NCBI GenBank assembly: GCA_009602725.1
Contig: WELB01000018.1
Span: forward strand, 760,018 to 824,017
Origin: Spirogloea muscicola
Lineage: Eukaryota > Streptophyta > Zygnematophyceae > Spirogloeales > Spirogloeaceae
Direction of reading: 5' to 3'
Length of the DNA stretch: 64,000 nucleotides
Shown: positions 1-64,000 of the stretch, piece by piece
Layout: every line of letters starts with the position of its first letter
How positions within the stretch are numbered: the stretch's first letter is position 1
Translations under genes and position numbers: made by a program
The notes under the pieces: model-generated
Seen by the model: only the letters and a program-made list of their open reading frames with translations
What the model was told of the DNA's origin: nothing
Databases searched by the model: none

Positions 1-45
1 CGGCGGCGGCGGCGGCGGCGGCGGGCTGACGGCGGCGGCGGCGGC
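1..45. repeat. (CGG)n trinucleotide array
   Basis: A CGG/GGC array, interrupted once, lies directly upstream of the first visible LSm5 exon. Similar arrays sit at the 5' ends of most genes in this window. The missing first LSm5 exon lies in or beyond it. Confidence 0.9.
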
Positions 46-62
46 GCGCGCTGCGTGCGCAG

Positions 63-961
63 AGCTGATAGACCGGTGCATCGGGTCGCGCATCTGGGTG
101 ATCATGAAGGGCGACAAGGAGCTCGTCGGCACGCTGCGCGGCTTCGACGTCTACGTCAACATGGTCCTCGAGGACGTCACCGAGTAGTGAGCCGCCGCCG
201 CCGCCGCCGCCGCCGCGGAGCCCAGTGCCGGCGAGAGCCCTTTCTGAGCGCACACCGCTTGCTACTGATTGCCCAGCGAGATCACGGCCGAGGGCCGCCG
301 CGTCACGAAGCTGGACACCATCCTCCTCAACGGCAACAACATCGCCATTGTGAGCGCCGCTTCGCGCCGCTTGCCTCTGCCGTGTTGCTGGGTGGGAGGG
401 GCAGCCTTGAGAGCCCGACCACCAGTTCCGAGGCAACGTCAGTGCTGGTCGTAGATGGATAGTGCAGGCTGTCGCTTGGTCGCTGTCGGCCAGCGCAAAT
501 GCCGCCATTGCCTTGAGGAGTCACCGCCAGGTCGAGGCAAGCTGCCCGCCGAAGGTATATCAATTTGCAAGGTCTAAGTTGCATCGCTGTGGTGGTCGTC
601 CTCATACTAACTGTGCCTTCTATTTCTCCTTTCCCTACTCTCCCTCTTCCTCCTGTTCCTCTCCCCATCCTTCCCCCTTCCTTCCACCAACTTGCCTCTT
701 CTTCATCCTCCATGTTCCTGCCTTCTGCTCTGGCCTCACTGCATTCTCTCCAATGTGTTCACCGCCTTGCCTACCGTCGTGCTCTTTTTCCTTCCTCTAT
801 TCCCTCTTCTTGGCCCCCTTCCTGTGCGCTTTACCTCACCCATCATATCCATCCCTCTTCCTTTTCCTTTTATGTCGCCCATCTGTCTATCTCTTCCTCT
901 CTTCCTCCCTTGACTTCTCCATCTCCATCACCAGTTGGTCCCTGGAGGAGGGCCGGAGTGA
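63..961 (+). CDS. LSM5: U6 snRNA-associated Sm-like protein LSm5 (5' end missing)
   Basis: LSm5 is a subunit of the LSm2-8 ring, which binds the 3' end of U6 snRNA in the nucleus, and of the LSm1-7 ring in mRNA decay. I read three exons: 63-186, 277-349 and 935-961. They join in frame through GT-AG introns and give about 73 residues. The Sm1 motif reads [20 protein letters not shown], followed by the Sm2-like stretch [10 protein letters not shown], and the protein ends LVPGGGPE before TGA. Known LSm5 proteins are about 90 residues, so some 17 N-terminal residues lie on an exon before position 1 or inside the CGG array. The acceptor at 61-62 splits a codon. The last coding exon is only 27 bases. 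The gene converges on the C2-protein gene, with about 540 bases between stop codons. Confidence 0.93.
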
Positions 962-1502
962 AGGACAATCAGCCCCAGCTCGCAGTCAGCTTGTTGAGAC
1001 CATCAGGGACTGCGACATATGTGAGCCCCATGTGGACTTGCAATTACTGCATTTTCCTCATTTTCCTCCATTCGGAGGCTGCATGCAAAAGACAGTGTGA
1101 TAGACAGAGTCTTTTAGTTGCTCTTATTATCCTTCTCAAGCATGCAAAACCCTAACAAATACTTCCAACTTCGCTTGACAGGGAGGAAAGCTCTTGCGAG
1201 CCAAGAATCAATGTCATCAAACTCACTTTACTGTCAACAATCCAATACTCGTAGTTGCAATTAGCAGGCGGCTTTGCAGAAGCAGCATGCCACTTAAAAG
1301 CGCCCGCTGCTACACCTATATACAGAGTTGGGTCGACATTCCAGCCGCAGCAAAATTCAGGAGCCTCAATTGCTTTGAGACTGGTGGCTGCGCTAAGCTG
1401 AAATCTGTCAATGATGGAGGCAAGCAAGAGGTGTGCTTGCGTAAAACTGCATCGTCCAGCAGCCACTACAACTTAATTTTGTAAACAAATCTCATTAGCT
1501 AA
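962..1502. other. Convergent 3' flanks, no gene seen
   Basis: Holds the 3' untranslated regions of LSm5 (+) and the C2-protein gene (-). No coding similarity or RNA gene was recognised. Confidence 0.6.
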
Positions 1503-2727
1503 TCAAAAATCTCCTCCACCTCCAGAGTCTCCACCACCAAAATCGCCACCACCCACATCCCCGCCTCCGCCACCGTAGTCACTGTTGCCGAAATCGTTGC
1601 CGTTGTTATTGTCGTTGCCCTGATCGTAGCCCTGGTTGTAGCCCTGATCATAGCCCTGGTTGTAGTCATTATGGTCGCCGAGCGTCTCGCCAAGTACCAG
1701 GCCTCCAAGGCCACCAAGCGCGAGGCCAGTGCCAATACCGCCAAAGCCACCTAGTCCACCCCCTGTCCGACCAAAACCACCCCCACCATAGCGGCCGCCT
1801 CCAAGACCTCCCCCGAAGCCGCTTTCGTAGCCGCCCCCATAGCCGCCGCCCCCATAGCCGCCTCCTCCGTAGCCGCCTCCTCCATAGCCGTAGCCGCCTC
1901 CTCCATAGCCGTACTGTTGCTGGTAAGCTGGTGCAGGCGCGTACTGCGGCTGTCCATAGGCTGCATACTGCGGCTGCGGCGCTGCGTAGGGCGTGGCCAC
2001 TGGCGGCTGTCCGGACGTTGATGGGTAGCCTGCCGCCGCCGAGCCCCAGGGAGCCTCCTTGGGTTGCTCAATCGGCTGCGAGATTTTGGCAGACACATTG
2101 ATGCAGCCGTGCACGCGGCCCGACGGACGGTACACTGGGTAGGCGGCGAAGTGCGGCCCCGCCTGGAAGACAAAGTCGGCGAGGCGCACCGACGCGATGC
2201 CCACCATCGTCGAGGGGATGTTGGCGCTATAGATCTGCAAAGCATGGTGAAAGCCACGGCGTGAGCCACGGAAGCGCCGCGTCCCGCGGTGTAGGCACTT
2301 GCAAGCTTCAGCAGATGGCCTGGGCTGGCGAAGCCGTCATCGGTTATACATGTTTACTAACCAAAGTAGAAATGAAGCTGCTGCAACATAGAAATGAAGC
2401 TGCTGCAACACCCAGTATTGTGAACGAGGATGAAGCGGCAAAAGAGGCATATTATCGTCGCCGAGGGCCGCAGCGGGAGCGCACCTTGACGACGATGGCG
2501 GCGCCGCGGGCGCCGAGCGAGTCCTCGTCAACGGTGAACGAGAGCTTGGAGTTCCAGACGGGGTGTTCGACGTCGCCGTCCAGGGCGGGCGGCGTGACCT
2601 GGTTGGCCACGGTGCCGCGCAGCGTGGTGATGCCCACCAGGCACGTCGGGCTCATCTTGCGGCGCAGCCAGCGCACGTTCTTCAGGCCCTTGCCGGAGAT
2701 AATCGTAAACTCCACGTCGCGCACCAT
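1503..2727 (-). CDS. SRC2-like C2-domain protein with Gly/Tyr/Gln-rich tail
   Basis: Two exons, 2727-2485 and 2234-1503, give 324 residues. ATG at 2727 starts MVRDVEFTIISGKGLKNV, the first strand of a C2 domain. Splicing at AAG|GTGCGC and TTGCAG|ATC gives ...VVKIYSANIPSTMVGIASVRL, which completes the C2 fold at about residues 1-125. This matches the plant SRC2/cold-regulated C2 family: one N-terminal C2 domain that binds membranes in a calcium-dependent way, then a low-complexity tail. The tail is rich in Pro, Gln, Ala and Tyr, then has GYGGGG repeats, then alternating NQGYDQGY units, then a poly-Gly end. It looks prion-like, which is inference. I saw no transmembrane segment. The 250-base intron is AT-richer than the exons. 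Confidence 0.85.
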
Positions 2728-3130
2728 CGCGCCTCCCCGCTTGGCAGCCGCTCGAGCGCCTCCCAGCCGAGCTCCTTGGCCGCCGCTGCCGCCGCTGCCG
2801 CAAGGAGCCGAGCGCGTGACTTGGGGCGAGGCAAGGCAGAAGGGGATCGTGGGAGATGGCGCTAAGTGTGTGCCGCTGAACGTGGTTTGTGACGCTGAGG
2901 CTCGTCCAGTAGAAGGGCGATATATGCGCCACGTACCGGACGATCGTTCACAAGGAGCTGCTCTCGGCGGGGCGCCACGAAGCCGCCCCCGCAAGACACC
3001 CCCCCCCGCTTCTCCCCAAGGCCCTCCGCGTGGCGGATCCGCGTCCCGGCTCCCGTCTCCGCGTGGCGCGCCGCCACCATCCCCGCCAGCTGCAATTCTG
3101 TCCATACTCTTTTCTGTCTTCTATTCTTTC
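2728..3130. promoter_or_regulatory. GC-rich 5' flank of the C2-protein gene
   Basis: GC-rich sequence upstream of ATG 2727 with short GCC runs near 2785-2800. It is likely promoter and 5' untranslated region. No separate gene was recognised; the long open frames here follow from base composition. Confidence 0.4.
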
Positions 3131-3200
3131 TGACTAGCGGCTGCTTAATAGGGGTTACTGAGGAATCTCTTTGCCAGCCCCTCTTTCTCTATGGGCGCGC
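3130..3200 (+). repeat. LINE-tail motif plus hairpin module
   Basis: A copy of the shared tail (GCGGCTGCTTAATAGG, then GGTTACTGAG) runs straight into the hairpin module (TTTGCCAGCCCCTCTTTCTC, then TATGGGCG). It faces the nearby LINE in the opposite orientation, as a severely 5'-truncated copy would. Confidence 0.7.
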
Positions 3201-3284
3201 CTTCTTCTTAAAAATCTCGTGTACTGAGGGGAACCGTCTTCTGTGGTACTTGATTAGTTGTATGCTTTGGCGCACTCCGGCCCC

Positions 3285-5757
3285 CTTCTCGAAAGAAAGA
3301 GCTCGCCCATTGAGGATAGGGGCTGGACCAGCCAGCCCAAAAAAGAATGGACAAAGTACGAGAAGGGAGCCAGGGGAAGCGCTAAGAAAAACAAGCACAA
3401 GAAGAAACAAAGCAGCTACGAATGACTCAGTAATTCCTGCTGAGCAGCCGCAGATCAGAGATGCTAGGGTCCTGGAAGTGGGTCCCCTGGACAGAGCCAG
3501 AGGCAGCAGCTAGGGCTCTTCCGGCACGAAGGTGCAGCGCACGGGCCATGGACCTCTGCAGCGAGACGGCCAAGCGCATGCGATACACTTGCGCCAGCGA
3601 CCCGGCTGCAGGAAAGTCTACCGGCTCACCCTGGAAGCGACGGGCGATTGCGTGGCGGGCGAGCTGGTTAAGTAGCTCAAGCCACCGAGCGCCCAGTGCC
3701 CCATGGATGTCAATTGCCAACGGGAAGAACTCGTCTTCTGGCGGGTGGTCGGCGTACTTGATCTCTTTTGCCCGAGCGGCGCAGGCGACCGCATACCCAG
3801 CCTTGGTGGCAGACTGGGCTGGGTGGGAGCGGTCGAATGCGTCGGTAGTCACCATGTCCAGAAGCAGACGTGGCCCGCCGGCCTGTGGGGTGGCCACCAG
3901 GTCGACGCGACGAGCGTGGAGACCGTCGGCCCTTTCCTGGAGCGGCATGACGCCGGAGTGCTCCGCTGCCACCGCGAAACCAGCCTCCACCAGGATGCCG
4001 TGCATCGCGTCCCGGAGGCGGTCGTGGGCCGCCGTCCTCTCGCCGCCGTGGGAACAGCGCAGGACGTGAACAGCCAGCTCGCCAGGCTCGGCCCCTCGCT
4101 CGCCACACTGGCATTGACGCACACCCTGGAGGCATGGAGGCGGCAGCCCAAGGAGCCGGTGGACGGCAGTGCGAAACACCTCATTTGGGAGGGTCAGGGC
4201 GTCAGTGATGGGGAGTGCCTGGAGCCACGCCGCTGCCCCCGGAGAGGAGGCCGATTGTAGTCTCGCGCGCCCGCGCAGGTCGGCCTCAGGGAGCTGCAGC
4301 ACGGCGGTGGTGTAGGCGGCCTTGTCGACGACAGCCGCGAAGCGCGCTTGGACGCGCAGGTCAGCGGTGTGCGCGAGGTGCGCAAAGGAGACCGCCTGGC
4401 CGGCCATGTCGGGGTGCACCGCGAGCAGCTCCTGGTGGGCGGTGCGAAGCGCCACCTGGAACGGCAGCGCGCCCTTGTCCACCTCCACCACCGCCTGCTC
4501 CAGTGCACGCCGGCCATGGACGATGAAGCGCTGAGCCACGGAGGCGGCAGTCTGCGCCCAGCTGCCGAGGTTTGCAGCCCGGCATGAGCGGACGAGCGGG
4601 CGCAGGCCGAGACCCCCGTGGCTGATGGGTAGCGCCGCCTGGTGGATAGCGGCTGGCGACTGGGGGAAGCCCTGGTGGCGGACCAGGGCCGCCAAGCTCG
4701 CCACCATGCCCACGTCGAAAGCCTCGTACGCCGCCAATGCCTCTGGGGACGACGGAGTGGCCCGCGTCAAGTACTGGGGCCGCTGCCCGATGGCCTTGGT
4801 CAGCATGGCCAATGACAGCTGCATATCCTCCAGCTCGGGGAGCCGGGCCGCGGGCTGAAGGTGCGCCGCGAGGCGGGCTCGCAGCTGCCCCTCCACGAAG
4901 GCCGGCGTGCCGATGGGGACTCCCAGGAGGGTGAAGCCGTCTGCCGGAGTCCGGCAGCCCGGGGGCAGCGCCAGGGTGGGTAGGATCTCGATAGGGGACC
5001 AAGCCGCGCACTTCGCCGGCCGGATGGTCAGGCCGAGGGTGGCCAGCTGCTGCGTGAAAGTGACGAAGGCCGCCGCCACGTCTTCCGGAGGGCCGACTAT
5101 GGTGGTGTCGTCCGCGAAGGTGGGGAGAAGGACTCCTGGGTGGGCCGCTGCGGTAGCCTGCAGAGCCCGGTTGTGCGCGAGCGCAAAGAAGAAGCCGGCG
5201 AGGGGGTCCCCTTGCCGCGTGCCCGAGCGGGACTGCAGGACCTCCACCTGATCACCCCCTGTCCTCCAGAGGAGGTCGCTGGGCTGAACGTACCCCAAGC
5301 GGAAAAAGGGGACCAGGGAGGGGAAGGAGGCCCGGAGCTCCTCCACAATGCAGGCGCGCTCCACGGTGTTGAAGGCGTTTGCCACGTCGACGGCCAGCAC
5401 CAGCCACCCCGGGTGCTGGTCCAAGGTCGCACGGACCCCGTGAACGACGGCCTCGCTCCCACTCCGCAGCCCCGCGCCGTGCTGGTGTGGCGCCAAGTGC
5501 ACCTGCGCCGGCCCCGCATGCTGCTGCCAGAGTGCGCGGCTCACCAGGCAGTACAGGACCTCCCCAATGGCAATGGGCCTGACCCCCCCGCTCGGCTTGT
5601 CGAGGGCGAGCAGCGTGCTGGTGCACAGGACGCCACGGATGCCGGCCGGCACGTTGTCCCTGGCCAGGTGCTGGCAGATCTGCAGCAGCCCGTTGAAGTC
5701 CGCCGCCTCGCCCTCGAGGAAGATCTCCCGCAGGTGCTCAGCTCTGGCTTCTTCCAT
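3285..5757 (-). mobile_element. Non-LTR retrotransposon (LINE) with restriction-like endonuclease, 5' truncated
   Basis: One 776-codon frame runs from ATG 5757 to the stop at 3427, with a 3' untranslated region to about 3285. Reverse transcriptase motifs are VDVANAFN with catalytic Asp124, RQGDPL at 181-186 and FADD at 214-217. A zinc knuckle follows (C549, C551, H564, C568), then a restriction-like endonuclease core (RVDLV with Asp619; LLLDMV with Asp634). RT, knuckle, then endonuclease is the R2/NeSL/HERO/Utopia order rather than the APE type. The frame opens at the RT fingers and lacks N-terminal DNA-binding fingers, and a different repeat abuts 5758, so the copy is probably 5' truncated although its frame is intact. 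The protein ends SDLRLLSRNY. The 3' region carries the hairpin GGGCTGGC...CAGCCCC found all over the window. Clade assignment needs a tree. Confidence 0.88.
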
Positions 5758-5850
5758 ATTGACCCGTGGTTACTGAGCGGGCCAATCTGCTGTAGGTTAT
5801 GTGCGTGATGTGCTTGCCTTCGTACTTGGCCATTTGGCCTTCGTTTGTTT
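5758..5850 (+). repeat. Family A repeat, tail fragment
   Basis: Contains GACCCGTGGTTACTGAGCGG followed by GCTTGCCTTCGTACTTGGCC. This is the end of the repeat family seen in full at 6145-6465. It abuts the LINE start in the opposite orientation. Confidence 0.7.
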
Positions 5851-6144
5851 TCAAATACACGTCATTTTTCTTCTTCCACCGGGTCCAGTCTTTTCGGGCT
5901 GGGACAATCACACAGGATTTTCACACCGCGTTGCCCCCTTTTGGATGAGCTTACTTACTAGGAACGTTAGAGAGAGAAGGCGCCCGGTGCACGTTGAATG
6001 ACAGGGGGGCCAAATCAAGCAATTTCACTGGTCAGGCAAACGCTAGTGCCTTCTTTGCTACAATTTTGGGGCTACTTAAATTGCCCTATGGTAAGGGAAC
6101 TAAGGTAACGGCAAAGTTCTGCTTTGCTTTGCTGAAGGCCGACT

Positions 6145-6465
6145 TTCTTGCCCCCGCGTGCCACTCCAGGAGCGGCGGCTCGAAGGCAGCCGCCGTCTGC
6201 CTCGTCTCCCTAATCGACATCAAGTGTCGGTCTGCCTGCAGCGAGCTCAGGCTCATGCGTTGCATCAGAACGCTGGTCGAGCCTTAGCTGGTGGCACAAG
6301 AGCTTGTCGATTGCCGTCTGGTATTTGGGCATCATTTAGCGACCTCTATATGCTGACTCGTGGTTACTGAGCGGGTCAGCTTAGCAGCAGGTTATGTCCA
6401 TTAATCAATGTGTTTGCCTTTGTACTTGGCCACACAGGCCCTCCATCACTGAACACAAACACTTC
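6145..6465 (+). repeat. Family A repeat, longest copy (unclassified, possibly SINE-like)
   Basis: About 320 bases, homologous on the opposite strand to 52235-52500 and in part to 23715-23850, 39510-39610 and 52800-52915. The tail reads GACCTCTATATGCTGACTCG then GGTTACTGAGCGGGTCAGC, and resembles the last codons of the LINE (SDLRLLSRNY, stop). I could not find clear tRNA or 5S promoter boxes. Confidence 0.7.
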
Positions 6466-8628
6466 CCCTAATCAGTATGTGCACACTCGCGGGTGCTGTA
6501 CTCCCCCTTCAGCCGGCTAATGCACAATAGCGCCTACTTAGCATAGGGCTTCGGTTGCTTAGCCCAATCCTCTGCACTAGCTTCTGCTTGTTTTGGCCTT
6601 CAGTTCATCTTACGCACACCGCACGTCTTACTCGGAGTAGCAGCTAGGGGCCGAAGGCTGCAGACAGCTAGCTCACCAAAAGGTGATTAGAGCCTGCAAG
6701 AAATGGGCCCGCAGTGCGCATGAGTCCAAAGGAAGGCCAAGCCTTCACTTTGGACGGGGGCCAGGCCGAGCCGAGCCAACATTTTGATCAGTCCAAGCGA
6801 AGCGGCAAAGGGGTTGCACAATGGGGCTTGGCGGCAGGCAGCTCACCTGGCTGGATGGTCATTCTCGGCGTGGCCTCACCGCGGCTGTGACTGAGCGGCC
6901 ATCGATACTAGCCACTTGTTCTGCTAAATGGTCTGCGCTTTCATATCGCGCCTTCCCCCTGGACCTTGTCCCAGTTCTTTTGGCTGCAGCCGCCTCCTCT
7001 TGCAAGGGCTCCTATGCTCCTTCACAGGCACAGCTTCCATTCGGTTGAGCTTCTCTCTTGCCTTGATTGCCCGATAGGACTGCTGAAGTCTCAAACTGGC
7101 GGCGACTCTTGATGTCGCACCTCTTGGCTACATTCAACACTTACCACTTATTGTCTTGTCCACTCCAGAATCGCAGCTAGGCGTTTGCCCCTCTCAATAG
7201 AAACAGAAACGTGCCCGTCTCGGCAGCATGGACTCATCCTCGCTTATGGCGGCAGATGCAGATCAGACTAGCACAGGCTCCGCCTGCAGCAGATAGATAT
7301 CAAATTGACGTAGGCACCGCCGGAATCCGAGGTGGGTGCAGCCATACTTAGGGCGCCTTGGTACCTTGCTTTCTGCACCATCCGGCTTCTTCTGACCTTG
7401 TCCATTCCGTTGGGCTGGCCACTCCCAGCCACCAGTTAATTTGGCCGCGCTTTCTCTCTTAGGGCGCATCGATTAGCAGCTCGCTCGCCTCAGTCCAGGA
7501 TTAGCCCGATGTGCCATGGCGCCCTTTTGGAAGCGCTATTCTCTTTCTACAAGGAGCACTCCCGCGGCCTACTAGGCTGAGTTCGGTCAAGTGCTGGTGT
7601 ACCATACTACCGCAATTGACAGGATGGCTCCCCAGCCCAAATCTGGCAAAATGCTATTACAATCAACTAGGACGACCACCCAGGTGTTGCTCCTTGCCTG
7701 AGAGAGCTGCTCGAGCGTCGAATCCATTGGGACCCTAAACACCCTGGCCAGATGCGGTTGACCGTGCTGCAGAAAGTTGGATCCATGGTATCGAGTGGCA
7801 TGATTTAAGTTCACGATGTATCTTACTGTCTCCAGACGGGTCTGCAAAGGTCCACAGTCATGGTGGAGAATAAAGTGGCTGCATGCGGGCAAGTCTGCTA
7901 AAAATGACGAGGCTGCGAAGCAATCTTGAAAAGCAGTGCGACAGGAGGCACAGGTATGACGAGCTACTGTGCAGAAGAGTGTCACTGCAAGAGAAACTCC
8001 AAAGCAGCAGCTGGGGCATGTTGCTACGCAGCTGCAAGGTGGAGGCTATGGAGCGCTTCACTGAACGACCTGATACATGCTAGTTAAGGCAAAGCATAAT
8101 TCCAAAATCAGGAGGCCCACTGCTTGTTGCGTAGGTGGCCTGCAGCAGCCACAGTATATGTGGAGGGCACACAATATCTCTTCTTGCATGTTGGCATTGT
8201 ATTGTGACTTTTGACTGCTGTAGGTGTAATTCAACAACGCCAAATCCCCTTCTCAGCCGGTCATGAGCCACATTAGCTCCTCCAATCAAACTAGTGTCCC
8301 AATATTGTGGCAGTCGATCCTGCATGGCACAATAGCCCGCCTGATGGAAGTCGAGCAACTCAAGCAGAAGGCCATTGCTTGCAAGATGGGCAATCACAAA
8401 AGTCCCCTGAGGAACACGTGCTCAAAGAATGGATTCGACCAGACTTGCTTGTCCCACAGTGACCGTAGGGTGCCTCTCAGATACGGCAGCTACATCTTGT
8501 GACAAACTGCAACCTTTGAGAGCTCAAGACCTAGAAGTAATAGAGTTCATAAATTTCTAGTTAAGCTGCTATTACCTGCTGTAGAGACGCTGACTATAAA
8601 ATCATATCTGATCATAAGCTGTGTGTGT
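6466..8628. other. Gene-poor stretch, nothing recognised
   Basis: About 2.2 kb between family A and the CDPK stop codon. Open frames on both strands are short and show no family motif or consistent splice joins. The end near 8628 should hold the CDPK 3' untranslated region. Confidence 0.5.
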
Positions 8629-12652
<4,024 letters not shown>

Positions 12653-12719
12653 AAGACTCTGCGATGGCGGGGGCGTCCGCGAGAGCGCGTAGGGGTTCAC
12701 TCCGCCCGGCCTCGCTCGG

Positions 12720-12775
12720 CAGCCGCCGCCGCCGCCGCCGCCGCCGCCGCGGNGCGGCGGCGGCGGCGGCGGCGG
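12720..12775. repeat. Inverted (GCC)n / (GGC)n array with one N
   Basis: (CCG)n runs into (CGG)n around an undetermined base at 12753, making a perfect palindromic trinucleotide array about 70-120 bases upstream of the CDPK start codon. Confidence 0.85.
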
Positions 12776-13019
12776 CGTTCGCGCCGCGAGAGCCGGTGGC
12801 GATGGCAGAGAACGCGGCCAGGCCGGCCCGCCGCTTGACGGCGGGAAAGGCGACGAGTTTGCAAACGGCGCGGCAAACTTGACGGCGGGCAATGAGGTCG
12901 GTGCCCCCCGTCAGCGGCAGGCGGGGGGGCAGCTGCCGCACCCCTCCCATGTGACGTCACCCGGCGGCATCACCCCTGCGACGCTGACGCTGACGCTCCC
13001 CTCCTAGATCACGAACCCA

Positions 13020-13630
13020 GAAGAAAACAGCTCTTCCAAAGTGACAGCAGCAGCTGTGAGAGGCCAGCCCAAAGGAATGAACAAGGTCTGAAAGGGCCGG
13101 ATGGGGCAAAGAAACAGGATACTAGCCTCAAAGACTAGTCTCAAAGCATTTGCTGGGGCGACAGAAGATCTGTGCTTCAAAGAAACTGGCTGACAACCAC
13201 AATTACAGCTATGGCTTACATAAATGTAAGCTTCGGGTTCAGCTTTGAAAGTCAGTGTAAGGGATTGGTTGGCTTTGACCAAAGCAACTCAAAAGCTCAA
13301 AAACGCTGATATTTGTCACTGCCACGCATGCTTGGCTGGCTTGCTTGACTGCTCATGAAATAGGTGGTGACTGCTTCCAAAATCCCCGTCCCTTGCACCA
13401 CTCACCTGTGTCCTCCATCACCCTGTCTGCCATCAGTCCTGCAGTGCAATGTCCTCTCATTCAAAGGTCCTAGACTCCCTCACAGGCAATCACAAATTAC
13501 AGCTCCTGCTTCTATCCCCAATTCTGGCAGTAGTGATGGCTGGAGTGACACTCACTGCCTCTATTATCGCTTCTAGTAAGCTCTTCCAGAGGGGGTGAGG
13601 GCTGTGAAAGCCTAGCCCGAAACTATGGAC
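13020..13630 (-). repeat. Two hairpin modules
   Basis: 13020-13080 has CAGCTCTTCC, then GCTGTGAGAGGCCAGCCC and AAAGGAATGAACAAGG. 13577-13630 has GAGGGCTGTGAAAGCCTAGC and TATGGACAAGG. Both read as LINE 3'-tail hairpins in minus orientation and belong to two different subtypes. Confidence 0.7.
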
Positions 13631-13879
13631 AAGGTTCCAAGGGGCCAGAAATCTTCAATCACACAGCTATGCAAGTAATACAAGGGATGGTCAAACTCCA
13701 ACTGAGGAGTCTGTGACCAGGGCCTGTGTCAGGTGGACCTCCTGCACCCTTTATTACAGGGGGACCTTGAATTCTTGCCTATCTTCTTATCGCATCTGTA
13801 ACAGCGTCTTCACCTTCGTACCAGTGTCTTCAAGTGAAAGAGTCAACCACGTCTGTGGCACGAATGCAGAAGAACAACC

Positions 13880-16800
13880 TCAAAGGTGTGAGAGCGGCTG
13901 TAGCTCCCGCAGAATGGCAGCCCCGACACGCATGCCATCCACCGCAGCGCTGACAATGCCCCCAGCGTAACCAGCCCCTTCGCCCACCGGATAGAGGCCC
14001 GGATGAGACACTGACTGGAAGCTACTATTGTCCCTGTCCACTCTCACGGGAGCACTCGTGCGCGTCTGCACACGTGATCAGAGGTGCATTTAAGTCGATG
14101 AGAAGCAGCCACATACTCTTTGCACCTAGGCAGACCCCCTGACTAAGTAAATAGCCTGTGCAGTTGCTTACATTGTGGAGTATGCAGAATGTGAATTGTT
14201 AGCATTCCCAGTCATATACTCGTTATTGTTGATTTAAATGGCAAGTGAGGAGCACCTCTACGCCATGGAGCAGCGCTGACTCGTGAATGAAGCCTGGGAG
14301 CTGCACGAAAAACACCAATTTTTCAATCTACCATCCCCTGACAATCTACCATCGCCTGACTTTACAGATAAAACTCCACTCTTAGCAGATTGGTGGGGCT
14401 TCCTTGAAGTACTTGCTGGCATGAGATTGCAGCATCAGTAGAAGCAGTACCTGTCGATCAAATCGAACAAGGGCCTCCTTAAGTGCCTGCGTGATAGTGA
14501 CAGGATAGATCTCATCCAACCTGGACGACCGCACTCCCAGTCGATAGCTAGAAATGGGAAGGTGTTGCTCTGTGAATTCACTCCCAATACTTCAGTCAGG
14601 ACATAGATCTACAACGACGGGTCAGCCAGGGGGGATTCTCTAAGGTGCATGCTGTGACCAGCAGTCGATACATGTAAAGTATCGGCGTGGAGAGCAGTGA
14701 AGCATCAGAAGTCACTGCTGCAAGCTTGGCTGGTCAAATCCTGCAGATAAATGCAGTAGAGGTGGTAAAAGCTCTTGTACTCACCTGAACTTCGACCAGC
14801 CAGGAAGTCTGGCACGCTTTGCACTGGCACAACGAATTTGCCTCCACCTCTTAGAGCAGCCTCACGCTCGTAAGCCCTCTGTCAAGTGGACGGACAGAAT
14901 CCCAAGGTCATGTCAAGAGAGCCGTCTGACTCTATGCCACATCGATTGTGCATTGCTTATCAGCGTGCTTGATTCTGAATCCATCATTGATCTGCTAATA
15001 TTCAGGTGTTAATCAAGAATACCTGAAAGGCAACGCCTGCTAACGGACCCCACTCCGCGACAAACGGCTTATAGTCTTGCTGAGTGACTGTGACCACCAG
15101 GGCAGCATTGGCCCACTTGGAGGCTCGTTTGGAAAATGACATTCCATTGACACAGAGCTCCGACTCGTTTATGCTTGTGGGTACCACCTGTAGCAGCCAC
15201 GAACCAGCTTGATTAATTCCAAGCGGTCTCACAAGTGCTTCACATACAGCACATAGGAGTGCCTTACTGCAAGATTGTGTGGAATGTCTATGGCCAGAAA
15301 GCTTTGGCGGCTGATGCCAGAAAGGTCCAGCCACCTCTTAAGAGAGTGTAGACAACTATACGCCAGCACCATTTCACGCCTACCTGACCACCTGGGCACA
15401 TGCAGAATGAGTAGCAGCCTCGACTGGCAATGTGCTCGCCGCCTGCATTTGATCCTTTTGAAGATCCGGACCTCAGATCTGTTGCCAAGGAGTAGTCTGC
15501 TACTGGCAATTTGCCCTTGCCACGATCCACCAGCTTCGCCAAATAGCCGTACTGTCAGGTGCAAGTGACCACAGCAGCTTCATGTGGCTCAGAGCACACT
15601 CAGCTTCAAGAAACTCAAAAACATGAACAGAGCGTACAAGTCTTCTTGCACTCTGCTTGAGCACTGCATGGCCAGATCAGCCATTAATTGAATCTCCTCA
15701 CTTACAAGTACCACATTCACTATGCAACTTCCAATTTTATCCAAATCTGCTGTGTGATAGTTGGTGTGTGGACCTGAATACTGTTGATGAGCTCCTGAGG
15801 ATGTTCGACCCTAAAACCCACCTACAAAAGGGCAGCAAAGAGGTCAATGACAAGGTGCAGTGACGCTCACAATGCATCCGCAGCTCCTAGAATAGAACTG
15901 CATGCAGTAGACTCACCAGTGGGTGAGGGCTCTACTCACCGCTGTGTCCTTTGGGGTCATGTGTACTCCATGAGATAAAAGGATGTCGTAAACATCGCGA
16001 GCTGAATGGCCTGTTCCAAGGACGACCCGATCAGCCTCAAGGACTTCTCCTTGTGCTGATTGGAATGCTCCAGACTGCTGCACTGTTCTCACTTGTATGC
16101 CCGCAAGTCGGCCTCCCCACACCACCAGATCCTCCATGATGGTACCAAATCGAATGTCAACCTGGCCAGAAGTGCCCACAGTAAAAGGCCGATAGGTGCA
16201 AGCCTCTTAGGGGATCACAACATCCTAGTACATCTGCGTCAGGTTTGATACGGCAGGACACCCTACGAAGTTTCTGTATTATCTGCGTGTTCACTGTCTT
16301 CAACAGAACCTCACTGCATTGCTTTTCTTTATGGTGCTGGTTTGCTACCTTCATTGTCATGGTCAGCGGCGCTTACCCCAAGTTGCTGCAAACAGTGCCG
16401 CATGTTGATGAGTATGTGAACAAGAAGATCTGTGCCAAGATGAGGTTTGCCGTCAACAAGTACACGTGATGGAGCTCCAAACCGCACTAAGGCATTCAGA
16501 ATCTGCTCCAGCACAAGTCTTCCATCAGGGGCAATGGTCCTTGCAGGGTCTCTGCAGAGAGCTGGTTGCAATCACTGGATTCTACTCTTGGCATGTAGTG
16601 GAGTTGAAGTGTAGGTGTAGATTTTATGTAGGTTCAAGTAGATGCTTGACAAAAGAATGACAATTTTCCGCACAACCAGAGCACCTATTGGGGTCTGAGA
16701 AACTCAAGATGCCCAATGTAAATATACCTTACGAACTTCGGTGCTATTTTTGCCAATCCTGGTTGTCAACTTGCCATCACTCCAGGTCCCTGCCCCTCCC

Positions 16801-18042
16801 TGAGCCGGAACTTTGTGTAGACACAGTAGACAATGTTGTGCAGCTGTCTAAATCAGTAGGATGTGAAGCTTCCTTCACTCCATAATGCCAAACTTGAGTT
16901 GCAGCTGACGGTCGTATTCACAACAGATTGTGCAACTCAGAAGGCAGAGGCTATTGCCAGTGTTTGAGAACCGAAGTCTTCATAGGTAGGAGTCTGTGTA
17001 CCTCCCCAAAGCAGAAATTGCTGTTCTTGTCTATCTGCTTCCGCACAACCAGAGCGCCAATATCGCGACCTCTTGCTTCAACGGGCTGGCCCCTCTCAAT
17101 AAGAACCACTTTCTGCCCTGCTTCTGCGAGCTCCATGGCAGCAAAGAGACCACCTGGTCCGCTTCCCACAACCACAACTGCAGTGCTGTGTCGCTTGCGT
17201 CGAGGCTCAGCGTGCGGTCGTCCATGATCTGCATCATCATGTCCTTTGCTCGACGGGCCTTCCGAAGTCTTCTCAGTGTCACTGGGCACACGTGCTTCTT
17301 CTACAAGATTGTCCCAATGGGTGACAATGTCTGTGTTAGACAATGGTGATACCTTCTCAGCTTTTACTGACGCTGGCTCAGAGCTGGGCTGGGATAGACG
17401 CTCAAGTCGGTTCTGTTTCTCCTGTAGCCTTAAGGGTGTCGCTCCAGCCTTTCTCAATGAACTCCTGATCGCAGCCACGTCAACGTCCACAACATAGACA
17501 AAGCTAAGCTCCTGCACAAGGTTCCCCACTCCTGAGCAGGTGAGGAATTGAACAACAGATTGAATAAGTCTTACCTTACAAGCCACTGGTCTACTATCTT
17601 CTCCACTGATCATACAGTGCACTGTACATGTGATTGGCTGCTTCACCTTCTTCTTCCGCGCATCAAACGACTTCCGCACTAACTGGATCGCCTCATGAGG
17701 AACATGCTCCACCTGAGCATGGGACTCCAGGACGATTAGGCACATTCGCAAACAAGGAAGTGATAGACTATATCATGCCCCCCGCAAATTCAAGTAGGGC
17801 AACTTCGAATGATGTAAATATATGGTGAGTTTGGCAAATGCCCAAGACTGCAAGTGCGGAAGTACCTTGCAACCAAGGCGAGATGCTATGGACATGAGCA
17901 CGTCATCAGTGACGTCCATGTTGTCCTTGCCTTTGTCTTTGTCCACAAGGACATCTACTCCGTAGAGCCGCCACCAAGACTGAGCCTCCGACCTCTCAGC
18001 TTCCGCAGAGCCCCTTCTTGTGCCACTGCCAGTCCTGGACAT
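13880..18042 (-). CDS. FAD-dependent oxidoreductase, PDE327/COG2509-like
   Basis: Thirteen exons (high to low): 18042-17866, 17712-17575, 17511-17002, 16799-16728, 16502-16377, 16161-15940, 15821-15774, 15551-15384, 15187-15023, 14878-14785, 14569-14451, 14300-14256, 14065-13880. They give 689 residues. The FAD dinucleotide fold is VVVVGSGPGGLFAAMELAEAG at about 217-237, with LIERG at the end of strand 2. Family blocks follow: NSNFCFGEGGAGTWSDGKL, VDGKPHLGTD, FRVEHPQELIN, GGEHIASRGCYSFCMCPGG, and a C-terminal GEGAGYAGGIVSAAVDG. This is the family of Arabidopsis PDE327 (pigment defective) and bacterial COG2509 dehydrogenases, whose substrate is unknown. An in-frame stop 12 bases upstream supports ATG 18042. 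No obvious plastid transit peptide is visible. Eleven of twelve introns are phase 0. Confidence 0.9.
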
Positions 18043-18634
18043 TATGCAATGCTACTCTCAGCACAGCAGACCACGGCTACTTGTAATGATTTGACCCTTG
18101 GTGAAGGCAAGGGAAAGTGACGAGCCTGGCATGCAGTTGCCTCTTCTGAAGAATTCTGTCGGAGTTCTCTGATGCTCTAGCCATGCCGACAAAGCTGTAA
18201 TTAGTGATTATCTGGTCAATTGACCGACCTCCAGCTCACTACGAGCGCCGCTTCCACTCGCTTGTCATGCGCAGCTGACGACGCTGACCTGAGCTGCTTG
18301 CCAGGAGGTCCGGGGACCGGCTTCGCGGTCCTGGAATGCGTCGCCTTTGTCGCACCGCAGCACCGGCTTGTCCGGGCATGAGGCGAGCTCGCGCGGCGCC
18401 GCCAGAGCTCGCCGCAGGGCCAGGCCCGGCCCGGCGGCGGCGGCGGCGCGCTGGCCGCCTGTCTGGACGGGCTCCCAGCCGCAGGGAGGAGCCGAGCACG
18501 GTGCGCGAGCGTGGCCATGGGCAAGTGCCCTGGGCCCCGCGCCGCAGTGGCCTCGCTCGCACCGCTGGCGCCGTGTTGGCGAGGCGCGGTCTAACGACGC
18601 GCCGCCGCAAGCCAGGCACAGCGGCAATGGACGA

Positions 18635-18636
<2 letters not shown>

Positions 18637-18671
<35 letters not shown>
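18637..18671. repeat. (GCC)n array
   Basis: About eleven GCC units in the divergent promoter region. Confidence 0.9.
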
Positions 18672-18672
<1 letters not shown>

Positions 18673-18936
18673 GTGCGGCGGCTGCGAGGGCGTGGGATAA
18701 CCGAGTCCGAAGCGGGTGACCGGAGCGACAGGCTCAATACACCACCGTTTTGATTTGCCATCCCTTTGACCGCCAATCCTCAGCTGGAACCGGGTCGTCT
18801 CGGCCACTGGAATGCGGGCCGCAGACGTGCTTAACCGGGGTCCGCGGTTAGCTGAGCCGGGCTAGCGCGGTTAGCCGAGCCCCGCTTTGCCATCCAAGGA
18901 GGGGATCAACAGGTGTCGCCGCTTCCGCGCGCCCGC

Positions 18937-18972
18937 CATCGCCGCCGCCGCTGCCGCCGCCGCCGCCGCCTG
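18937..18972. repeat. (GCC)n array upstream of the B12D-like gene
   Basis: Imperfect GCC array about 210-245 bases upstream of the B12D-like start codon. Confidence 0.85.
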
Positions 18973-19180
18973 CGCCGCGAGGCGCGCAGGTGAGCGTGGG
19001 AAAGCAACACCGCCCGAGCGAGCCGCAGGCGGCGCCGAGCTCCAGCCCGGCGCGACGGGGCTTGGAGCAGCGGCGCTGCTGCCTGCTGCTGCTGCGACGG
19101 CGTGCCGCTGACGACGTTGTGCTCGCGCGCCGCGCTCGCGGAGGTACAGCTCTGCCAGTGGAGCTGAGGCTGCCGCCGTC

Positions 19181-20650
19181 ATGGAGGAGGGCGCCACCCC
19201 GTACCTGCGCCGTCAGGCGAGGCACCGCCAACCTCTCCGTGCTGCCCTGGTTGCCAAAGCTAGGCTAGGGCTCGCAGTGCCTCGCTCTTGCATAGCTCTG
19301 AGGCTTTCTGTCCCACGCACTCAGAAGCAAGACTGAGCGTGAGCCAGAGTCGCAGGTCGGCAGGCAAGCACCATAAGTAGACCCACTGCACTCGTGATAC
19401 TCTTGAGCGAGTATCATGTCGTTCCTAGGGCCTCGAACGAGCTGTACTGTGTAACGCCTCCGCGGCGACGGTCTGGCACATCCTGTGTGCCTCTTCATGT
19501 GGCCGGCTTCTCAGTCCGACCCCAAGTTGCACCGATTCTGGAGCTAATCTGCACATAGTCGTGTGCACGAGGTGGTACAGGGCATGAAGGTCATGCAGGC
19601 GATCAGGGATTCCAGCAACGCGGAAGCAAAGCAGGTTGCCCCATCGAGGGCCTCGTCCACCTCGACTCACGCCGCCGGCCACAAGGACCCCACCCTCCTG
19701 CACCCCAAGGGCCGGGAGCATGTCCCACGCAGGCCCCCGGGGAGCGCGCACGGCCTCCCCGGCCACACCATGCACCAGCAGGGCTCTCTGCCTGGGTATG
19801 CACCAGCTTCCGTTCTGCGGCATCTGCCATCTGAAACCCTCACAGCAGCTCGCTACCCTCGACAGCTGCATTGAGATTGCTTGGTCTGCCTTGTGCACCG
19901 CAACTTATCTGGAGGGATAGGGGGATAGAGGGCTTCTTGATCTACATGGCGACTTGGGTACTTTACCTTTTACCAGCAAATGCTGGTGCCTCCGCTGACT
20001 TGAATGGTCAATGCTTTGCTTACAGCTGGAGCTTGAGTCGGTACCTGGCTTCACCTGCATTGTTGCCTATCTATCCGCTCTTTATTGCCGTTGGAGCTGG
20101 CTTGGGGCTCGCCGGCTGGATCGTCTATCGCCACCACTATTTGTCACCTGGTATCACGTTCAGCAAGGATCGCCGCAAAGGGTTCCCAGAAATCGACGAT
20201 CCCCAGTTCTTGAAGCAGGGAGAGTACTACTCTCAGTCAAGTGCCCTCCGCAAGCTCAGCCACAGCCGGGATGTCGATGCAGCTGGCATGGTGAAGGATG
20301 TGAGTGATTACAATGGCCAGACTGGGTCTTGCCTTTCTGTCCCGTGCCTGTTCAGTATAATGTCCCTCATTGTCATGCACGTCACCCCTTCTTATGCAGA
20401 AGCTCCTCTGCGTGTTACCATAAGGATAAATAGATTATATGGACGTGGCTCGTAGAAGGGCTTTATATGGAGATGGTTCTCCCCTCTACATCTCTCGACC
20501 TCCGTGACTTGCCGTGAGCGTGCCTGGCTGAGGTGGTCCATGCAGGTGCAACATGCTCTGGAACCCCCGGCACTTCCTGGGGATGACAAGGCGGCTGTTG
20601 GCAAGCCAGGTGGCAAGGGAATGAGCAAGCCAATGGGTTCCACTTTGTAG
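19181..20650 (+). CDS. B12D / NADH-ubiquinone reductase MLRQ-like small membrane protein
   Basis: Three exons, 19181-19200, 20026-20299 and 20546-20650, give 132 residues. The tiny first exon (MEEGATP, splitting the Pro codon) was picked because its donor phase fits the acceptor at 20025. It is the least certain part, and intron 1 is 825 bases. The core PALLPIYPLFIAVGAGLGLA is followed by GWIVYRHHYLSPGITFSKDR and LKQGEYYSQSSALRKLS. This matches the B12D/NDUFA4-type layout: one hydrophobic helix entered by a Pro-Leu-Phe motif, then a basic 'NP.V....' segment. Plant B12D proteins are about 85-90 residues and sit in the mitochondrial inner membrane. The extra C-terminus, rich in Gly, Lys, Pro and Met, has no counterpart I know. 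Confidence 0.7.
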
Positions 20651-22760
20651 ACGTATCACCCAACCTTCTCCTTAGAGCATGTTGGCCTCTTGGAGATGTA
20701 TGGAGAAGCATTTCATGCTCAGTGGTACACTTCGAAGCGAGTACAGGTTTTTTGGCTTCAGTTCAAAAGCCCTTGGGAGCTTCTTAATGCCAAAGCTGGC
20801 ATTGACTAGGTGCAACTTCTGCGTAATCAGTAGGATAAGAGCCGGTGCAGCACCGTTGGGAAGCTTTACTGAGTAATTATTGCCAATGTCATATTGATAT
20901 GCACCTAGGGCAATCTAGGCATTCACAGCTGAATTGCTTTGAATTTGCTTGCAGTGGTCTGCCCTTAAGATCATGCGCTTTCAGTGCCATCGATACATCG
21001 ATTGTGGCGATCATGTATAGAACTTGGTCTGCACAGCATGTAATAACAATATTATGTGGCCACACTTGGGCCCTCATACTCTTGAGTTCTCAGATGAGGC
21101 AGAAGCATTTCTCATATACGCACTTTGGATGATTTTGAAAATGATCGGCCAAGCAAGGAATGATGGAGCTTCTTCAGGCTCTTATCAGTGTCTGCTTGTC
21201 TTCGTCCTCCTTGCTTCTCTGCAGTGCTCACTTAGGGGGAACCTCAGAAGCTGTGGATGAGGCATGGTTTGCCATAACTCCTCCAGTTTGCCAGGCAGAA
21301 AGTAGCGGCTGCAGACAAGATCATTGTTGCCCTTGCAAGTACAGTCTTACTTAAGCCTACAACCACAGTAGTTTGCCTGCAGGCTACTCACAGAGACTGT
21401 TGATTATTGTCATGCATCGCCACTTTCCTGATATGTGTCTATGGCGGGACTGTCACAAGATTGACAATTCAAAGTATGTCAGCTTCATCGACCAGTGAGT
21501 TGCTTACTTGATCTGTATACTTCTACATTGCTGATGCCCTACAATCGTCAATATGTTGAGCACTGCAGTTGAATAGCAGGCAGGCAGCCTTGCTCACTGA
21601 TGTGTTCAGATATCCGTTCTTGTCAGGCTGCTCTTTCTGCAGTTCAGCAGCTTCTGTGATGTTCTTGTATAAATGTCAAGAATCTCCACCAAATTTAAGG
21701 TTGTCCAAGGCCAGCCGAGGGTGCAGAGCTGAAGTTGCCGTTGTCAGACATCTGCAGTGCTGTCTTTGTGACTCTGCAGATTCTGCAGGAGGTAGAGAGA
21801 GCCCTGTTGCCAATGGAAATGGTCATAATAGTTGGGGCTTGAGATTGCTGCAAGTAATGAAAGAGCTGGGACAAGTGACAGTTTGCAGGATAGACTAGCA
21901 GGCCCACAACATGCCTGTGCAGATGAGGTCGGGAAAGTATGCAGGGTTGGGGGAGAGTTTCCAGAAAGGAGAGACTTTCAAGTAAGAGGACGATGGCTGT
22001 GATTGGGAGCCCAGAGAAAGAATGAACAACTCGACGTCCCCAGGGTGAGCTCACCGGTGCAAAGAATGTGGCTCAACGTGGGGACAGCCACTTTCTTTCG
22101 AGCTCGACTTCTCTTACATTCCCTGGTCAACGACCGAGAGTCGCATTACGCACGAGGGGACGAAGAAATGTACCCAGCACCAGAAAGGACAGGTCGAGCA
22201 GGCAAGTACCGGAAGCAGCAGTATGAGCGCGCCGGCGTAACAAGAGGAAAAGTGGCTGAAACAGAGCACACGAGAAGCACAGCATGAGTCGAATGACGAA
22301 GAACAACAGGCGGCCATACATTGACAGCTTCGTGTATATATATGTTGATGAGAGAGCTAGTTTCCTCACAAGCTTTGCAGTGGTAAGAACCAATGATCCT
22401 AACTCAGTTTCATTGTCACAAGAACGATCTGTGCCCACGGTCGCAGAGGGCAGGCACAAGTGCATGAGACAAGCGCAAGATTGAGCGTGCGAATTGATGA
22501 TGATTCCAGACTTATGTTTAAGTACGTGCACGTCAGTCGGCTTTGCAGTCGGATGGTAGGTAGCCTGTGTCAGCGAGGACAACTGGGAGTCACAGCCTTC
22601 TGCCATTCGTGCAACTTGTGCTTCTAAGCTGCGCTGTCCGCTGCCTGCCTGCTGCCATCGATCAGCCATGCTGCTTGCCCTGTGCTTTTTGCCGTTAATG
22701 CGGCTACTCATGGCAGTGGTGCTGTGCTTTAGGGTCTAGGTGCTGGCGCCTTCCGGCCCT
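20651..22760. other. Gene-poor, AT-richer stretch; nothing recognised
   Basis: Short open frames occur on both strands (for example 21695-22054 and 22127-22711, minus) but none shows a family motif or consistent exon joins. It may hold a non-coding transcript or decayed repeat, but the sequence gives no positive sign. Confidence 0.5.
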
Positions 22761-22769
22761 TGGACCTTG

Positions 22770-23470
22770 GCCAAAAAGGCCGGGCTGGCCTCTCACATCC
22801 ATTGCCTTACTTCGGAAGAGCTGTCTCTTCTTTGCTATTTTCTCTTCGTCACCCTGTTACCTTAGGCATCTTAGTATAGGGCTCCGTATAATGTAGCCTA
22901 GACTCTGCCTGAACAATGTATTGGCTTGAATTAGCCTCCCTTTCATTTCATGCGCTCCGCGCGCCTTCTCTCTTCTGGAGGAGCTGCTCCTTTCTTCGTT
23001 TCCCACTCTCTCCCCCCCCCCCCCAATTCCTCCCCTTTCTTTACTTTCCTCCCTCTCCTATCCCATTTCCTGGCTGGCCTCCCAGAAGAAGGCTCGCCCA
23101 TAGAGAAAGAGGGGCTGGCAAAGCCAGCCCAAAAAGAATGGACAATGTCCAAAGCCGATGAATGAGATGCCGAGGAAGGACTCCTCAACTCGACCAATCA
23201 CGACAACATACTAGGGAAGCTCAGTACCCGCGAGTGAGCAACATCAGGTCCCAGAGGCGTCGCCCCTTCTGGACGGGCATCTTTCTGCTCCCTACTCTCT
23301 CTTGATTATGTTCCTCTTTCCTTGTCCACTATTATTGGGCTGGCCTTTCACTTGAGGTTGAGCATCCTTCGTGGTACTTACTTGGTTGTTGTTAACACGC
23401 TCTTCTGCCCCCTTCGAATATTTTCCATTCTTTTCGGGCTAGCTTTCACAGCCCTCGCCCCTTCAAAAGA
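22770..23470. repeat. Cluster of four hairpin modules and tail motifs
   Basis: Modules at about 22770-22830 (+), 23090-23150 (-), 23330-23360 (+) and 23410-23470 (+). Each shows GGGCTGGC or its complement, with TTGTCCATTCTTTT or AAAGAATGGACAA beside it in most copies. A reversed tail motif (GTACCCGCGAGTGAGCAACA) lies at 23225-23250. A C homopolymer lies near 23011-23025. Confidence 0.65.
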
Positions 23471-23714
23471 GCTTACTTCGACAGCCGTGGCCTCCTTTTG
23501 AGAGAGAGCTGCTTCTTCGTCTTTTGGGAAGACCATTCTTTTTCTCAAACTCTCTTTGGCCTTCGTTTGTTTCAAATACACGAAAATCTTTGTATGGAAG
23601 TCGCCCCCTGCCCGCCATTACTTCGAGCGGCCTAGCACAGTGGCTAGGACATCTACAAATGGTTGCCGCCTGCTACTATCGACCCGCGTGGTTAGTTGCT
23701 GGTCGGCATGTAAG

Positions 23715-23850
23715 TATCACTGACTGATGCCTAGATACTGGACGCCAGGTTGCAAGCCCATCTGCTCCCAAGTAGAGCTCGTCCAGCTTTCAGGTGCAGA
23801 GTATGGACCTGAGCTCGAGGTAGACAGGCTGACTATGCGGCAGCGCAAGA
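23715..23850 (-). repeat. Family A repeat, partial copy
   Basis: Aligns on the minus strand with 6145-6330 and with 52350-52500: ACTGATGCC, ATACTGGACGC, CTCGTCCAGCTTTC and CCTGAGCTCG are shared in order. Just upstream, at 23628-23650, TAGCACAGTGGCTAGGAC resembles a tRNA A box, but no B box lies at normal spacing. Confidence 0.6.
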
Positions 23851-24119
23851 ACGACAGAAAGGGGCGAGGAGAGAAGAGAAGGACTCTTTCAGTAAGGGCG
23901 ATGGCTGTCTTGGTTCACGGTGCTCATGGATAGAGCAAGAGCTCAAGCGGAGCTAATACACTATCATGCAAAAAGCAGTGAGAGTGCAAGCTATGGGGCT
24001 ACACATGGCGAAGCTGTGGTCTAAGGCAGGAGGGGCTGAATAAGGCGAAGGAAGAGGCAGGAAGGACGCGGTGGGGCAGGGGTTTCGGCCGAGCGGCCCT
24101 CAAGAGGCTCTCTGATGGC

Positions 24120-24540
24120 GGGCCAAGAGCAGAAAAAGAAGAAAGAAAGGGCTCGCCCATTGAGGATAGGGGCTGGACAAGCCAGCCCAAAAAAGAATGA
24201 ACAAAGAACGAGAAGGGGGCCAGAGGAAGCCAGAGGAAGCGCTAAGAAACCAAAGCACACAAAGAAAGAAAGCAGCTACAAATCACTCAGTAACCCCTGC
24301 TAAGCAGCCGCAAATCAGAGATAGGGTCCTGCAAGTGGGTCCCCTGGACAGAGCCAGAGGCAGCAGCGAGGGCTCGTCCGGCACGAAGGTGCAGCGCACG
24401 GGCCATGGACCTCTGCAGCGAGACGGCCAAGCGCATGCGATACACTTGCGCCAGCGACCCGGCTGCAGGAAAGTCTACCCGTTCACCATGGAAGCGACGG
24501 GCGATTGCGTGGCGGGCGAGCTGGTAAGAGCGCCAGCTGC
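24120..24540 (-). mobile_element. 5'-truncated LINE copy (3' end only)
   Basis: Nearly identical to the 3' end of the full LINE (3285-3675): the last 80 or so codons, ending SDLRLLSRGY, then stop, then the 3' untranslated region with the same hairpin (GGCTGGACAAGCCAGCCC). The match stops abruptly near 24525, as expected for 5' truncation during target-primed reverse transcription. The high similarity suggests fairly recent activity of the family. Confidence 0.85.
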
Positions 24541-24769
24541 TGATGGCGCCTGCGAAACTGCGGAGAGCTGCCCTGCACAGACAGAAGCAAGCGAAGGCGC
24601 GAAACCCTAAACCAAGCCAACACACTGTGGATGCGTCAATAGCGAGTGGCCACTGGCAGGAAAGTAATGGGCTGCGGCTCCCATCCTCCACTTGTATCGC
24701 TAGTACGGGCTGGCACAGCGGGAAGGCGTCATTACTTCTGTCCATTTCTCAATTTCGAGCTGGCCTTTC

Positions 24770-24925
24770 TCAAACTAAACCCTAAATCCAAAATCCTGAA
24801 CCCTAAACCCTGAACAGACTAAACAAGGCTAAATATACCTAAAGTAAGGTGCCTAAGGTGACATCAATACCCACGGGTGAGCACAAACAAATTCTGACAA
24901 GCTAACTTGGGGAGCTGGAGCGCCG
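24770..24925 (-). repeat. Repeat shared with 48280-48385, next to CCCTAAA-like units
   Basis: Contains AGGTGCCTAAGGTGACATCA, then TACCCACGGGTGAGCACAAA, then TGACAAGCTAACTTGGGGAG, matching 48300-48385 closely. Read on the minus strand it carries a variant of the LINE-tail motif (GTGCTCACCCGTGGGTA). Degenerate CCCTAAA/CCCTGAA units lie at 24775-24820. Confidence 0.65.
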
Positions 24926-25290
24926 CCACGAAAGCCGGAGGCCTGACTTAGAGCGCGCCCTGCACGATGATGAAGAGCCAATGCTTGCGAGCGTGGAGGG
25001 AGACTGACAAATCATGCGATAGACCTGGGCCCACGAGCCAGCGGCACTGAAGTCAGCCGGCTCACCTCGCCTGCGGGACACGGCGCGCCGCGCAAGCCTG
25101 GCCAGGTAGGTCGAGCCACTGGGACCCGAAAGCCGCGTGCACATCCACGGCCAGGGGTACGATCTCGTCCTCAGCCGGGTGGTCTGCGCATTTGGCCGCC
25201 TTGCAGCGAGCGGCTGTCGCCGCTGCATCGCCAGCCCTCGAGGCAGAAAGCCCCGGAATGGCGCGATCCACCACATCGGTAGTGACCACA
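24900..25290 (-). mobile_element. Diverged second LINE fragment (endonuclease region)
   Basis: The minus strand encodes VVTTDVVDRAIPG, KCADHPAEDEIVPLAVDVHA and FSAAGSWAQVYRM. These parallel MVTTDAFDRSHP, KYADHPPEDEFFPLAIDIHG and FPAAGSLAQVYRM of the LINE at 3427-5757. It is a different, older lineage of the same element type, truncated at its 5' side near a hairpin module. Confidence 0.75.
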
Positions 25291-25575
25291 TTCTGGGCTG
25301 GGAGAGGCCAGCCCCCTTTTTGAATGAACAAAGTTCGCACTCACAAGCCGAGAAGGCGAGCTGACACCAGGCATTCACAGCCATTGCCCCATTGTGAACG
25401 AGGAGCTTTCATTCCCGGAAAATTGCTTCGTCGCGTGGCTCCCTTTTGAGCCCCAAGTAAGAAGAAAGACGGTCTCAGTAGTAGCGGGCGGTGGCTGGGA
25501 GAGGCCAGCCCAAAAAGAAGAATGAACAAAGTTCGCACTGACAAGCCGAGAAGGCGGGCTGACACCAGGCATCGT
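25290..25575 (-). repeat. Two hairpin modules inside an approximately 80-base direct repeat
   Basis: 25296-25376 and 25490-25573 share GCTGGGAGAGGCCAGCCC, AATGAACAAAGTTCGCACT, ACAAGCCGAGAAGGCG and GCTGACACCAGGCAT in order with few differences. The unit includes a hairpin module in minus orientation. Confidence 0.75.
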
Positions 25576-25576
25576 C

Positions 25577-26483
25577 GTCGTAGGTGGGGGGGGCGGCGTG
25601 GGCTGCCCCCGGCCCCCCAGGCCACAGGGGCGGAGCGGCAGCCCATTTGGGCGCCCCGACCGGCACTGTCGAAGCAAGGTTGGCAGCGGCGGCGGCCGGC
25701 AGACGTGGCGCCGGCTCCCCAGCGTGACGGTGACGTACTTCGTCGGGGCTCGTCAGTTGGCGGCGGCGTGCCGTCTGCAGTGGCCCAGGCGCTTCGCCCA
25801 ATGGGGAGACGAGAAGAGTCCCCGTCTGTGGGCAGCCCCCCTGCGCCGGCGGTTCAATCGTCGGCAGGAATCGTCCGCCGGGCTGCCGACCAGGCCGTCC
25901 AGGCGGCGCCAGGTTGGCACGGTGGCGGGGGGTGGGGTGCCAAGATGGCCACCCCCTGCCGGACCAGCGACGGTCCGATCTGATGCCCGGTCATATTTGC
26001 CCACGGATTCGGAATCGTCGGGCGGGGCAGCGGCCTGCTGTCGCGTAGCGCGAGCGTGCGCCGGGGCAGCCGGCGGGAGGGCGGGAGGCGCCAGGGCCCC
26101 GCCGCCCTACCCGCCGTTAGCGCCACTGACGGCGCCACTGGCCGCTCTGCCCCCCGCCTGGGCCGCTCGACGGGAGCCGTTTTCCCTGACGGGGAGCCGG
26201 ATAGCGCCGCCCCCGCTACGCGACGCGGCTGCGGGGTCCGCTTTGTCGCGACGCGCGCGTGAGGAGCGTCTGGCTCCCCGAATCGTCGGGCGCGGCCATG
26301 TGCCCCCCCTGCACGTGCTCCGCCCGGGCCCTCATGCCCATGGTGCCCTCGTCGAGTATTCTCCCTGTGGGCTTGCCCGCTCAAACCCATTGCTTCCCAT
26401 TGGGATTGCCGTTTCGTCCTGACGGCGGTCGCAGCAGGCGCAGAAGCAGGTTGAGTTTAGCAGCCGCGCCATCGCCATCGCCA

Positions 26484-26518
<35 letters not shown>

Positions 26519-26905
26519 TGCGGGGCAGGCCTCAGCCGCGGGACGTCCTCGTCGCCGAGAGCGGCACGGAGAGGCCGGGGCAAGGAGGCTCGGTCGCCGT
26601 GAGCAGGCCTGCGCCAGTCGAGGCCCAGGGCCGAGCCTCGCTGCGGTGGCGGCCGCGCCTCCGGCGGCGGCAAGAGGCGCTCGTTCTGCACCCGCGGGCC
26701 GCGCGCAGCCGCGAGCAGAATCGCCGCCAGCCGCGGGCAAGCGAGCGCCAGCCAGCCTCCGCTGAGCGCCGGCGGGGAGCCGCCGAAGGTCCGGAGGTCG
26801 CAGGGGCGCAGCGGCCCTCCACAGCCGCCGTGGCTGCACCGTGAAACCGGAGGACGCGGGCCCGTCCTGACGGCCTTCTGAAGGAGTGCCTGGCTGCGAG
26901 CGGCC
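25577..26905. promoter_or_regulatory. GC-rich 5' flank of the CrRLK1L gene
   Basis: About 1.3 kb of very GC-rich sequence ending at the receptor-kinase start codon, with a GGC array at 26485-26520. Large open frames on both strands are composition artefacts. It likely contains the promoter and 5' untranslated region. Confidence 0.5.
26485..26520. repeat. (GGC)n array upstream of the receptor kinase
   Basis: GGC array about 390-420 bases upstream of the CrRLK1L start codon. Confidence 0.9.
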
Positions 26906-29900
26906 ATGGACGGCAGGGCGATGCTGCTGGCGCTGGCCTGCCTGGCCGCGCTCGCCGCCGGCGTGGCTGCGCAAGGTACGAGGTCGCTGTGACACAGGCG
27001 ATGCATGGCATGCCGCATTGTCTGAAGGATGGCGGGCGAGCGTGACACGGATGCTGAAAGTGGAAGCAAATAACATACATGTAACAGCAGATTGGGTGAC
27101 ATGGAGGCTTTGCCAGGCCTCGACTCGATTGTGGCATAATCATGTCGTCGGCAACGTCTGAAGTCGCTGTCGAGTCGTCTCTTGTGCCGCGAGCAGACAG
27201 GGTGCTCATCAACTGTGGTTACGGAGTTGGCCCCTACGTGGACCAGTATGGCCGGACATGGAGCAACGACAGCTCCCACTCGAACTCCACCGCCACCGGC
27301 TCCAACATGCCCCCGTACGCGATCCCCAACCAGACTAACCCTCTGGGCTCAAGCGTGTGGGAGACGTGATATCGCGTGCTCATCTGTTGTCAAATCAACT
27401 TAGTCACTTCAGTGTGTTCAGGGCTCAGTCAGTCACTGGCTGTATCAAGTCTGATGGTTCATTGCTTGGTCTGCAGGATCAAGTATGCCATCCCGGGGCC
27501 TCCAGCATTGTACTCCAAGGCCGTGTTTGTCAGCGACCCTGCCAGCCTGGTGTACAACCTGAGAGTGCATCCCGGCCGGCACTTTGTGCGGCTGCATTTT
27601 GCAGCGTTCCCTACCAAAGCATATCCCAATCCAACCGAGGTACGGCAGGTCATTGAGGTGTGGGAGAGGGCCTTTTGTGAGAATGACAAGAGCCACTGTT
27701 GGTGCTACCTAGGCACAGTGATGAGGGCAGGGGCAAGAGAAGGGCTTTACTGCCTTCACTCTAGGACATTTTTGTTCTGGCGCTGGTTGGACATTGTCTG
27801 CTCGCCAGTCATGCCGTAGGCCAGCTAGGGCAAGGGCTTCGCTCCGTGGCAATCTGCGGCTTCCGGCGCTTCCTGACGGGCTTCTTTGTCTCGCAGGGCT
27901 ACTTCAACGTGACTGCACAAGGCGTGCAACTCCTCTCCTCCTTCAATGTCGTCAAAGCGGCGCAGGCTCAGTTTGGAGGAGATGGCCTCTATGAGGCTGT
28001 GATGAAAGAGTTCTCGCTTGTGGTACCTTCTGATGCCAGGTAGGCTGCTCCAGTGACCAAGTATTGAAGCCTTAGAGACTAAGCTCTACACACATCTTTA
28101 TGCAGGCACCACCTTACCTGGACTTGATGGACTGGTTCGACTGACTGTAGCCGCAGATATGTATGCTTGTGGTTGTGTAGTCCACTGCAGTTGCTTGCTC
28201 TTCGGAATTCTGCTGGTTCGAATATGGGCTGCCTCGCTGTGCCACCAGCTCTACATGGAGATCAGACATGAATTGCGCCATTGACACTCAGCTTCTCCTG
28301 TGGCTGCAGTTCTTTGGCCATTGCATTCATACCACAGCCCAACTCCTTCGCCCTCGTTTGTGGTATTGAGGTTCTGTCTATCAACGATGACATGTACGAC
28401 TTCCATGCCGTTGACACCTCAAATGGCAAGACATTTGTGGTCCCTGCTGGTAAGCTCCTTGGGGTGGGCACTTCGAACTTTCGCTGTTAGATTCTTCGCA
28501 ATAGGTCGATTTGTGCAATCCTTGCCAGGAGCTGTGCATAGCTTACGAGGGTCTGGTTTGGTCAACCGCTTGCCAAGCTCTGGCAGGTTCTTAGTGCCAG
28601 GACTGTTTTGATATGTTGCTTTTGCAGATACCGCTCTGGCCACTGCGGCCCGCCTGAAATGTGGTGGACCCCTTGTCACACCAGCGAACGATACAATCAC
28701 CCGCACATGGTTCCAGGATGATAAATTCCTCACCAGCACGACTGGCATTGAAGTTTTCAATGAGACTGATGCTTCAGTCCAGATCCAAAACACAAATGCT
28801 AACCCTTACTTTACACCCATTCTGGTGGCTGAAACTGATCGCGAGATCAAGAACTCGGTATGCCTGCCGCCATGGGCTCACATTTGCCAGATTAGACTTG
28901 CATGCGGTGATCCTTCTATGTTCCAGCGACGCAATGTTGAGCATGCACTTTTCACCAGCAATTCATTCACTCTGGGCCCTCTAGAGCGAGCAGCGATGGC
29001 ACATCAGCATGTAGCTGTAGATGTTCACGAATGGTTCTTGTGTGCGTACCATGCAGGCGCTAGTGTCAAATCTGACCTACACCTTCACCGTCGATCCAAA
29101 CTTCCTCTACTATGTACGCTTTCACTTTTGTGAGAATGAATATTTGAATGCTGGACAGCGCATCATGGACATATACATCAACGGGCAGCTCGTTGCACCC
29201 AAGGTCAGCAATTTGCGCATTATTTGGCTTCCAAGTACATCATGTTACTTACATGTGGCTGGGTATGGCGATGATTGTCCAGCTCATCGATCTCCTGTAC
29301 CACACTTTTGCAGATTGACATTTCGGGCTCTGATGGGCCCAACACGGCCACAGTGCGGGATTTTGTCTACTCCCAGAAAACCGCTATTGTAAGAGTCTGA
29401 AGGTCATCAATCTTGCGATTGTCCACTTGCCCTGCATTGCCTTTGCAGACAGCAACATTGGACTGCAAGTTTCCTCTTCTATATTCTGTACACCAAGCTC
29501 GATATGCGCTGTGTGCATATTACATCCAACTGATCAAGGATACAAGTAATGCAAGCTGAAATGCGAAGAAGCTTTAGGGAACCATGCATCGTGACATGCA
29601 TGCTTTCCTCGTTTGCATGTTGTTTTGGGGTGCAGCAATGGCTGATTACCTGCATGTCATATTTAAACAGATGGTGATAGATCTGGCACCAAGTGCTTCC
29701 TCCATTGCCAAGAGCCCCTTTGTCAACGGTATTGAGGTCCTAAAGATGGGCAGTGCCAGCTTGACGACACCCGGACCACTACAAAAGTCGTCATCCTCAG
29801 GTCTTACTGCCGCCCAAGTTCCTTGTAGCATCCACTACTAGCTGCTGCACTCTGCAAGCTATGGTACCAGGGCTGACTCCTTGGGCCTTTCGCTTCCAGC

Positions 29901-32354
29901 TCTTGTGGATCAGTTGCACTTAAATGTTATCAGTTGCTTGGCTGGTTGAGCAACTTGCTGACCTGCAGACGCAATGTCCAGGTGGAGGTGGAGGTGGCCT
30001 AAGCACTGGAGCTTTGATTGGGATCATTGTGGGATCTCTTGTGGCTTTCATGATTCTCAAGACCTGGTGCATTTGGTACATATGCTGCCGTCGCAGCAAG
30101 ACCAAATTTCCTCCTGGCAAGCAGGTTGGTCACGTCAAGGACTGGTCGGGAATCCAGAACTTCAACAGCGCCAGCAATGGGACCAGCAAGGGCAGCAGTA
30201 AGCTACATTGCATAGCCAAGCCTGGCCATTGTACCACCTCATCTGGATTGTGCTAAGGAATTTCCACCACCCTCTGTTGCAGCAAGCAGTGTCTACAAGG
30301 TGGCTGCTCTTGGCGGTATTCGTTTGGTCTTGAGCAGGAGAAAAGTCTTGTCTTCTGTCACGGAGCATGTCATGGTGGGCTTGACACTCACTGATTGTCA
30401 TTGCATGTTTACAGGGGGCCAATTTAAGCCTGTTGAAGGCGAGTTTACTGGACGCGAGATTGATTTGAGCGAGCTCCTCTTGGCAACCAACGACTTTGAT
30501 GAGGCGAATGTGATTGGATACGGTGGCTTTGGCAAAGTATATCGGGTAAGCTCATGCACCTAGTATCCTGGCTGAGATTCCTTGTGGCATGCTGGGCATG
30601 TGTTAAAGACCAGGAGGCAAGCACCTACACCAGAATGTGACTGGCAGGTTGTCCAATTGGGACCTTTGCAGGGCGCTCTCATGGATGGAACCAAAGTAGC
30701 CATCAAGCGCTTATCCCTGGAGTCTACACAGGGAATGGCCGAGTTCCACACGGAAATTGTGATGCTCTCGGCCCTTCGGCACATGCATTTGGTGTCTTTG
30801 ATTGGCTACTGCGACGATGGAGAAGAATCTGCATTGGTGTATGAGCTTATGGAGCGTGGCACCCTCCGCTCCCACCTTTATGGTAGGTCATGGTCAGATC
30901 GCAAACTTTATAAGAGTCGCACGTGTAGCGCATGCCTTTTCAACAGTGGGTCTAAGACAGGTCATGGACATGGTTGATGCATATTAATCAAGAGTCTCAC
31001 GTGTGGCGCGTGCCTTTCCAACGTAGTTTTCCTGTAAAGACAGAAGGGCTCATCATCGTAGTGCCAGCCTGCACTAATAGCATGCAGCACGTAGCGACAC
31101 GACAGAAATAATTCTGGTCTAATGCCTGCATCTCCTTTGACAGGACCTGAGCTGAAGCCGGCTTTGCCTTGGAGGGCACGTCTGGAGATCTGCATTGGTT
31201 CTGCTCGTGGGCTGCACTACCTCCACACGGGCGTGAAGCAGGGCATCATCCACCGCGACGTGAAGAGCACAAATATCCTTCTGGATGTCAATTACGTAGC
31301 CAAGGTGTCTGACTTTGGCCTGTCAAAGAAGGGGCCGTCCATGGAGGCTACACATGTGAGCACAATGGTGAAGGGATCCTTTGGTTACCTCGACCCCGAG
31401 TACTTCCGCAGGTGTGAGAGCAATCAGAATGCGCAAGTCAAAAAGGCCTCAACTGTATCATCTTGCTTGGCTCTGCCATGCCATGCTCTTTCTGTCACAT
31501 GGAGAAGTATAGTTTTCATCCTTTGCCTCCCCTTGACGTCAGAGGCTTCGCTACCAATTTCTCTAAGTGCTTGCAGCAATCTCTTGAGCTGCTATTGATG
31601 ATGACTGGCTTGTGGCCTGCAGGCAACTTCTGACTGAGAAGTCAGACGTATACAGCTTCGGGGTTGTACTCTTGGAGGTCCTCTGCGCGCGAGCTGCTAT
31701 TGACGGAACACTTCCTCACAAGGAGGCCAACATTGTTGAGTGGGTGCGTACAGCAAAATGTCAAGTCTGTAGATAATAGCTGTTGGGTTTGTGCCCGCTC
31801 ATAGGCGTCCTGTTTTGCTGTGTGCTTTCTCTCTTACACAGAGTTTGACTCTTGTTTGTGAGCTGCATTGCACAGGCATGGAAGTTCTGGAAAGATGATG
31901 AGTTTGAGGAGGTCCTTGACCAGAGGATGAAAGGAACATACAGCCTGGAGTCTGTGAAGAAGGTTGCAGAGCTAGCTTTCACTTGCCTCGCGGAGTATGG
32001 GGTTGACCGTCCCACCATGGGCGAGGCACTCTGGCACCTGGAGGGTGCTCTCACCGTGCAGGTTCTTGCGCAGACACCCCTTGCAAGCATTGGCTAACCA
32101 TGTGACTTGTTAAATTGTGAACATCGCGCAATACTGGAATGGGTGCTCCACTGTTGTGAAGACCAATGTTGTAACCATCGGTCTCTGTTTCCCTGTGGCA
32201 GGACTCTGAGATGCCGCATGTGGAACTCACAATTCATCCTTTGACAGACCTGACTGTCCCAACTTCCACGGGCGAGTCAGGAAGCAACTCGCCTGGTACT
32301 GTGGACCGCACTCGTGAAGCATTCTCGCAGCTCTTCGAGACACAGGGTCGATAA
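26906..32354 (+). CDS. CrRLK1L-type malectin receptor-like kinase (FERONIA/THESEUS family)
   Basis: Seventeen exons: 26906-26975, 27197-27365, 27477-27639, 27897-28039, 28310-28449, 28628-28857, 29057-29203, 29314-29388, 29671-29800, 29934-30197, 30283-30315, 30415-30545, 30672-30882, 31144-31411, 31623-31743, 31876-32061, 32202-32354. They give 877 residues, the usual CrRLK1L length. A signal peptide ([18 protein letters not shown]) is followed by two malectin-like domains ([40 protein letters not shown]), a Gly-rich linker, a transmembrane helix at about 449-475 and a basic stop-transfer. The kinase has [14 protein letters not shown] (Lys577), HRDVKSTN (Asp674) and DFGLS (Asp692), so it should be an active RD kinase. 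The end [10 protein letters not shown] is typical of the family. The family senses cell-wall state and RALF peptides at the plasma membrane. The exon 9/10 join (29800/29934) is the least certain. Confidence 0.92.
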
Positions 32355-34420
32355 GGAGTGCAGCTGCTGTAGAACCTGGGGTTCACTCTAGCCAGGATAC
32401 AAATACAAGCTCTGGTCCTCGATCCACTTGGAAATACTATATGTCCGCTGGTGCCACTTACGACCACGTTGGGCCTCTTTCACGCAATTCCCAAGAGGCG
32501 TGGCCAAGTGTACTGCTGGCGGCTCCAACTTGACGGCAGAGCCCCAGCATGGCAAGCGAGATTTGAGTATCAGGCGCACCTTCTCTGAGGTTGCTTCTCA
32601 GCCGCATACTGTACACAAAGCTCCTTTCCCCTTCTTCCCAGCACGAGTCTCAGGTTTTAGTCGCTGCTGCACAGTGCTGCCGCCATTGATATTCCTAGTT
32701 AGATCATATTTATGAGCTGAGGAGGCATAGCTCCGAAGATTGCTCCCTCAACTGTGCTCTGGGCTGCTCTGGCAGTCCAAAGGCTTTGAGGAGTGCATGT
32801 CCAGCTTGGTAGTGTTTCCCTCGGCGATTTTGCCGCTGTGGCTTCGAACACCTGCTATGCAGCAGGTAGCTGTCGCACCATGGGCAGGCTGAAGTTTTTG
32901 CAGCTTTGATGGACGCTGAGAAGCTGCTCCTGCAGATGTGGTACTGTGTCCCATGTGCTTCAACAGCGGCAATTCCGCCCAGCCAACTGCGTCTTTGCAG
33001 TCGTCCTGTGTCTCTGAGGTATCATGAGCGGCATCATCAGCAGTTTGCAGGCTTGGTGGAAGCTGGAGGACTATGACAACGTGGTATTGGACCAAGCCGC
33101 ACATGCACGAGTACTGTTATCACACAGAGTCCATACGACCCCCGTCCCCATGTTAAGTGGCAACAGTACAACGTCCAGACGCTTCAAGGCATAGAGCTGC
33201 GGGAGCAAGGGAGGGCCGACTGGTGCACCGTCTCCAAGAAGGTCTCGGCTGGTCTGCCTGGATGCCGCCGCCGCCGCCCAGGGTTCTGGGATTAATCTGG
33301 CATTTAGGGTCAGGTCTTTAGGGCTCTGGATTAGGGCAGCCAGCTGGGACGACTTCCCACTGGGGAGGACGCTGGTGCCACGTGGCGCACTAAGGGAAGC
33401 CCGCCGCCGGGAGCGCGGGAGCGGCGGGGTTCGAATCTCGCCCGCCGCAAAAACCATGACCGCCGCATCCGCCGCCGCATCCGCCGCCGCCGCCGCCGCT
33501 GCCGCCGCGCCGCCAGCGTTGCCCCCGGTGAGCGCCGCGGCGGAGGTGGCGGNTCGCCGCTGCCGCGGACACCGCTGCGCCGCGGCGGCGGCGACGGCGG
33601 TCGTGCCGCCGGGAGGCTGCAGAGCGAGTGCCTCCTGTTCGCCCGCGCATGACGGCGCGCGCCTGCTGGCTCTTGGCAGGCCCGCCGCCGGCGCGTCGCC
33701 GTTGGAAGAGGACCGGCGTGCTGGCCTGGAGCCGGCGGCGGAGGACGTGAGAGCCCCCGCCTTGCAAATCAACCAGTGCCGCTCACCGACGGCCGCCACA
33801 GCCTGCCGCCGTGCCGCTCAGGCTCGGCTGCCGCACAAGAGTGCCCCTGGCACTGGAATCAAATCCTTAACACTGAAAAGACCCAAGCATCTAAGCACCT
33901 AACCTTAAACCCTGAGCCCTGAACTCACAACTCTATGGAACCATAATTGGTCATCATGGCAGCAGTCACAAGCATCTCACGATCGTCGGACATGGCGAGG
34001 ATACATCTGCGAGCTTGATTCTGACCTGTGGCTCTCCGTCTCCGATGGCGGAGCGGCTGCACAGGCGCGCGGCAAGGCGTCCAGGCGGCCCCGCAACTGC
34101 ACAGGTTGCTCAGTCGCGCCCCGACGCACAAATACGGCTCTGAAGCTCTGAGAAGCTCCGACGTCGTTCTGTCTGGCCTCGCTCGTTTCCGTGTCCATGC
34201 CCCGCTGCATGTGGCCAGTGAGCCTGACGTGGCTGATTAAGTCCGATGCATGTTGCTGAGCATTCTAATCTCGGTGACAATAAGAAAAGTGACTCTCTGC
34301 TTTTGGAGGACGAGAAAGTCTTATCCGCCTGGCTATGCCCACCAGCTCTACTCCAGCTTTCTCACTACAATTTTCTCAAGCAACAGTGCCTGTTCACCTG
34401 GTTCTCCCCTGCCTCACCAG
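32355..34420. other. Intergenic between receptor kinase and CENP-X; GCC array inside
   Basis: Holds the receptor-kinase 3' flank, a GC-rich block with a GCC array at 33463-33510 and one N at 33553, short CCCTGAA-like units near 33900, and probably the unresolved first exon(s) of CENP-X. GGGGTTCGAATCTC at 33427-33440 looks like a Pol III B box but has no convincing partner. Confidence 0.5.
33463..33510. repeat. (GCC)n array
   Basis: Imperfect GCC array followed within 45 bases by an undetermined base at 33553. Confidence 0.85.
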
Positions 34421-34731
34421 CCAGTTCGGCGACACTGAAGCTCTCTGCAGAGCTGGTCCGCCTCTTCTTGGCAGGTGACAATGTTGTGATCAGGTCAGCA
34501 GGCTGGGCAAAGACGAGCTGAGCTTAGTCTGTCCGAGCTGCCTGGAAGTAGATCAGTAGTTGGCTACAACGGCTAGTTGATAATGAGACAGCATACCGCC
34601 ACTGATGTTGGCATTTCACGTTTGCAGAGCTAGTTCAGAGGGCTGCTATTGTGGCAGAGACTGAGGGCGACAGCATCATCGAAGTTTCTCATGTGGAACG
34701 AGTGCTGCCGCAGCTCTTGCTCGACTTTTGA
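34421..34731 (+). CDS. CENPX: CENP-X / MHF2 histone-fold protein (C-terminal exons)
   Basis: Two exons, 34421-34474 and 34628-34731, join in frame (GCA G|GTGACA ... TTTGCAG|AG). They encode SATLKLSAELVRLFLAELVQ, then RAAIVAETEGDSIIEVSHVE, then RVLPQLLLDF before TGA. This is the histone fold and the hallmark LPQLLLDF end of CENP-X (MHF2/STRA13). CENP-X pairs with CENP-S (MHF1) in the CENP-T-W-S-X tetramer at centromeres and in the Fanconi-pathway MHF complex that binds branched DNA. About 50 codons are readable; the family is about 80-105 residues, so an upstream exon between roughly 33900 and 34400 is missing from this call. The first readable exon starts in phase 1, so the upstream exon must end one base into a codon. 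Confidence 0.85.
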
Positions 34732-35479
34732 TTCCAACACAGGACTTTGGCGCTCGTCAAGACAGGTAGACTGGTAATCAGGCCTGTGGCCCCCGCCAAG
34801 AGCAAGAAGTAGCAGGATCTCACCACGTTCTCAGTCCATACACATATCGATACACACACACACTGAGCATATAAAATGACGAGTGAAATTACAGTTGTTA
34901 ATGCATCAAATACTCAACCTTGGCTGTGACTCTCCTCAGGCACTGGGGGCACCATCTGCAACCTTTCCCACTTCTTGACGGCCCTGGAGAAGAATGATGA
35001 CGCCACCAATGAAGACTGTCCTCAATACTACACCCTCCATCGGTACCATCCATACGTTCAAGGCACCAACATTGTACTAAGCCCACCTCATTGATGTAAA
35101 TACAAAAGCGTCCAAATTGGACGGATAGGTTGGGCTTCAGTTACAGTCTGGCTGTGACACATGCAGACATCCAGTGATGCACGCCTATGCGATGTTTACG
35201 CCTCGTCGTGGCCACCTGGGCCAACGCGACCAAAGCTAGGAGGCACTACTTCCAGACAGCCACAATAAGGGGTCGTCTCATGATTACCACATGGAGTATT
35301 GAGTCAGTTTCAACGCCCATCGCTGATGGAACATTCCATTGAACGATTCCCTCACGTATTTCGTCAGACTGGTTCGCATTCCTTCACACAGCTTCCATGT
35401 GCTTTCCTCTTCAGGGTGGAATCAGAAGCACTGAGGAACCCACTCCCGACCATTTCCAAAACTCAACCAGGAATTGCAC
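34732..35479. other. Convergent 3' flanks of CENP-X and WRNIP1
   Basis: No gene or RNA was recognised in about 750 bases. A short CA run lies near 34851-34862. Confidence 0.5.
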
Positions 35480-38400
35480 TCAATTTGAGCCAAGGTTCGT
35501 ATCCGGCAAGTGCTGGTTTGCAAGAGTGGCGGGCCTGATGGTGGCCAAAACCGGCTCGCTCAACAGAGGCTTCCCATTCTGCAGAGCAGGACATTGTGCT
35601 TGCGATTCTAATGGCCACATGAACAACTTCAAGTCCTTGAGTGAGGGAGGCAGGTAATCCTGTTCCACAGCTCCGTCGTGACTTGGGGGGTAGATATAGT
35701 CCTTGCCATAGTTGAGGTCCTTCATCAACTTTGTTGGAGCATTTTGTAAATGAAGTGGCACAGGCTCGTTCTGTGAGAACAAGCAGCACAACACAGGATT
35801 CGATATCATACTTCACTACCAGGTGAAGGACTGGGCAACAAGTAGCACAGCATACATTCATTTCCAGTGGATGGATTACTCCAGTCCACTGGATCAACCG
35901 GGATTGGTCCAAAGCAACATGGGCGAGGATCATGACAGCCATCCTTATTCACCTGCTTGCTGCCCCGGACCGCCTGCTGAGCAGCCTCGATCCCTCTGCC
36001 AATGGTGACAGGCGAAGCTCATGACATGATGACGAAACTTGCATGCTTTCAGTCTCAGATCATATGACTTGAACAAATAAAAGCAGCAGTGCTGTGGACC
36101 CGCATCCTACCTTGCCAGTATCTCTTAAGCAACAGTTGCTCACCTATACACGGCAACTGACTTGGGAGCGAGTGCGAGATAGGCTGCGCACTGTGCAAGA
36201 TTCACGTTGCACTCGGGCATGCCCAAAAACTGGCACGCCTGCACGTTGGTGAATGACATGAATGGTCAGTCGCTATTGCTTTCTTCCTCAGGAACTTGTG
36301 CAGAGCTCAACTCGTATCTAGGGGTTGATGGTCCTCAAATAACACCATCTGATTACACAAGAATCAGAGAGCATATCCAGGCATTAATTTTGGGGTGTAA
36401 GCTAGTATGTAAAAGTGCCTGAATATCGGGTTTGTAGCTGAAGCTCACCTGGAATGTGGCCACGGCCTGCACCAGGGCCTGGGGGTCCGCGAGGCCCACG
36501 TCCTCGGAGGCAAAACGCACGAGCCGCCGCACCACGTACAGGGGGCCCTCACCGCCCTCAAGCATCCGCGCCAGCCAATACAGCGCGGCATTGGCGTCCC
36601 CGCCTCGCATGGACTTGTGAAGCGCGCTGATGATGTTGTAGTGCTCGTCGCCAGTCTTGTCGTACGCCACATGGGAGCGCTGCAGCGCGCTCCTGACAGC
36701 TGCAAGGGCAACCTCCACCACTCGCCTTGGCGTGCCCGCGGTCTGTGCATGGCCATCACTGTCCTCAAACCCGCCATTGCTGAGCGTGGGGAAGTCTTCA
36801 GCACCTTCGGGCTGTCCACTCCTTGCAATGGGCTCCTCAGAGCTCAGCACGGCTTGCTCAGCACGGGTTGTTGCGGCTGCTGCGTCTTCAGCCACGGCCG
36901 CCAGGGCAGCCATCTCCAGCGTGCCCAGCGCTGCCCTGGCATCGCCATCTGCTGCTGCTGCCAGAAACTGCAAAGCATCGTCCGCCACAACCACCTGGGC
37001 AGTTGACGACCTGGCGGAGGTAGCCTCCTGGACTTGCTCGAGTATGGTCATTGGGAGGCCATGCTGCTCGTCAGAGACGGCACGCCGCAGCAGACTGAGG
37101 ACGTCGCCGGGCTGCAGCTTGTTCAGCGTGAACACCTTGCACCTGGACAGCAGGGCTGGCAATGGAGGAGGTGGAGCGGGACAGTCAGGGTAATGTGGGC
37201 TTCCTCTCATCTCCTCTCATCTCAGCAGAGGGACCATCTTCGATGAGAATGACAAATGCTGCACTTGATGCCATAAGATGGCGAATCTCCAAGTGAGGGT
37301 CACCTGAGTTGAGCTCAAAGGAGGGGTTCTCGGTTGTCGCGCCGACCAGAATCACATCCCCCGCCTGCTCCCTGGTCACAAGGAGCTCGTCAGCTCGTGC
37401 TGCTGGTTGCCAAGAGCAGGCATTCGCGAGGCGCTCACAGTGAGCTTGCAAAGTGCACAATGCTCAAGATGGGGACCTGAGTGTGCGCTGCTAACTACAG
37501 CAACATAAACACGGGGCTCCCCGTACCTCAACAGCAGGGAGGAATGCGTCCTGCTGGCTCTTGTTGAAGCGGTGCACCTCGTCAACGAAAAGTAAGGTTC
37601 GCTGATGAAGAAGCAGAGGAGAGTGAAAGGAAAGATGGTGGAATCAAGTTAGTTGGTTTGGCATTGCAAAGCAGATGATCCACCATCATTCATGTCAGCA
37701 CCAGCTGTGGTACATGGTTGATTTGTCATTGAGAATGTGTCACGAAGTCAGAGGGTCAGAGCACAGTCAAATCGAATTTCGGGTCTTGGAGACAATACCT
37801 GTCCACACTTTCTGGTGGCCTTGGCAGCGTCCAGAACTGCCCTCACGTCCTTGACTCCGCTCGTGACGGCCGAGAGCGCCACATATCTGGAGCGCCACAC
37901 CGCACTCGAGAGTCAGGTCCAGAAAGTCGTAGCTGTGCGAAGACAGCTACTAGAATTTGTCAATTTCTCACCAATGGAAAGACTTTTAGGTGTAGCAGCT
38001 GAAGCTGACCTGAAGGAGACCATTTGCGAGATGATGCGTGCAAGTGTGGTCTTCCCGCTGCCCGGCGGGCCCCAGAGGATCATGGATGGCACGGCACCTT
38101 TGGCGAGCAGCTTGCGCAAAATTCTGCCAGGCCCGAGAAGGTGGTCCTGGCCAGCAATGTCGTCCAAGGACCGCGGCCGCATACGCTCCGCCAGCGGCGT
38201 GAATGGCGCATCGGTTACGACACGGCGGTGCTGCCGAGCTGAGGCGTGGTGGGCGCCCAGTTGCTGCCGTTCTCCGGCAGCAGCCAGCCGTGGCCGCTTG
38301 GGGCCGCGCTGGTCCAACGGCTGCACGTCGTCCGAGCCGGACGTATCCCTCGGAGGCGGCTGTGCACTCGTGCACCAGTCGTTCACCTCAGGCTGGGGCG

Positions 38401-39148
38401 GGACCAAGTTCGGGCTTCCAACGGCTTCCTCAGATGCAGCAGGGGCTGCTGCGTCTGTCAGCGGCATCGTCGGCGGCTTCCCAGCGCCATCCGCCGTCGC
38501 CGCCAGTTGAGGCCCGGCGAAGAAGCGGTCTACTCGCGCCTGGTGCTTCTCTGCAGCAGCCCAAGCGTCCCGGAGCTTGTCAAGTGGGGGCCCTCTACGA
38601 CGCGACTTGACACAAGCCGAGCAACTGGAGCTGCTGGGTTTGACTGGTGTATACTATGGATGACAGATTGAGTAATGCATCATGGTTTTAATCAGTCTTC
38701 AGGCCTTCAATTTGGCAGCACTCACACCACTGAGAGTTTGATCATCATCGAGAAGGCCCCTCAAACCTGCAGTCCAATTCCAGCTGATCAACTTAGACCT
38801 CTGCGGCTACGGGCTTTGGAGGTGCTCGGACCTGCGAGGAATGGGGGGCAGTCCGGCGGTGGCGCCGCCGCGGCGGCCCTGCGCTGCCCTCCACGCAGAA
38901 GCCACTCCATGGCCGCCTCGGCGGAGCCGGCGCCGGTGGCGGCCAGCGCTCGGGCGGCCTGCGCGCGGTCGGAGGCGGCTCAGCGGGCTCCGCAGAAGCC
39001 ATGGCGGCTCTGAGCACGGAGTATAAGAAGGCTCGGCGGACGTCTCGGGGGCTCTCTGAGTGTGGAGTCCGCGACGGACCTCGTCACGGCCGAAGCCCAT
39101 GTCCACGAGCCTGGCGACGGCGGCCTCCGGCGGCCCGCCGTCCGCCAT
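35480..39148 (-). CDS. WRNIP1: WRNIP1/RarA (MgsA) AAA+ ATPase with N-terminal UBA domain
   Basis: Ten exons (high to low): 39148-39080, 38958-38832, 38643-38010, 37886-37799, 37601-37527, 37364-37304, 37155-36449, 36238-36144, 35995-35953, 35770-35480. They give 729 residues. The N-terminus ([20 protein letters not shown], then AALAATGAG-type helices and [11 protein letters not shown]) is a ubiquitin-associated domain at about 1-50, as in plant homologues; the animal protein uses a UBZ finger instead. The AAA+ core has Walker [10 protein letters not shown] at about 257-265, [14 protein letters not shown], Walker [15 protein letters not shown], sensor [13 protein letters not shown] and an Arg-finger region LLSRCKVF. 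The clamp-loader-like C-terminus contains [19 protein letters not shown] and [19 protein letters not shown]. It is a replication-fork ATPase acting at stalled forks. The last 45 or so residues are not conserved and could instead be a retained intron. Confidence 0.92.
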
Positions 39149-39509
39149 GGCGCTGGGCCGTCGCCAGAGGGAGCGTCCCTAGCCGCCGCCGTCGCAGGGC
39201 GGAGGCAGGAGCGCAGGGCGCCGCCGCGGAGCCGCGGCCATGGCGGCCGCAGGCTGAGTTGCAGGGGTCGTGATCGGCGGTTTCGAGAATTGAACAGTGG
39301 ACTCAGATCCAAAAATGGGCGGGAACCGTGAATGGCCATCCCAGAAAGAGTGGGCAAATCCCAAACTCAATCCCTAATCCATAAGGGCCACCAAGGCGCC
39401 AAATCCACACAGCTATGCAAGGGACTACAGCGATTGGGAGCTCAGTGACCCCGAGTCAGCAGCCGCAGGTCGGAGTTACTTGCAGCTGGGGGTTTCGGTG
39501 ATCGATCGC

Positions 39510-39690
39510 GTAAGCTTGTTACTGGGCGGGTCAGCTTAGCAGCAGGTGATGTACAACGTCAACATGCTTGCCTTTGTACTTGGCCACTCAGGCCCCCCAT
39601 CACTCAGTCGACACTCCGTTTCCCTCTAAGCTCATCCAAAGGGGGTGAGGACTGTGGAATGCCAGCCCGGTAAGAATGGAGAAGGTCCGG
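39510..39690. repeat. Family A tail (+) and hairpin module (-)
   Basis: 39512-39605 repeats GTTACTGGGCGGGTCAGC and GCCTTTGTACTTGGCCAC as in 6360-6450. 39625-39690 is a minus hairpin module (GGTGAGGACTGTGGAATGCC, then AAGAATGGAGAAGG). A reversed tail motif lies at 39448-39475. Confidence 0.7.
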
Positions 39691-39785
39691 TATTGGTGAT
39701 CGAGGTCCGGAGTTCTATTCAGAATTGCCGCTGTAAGAGGATGCCCGAAAGAACCCCGCGGAACTCGTGACCAGAGTGCGCATGG

Positions 39786-42700
39786 TCAGGAGTGAGGCGG
39801 GTAGACCGACCAAAGTGCAATGGTGGCGTCACGTGAAGATGAAGCCAGCAGCGCGCCATCTGGTGAGAAGGCCAGGCTTGTGACCTGCTCCCAAGGCACC
39901 AACCCCCACAGATCAGAGATGGCTACTTGATGATGATCTGATAAGCCTGTCGGCCTGGAATGCTCCATGCATTCGTGTGAAAAAGCGAGCGAGGAGCATC
40001 GGATGATCCGACGAGAGAGCGCTAGACAGGCCTCTAGCTTGCACCTCTGCTGCATGGTACTTAAGGATGGCCAGCGGCCTCTGCCGCTTGTAGTCATAGA
40101 TTCGAACCCTAGACAACAAAACCACTCATATCTGTGTTAATCACAGCAGTTTGCATCTCATATACATCAAAGTAAGCCGCATGTTGTTCTTGTTCAGGCA
40201 ACACGTGGCACGGACAAAAGCACATGGGAAGTGGAGAAGAATTTGCAAAGGCAGGGAGTTTGCAATTAAGATCTGCATCTGGGCTTGGTGAGCACCTGTG
40301 GTCCCACCCGGCAGTCGCTGCTAGGCGGTCGTCCCAGCGGATAGCCGTATCAGCTATGCCAGGCCGCCCTTGCGCAACCTCCCTCACAATGCTCGCAGTA
40401 CCCTACAAATGCACAACCATGAGCAAGTGAGCAACGCAATCGCTAGATCTAGAACAGGGACCAATGAAACACACTTCCATCTGAATCAACACTGACTCTG
40501 TCAATGAGGGAGATGCGCAGATACCTCGGCTGCATCCAATGTGAAGAAGGCAGCCTTCTCCCCTGCAGAGCCAGCCAAGCCTCCAGCACACTTGCTGTCG
40601 ATGGACAGGGCCAGGACTGCAACAGCCAGGGCCACGTCAAGGTGCATGAAGCCATTGCAGGACTTTGGAAAGTGGTGAAGGACTGCAAGTCATTGACCTG
40701 ATCGCTCCTCATGCAAGCAGCGAGCAGCAATTCCCCACCGGGCTCCTTGCTGATCTGCACAGTGGCTATGGGCGAGGAGACATCTCGCAGGTCCCACAGC
40801 CCGACGCTGCCGTCTTCATACCTGCAAGTTAATACAAGAAGGCAAGACTGCTCAGGTCACACTCCAGGATGGCTAGATCAATTGTCTGGACATAACAGAA
40901 GGACCCCTCACCCAGCGACCAGCGCATACTGGCCCGCCATGCTCGGCCACTGGCAAAGCTCCACCGCCATGCACATGCCTGCAGCAACTCAATCTGTGTA
41001 CTGTTTAGCACTTTGTCATCACTTGATCAGGGTGAAATTGAGCACTTCATCTTCATCACAGACATGCAGCCACAGTTCACGTCGCCCTGCACCTTCAGCT
41101 GTTGCTACGCTACTGGGAATGTATTGGACGGCCCAGACTGGCACAGCAACACATGTCAGCAACTGTGCCGGCACCTGCACTTGGAGGGCCTCCAGCATCG
41201 GTGCTGGCAGGGCTGCTTCCAGATGCAGGAGTGTGGCGGATATGCGCGACACAGTCGCCATTGTGGACGTCCCAGATCTCTGCCTGAGGTGATCCAGAAG
41301 GAGGAATAAGAGATGCACAATCGTGACGCAAAATGTCTGAAATATCTCTGGCGACTGACAAGCTGTGTGTGAAGACCTACTATGGAAGGCTCGGAGCCGG
41401 CCACTGCTATCAAGGTCGATCCGCGGGCCTCGTCGTCAGGCACTGCGCTTACACATAGCAGCGCAGGTAAGCATCCAAACAATCTCCTATGGGAATTGAG
41501 ATTGTTGGAAAGTGGGGCTGCCAGACAACCTTCCGAGCTTGACGCCAGCAATGTTTTCGAGTTCAAACAGATTGCGAGCTCAAACTGTGACTAAATGCTG
41601 CAAATAAAGAGGCCAACTTGCTCAGACTCTTGTGGCTGCCACACACGCTGCGGATGCAACAAGCCAGCCAGCGTGTGAGATTAACCTAGGTACTCTTATG
41701 ACAGTAGCAGTAGTTGGTTGTCCAGGGCATGCCTGAGAACCTGGAGAAAGGGCTGCTGCTCGAAGTCTGCACGATCGAGCTTTTGTCCTCCGATGCAGCA
41801 CCCACTTTCCCCGCAGAAGTTAGCAGCACTGAAAGGCCACCCCCATGAACACGCTGGTGGGCCACCCCGCCTCGTGGCTCGTAGCGCTCCTCGCCGTGGC
41901 CACCGGCTCCAGAGCATCGTGGTGCAGTCTCAGTGCCAGTGCCGGTGCTGATAAGTGGTGCTGCCGCGGCAGGTGCAGCTGCATTCTGCCGCTCGTTCTG
42001 CTCGGCAAGGAACGGGTCGCGAGCTCCCTCCGCTGCTGGATTGTTGCCATCACTTGGGGCTGCTTGCCACAGGACTGAGAGCCTGCAGAAGTTGTAGGAG
42101 CCAGTGCGGACGGTGGCGAGCGGTTGCCTGCCATTTGCTCGCGACAGGACGCAGCGGGGGCGGACAGGCACGTCAAGAACCAGTTTAGAACAAGTGCAAT
42201 AGGGGGGACTTGTGAGAGCCAAGGAATGTGCAAAATTGGAATTTTTTGTTGTTCTCCTTGTACACAACCAATGGACAAGGAGCTGTTTTGAGAAACTGAT
42301 GTCAGGATTCAGGTTCTTGTCAACATCACGGCCTTACTCTGAGAGGCCACCCTCTACAAGCTGCCAGCACTTGATGATGCCGTCGCGCCCCTGACTGGCA
42401 GCCGAGCAAACCAACGAGAGAGGCGCGCAGCGCCACTTGCAAGATCATGTGAGCTTGAGTGCCATGCCAAAAGATTCTGCCCTCCTGTCTTGCCAGCAGC
42501 AATGAGCCTGCTGTTGGCTACTGCAGAGGCGTTGGAGTTGGGGTGGCTCCTGAGTCTGAAGCCTAATGAGTAACACCCTCCTCTCTATGCCCAGAGACCC
42601 TGGACCCAGGACCTATTCACCATCTCATGAACAAACTGCTAGTTCACCTGAATACTTTGTGGTCGAGGCTTTTACTGGCGCTGATCCCAAGAACTCCGCC

Positions 42701-43157
42701 GGGACCTGCAGCGTGTACTCTGCACAACAAAGGCCAGCATGAAATCGCAACTTGACGCTTATGAGCAGGTTTGCACGACAAGGCGGACTTGCCAGCTATG
42801 CTATCAGCAGTGGCATCTCCGACGTGCAATCTGCCAGCGCTCTGTTGCAGACCTTCTGGCAAGCAGCGGCCGCCTCGTGGTCAAGTCCCACAACCGCAGC
42901 TCCCCAGCAGCGTCCCTGTGAAAGGAGTAAGTCGCAAGCCCATGCATGAGCAAGTGAAGGTCATAGCTGGCCCTGCCAGTCTGTGACACTGCTGCCGCAG
43001 GTGGCGCGATGGCGTTCACGGACCCGGAGAAGAGCCGGCCACTGGGCGAGTGGAAGGCCGTGGCGTTGACATCGCTAGTGTGTCCCCGCAGCACGGCCAC
43101 TGGGCCCGGCGCCGCCGGCCGCTGCGGCGCTGCCGGCTGCGCGGCGCCGCCGCTCAT
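39786..43157 (-). CDS. WD40 protein, GNB1L / ASTRA-associated / GTS1-like
   Basis: Thirteen exons (high to low): 43157-43024, 42915-42853, 42719-42648, 42394-42338, 42127-42054, 41442-41377, 41279-41175, 40978-40912, 40821-40698, 40662-40525, 40402-40296, 40108-40045, 39884-39786. They give 389 residues. WD repeats are readable from the start (VAVLRGHTSDVNATAFH, then GELRLWDL) to the end (VTSLAFSPDGALLASSSRDA, then TIALWSV). Family blocks are SQGRDGIIKCW, TVRTGSYNFCRLSVL, IVEIWDVHNGD, GYEDGSVGLWDL and AGWDHRVRIYDYKRQRPLAI. The animal orthologue GNB1L supports PIKK stability with the TELO2 complex, the yeast relative Asa1 is an ASTRA subunit, and Arabidopsis GTS1 affects ribosome biogenesis and growth. 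The joins around exons 5 and 6 (42054/41442) rest on phase and family fit only. Confidence 0.85.
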
Positions 43158-43164
43158 GTGGGGC

Positions 43165-43390
43165 CCCAGCTGTGAGAGGCCAGCCCAAAGAAACGTACAA
43201 GGCCTGGCTTATAGCGCTGCCGCTGGCGCCGCCTTTGCAGTCGCCGCAAGCGAGCGGATGGAAGCTGTGCGCTTGGAGATCAGGCTACGAGGCTCAAGCT
43301 CCGAGGTTTAAGAAGTCTGGAAGACATGTCAGTACATTCCTCTGGGCTGGCCTCTGACAGCCATTGCCTTACATTGGTATAGCGGAGTTA
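43165..43390. repeat. Two hairpin modules in opposite orientation
   Basis: 43165-43205 (-): GCTGTGAGAGGCCAGCCC. 43340-43390 (+): GGGCTGGCCTCTGACAGCC, then ATTGCCTTACATTGG. Together they form an imperfect inverted pair about 140 bases apart, right beside the GNB1L-like start codon. Confidence 0.65.
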
Positions 43391-43574
43391 CTTTTTCCCC
43401 TGTGTTAGTGCTTATAGTCAAGAGTGACTGGGTCGAGGGTGGCCAATCAAGGGTCAAGGTCCACGCGTAAAGAGTGTCGGGGAGAAGGGTTATTTTTGGT
43501 ACTCAAGCAAGCCGGGCTTGGGGTTTAGGGCAAATTAGGGTTCAGCGCCGCCCTGCCGGAGCTTGGCCGGCGAC

Positions 43575-43862
43575 GGCGGCGGCGGCGGCGGCGNNNNNNN
43601 NNNNNNNNNNNNNNNNNNNNNNNNNNNNNNNNNNNNNNNNNNNNNNNNNNNNNNNNNNNNNNNNNNNNNNNNNNNNNNNNNNNNNNNNNNNNNNNNNNNN
43701 NNNNNNNNNNNNNNNNNNNNNNNNNNNNNNNNNNNNNNNNNNNNNNNNNNNNNNNNNNNNNNNNNNNNNNNNNNNNNNNNNNNNNNNNNNNNNNNNNNNN
43801 NNNNNNNNNNNNNNNNNNNNNNNNNNNNNNNNNNNNNNNNNNNNNNNNNNNNNNNNNNNNNN

Positions 43863-43902
<40 letters not shown>
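43575..43902. repeat. Assembly gap flanked by inverted trinucleotide arrays
   Basis: A (GGC)n array enters a run of 269 N (43594-43862), and a (GCC)n array leaves it. As at 12720-12775 the two sides are reverse complements, so the real sequence may be one long palindromic array. The first exon of the methyltransferase may be inside the gap. Confidence 0.9.
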
Positions 43903-43904
<2 letters not shown>

Positions 43905-43934
43905 TCCTGACGTCGGTCTCATTGCTTCGGGCAG

Positions 43935-45934
43935 CACTACATGGTGAACGAGGACGTAGTGCGCAAGGTCGTGGAGGCCGCCGGCGTGCGGCCCGGCGAC
44001 GTGGTGCTGGAGGTGGGGCCCGGCACCGGCGCGCTCACCGCCGGGCTCGCCGCCGCCGGCGCCGCCGTCGTGGCCGTCGAGAAGGTCCGCCACGGCCGCC
44101 GCTCTTTCCTGCGCCGTTACCCCATCGATTGCCCGCAACGATGGCGGCGGCGGGGCTCGTTGCCGTGACTTAACTGGCGATGGCCTCGTGGGACACCATG
44201 TGTGGCCAGGACCCCGACATGGCGGCCATCGTCTCGGAGCGCTTCTACGGCTTCCCCGGCGTCGAGGTCTGTCAGTCACCGTGAAAGCCGCCAGTGCCGA
44301 CGCGGCAGTATCTCCAATGCTGCGCTTTCCCTGCGACCGCCGTGCCGAAGCTCAGGCGTGGCGGGTGTGACGGCGCGCCCAGGTCGTGCGCGAGGACTTC
44401 CTCCGGTGGCCTGCCACGACCCACATGGCGAAAGCGCTGTCGCGGCACGCTGCCGGCGGCGCCGCCCAGCCTGGCAGCGCCGCCCCAAGGCGAGCCAAGG
44501 TCGGAACGCCTGCCATGGCTGCATTGGCAGAGCACAGCAGTGGTCATGCCAACTGGGCTGCTGAGTTGGGCTGCTTGGTCTTTGCCGTCGTCGGATAGCG
44601 TCTTGCTACGTAAGCCAACGTGGCTGCTGCGCCGGTGGCCACAAGTGGAGATCAGGTAGTGTCAAACTTGCCGTTCAACATCACTTCGGACGTCCTGCGC
44701 CGCCTCCTGCCCATGGGCGCCACTTTCTCCAATATTGTGCTCATGCTTCAGGTGCGTCCTACAATGTTGTCGGCCAGCCTCAATCCTCCATGCCAGGCGT
44801 TTTGCGCCACAGCGCGCACCATCCTAGATGCTGACAGACTGCAGAAAGTCGAGTAGCTCATTTAGGCGCAGCAGCACGATGGCGGCTGCTCATACTGCTT
44901 CGGTCTGGTAGGACGAGGCGGCTCTCCGGCTGGTTGAGGCGGCGCCCCGCACGCCCGAGTACCGGCCTATGAGCCTCTGCATTCACTTCTTCTCAAGTGC
45001 GCACCTGACTTGGGCAGGCCGGCTAGCTGGCGGGCCATGTGTTCTGCAGCCAGTTCTGGCCTCTGTTTGCCAGCATTTCCCGAGCAACAATTTCCCTGGC
45101 TGTGCGCCGCCGGGGTAGCCCCACTAACATTAGCCTTGGCCCTGGCGGGCCGGCCCCGTAGAGCCGGAGTACCTGTTTCCTGTCAGCCGAAAGTGCTTCT
45201 ATCCGCCCCCCAATGTGAGCAGTCCCGTTTGGGTGCCCATTCTTCCCTCTACTCCAATACCATGGACTTTGTCCTTATGAGCAGCCATTGTCATGCGGCC
45301 ACATTACAACCTTGACTTGCCCTGTGTGTAGTACCCTCAGCCCAAGTTGCCAATGTTTGCTGGGGACTGGCCAACTGACGCTGGCGAGGCAGGTGGACGC
45401 AGGCGTAGTGAGCTTCGCCCTCAAGGAGCCCGCAATGTACCCGCCTGTATCTTCACCGAAGGCCTTCTTTGGCATGGTGATTGCCAGCAACATATGCGCG
45501 AGCACGATAGCTGCAGTGGCCACTGTGCCTATAAGCTGTTTTTGTTGTGAGACTTTGCAAGCACAAAGTTGATGCTAACCAGCAGCATTTTGGAGCTGCA
45601 GGTTGACGCAGCCTTCAATGGCAAGCGCAAGATGTTGCGGAACACACTACAGCATCTCTGTGCGGGGCCTGCCGGCATCACTGACGCGCTTGCATCCATC
45701 GGCCTCCCAGCTACAGTGCGTGCTTGTTCTACCTTCACTACTGAGCCATAATGTTGTGACTAAATACGTTGTGGCTGAGTACGAAGCAGTCTTGGTTGCT
45801 GCCTACGCTGGACCAACATTAGATAGCTCTCCTTGTCGCAGTCCCGGCCCGAGGAGCTGACAATGGAGCACTTTGTCGCGCTGCTGGCGGCAATTGAGGC
45901 GCACATGGTGCCCGCAAAGCTGGACACAACCTGA
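43935..45934 (+). CDS. rRNA adenine N6-dimethyltransferase, KsgA/PFC1 type (first exon missing)
   Basis: Nine exons: 43935-44084, 44210-44266, 44383-44499, 44656-44751, 44912-44996, 45162-45214, 45393-45476, 45602-45715, 45842-45934. They give 282 residues. The first visible exon begins at HYMVNEDVV, just inside the family start KxxGQHYL, so only a short KSLGQ part and any transit peptide are missing, probably in the gap at 43594-43862. The SAM-binding motif is VLEVGPGTGALTAGLAAAGA, the substrate-adenine motif is NLPFNITS, and the C-terminal part has AFNGKRKMLRNTLQHL and SRPEELTMEHFV. The enzyme dimethylates two adjacent adenines at the 3' end of small-subunit rRNA. Sequence details such as LLPMG, FNGKRKMLR and RPEEL fit the plastid PFC1 branch better than Dim1. 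Only one of eight introns is not phase 0. Confidence 0.92.
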
Positions 45935-46835
45935 ACTTTGCTGGCCAGTGGGCCTTCCACCAGTGGTGATTGTGGTGCGAGTCCGCAGGCAACCTGCACC
46001 GGGTGCCTGCAGTGACTAAGCTCCATGAGGTGGGTGTTCGATGGTGGCGACTTGGCGGCCATCACTATCTGCAATGCTCGGGTGACTCCAGAGGGGCTGG
46101 GTACTGGCCTCAGGTCATTCTGACCGGCACCGGGCTGTGCCCAAGTGATCGGCAGGCTTGTCGGTGGTGCAGGCATGCCATGTACGAAAGCCTGGGAGAG
46201 CTCACAACAAGGACATTTATTTCTATGCTTCATTGTCAACTCCTTTACAAGGAAATTGCTTCAGCTTATTTTGACATCCATGAACAGGTTGATACCTCCA
46301 AGATGATTTTGATAACAAATGCCACTGACCCCGCTCGTCGTGATTGTCAGAGTTTGGTATGAACACCTCGCACATGACAGCCTTCCTAAAGCGCACTGTT
46401 TCATTCATGTCTGTCATTCTGTCACTCTGTCACTCTGTCAGTGTCAGTGGCGTGTTCTCATGTTCATCGCTACATTGTATTGAGCTGAGGGTTCCTGGTT
46501 CCTGCCTTGATTTCACTCCAAATGTTCCTCTTTATACTCGTTTAGGCAGCAACCACAGTAGTAGTTGTTGACATCCTTTGCAGCACAGGGCGTCGTGCAT
46601 TGCTCTAGGAAACTGATGCTTCTAAAAGCCAATCATTTGTACAGAATGCAGCTTGGTGCCACTGGATGCAAAGCCGGCCTGCATCTTATATACATTGCTT
46701 CATCAGCAGGGCCAGCAGAGGGCACCATGAGCAGTCCACAGTGGTACATTGGTGCCGTGCAGTCCACTGACGAGCGGTGGCAGTGTGGACCAATCCGTGC
46801 TTCGTGCTGTCACATCTTGCTGGCAGATGGGCCGC
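45935..46835. other. Convergent 3' flanks, nothing recognised
   Basis: About 900 bases. A short TGTCACTC tandem tract lies at about 46411-46440. No gene or RNA was recognised. Confidence 0.5.
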
Positions 46836-47722
46836 TCAGTACACGGCGCGTGGCTGGTGCAGGTTGTGCTGCCGCAGGTCCTCGCGTGGCGAGAAGGCGC
46901 ACAGGGCAGGGGTGGCCTGCGCAGCCGGCAGTCGGCAAATTACATTGCACTGATAAGAATGCGAGTTTAGTGTGTCCATGGCACTTTCTGAGGTGGGCGC
47001 ACGGCAGTCAAAGCAGAGGCCAGGGGAGGCAGGCTGCGCACCTGATATGGGCTCCCGGCGGTGGCAACGGCCTCGTCGCCGCCGTCCGCCGGCACCTTGC
47101 TGCTGGAGGTTGCCGCCGGCCCGTCTGCCTCGGCATCCAGCTGGGGCGCCTCGGGCTCCGACGCTGCGTCCGCCTGCGGCGCCCACGTCCACGCCAACAT
47201 CAGCTCACACAAAATCAATGGGAGAAGGCCCGCGCGCCACAATGGGGCCGGCGGCGGCAATGGGCGGCGGCCGGCTGTGCCGCGGAGCCGGCACCGACCC
47301 CGCGGCGGTCGAGAGCGCGCTGCAGCAGCTCCTCCAGCACGTAGTCCATCATGCGCCGCCGCTCCTCCAGCTCCCGCATCACCGACAGCTGCCCAACGGC
47401 GGCGCCGGCGGCAACGGGAATTCAGCGCCTTTCTCCGGCGCCGCCGCCGCAGGCAGTGGGCTTGTCGAAGGGTTTGGGCTTCAGGGGGCGTCGAGGGAAG
47501 GACCTGGTAGTCGAGGTACATGTCCTCGCCGGAGGCGAGGAGGGCGTCCAGCGCGGCCTGGCCGCAGAGGCAGCCGCCGCGCTCGGCGTCGTCGAGCGCA
47601 AAGTGGCAGAGGCCGAAGCCGTCGACGATGAGCGGCAGGGCGGCGAAGGCGGCGCCGTCGCCGTCCACGTACAGCACGCCGCAGGGCGCGGCGCAGGGCG
47701 CGGGCTCGCCGCGGGGCCTCAT
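46836..47722 (-). CDS. Unrecognised 173-residue protein, coiled-coil-like middle
   Basis: Four exons (47722-47504, 47388-47299, 47173-47042, 46916-46836) join through phase-0 GT-AG introns. I do not recognise the family. The N-terminal 73 residues look like a folded domain with many Cys and hydrophobic residues (CGVLYVDGDGAAFAALPLIV, then DGFGLCHFALDDAE, then ASGEDMYLDYQ). A charged helix follows (LSVMRELEERRRMMDYVLEE, then LLQRAL), then an acidic Ala/Glu/Pro-rich linker, and a C-terminal block CAFSPREDLRQHNLHQPRAV ending in Tyr. The frame survives four exons, the splice sites are good and the start codon abuts a GCC array as in neighbouring genes, which supports a real gene. The exon 2/3 join is the weakest. 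Confidence 0.65.
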
Positions 47723-47765
47723 GGCGGCGGCGGTCGGGCGGCGGCGGCGGCGGCAGTGGTGGCGG
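47723..47765. repeat. (GGC)n array at the start codon of the 173-residue gene
   Basis: Imperfect GGC/GCC array directly upstream of ATG 47722, so it should be in its 5' untranslated region. Confidence 0.85.
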
Positions 47766-48279
47766 CGGTTGGGGCGGAAGGAAGGGACGGCTGCGGCTGC
47801 TGATATTAAATGAGCGGCTGTAGAGGCTAGCGAGGTGCTTACAGAGGGTGTTCGTGACCACCGCGGAGCCGATTTGGCGGAGCCAGATCGGTCCGCTATT
47901 GCAGTCCCGCGAATTGGGCCCGGGAGGCGGAATATCTTGTCTGGGTGGGGGAGGGAGGGAGGCGGGGGGTGCGAAAAAGGGAGGGAGCTGGTAAGGCATT
48001 CATCTGCGCTGCGGGGAGGGGGGGCGGTCTCGGCCGCCCACGTGCTGGCCCACGCGAGCCGCGTCAGCGCCGGGCCCCACTTGGCCGGTCAAATCGTCCC
48101 CCTCTCGGTCCCCCCGAGGGGGTGTTGACCAACCCCGGGCCCCACCTTTGTGATTGTTGTGTATTTGATTGTTGGAGGGCCTGAGTGGCCCGGTACAGAG
48201 AGAGAAGGCGCGCGGGGCGCATGAATTGAAAGGGAGGCCAATTCAAGCCAATACATTGTTCAGGCAGAGTCGAGTGCAG

Positions 48280-48440
48280 ACTAAACAATGCTACATAATA
48301 CGGAGACCTAATCTAAGGTACCTAAGATGACATTAGTACCCACGGGTGAGCACAAACAAATCTGACAAGCTAACTTGGGGAGCTGGGTACAGAGAGAAGT
48401 GGCACTCCCAATGGGGGCAAGGGCTGCGAAAAGCCAGCCC
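48280..48440. repeat. Copy of the 24770-24925 repeat, then a hairpin module (-)
   Basis: 48300-48385 repeats TACCCACGGGTGAGCACAAA and TGACAAGCTAACTTGGGGAG from 24855-24920. 48400-48440 is a minus hairpin module (GGGCTGCGAAAAGCCAGCCC). Confidence 0.7.
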
Positions 48441-48536
48441 AAAAAGAAGTGACAAAAGTTTGGAGGGGCCTACAAGCGATTAGCAGCTACAAAGGGCCGG
48501 AAGATGCTATGTCAGAACAGGGGGAGGATGGATCAC

Positions 48537-49090
48537 TCAGTAGGTACGAGTGAGTAGCCTCAGATCCGACGGACTAGCTGGTACAAAGGCCAGCTTCCCA
48601 TTAAGGGGAAGCTTGCGGTCCAAAGAAGCAAGCGCGGCCAGATTGACTGGTGGCTGGGAGAGGCTGGGAGAGGTCCAAAGGCAGCCCGGCCCCTCCTGGA
48701 CGGGTGAGCAAACAATGTCCCACCCCAGCACCACGTTGGAGATAGCCAGCATCCATGACTGCTGACTGCGGAAGCGTGAAGGACGATTAAGCGAGGCTAG
48801 TTGAGCGCGTCCAGGCAGCGGTTGGGTGGGTGACGGCGAGGAGCAGCGTAGGGCAGGAGCAAGACGCGCGGTGTGCGTGGAAACGAAAGGGAGGCCAATT
48901 CGAGCCTTACAGAAGTTTTGGTAACGGGGCAATGAGCTGGCTAAGGGGGACACCAGTCGAGTGAGCACACCTTGGGGCAGGAGACACAAAGCCTGGGTGT
49001 GGAAGAACCCCGCTCGATTGAGCTGGGGTGGGCAAGCCATCTGGTTTTTCTGACTTGCACTTACTGACTAGAGGTTATTGTGAGCCCACT
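48537..49090 (-). mobile_element. Composite of tail motif and Copia-related leader fragment (fossil)
   Basis: The minus strand ends SDLRLLTRTY, the LINE-type tail. 48780-48970 resembles 51555-51670, the leader side of the Copia fossil described next. It looks like a relic of a related LTR element mixed with the shared tail. Broken. Confidence 0.5.
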
Positions 49091-49214
49091 TGGTGACGTC
49101 TTGGAGATAAGTATCCTGCTCTTTGCGCCATCCAGCCCTTTCAGACCCTGTTCATTTCTTTGGGCTGGCCTTCTCACAGCCATTACAGTCCATTCAATAG
49201 AGCTGTTTTCTCGG

Positions 49215-51920
49215 CAAGTGCCCTGCTATGTGCTGGTGTCCAGCCCCCGCGCCAGGCGCGTCTGGCGCCCAAGTCACCAAAGATCTGATCACCAAAGGTC
49301 TGCGTCGTCCTCGGTCTGCCTCCGGTCACCCGATGACCTACCATGACCGGCGGACAGCAGCTGTGGCGCCGGCATTGCTGCTCTATGCAACTACCGCGTA
49401 ATGGCCGTGATCTACCTGGGTTAATCAGCACTACGGCTTTCCATCAGCCAAGTCTACTGTTAACCCCAGGTCTGCAACACTCCACCTTAGACTGCTGATG
49501 AATTGCCCTGACTAGCCCTGAGGGATGCAGGCCTTTCTCCCGCGGCTGGGCAGGCCACATACAACCTCCTAGCCGATGCCCTCTCCACCTGGCTGTAGCC
49601 CTTAGCAACCAGCTTGGCCTTGTGCCTCTCCACCTCGCCAGCAGCTATTTTCTTCACCTTGAGAACCAGGTTGATGTCAATTGTCCCATTGAGGTACTTG
49701 ATGAGGGCCTTCACTCCAGTACATTGCTGGTACTCTGGTGCACTTATATGTGCTGGCTCAGCTTCCCCACAGCTGCTGCCACATCGGCCTCGTGCCCACG
49801 GTGAGGTACATGATACTCCCAACTGCCTGAGCAAAAGGGAAAGGAAGCCTCCACCTCCTTGTCTTGCTGCATTGGGCTGTCTGTTGATCTCAAAGATCTG
49901 CTTGAGGTCGTGCTTCTAGCTAAGCTCCACCTGTCTTGCAGCTCTGGTCCTCTTGATCTGGATGCCGAGCAGGTACTTTACTTCTCCCAGGTCCTTCATC
50001 TTGAAACCTGCCTCCTCTTCCCACTCCTTGGCATCTGGCCTCTTCAAAGCCTCTGCCAGAGTGATGGGCTCCACCTGATTATTAGCCAGCATGGCTTGCT
50101 CAGCTGTACCTGCATATAGTTCCTGCTGGCTTGTTGCCAGCACCTGCCCCTGCAGCTCCTCCCCAAGTCGTTGCCCAGCTGGTGGATCAGCCGGCCGTGG
50201 TGCATGCAGGATCACCAGCTGCTCCAATGCAGCTGCCTCCTGCTTGTCTCCTGCCTGATCTATTGACAGCACCTGCTGGCCTGTTGGCAGTGGCCCCACC
50301 AGTTCCATGTGCACCAGCTGCAGCGGCTCCTTTGTCACAGTTGTGAAGTGGGGGAAGTGCCCTTGTGCTGCTTCCCCGGCTGGCACCCCTGGCAAATGCC
50401 CAGCTCCTCCTCCTTCAAGTTGTTGGAGTCGAGTCCCTTGGCCAATCCTTTGGCCTGCAGCTCCTTGAGCTGCTTCACTCCAAGATGGCCGAGTTGCTAG
50501 TGCCAGAGCAAGAGCCTGCTCGTCTCACCTCCTGCTGCCACAAAGGCAACCTCCTCCTTCACCTCCACCACCTGGGGCTTGCTATGCAGCTTGAAATGCT
50601 GGTGCTGCAGTCTGGCCACACCCAGCAGCTTGCCCTTGTAGCTCCTAATCCAGCATTGGCCCGCCTCGAAGCTGACGTCGGCTCCCCTCTCGGTCATCTG
50701 AGAGACAGAGAGCAGGCTGGTAGATGCCAGGTACATGCAGCACCTCGGCGAGGAGGATCTCGGTCTTCTTCCCTTGGACGCGATGACGCAGCACCACTGA
50801 TCCCACGCCGGTCACCTGCAGGGTCTCCGTGTTGCCAAAGGTGACAGTCTGCCCTTCGACCGGCGTGTAGCCACGCAGCCACTCCCTCCTCCCTGTCATG
50901 TGGGCGGTGGCTCCACTGTCAACGATCCAGTGGTTGTCTGGTTGCTGGCCATGGTGCTGGTGGAGCAGGGAGAAACCCGTGTGCTCAGGTTGCCGGTCAT
51001 CCTCCTTGGAGCTCCAGCAATCCCGGGCCCAATGGCCCCTCTTCTTGCAGGAGTTGCAGATGTCTTCGCGACGGTCCCTTCTGGGCCTCCATACACTATC
51101 CGGCCTCCTCGACGCTTGCTGTCGCCCATGATCAGCCTTGCTGACAGCTGCCGCCGCCACCATGCTGACTTGCTTGTCGTGCTCCAGCATCTTCTCCTCT
51201 TGCAGGAACGTCTCAGCCACTCGCTGGAAGGTGAGGCCTTCCACAAAGCCCAGAGGGATCACCACTTGCAGCCATTCTGGCCGCATGGACTGGAGCAGGG
51301 CCTCTGTCCCCTCCTCTTCCTCCACCTTGGGGTCGGCCGCCCGCAGCTCCGCCGTGATGCCTTCCAGCCTTGAGATGTGTTCGGCCATCGGCTTCTTGGG
51401 GTCACGCCGCGCCTCCCACAGCTGCTTGCGGAGGTAGGCCACGCGGAGTTTAACCTCGCACCGTGTGTACCAGACGTTCGCCTCGCTGCCGCCTCTGGTA
51501 CCACGTGGAAGATTGCCGGCATCCAAGACGCCTGGCCGCGGAGGCGTGAAGGTCGTCCAAGCGAGGCTAATCGAGAGCGCGTCCAGGCAGCGGTGGGGTT
51601 GGCGGCGGGGAGCAGCGTGGGACAGGAGAGACGGAGTGTGGAAGGACGTCGCTCGACTGAGCTTAGTGGTGGGCAAGTGGCCCTGCCTTGTGCCTTGTGT
51701 GCCAGGCGCGTCGTCCCCGGTCTGCCACTGGGACCACCGGTGACCGACCATGACCGGCGGGCAACAGCCGTGGCGCCGCCATTGGGCCACTATCACTGAG
51801 CGGCCCCACGCAACTACCGGGTAATGGCCGCAAGCCAGACCTGGGGTTAGGTTAGGGCACTATGGATTTCCATCAGCCAAGCTCAGGCCTTTTACCGCAG
51901 AGGTTTACCCCGGATCCAAC
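49215..51920 (-). mobile_element. Copia-type LTR retrotransposon, fossil, broken
   Basis: Terminal repeats at about 49215-49485 and 51690-51920 share an ordered set of blocks but differ at many sites. Between them, on the minus strand, lie a Copia-type gag (UBN2-like) with a CCHC zinc knuckle, a protease with the DSGATAHMTG signature, a trace of the pre-integrase/integrase region, and a small reverse-transcriptase segment near 49980-50060. The element is clearly broken, with several breaks, and its pol region is incomplete. Divergence between the two terminal repeats suggests it is not recent. It lies about 3.5 kb beyond the start of the 173-residue gene. Confidence 0.85.
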
Positions 51921-52139
51921 AACAGGCAAGCCCTCCTCACCTAACCCCCCCGGGAGATTTGACCCCAAGCTGGCCGCCCTCCACGCGCGCGCGCCGGAAG
52001 ACGTGCCCAAGTGCGGGCTGCCTCTCAGCACGTCGCCGGTTCGCATCCCCTCCGGCTCTGGCTCCGCTGAGGGGTGCAAAAAGATGAAGTCCAAAGGCAT
52101 GGACTGTAGTGTAGTTCTTTTCCGGCACCTCTTTCTTTG

Positions 52140-52500
52140 GCTTGGGATATTGTCCATTCTTTTCGGGCTGGCTTTGCCAGCCACTCTTCTCTACGGGCGA
52201 ACACTTGCTCCGCGGCTTGGTGAAACGAGCGTGTACTGAGAGAAATGGAGGGCCTGTGTGGCCATGTACAAAGGCAAGCACATTGACAAATATACGTCAG
52301 CTGCTGCTAAGCTGACTCGCTCAGTAACCACGAGTCAGCACATAGAGGTCGCTAACTGATGCCCGAATACCGGACGCAATTGACAAGCTTTTGAGCTACC
52401 AGCTAAGGCTCGACCAGCTTTCCGATGCAACGCATGAGCCTGAGCTCGCTGCAGACAAGCTGACACTCGACGTCGCAAGAATGGCTAGGCGAGGAAGTAA
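52140..52500. repeat. Hairpin module (+) followed by family A copy (-)
   Basis: 52140-52205: TTGTCCATTCTTTTCGGGCT, then GGCTTTGCCAGCC. 52235-52500: near full-length family A on the minus strand, with GGCCATGTACAAAGGCAAGC at one end, GTAACCACGAGTCAGCA in the middle and TGATGCCCGAATACCGGACG further on. Confidence 0.75.
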
Positions 52501-52799
52501 GCTCCTCCAGAGGACTTTTGCACCGCCGAGACGGTCGCGCCTTTGCAGCAGCCTCTGGCTTGCGCAGCAATGCTGCCCTTCCTCCCCTCAGCTCATCTGA
52601 CTTTCAATCTACTGACCCGGGGGTACTAAGCGGGCCAGCTCTGTCTGCCTAGCCTGTGGCTCCGCTTATATACATATGAACCCCCTCTGTATGCACATAC
52701 TTACTGGAAGCGTCTTCCCTCTGTATGCACACCTGGCTGGCTTCTACAGCCGCTCTATTATCATCAGCAGCCGCATCGTCCAGAGGATAAGTGTGTCGT

Positions 52800-53065
52800 C
52801 AGTGGTGGAGGGCCTAAGTGGCCAAGTAGAAAGGCTTGACAGATGTAGATTTCCTGCTACTAAATTGACACGCTCAGTAGCCACGAGTCAGCACGTAGAG
52901 GTCGCTAACTGGAGGGCTGTGAAATGTACAAATAATTGAGCTGGCCTCTCACGGCCATTGCTTTACATGGAAGAGCTGTTTCGGTTTCTGTTTTTCTAAC
53001 GAAAGGGGGAAAGGCGCTCTTCCAAAGGGGGCGAGGGCTGTGAATAGCCAGCCCGAAGGCCTGAA
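52800..53065. repeat. Family A tail (-) and two hairpin modules
   Basis: 52800-52915: family A tail, minus. 52940-52990 (+): GGCCTCTCACGGCCATTGC, then GGAAGAGCTGTTTC. 53010-53065 (-): AAAGGGGGCGAGGGCTGTG, then AGCCAGCCCGAAGG. Another tail motif (GACCCGGGGGTACTAAGCGG) lies at 52614-52640. Confidence 0.7.
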
Positions 53066-54672
53066 ATTCTGTTTCTTTGTGAAAGGCCTTTTAGAGCTTG
53101 CTAGAGCGCTTGTGGGCATGCTCTCAAGATATACAGAAGTGCAGAAGACCTCGTTGTGGCAGCTGGCAGAATCGGCCGGCAACATCAAAACACTGCAGAT
53201 TCAAGGCAACATAGGTGGCAAAATCTTGAAGTGGGGGCCCAGCTCTCCATATATGCAACCTATCCGTACCTAGACGTGCCGATTTCACGAGGTAGAGCTA
53301 TTGATTGTGTCCCTCTTTGACTATTCAGATGACTAGGAAGTTGTAACACCTTATCATGCGGAGTAACACCGACAAGCTTCTGCGGGTGCCCATGCAAGCA
53401 GGACTTCTTCGGCATATAGAGCTTGTTAGGGTGGGTGCTCATGGGAATAGTAGATATGCAGGGGAGCACAAGACAGCTTGACAGATGTCCTAGAAGTGCT
53501 TGATAAGCCAGGAACCCATGCAACTTGAAGGCCAATGATAAGTCAATCATGGACCACGCAATAACTTTGGAAGTCGCTCCAGCCTCCTACGAGCAAATCA
53601 TGCATACCAGTGAAGCAGTGTCAGACTGATGTGCACTGGTTGGGACAGGGTACTGTCGACTATGCAACATGCAGCAAAGCACCGTCTTGTCAGGTGCCTT
53701 ACAGAAGTGTAATCTACACCTCAGATACTGTTGGCAGCACAACAGGCGCCTCCAAGGTCCTTGAAGTCATTGACCAGGTGCGTCCTGCTATCAACTGAAG
53801 CAACCACCACTGCTTGATAACGGCTGTGTAAGCTGGTACACAATGACAGATCGACTTAAGCAGCCTACTACATCTACTAAGGAACGACAACGTCTTCGCT
53901 GCCCTATGCAAAACACCCCCTCCCACCCCCGCCTTGCCAAATTTTCTAAAGCAGGCCGAGGTGTCACAGAGCTGCTTGATATATGGCATACCCACAATGT
54001 AATGAGACTTTCATCGATTGTGACAGATTGCAAAAGATTGCCCAAAGTACTCAGAGACTCCCAGGCAACCCTACCAGAAGATGACTAAGTCTCTGACTTA
54101 AGCTCAATAGACTACCTGAGGAAGAAAGTATGTAAATGGGCTTCCCTTGGAGGCTTGGCCAGAGCTAACCAAGCATCCTCACAAGCGAAGGTGCTGGACA
54201 TGCTCAAGCTCCATACATAATTGGAGGGTGCATGCACAACTATATGCATGCAGGAAGCGCAGACGTCTTTTCTATAATTAGTGAACGAGCTTATAATTGA
54301 ATCAATGTTAGAGAGCCAAACCGAAAGAGAGCCACCCACAAATACGTCGATGGACTTCCCTGGTACAGGGCGTCCTACAAGGGCCCCCACAGTCCTATCT
54401 GGTGCAATATCGTACAGGCAACGTCCAGGCACCTGCCAGGTGCCCAGGTGCCCAGTCTGACACCTGCTCGGTGTCTGCTTGTGGTCAAAGTGAAACGTCT
54501 CAGCACGCAGAAGTCCAACCAAGTGTCCTCTATCAACTTGCCCAATACCACGTGAGCAGGGGCAAGCTCCTGGCTATAGGGCCATCAGGGCCAAAGCCAT
54601 ACGAGGCACAATGATGTACTGGGAAGGGACACGTGACCAGTGAAAGATTAAAGTGCATATCCCACAAGTACC
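53066..54672. other. AT-richer stretch, nothing secure
   Basis: About 1.6 kb downstream of the histidine kinase stop. No gene, RNA or complete repeat was recognised. A minus-strand stretch at 53280-53480 is faintly reminiscent of a Copia pol fragment but too weak to call. Confidence 0.45.
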
Positions 54673-57600
54673 TCAGTCCACTTCAAGCCACGCCAACCTT
54701 GCCCTTTCTTCCGGCTCCAATTCCTTCACCTTACGAACCTTGGCAATGACACCCTCAAGCTCAGCCTTCCGCACAGGCTTGCTCAGGTACAGATTCATCC
54801 CAGCCTCCTTGCACTCGTCCTCAATACCTGGCCCTACATCTGCCGTCAGAGCTGCAACAATGGGCTGCTCTGCCACAGGAAAGTTGACCTGCAATGCACC
54901 ACCAACTAAGTGAATTGCTTAGTGGCTCACCCTAGAACCACTATGAACTCCCTACAACGTCTTTCAGGCAGCAGTAACTTGCACTATCAGTCTGCTTGTG
55001 ATACAATGACAGAGGCAGACTGCTAAATGAACAAATGTGCAGGCTGACAGTTGAAATGTGATAAGTTGGAAGGTAACACTTGATGATGTGATTAGTCTAT
55101 TGCAAAGGTTTAGGCTTATTACTCGCAAGCGCCTCGTGGCTGTCAGACCATCCATCTCGGGCATTTGAAGGTCCATAAGGATCAGGTCATATTGCTTGTC
55201 CTTCATTTTCTCCAGGACCTGCTCACAACAATATCCAAATTAGTGTAATATGATGAGCTTCATATGAGCACATACGAGATTCCAGATATAATCGGATTAT
55301 AGCCACAGTCCGTGGCATGTTGGACAGGAGCCAGACACAAGTTTCAAAGATGAGCAACCAATACGGTGCCATAACCTTCACCCTTGCGGATGATCACTTC
55401 AACTCAGGCTTGCTCAAGAACATAAAAACCACCGAGCAGATGAAGTATGCATAGATGGACACTAGGTGTACTGTCACGATGATCAAAGCCCAGGACAAGA
55501 GAAAAATAGACAACGACAAAGACAGAGGGTCTGGGGTAGCACGTATGTATACCTTGACCCCATTAATTACTGTCTCACAGTCTGCATGTCCGAGACCCTT
55601 GAGCAATTTCAGGAGCACCTGTGCTTGGCAAAAGAGGGAGCAACTAAATATTCGATAAAAATCAAATACTTTGAAGCCCTTTACATTACAATCGAAACAA
55701 AGGAGGACAGGCCGTGTGCTCCTCCACATATAGACCATGAATTCAGGACGTTACCACAGACATCCACAAGTGCAACAATACAGAGTGAAATAACAACGAC
55801 AATGCATTCAGAAGGTACGTGGACCCATGAAGATCATCCGTCCCGTGGTTGAGAACATGTGCATGACAATACCTTTTGGTTGATGAGGTTGTCTTCCGCA
55901 ATCAATATACTGAGCTCCGTGGAAACTGTGGCATGGGTGGCCTTTGGCTTTTCCACAACCTTTGCATGCCAGGAAAGCAGAGCCAGGTGGTCAAGACAAC
56001 AGCCCAAAGAAGAACCATAACCAGCACAAGGGGTGCAATCACAGTCACACTGGCGTAATAAGTTCTTCTATTGGAGTACCTGAACCTTGGCCAACGTGTC
56101 AACCAGTAGCTTCCGCATCTGATTGATACGCACAGGCCTGGAGAGAGTGCCTGTCACTTCCTGCATTTACCAGTGCAGATCTAGAATGAAGATATAGCTT
56201 GGAACCATACAGCTTGCCGTCTGCCTGGCCTGACATGCATACCCTTCCATTGGACAAGACACAGAAGAGCCCATCTGCCTCCATATATCTCAGGACGAAA
56301 GCATGCCATAGGTGCATAGCGCATGGTGCAGCTGTCAGCAATAATCAATGCAAGCTACTCATTACAGCGGTGATGATGTCATGGAATTGATCCTACCATC
56401 TTCGAAGCATCGATGCCGGTTTGAGACCTTGTGTGCTTTGCTAGTAAGAGGAAGGTTGGGACCCGGCCTTGAGTGCACTGGCAGCCTATCTGAGTGAACT
56501 TGAGGGCAGCCTCGTGCTCCATAGCAAAATTGACCAGATGGTCCTCCGCGACCTTCTTCTCCACGCTTGTGATTGGGCAGTCCACCAACACGACATCGAA
56601 TGCTCCACTCCCGCCATTGCCTCCAGCTTCTGTTGTGCTGGCATGTTTCACAAGACTGTCCTCATTTGACTGCCTGCTCCTGATGCGAGACAGAGACGAT
56701 GAGATCTCGAAGTCCTTGGCTGCGGTGACAGGAGGGCTGGGTTGCGGGAAGGTGGGACGTGTTTGAGTGACTGGCTTTCTAAGTGAGGGGCCTGGTTCGC
56801 CAAGTGCAGCATAAACTTCGTCCTCCGTGGTAGCCTCGACACAGACCATGCCCCAGGCTCTGAGGATCGATCCCACCATCCTGTGGAACGTCGGCGTGGA
56901 GCCCACTAAAAGAGCTCGCTTGCCGCTCAGCGGAGTGGGAAGCGCCGTCATGGCAGTTTCATACGTCAACCGGTCAGTCTCAGTAGTAACATGCCGGGAG
57001 AGGGTGGCCCACGGCTGTTTAGCCCCGTGAGCCATGATGGTAAAGTAAAAGGAAGATCCTTTGCCTAGCTGGGTTTCCACCCAGATCCTGCCTCCCATTC
57101 TCTCTGTCAAGTCTTTGGCTATTGCCATGCCCAGGCCCGTGCCTGCCAAAAATATCAGAACCCAATCTCAGCAGCCGCTTGGCCTTCATGGAGCACTATG
57201 CCAAGCCCAATGTAGACCGAGTCTGCCCAGAAGCCCTCATAAGTGGCCCTCATCAGTGTGTCACTTACTAGAAGAAGCCCTGTATGCACTTTGAAGAAAC
57301 AAGTTGCAAATTTACAACTTTCACAAGCAACAGCAAGGCAGGGGTACACAAGGCAGGCCAGAAGATGCAAGTCACAGATGATACGGGGTGCCAATGCTAG
57401 TCAACATCTTTGCACCCAGCACTGAAGAAACTTCTCATTCAATCTAGATTGAACTTTTCAATGTTAAGTACTCACCTTCATACTTCCTGGTTCTTGAGTT
57501 GTCACACTGGGTGAATGCCTCAAATATGACATGTGCAAACTCAGCCGGCATGCCAATTCCTAGAGGAGAATGGAGGAGTAAAACAATGTACTTAGCTAGA

Positions 57601-60600
57601 CAAAACTTTCATAACCACAGTCACAACGAGGTCGTCCCTTTCGGATTGGATAAATTGAACACTTTCTGCAAGATAATGCTGATCCCTTCCTGTTTACAAT
57701 CTCACTTAGACCAGGAGCACTTGTAGGAGAACGCTTGGCTACGCTTGGCAGAAGGCAAGCAAGAGTTGGTTGAACGCTGGTCCCCACCTGTATCCCTAAC
57801 ACAGAATTCGATCTCAAAATTCGGTAGGACCTCCCAGTCCTTAGGCTCAACTTCACCATACTGCAGCATCTCTCCACCAAGCTCTATTGAAGGCCTCCTT
57901 CGAGGTCGTGCTTTCACAGATACCTCTACCTCACCACCTTCATCGGTAAATTTTGCTGAACAAGGATAACATACAAAAGGCATGTCAGAACCCAGTCAGC
58001 TGCCCAGAAGAACATGGCATGAGATTGAAGAACAATGTTCATTGGCCATACCTGCATTGGAGAGCAGGTTGGTAAGGATTTGGCGAAGGCGAACCTCATC
58101 GGCCCAGATGTACCTGCACATGAAATAGAAGGTCAGGAGTCGAACCAACAAGCAACTGAAAATCTGCAATCAAGGGCTCGTCAACACGAGGAGAAGACCA
58201 TAGCAGAGCCAATAGCAGTAGGGCAACTAGTATTCATACTGACAAAAGGCTATTGACAAAATGTCAACTGCGCCAGGCGGTCCACTCACAAGGGCACATT
58301 TTCATCAGTGTTGTATGAAAGATCAAGACCCTTCTTCTGACATCGGAGAACAAGCATCTCCATGCAGAAATCAAGGCAGCTCATGATGTCAAACTCCTTC
58401 ATCTGTAATTCCATCTTGTGTGCATCAAGCTGCAGACAGCATATGACAAACAAGAGCAGTCAAGATCTGCCTTACTTCTTGTTACAATGGAGATTTCTGA
58501 CAAATCTTACGCTAGGGTAAAGACAAACCCAGTGGAAAGCCGCCTACTTGCCTTTGAGAAGTCCAAGATGTCATTGATGAGGGACAAGAGTTGCTGACCA
58601 GATCTGACCCATCTCAAAAGCATCAAAGGCGGATATTCAGATTTCTTTCATCTCCTTGGCCAGACAAAGGAAGCCTCCAAAAGCGTAACAATGGCAACCA
58701 TCTCAATTACAAGCAAATCACTACCAGGTCCTCAGCACTACACCTCCAAGCCAACAGGTTTGACATTCAAGCTGTTCTCGAATCAAGTGCTTACCCATGG
58801 ATCATCATGGACAATTCCAATTGATCATTGCTGAGATTACAAGTGTCTTGGAGGAGCTGACTACATGCTATGATGGCATTCATAGGTGTCCTGATCTCGT
58901 GACTGATATTGGCCACAAATTGCCTCTTTGCTTTTGCAGAGGCCAACTTTGCAACTTCTGCTAACTGCATGGCGGAACCCAGAGAAAAGCGATCGGCAGT
59001 CATGACACTCTTCTTTTGATGAGTAAGTACAGATGATGAGCCAGCACAGGATGCATGGGCTACACAAATAGCATCAAGTGCAAATATCTGGCCCTCCTCT
59101 TGTAACAGCCAAGCTTCACCTGCTGTACTAGTTTAAGACGTAGCTGAAGGAAGATAGAATAAGGAGCACTTACACGCATTTTCTCCAACTGGAGCTCTTT
59201 TTCTCGTCGAACAGTGCAGTCAGAGAGGATCCCAAAATAGTATCTGTCGATGAGTACTGAAGCCAATCAGATCTGATCAAGATTCACACAAATATCATGC
59301 AACTTTGAAATTAAGCTGAGTTGGTTCTCTTTGCTAAGAAGTCGAGAAAGAGCAGGCACCTCTTATTTAAATCCATGGACGAGCCATTCACAATTGTCCC
59401 ATTAGAGGTGATCACTGGTCGAATCCTAAGCCAATTCCAGAAAGGCGTTCCATCCTTGCGGTAATTAATAATTTCCACCGATGCTGACCGGCCCTCCATG
59501 CAAGCCACTTTGAGTATGGCAACAGTGGCCTGATCAGTCAGAGGGCCCTGAACATCAAGAGATATCCATCAGAACTTGGGCCCAGCAAACCCTGCACACA
59601 GCAGACTCAAATTGGGCCCAGCACAGTGGCCAAGCTGCCAATCCCCTTCTAACCCATGAACAAAGGTGCAGAATGGGAGCACAGATCCTTATACTTACTT
59701 GTAGAAAGGACCCACAATGAAGACCCACGCTTTCTTTTAGCGTGTAGCCAGTGATCTTTTCCCAACCCTCATTAACAAACACAATTGGTTGGCCCTTCTG
59801 TGAAAGGTCACACAAGACCAGCCCTTCGCTAAACGCATCTGCAAAGCAGCCAGAATACATAAACAGAGCAGTCAGCTGACAGAGACCAACCCGTAGCTGG
59901 GTTCAAGGACGGCAAGCAGGCTTGCAAACCTTGCCATGACGTTGTTGATGTGAAGCTGCAAGCAACTTGCTCAGTACCATCTCATGACATACCAATTGCA
60001 AGCAGTAAACCCTTCTTGTCCTCCTCAAACTTTTCTGCCTGCATGCGCTGGAGCTCAAGCTGCTGCGTATGCTTTTCTATTTCCTGGCCAAGCAACCCGT
60101 GGTTCAATTTCAGTAGAAAGATGACATGCTGATAAGCACCTTCTCATCTACTATGTGTCACTGCTGCTACGATAGTCCAAATTTGAAGCACACAACCACA
60201 AACCAGCTCTGCAGAACAAACCATGAGATGAGGAAGCTTACCAAGACTACAAGCTGAGCAAGAGAGAGAAGAAGATCTTCTTCTTGTTGGGTAAATTGCC
60301 TTGGCTTAAAATCAATGACGCACCTAAAAACAAACACGCGTACAATTGTAACGTATCAGATAGTAATGAGCATGTCTGCCACAAAGCCAGACTACCACGT
60401 TGTGGCACAAGCCCTGGTACAAGATAGTATCTTCTATCTGCAACTTCCACGTCTGTATTTTGCCAAGAGCACCCAATAAGATCTTCACAATCAAGCACAT
60501 GTAAGTGCATACAATGATCCCAGCACAAATCCACCAGATGTCAACAGCGGAGCTCCAGCATAGAAACGAATATGAGGAGCTCCTGTAACCTGCCATAGAT

Positions 60601-62855
60601 GCACATGCTGGAGACAATCAACATCAAGCTCACAGACTGCCAATATTCAAAGCATGAGTAGGAATGGTTTTGTTGTCCACTATAAGCTGCAAAACCAGCA
60701 GGTGGCAACACACCAGAGGGTTCTGATTGAATCTGGAGTCCATTGTTGCATTCCTCACGATTAAGCAAGGCTTCTTCCTGTGCACCGGTAATGAGATTCA
60801 CATCAGCTGTAAAAGGTTAGCATTGGCTGCTTGGTAGATCTAGAGAAAGTAGTCAACCCACGAACTTTCTCCAGAGTCGTGAAATAAAGAGATGAAGGCT
60901 TGCAGCCTAAGGCCTATGAACACCTCCTTCAAAGCTTTCCCTCACCATCAGCAACCACTACGAATTTGTGACTGGTGGAGAAGGTCTGACTTGCTGCCAA
61001 ATTGCCCCTTGGGCAAGCAGATGTTCAGTGATGAAACATTGAAATAATTAAGGAGGAGGTAATGAGATTTGTACGCTGGAAGAAGAGTGTAAGCACAGAA
61101 TGAGGAGCAGCGATCAGTCTCTGTCACTCCTGGCAGTCCCACATTTGACTGCAGAAATGCAGGACATTCTTCTCTCAGGAACCATGTATACCAGATCAAA
61201 CAAGCTGGTGCATCAAAGAAGGGTGCTATAAGGTACTGACAAGTCGTTTAGGACTCCTTTGTTATCTACTTCCTACGCACTTCTCATAGCTGCACAGGAT
61301 TTCAAAGTTTACTTATATAGTGATTACCTTGAACCACTGCCTCTTGCTATCCACCAAGGAGACTAGAGCAACAGGACACTGCACCGTCACAATCCTCTGC
61401 ATGTTAGTCTCAGATGATTACTCTTGACAGGAACAAAGCAACGCCCAGCTGCAATATGTTGAATGTCAAAAGGCTCTGGACCACAAGACGATGGTAATTG
61501 CAAGTGGCAGCTCCTGTAAGTAGGGTAACAAGCAGGGAAGAGAGGCAGACCTGGAAAAGCTTGCCTGCAAGAGCTGTCAGCCGGTCATATCTCGGCTCTG
61601 GTGCCTGTCATTGCCAAACAACCAATTCCTTCATGACTGATGTAGAATGCAAAAGCAGGCTCACTCATTCTTTCGCAAATGCCTGTGGTACTACGGCACC
61701 ATGGCCATTGCAGTAAATTCATCTCTGGCATGGTCGACGAACACAGAGCCATAAATAGTAATGTACTGGACACAAGCTGGCTGAAAAATAACTCCGACTG
61801 TGCTTGTGACAAGTAAGCTCCATACCGTGTCAAGAAGATTATAATTCCTCAAAACCTGTAATCTGAAATCTTCATTTGATGGAAAAGGGGCGCCCTGCTG
61901 ACAAAGCACAATACACCCTGCTGAGATACCGTCTCTGACACCCATGTCTTTACTGGTCCAAGCTTTTGGTCATACCCTTTCCGATAAGTTAGGCACGTTC
62001 TTTCGTACAGACGGAACAGCAGAGTGAAGTGCTTCACGATGGATGCCACAAGGCCACGTGCAAGCGATTGCCTTGCAAGTTGCAACCACGTCCGACATGA
62101 GTGCACCAAAAGCCATACTCCACACCATTCGCTATGTGCCTCACCTGTGCACCAAAAGCCATACTCCACACCATTCGCTATGTGCCTCACCTGGGCATTG
62201 AAAATAGAGCCCTCCTTTGGTCGCTCTGGACCAAGGGTCATGGGGTAAAACACTTCATCGACTGAGTCCTTGCTCTCGGAAGTCGCCGCATCGTCGTCAA
62301 AGTTCGCCTGCTGCCCGTCCAGGCTGACCTGCTGCGCCTCGAGGTACTCGCGGAGGTCCGAGGCATTGCTCTGGGTCCTGAAGTCCTGCGACCGGCCGGA
62401 TGGCGATCTGAAGTTGATGTCGAGCTGGAACAGGAGAGAGATTGTCAGAACAGTGCCGACAACAAGGCCAGCGGCCTGGCAACCGGCAACGAGGAGCTGC
62501 GGAGCGGCCACTCAGTGCAGAATGTGTCACAGTGGGAGCTCTGCCAGTCAATTGGCCAAGAGGAGCTCGAGGCTCGTGCTGTGCTCGCCGGCCTTTGACT
62601 CACAGGATGCGAGTAGTCGAGGCCGGAGTGCGACCGCTCCAGCGGGTACATCTGCTCCGCCGCGGCCGCCGGGAAGGCGAAGTCGCCGTTCGTCAGCGAC
62701 CCCGCGCTGCCGGCGGCGTCCTCCTCCGCGAAGTCCTGCAGCCTGCTCTTGACCATGTCGGAGCCTGCCTCTCCCGCGCCGTGCTCCCGGGCGGCCTGCG
62801 CGCCCTTGCTGGCGGCGGCGGCCTCGTCCGCATCCTTAGTGACGACGCAGCCCAT
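54673..62855 (-). CDS. Hybrid histidine kinase: GAF, LOV-like PAS, HisKA, HATPase, degenerate receiver, receiver
   Basis: Twenty-six exons (high to low): 62855-62604, 62424-62191, 61894-61826, 61604-61551, 61378-61328, 61148-61075, 60971-60946, 60806-60634, 60589-60513, 60323-60242, 60083-59993, 59838-59699, 59547-59360, 59243-59174, 58964-58795, 58603-58552, 58429-58290, 58113-58052, 57955-57788, 57559-57476, 57142-56397, 56160-56080, 55959-55873, 55618-55553, 55218-55123, 54888-54673. They give 1182 residues. MGCVVTKD suggests a myristoyl/palmitoyl anchor; no membrane helix is seen. GAF about 163-364 (LVSLVDSKRQWFK, IRFYAGAPLL); LOV-like PAS 395-503; HisKA with His549 (FVANISHEIRTPMNAI); HATPase (RQILTNLLSNAAKF, GIGMPAEF, GTGLGMAIAKDL). 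A receiver-like domain lacking the acidic pair (LLVGS) precedes a full receiver (Glu1050, Asp1051, Asp1095, Thr1126, Lys1148). It should start a His-to-Asp phosphorelay. The kinase and receiver half resembles plant AHKs; the input half does not. Confidence 0.9.
58430..58551 (-). other. GC-AG intron in the histidine kinase gene
   Basis: After TTCTCAAAG the intron begins GCAAGT and ends CTGCAG before CTTGATGCACAC. No GT donor nearby keeps the frame, and AAG|GCAAGT is the usual strong context for the rare GC donor class. Confidence 0.75.
59360..59838 (-). other. LOV-like PAS domain of the histidine kinase
   Basis: Two exons encode residues 395-503. Matches to LOV domains are PIVFVNEGWEKITGYT, FLQGPLTDQATV, and VEIINYRKDGTPFWNWLRIR. 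The flavin-binding loop reads GLHCGSFLQ against the usual GxNCRFLQ, so the photoactive-type cysteine (Cys436) is there but Asn is replaced by His and one residue is extra. The exon boundary falls right after FLQ, at CAA|GTAAGT. Confidence 0.75.
62102..62193. repeat. Perfect 46-base tandem duplication over a splice donor
   Basis: Units 62102-62147 and 62148-62193 are identical. Each holds the minus-strand donor CAG|GTGAGG, so exon 2 of the histidine kinase has two identical donors 46 bases apart. Only the first (exon end 62191) keeps the frame with the next exon as modelled. Confidence 0.92.
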
Positions 62856-62937
62856 CGTCGCGGCCGTGTGGCATCAGAGGCCGCACGAGGCCCCGGGGTC
62901 CTGCGGCCGCGATATCCGCCGCCGCATCGCCCTCCGC

Positions 62938-62972
62938 TGAGGCCGCCGCCGTCGCCGCCGCCGCCGCCGCCG
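62938..62972. repeat. (GCC)n array upstream of the histidine kinase
   Basis: Imperfect GCC array about 85 bases upstream of ATG 62855, probably in the 5' untranslated region. An undetermined base lies nearby at 62995. Confidence 0.85.
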
Positions 62973-63300
62973 GGAGAGCCCCGCCGAGAAGCGCNGTGGC
63001 GCGCGGGATGCGGAGCGGCGCGGGTGGGGAATGCGGGGCAGGTCGGGTTAGCGGCGGAGGCCGGCGGCCAGCAGCGCGCTCACGGTGCCGAGGCGGCGCC
63101 GTCAGCCGCGACGGCGCGCCAGGGGGGCCGTGCCGGCGTTAGGCGGGACGCTTCCTCGACAGAACGCCGACGGAACGGCGTGAACCCCAAAACCTCCATT
63201 TCCGGTCTGTTGCACTCCTCTTCTGTCCCTCGCTTTCTGGCTACCTTTGCTGCTTCCGCTGCTTGGGGTCTCAAGAAAGACGAAGGCGCGGCCAGATTGA
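62973..63300. promoter_or_regulatory. GC-rich promoter side of the histidine kinase
   Basis: GC-rich to about 63180, then AT-richer. No gene was recognised. Confidence 0.4.
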
Positions 63301-63920
63301 CTGGTGGCTGTTAGAGGCCAGCCCAAAGGAATGGACAAGGTCCGAAGGAGCCGGGTGGTGCAGAAAGCAAGGTGCTGAGTGCTAAGACGGCGGCAAGAGG
63401 TCTCTTAGTAACCTCGAGGAGATGCAAATCAGAATAGCTAGCAAAAAGATAAGAAACACGCGGCTCTTCCGACTCAAGGCAATGGTCCATCTCTTCCAGT
63501 GTAGGGCAATGGCTGTGAGATTCCAGCCCCGAAAGATGTAAGCTCATCCACAGGGGGCGAGGGCTGTGAAAAGCCAGCCCGAAAAGTGTTGACATATACT
63601 TCCAGCGGTCCCAGGCTCACGGAGTGCACTTGCGGGCGAGCCGTGCCATAGCTGCTGACTTACTTCTGCTCTTTTGGGCTGGCCTTCTGCAACCGACGCC
63701 CCCTGTGGAAGAGCTTCTTCCATCTTGCCTTGTACTGACCTTGTTCCAGTCTGTAGGGCTGGCCTTCCACAGCCGATTGCCCCTGTATGACAGAGCTATC
63801 TGTTCTTGGGCTGGCGGTATTTGTGGCTTGGCTGGTGTTCTCGTCTTGGGGCCTCCACCTGGTTTATCAATCTTCTAGGCTGGCCTTTCACAACCATCCC
63901 CTCCCCTCGTTTTTCTATAG
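63300..63920. repeat. Cluster of five or six hairpin modules
   Basis: Minus: 63305-63350 (GGCTGTTAGAGGCCAGCCC, then GAATGGACAAGG), 63508-63538 (weak), 63540-63590 (GAGGGCTGTGAAAAGCCAGC). Plus: 63668-63720, 63740-63790 and 63865-63920, each with GGGCTGGCCTT or GGCTGGCCTTTC. All three subtypes occur here. Confidence 0.7.
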
Positions 63921-64000
63921 AGGGGATGGTTCGACGAAGAGCTTCATCTTCTGGGCTGCGTGCTCTCGCTGCTGGACATCGTTCCCTATACTAGGTCCTA

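Follow-up and report, generated by a model that had tools for sequence, protein, structure and literature searches.

Green-algal histidine kinases with a LOV domain (LOV-HKs) are represented by OtLOV-HK of Ostreococcus tauri, have reported homologues in Chlamydomonas, Dunaliella and Coccomyxa, and are suggested to signal into an HPt-response regulator relay (excerpts of PMC12704426, PMC4343026 and PMC6137987). PAS-PAS-HK proteins are reported from Klebsormidium, bryophytes and lycophytes, and the PHK1/PHK2-type proteins of moss, liverwort, Selaginella and Klebsormidium have the order PAS-PAS-HisKA-HATPase-REC, with PAS domains that do not cluster with LOV (excerpts of PMC6137987). The literature matches listed include none on a zygnematophyte LOV-HK.

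The window analyzed here, a stretch of 64,000 nucleotides from Spirogloea muscicola, encodes a kinase that, like the green-algal LOV-HKs, joins LOV, HisKA, HATPase and receiver domains in one protein. It differs from them in a LOV domain with neither canonical Cys motif nor Gln, a GAF domain ahead of the LOV domain (OtLOV-HK being compared by description only), an inserted degenerate receiver and an N-terminal lipidation motif. The kinase shares with PHK1/PHK2 that it is a PAS-bearing streptophyte hybrid whose best bacterial matches are mostly cyanobacterial (excerpts of PMC6137987), but it does not have the PHK layout: its sensory half is a GAF domain and a single PAS domain, of LOV type, and it carries two receivers. 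A preliminary description of this DNA had proposed an input that the line of land plants either lost or never possessed, which is too strong given the chlorophyte LOV-HKs and streptophyte PAS-PAS-HKs reported in the same excerpts of PMC6137987.

Gene structure and copies

The 1138-residue protein consists of an MGCVVTK N-terminus, GAF, LOV-type PAS, HisKA, HATPase, degenerate receiver and intact receiver, in this order, and all of the features listed in the preliminary description are found. The Pfam E values below were computed on the first gene model, which has an X at one join.

54673-62855, minus strand: whole gene, 25 exons, 1138 amino acids
62855-62604, 62424-62191, minus strand: exons 1-2
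61897-61826, 61604-61551, 61378-61328, 61148-61075, minus strand: exons 3-6
60777-60714, 60589-60513, 60323-60242, 60083-59993, minus strand: exons 7-10
59838-59699, 59547-59360, 59243-59174, minus strand: exons 11-13
58964-58795, 58603-58552, 58429-58290, minus strand: exons 14-16
58113-58052, 57955-57788, 57559-57476, 57142-56397, minus strand: exons 17-20
56160-56080, 55959-55873, 55618-55553, 55218-55123, 54888-54673, minus strand: exons 21-25
62604-62855, minus strand: exon 1 with N-terminus MGCVVTK, candidate myristoylation (G2) and palmitoylation (C3)
59993-61897, minus strand: GAF domain and linker helix toward LOV, exons 3-10 (Pfam GAF, residues 190-323, E 6.9e-15)
60714-60777, minus strand: exon 7 with corrected start, in frame as TLLPA-KKPCLIVRNATMDSRFNQNPLV in the alignment of three copies
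59174-59838, minus strand: LOV-type PAS domain, exons 11-13 (Pfam PAS_9, E 9.5e-14)
59699-59725, minus strand: altered adduct motif GLHCGSFLQ, Cys codon TGT at 59716-59714
59225-59227, minus strand: Leu codon replacing the usual LOV Gln (YYFGIL)
58290-58964, minus strand: HisKA, exons 14-16 (Pfam, E 1.8e-20)
58901-58899, minus strand: codon of the phospho-acceptor His (NISHEIRTP)
57009-58113, minus strand: HATPase_c, exons 17-20, first part (Pfam, E 1.1e-26)
56080-57008, minus strand: degenerate first receiver with low-complexity insert (profile comparison)
54673-55959, minus strand: intact receiver, exons 22-25 (Pfam Response_reg, E 2.7e-21)
55173-55171, minus strand: codon of the acceptor Asp of the intact receiver

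The start ATG, at 62855, is preceded by an in-frame TGA at a distance of six codons, and the stop codon ends at 54673. An earlier count of 26 exons included a putative 26-base exon (60971-60946) that breaks the frame, with the seventh exon clashing by one base. This candidate lacks a GT donor in one copy of the gene (C146) and its inter-copy identity (81-88%) is at the intron level; without it, and with the next exon beginning at 60777, the frame is restored. Besides the window copy (W) there are two further genomic copies, L029 on C146 and L030 on C72. Splice dinucleotides are kept across the copies (144/144), including a single GC-AG intron that all three have in common, and identity between copies is 94.3-95.8% in exons versus 85.7-88.2% in introns. 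With a dN/dS of 0.14-0.16 over the whole gene and 0.00-0.05 in the LOV region, this is one real gene under purifying selection in three copies.

The N-terminus, noted in the preliminary description as an MGC start, agrees with MGCxx[S/T]K, the rule for dual lipidation by N-myristoylation and palmitoylation, in all three copies (MGCVVTK, MGCVVSK, MGCVVTK), and lipids would anchor the kinase at a membrane. No membrane-type stretch is present: hydropathy averaged over 19 residues peaks at 1.66, within the GAF domain, which bears out a soluble protein without transmembrane helices. A PDB search with the GAF domain matched a single sequence at 0.001 (4zmu, E 2.4e-32). In a plasmid search that returned 2843 records, five examined among the 30 listed showed a strong GAF match in a protein without FLQ.

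The LOV-type domain

The PAS domain, called LOV-like in the preliminary description, is of LOV type. Among the best 60 of its 148 PDB matches, 41 are named LOV, phototropin, aureochrome, blue-light receptor or miniSOG, the remaining 19 being named just histidine kinase or diguanylate cyclase. It is 46% identical to the solved LOV segment of 9vf7 and 49% to that of 6rhg. A LOV HMM gives it 110 bits versus at most 38 for ordinary PAS domains, a score that cannot tell LOV domains proper from near-LOV PAS domains, since L143, a GAF-PAS-HK from the cyanobacterial-phylum search with KTPRLLQ at this site, reaches 136 bits. Because this near-LOV domain outscores that of the alga, the algal domain may never have had an adduct Cys in register.

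In place of the adduct motif G-x-NCRFLQ, two copies have GLHCGSFLQ and one GLHSGSFLQ; the sole Cys of the motif is Ser (TCT) in the C146 copy. The sequence is one residue longer than the canonical motif, with the extra residue between Cys and FLQ, and the alignment puts His at the Asn and Ser at the Arg of NCRF, although gap placement is not certain. The active-site Gln of the last strand is Leu in all three copies. All three copies keep the Asn of NYRKDG, that of FWN and the Gln of FLQ; these residues contact the flavin in LOV domains, and the domain may bind flavin. Canonical blue-light chemistry is unlikely on this evidence because the motif is longer, Cys is replaced by Ser in one copy and Gln by Leu in all. 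The kinase probably does not sense light in the usual manner but some other signal, or else employs its flavin differently. The light sensor originally proposed is weakened: LOV kinship holds, but the domain has not retained the Cys and Gln chemistry typical of LOV.

The joint departure of the Cys, Asn, Arg and Gln positions could also mean that the LOV fold is a cofactor-free structural dimer or coupling element and that the signal comes from the GAF domain or a partner protein. Kinases of such a layout exist without LOV chemistry, as the near-LOV PAS of L143 has no Cys. The three flavin-holding residues are unchanged in the alga, however, whereas in L143 FWN reads FWV and FLQ reads LLQ, and the LOV dN/dS between W and the C72 copy is 0.00, the lowest of all protein parts. 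This explanation is rather unlikely.

A working blue-light receptor, its shifted Cys (GLHC) still forming a flavin adduct in the way expected of OtLOV-HK and simply missing from one copy, is unlikely. The two Cys-bearing copies are identical over linker and LOV (163/163 residues), the LOV-HK of Ostreococcus is described as such a receptor (excerpts of PMC12704426), and tested LOV receptors tolerate Leu in place of Gln (excerpts of PMC9098866). The extra residue nevertheless shifts the register of the Cys, the Asn and Arg of NCRF are both replaced in the alignment, and the Ser-bearing copy is still under strong selection (linker and LOV dN/dS of 0.054 against either of the other copies). The exact G-x-NCRFLQ motif is also found in 61 of 80 bacterial LOV loci, and a phototropin-like LOV1 elsewhere in the same genome has GRNCRFLQ in 3/3 copies.

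A LOV domain that signals without the cysteinyl adduct has parallels in BAT-LOV* and LOV-delta-Q, whose LOV folds lack the adduct Cys or carry Leu or another residue for Gln. Proteins without the Cys can signal via flavin reduction (excerpts of PMC4682037), and those without the Gln retain light responses (excerpts of PMC9098866). The Spirogloea domain differs in lacking both in canonical form and in being part of a eukaryotic hybrid kinase; the excerpts of PMC4682037 and PMC9098866 discuss no LOV domain missing both. Shared descent with the Cys-less LOV-HKs of Azospirillum (GRDGSFLQ, GRNGDFLQ, GRNAAFLQ) is not supported. In the LOV tree, five Cys-less Azospirillum-type rows form a group (100/100) whose sister, L138, bears the Cys. 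The alga falls outside this group; its branch is long and pairs weakly with L153 (84/83), and the PAS domain of L153 in this tree is not LOV.

Affinity of the kinase core and receivers

The N, G1 and G2 boxes of the HATPase are present by eye, and with the H box and an intact receiver they make the protein a hybrid histidine kinase. One scan of viral contigs gave a single weak kinase match (19% identity). The output half had been called AHK-like, and its best PDB match is 7p8e (a three-piece match of 198 bits, with one piece extending into the degenerate receiver), which from its layout we take to be a plant AHK-type kinase, its record reading "Receiver domain of histidine kinase". The identical order of kinase, degenerate receiver and receiver would fit an AHK relative whose CHASE and membrane part was exchanged for GAF-LOV. 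Pfam finds no CHASE domain in the protein, however, and its kinase core scores 211-229 bits to 11 cyanobacterial-phylum rows versus 150 bits to 7p8e, a lower bound from two joined pieces whose middle is missing. In a tree of the kinase core, the alga groups with cyanobacterial hybrids (93/93) and a clade of W and 7p8e is rejected (p-AU = 0.009); the cyanobacterial rows of this tree were picked by similarity to W, both W and 7p8e are long branches, and 7p8e is its one plant sequence, a partial one. The degenerate receiver also resembles the first receiver of cyanobacterial-phylum hybrids, and a relationship to the AHKs is highly improbable. The output half is therefore AHK-like in domain order but not in sequence kinship.

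The HK-REC-REC hybrids from the phylum to which a Tychonema genome belongs (L145, L147, L148, L150, L132 and others) are 43-47% identical in the kinase core, have a first receiver of the same kind (GKR-LLIVDDN-T-R...WGM), and are 40-43% identical in the second receiver in 10 of the 15 proteins compared. Within the sequence portions compared, 13/15 have no GAF or LOV match at E 0.001, the exceptions being L143 and L144. Their first receiver keeps VDD in 6/7 aligned, unlike the Spirogloea receiver, which has VGS in this position and Arg in place of Lys.

This degenerate receiver has no Pfam match even at E 1, and its presence, already proposed from the sequence, rests on profile comparison. With the insert cut out, hhalign matches it to the first receivers of seven cyanobacterial-phylum hybrids (96.9%, E 1.4e-10); with the insert left in, the match is 90.6% over 47 columns, versus 1.4% for a reversed control. 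A mixed receiver profile gives 3% uncut and 20% with the insert removed, and phmmer is weak for the cut form (best E 4.8e-6) and finds no match uncut. A single-sequence structure model is too poor to use (mean pLDDT 41.8). The second receiver has, by eye, the AED, acceptor Asp, Thr and Lys of an intact domain.

Proposed signalling route and significance

We propose, with a probability of about one half, that the protein is a cytosolic, membrane-held hybrid kinase of bacterial type, with GAF and LOV inputs and no cysteinyl-flavin adduct, that passes a flavin-redox signal to the plant HPt relay. Its nearest relatives among the sampled groups would be cyanobacterial. Myristoylation and probably palmitoylation of the N-terminus would tether it, and the GAF and LOV-type domains, in line ahead of the kinase, would set its activity via connecting helices. 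The LOV-type domain most likely does not act via a cysteinyl-flavin adduct; its signal, if any, could be a redox change of bound flavin, brought about by chemical means or photoreduction, while the GAF domain would supply a second input. Phosphate would pass from ATP to the His of HEIRTP, to the Asp of the second receiver and on to a plant-type HPt, the first receiver being a non-phosphorylatable spacer or regulator.

Feeding into a plant phosphorelay, as originally suggested, is consistent with the conserved phosphotransfer residues and with exons elsewhere in the genome: a plant HPt stretch matched short exon fragments reading VDSFVHQLKGSSS, HPt-like, on two contigs. Pfam searches of the genome for HPt and CHASE, which ignore introns, were empty; since introns interrupt domains, this does not show that either is absent. 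A more specific and tentative version is that, in an alga near the land plants, the altered LOV domain became a membrane-tethered flavin redox sensor, with light contributing photoreduction at most, that drives the plant His-Asp relay via an HK-REC-REC output half derived from cyanobacteria, and that the Cys/Ser difference between copies is the last step of this change, caught in progress.

LOV histidine kinases are already known in chlorophytes, and judged by its sequence the Spirogloea kinase is an altered-sensor form. It is a LOV-type hybrid kinase of what is in all probability the streptophyte line, and the chemistry of its sensor domain speaks against plain blue-light sensing. An AHK order of domains can go with a different sequence affinity, and domain order alone is therefore no guide to hormone-receptor kinship. 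The three copies, one with Ser for Cys, offer a natural test of LOV-type signalling without adduct and Gln in a plant phosphorelay.

Gene structure and domain layout

The kinase gene was first modeled by reading the minus strand by splice rules, which gave 26 exons and, where the seventh and eighth of these join, a frame mismatch of one base. A search of the alga's own genome (153 Mb in 471 contigs as searched) with the part downstream of this faulty join located two more copies of the gene, one on contig C146 and one on C72. When the three copies are aligned, the 26-base "exon 7" diverges like an intron and lacks its GT in one copy, and it was therefore rejected; placing the start of the following exon at 60777 restores the frame in all three. 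The corrected proteins are 1138, 1138, and 1140 residues long and contain no internal stop, and the splice dinucleotides of the resulting 25-exon model are standard (GT or GC, AG) in 144 of 144 cases. Identity between the copies is 94.3-95.8% in exons versus 85.7-88.2% in introns, and whole-protein dN/dS is 0.136-0.158. Positions 54673-62855 of the minus strand therefore hold a single functional gene, and an exon-joining artifact is excluded. The preliminary description had the single gene right, as the three-copy alignment, splice sites, and dN/dS show, and its count of 26 exons becomes 25.

dN/dS by protein region in comparisons among the three copies
N-terminal part: 0.32-0.33
GAF: 0.21-0.22
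Linker plus LOV: 0.00-0.054
Kinase: 0.038-0.087
Degenerate receiver part: 0.17-0.19
Last receiver: 0.12-0.18

Several gene families occur in threes in this genome (for example, on C18/C146/C72, C29/C324/C143, and C96/C6/C20), with the C18/C146/C72 copies of the kinase gene ~95% identical. Such triplets suggest a whole-genome triplication, and the Spirogloea muscicola genome is triplicated.

Pfam gives the order GAF, PAS_9, HisKA, HATPase_c, and Response_reg, and the protein contains no membrane-type hydrophobic stretch. The N-terminus reads MGCVV[T/S]K in all three copies, a pattern for N-myristoylation plus palmitoylation, and in the window copy an in-frame stop precedes the start Met by six codons. 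The domain order, the MGC start, and the lack of a transmembrane helix that had been described earlier are thus all borne out. By eye, the phosphotransfer residues are present in the kinase and last receiver, and in the first receiver VGS replaces VDD and Arg replaces Lys. By eye, intron 2 carries a tandem duplication of its donor end (~46 bases including the GTGAGG donor, 62101-62191, minus strand), a possible alternative 5' splice site.

Other features of the window are:
3430-5769 and 50648-51859, minus strand: remnants of retrotransposons, namely a 780-aa frame for reverse transcriptase and part of a copia-type gag/pol
28612-31595: receptor-like kinase, with a Pfam Pkinase match in its kinase exon; the frame at 28612-29130 is malectin-like by eye, without a Pfam match
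36356-38653, minus strand: exons of an MgsA-type AAA+ ATPase

The LOV-type domain

Among the 60 best of the domain's 148 PDB matches, 41 carry the name LOV, phototropin, aureochrome, blue-light receptor, or miniSOG; the names of the other 19, which include the best 17, say no more than histidine kinase or a similar term. We take the 6rhg series to be a LOV-derived protein. On a LOV profile built from 61 bacterial LOV segments, themselves among the loci scored, the alga reaches 107.7-110.3 bits, bacterial LOV-type domains 131-209, and ordinary PAS domains at most 38. The near-LOV PAS of the bacterial protein L143, with the motif KTPRLLQ, scores 136 bits on the same profile, which counts against a strict LOV reading of the alga. 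FLQGP and FWN are present in the alga and absent from L143. The ancestor of the algal domain may have lacked the adduct Cys.

Of 80 bacterial loci, 61 have the canonical G-x-NCRFLQ exactly, and the alga itself has this motif in the LOV1 domain of a phototropin-like gene (3/3 copies). At this position the kinase has GLHCGSFLQ, with one additional residue, His for Asn, and Ser for Arg in an alignment whose gap placement is uncertain. One main rival explanation is that this Cys is shifted and still works; in the C146 copy its codon reads TCT, Ser, instead of TGT. Every copy has Leu in place of the last-strand Gln. The other main rival assigns the domain a cofactor-free structural role. All three copies retain Asn in both NYRKDG and FWN, as well as Gln in FLQ. 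The LOV-like PAS domain proposed earlier is thus upheld in its kinship, by PDB names and profile bits, and lacks the canonical residues. The available portions of two papers on LOV receptors without the Cys or without the Gln indicate that each loss singly is compatible with signaling, and those portions contain no discussion of the combined loss (PMC4682037, PMC9098866). Judged by its residues, the LOV input probably does not work as a photoreceptor that forms the adduct, and the favored candidate for its signal is redox or photoreduction of a flavin.

Six Azospirillum LOV-HK proteins (L062, L114, L116, L117, L123, and L128) have Gly, Ala, or Pro in place of the adduct Cys. The five that are in the LOV-plus-kinase tree are sister to the Cys-bearing L138; L128 was read from its motif only. 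With these substitutions they are a bacterial example of kinases whose LOV chemistry is altered.

Descent of the kinase and receivers

Bacterial proteins came from one scan of genome contigs (best 80 of 123 loci), from the class to which an Azospirillum genome belongs (385 genomes, 7 matching at E 1e-58), and from the phylum of a cyanobacterial Tychonema genome (386 genomes, 14 matching at E 1e-62); sampling of a whole class or phylum was confined to these two groups. In the LOV-plus-kinase tree (22 rows) the alga has a long branch, and its neighbor, with weak support, is the bacterial L153 (84/83). It falls outside the Cys-less Azospirillum group, and shared descent with that group is not supported. 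In the kinase-core tree (34 rows) the alga lies beside eight cyanobacterial-phylum rows (94/91), and in a reduced set of 20 rows (the window copy, 7p8e, and 18 of 32 bacterial rows) the window copy joins six such rows (93/93), with neither support value starred by the program, the window copy and 7p8e on long branches, and the cyanobacterial rows chosen for likeness to the window copy. Four members of the same phylum (L132, L149, L152, and L155) lie outside the alga's group in the kinase-core tree. A clade of the window copy with 7p8e is rejected (p-AU 0.009, reduced set). The latter, a PDB sequence titled "Receiver domain of histidine kinase", is taken from its layout to be a plant cytokinin-receptor-type (AHK) kinase.

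Of the 15 proteins in the cyanobacterial-phylum set, 10 have two receivers after the kinase, and some of the ten are near-copies of each other. Their first receivers are 25-31% identical to the alga's last receiver, and their second 40-43%. The degenerate receiver matches a profile of seven first receivers from this set at 96.9% (E 1.4e-10, 125 columns) with its insert removed and at 90.6% (47 columns) with it kept; the reversed control gives 1.4%, and a mixed receiver profile only 3%, or 20% with the insert removed. Together, the kinase trees, receiver identities, and this profile match suggest a bacterial HK-REC-REC unit as the best reading of the output half. The AHK-like output half of the preliminary description therefore survives as a domain order, which AHKs share, whereas the sequence affinity differs in the one AHK-type kinase tested (7p8e) and the first-receiver match is to the cyanobacterial phylum. 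The GAF-PAS-kinase order is found in bacteria too: L143, from the phylum of the Tychonema genome, aligns with the alga along the entire GAF-LOV-kinase stretch (33.5%).

A putative phosphorelay and its relatives

The Pfam HPt model has no match in six frames of the alga's own genome. Exons on contigs C252 and C241 that encode VDSFVHQLKGSSS match a plant HPt stretch, and 51 receiver matches were scored in this genome. These HPt-like exons and receivers suggest that a phosphorelay is likely present in the alga. The kinase would act as a membrane-tethered dimer whose activity is set by the GAF and LOV-type PAS domains, and phosphate would pass from His to the Asp of the second receiver and then to HPt.

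According to the available portions of the literature, LOV-HK provides a blue-light clock input in Ostreococcus and is also found in Chlamydomonas, Dunaliella, and Coccomyxa (PMC12704426, PMC6137987), PAS-PAS histidine kinases link Klebsormidium to bryophytes and lycophytes (PMC6137987), and a Zygnema genome preprint describes expansions of LOV-domain and histidine-kinase orthogroups in the zygnematophycean ancestor (PMC9915684). Among the papers that the searches listed, one combination appears to be new: a GAF domain, a LOV-type domain that lacks its canonical residues, an HK-REC-REC half of cyanobacterial type, and a lipidation motif.
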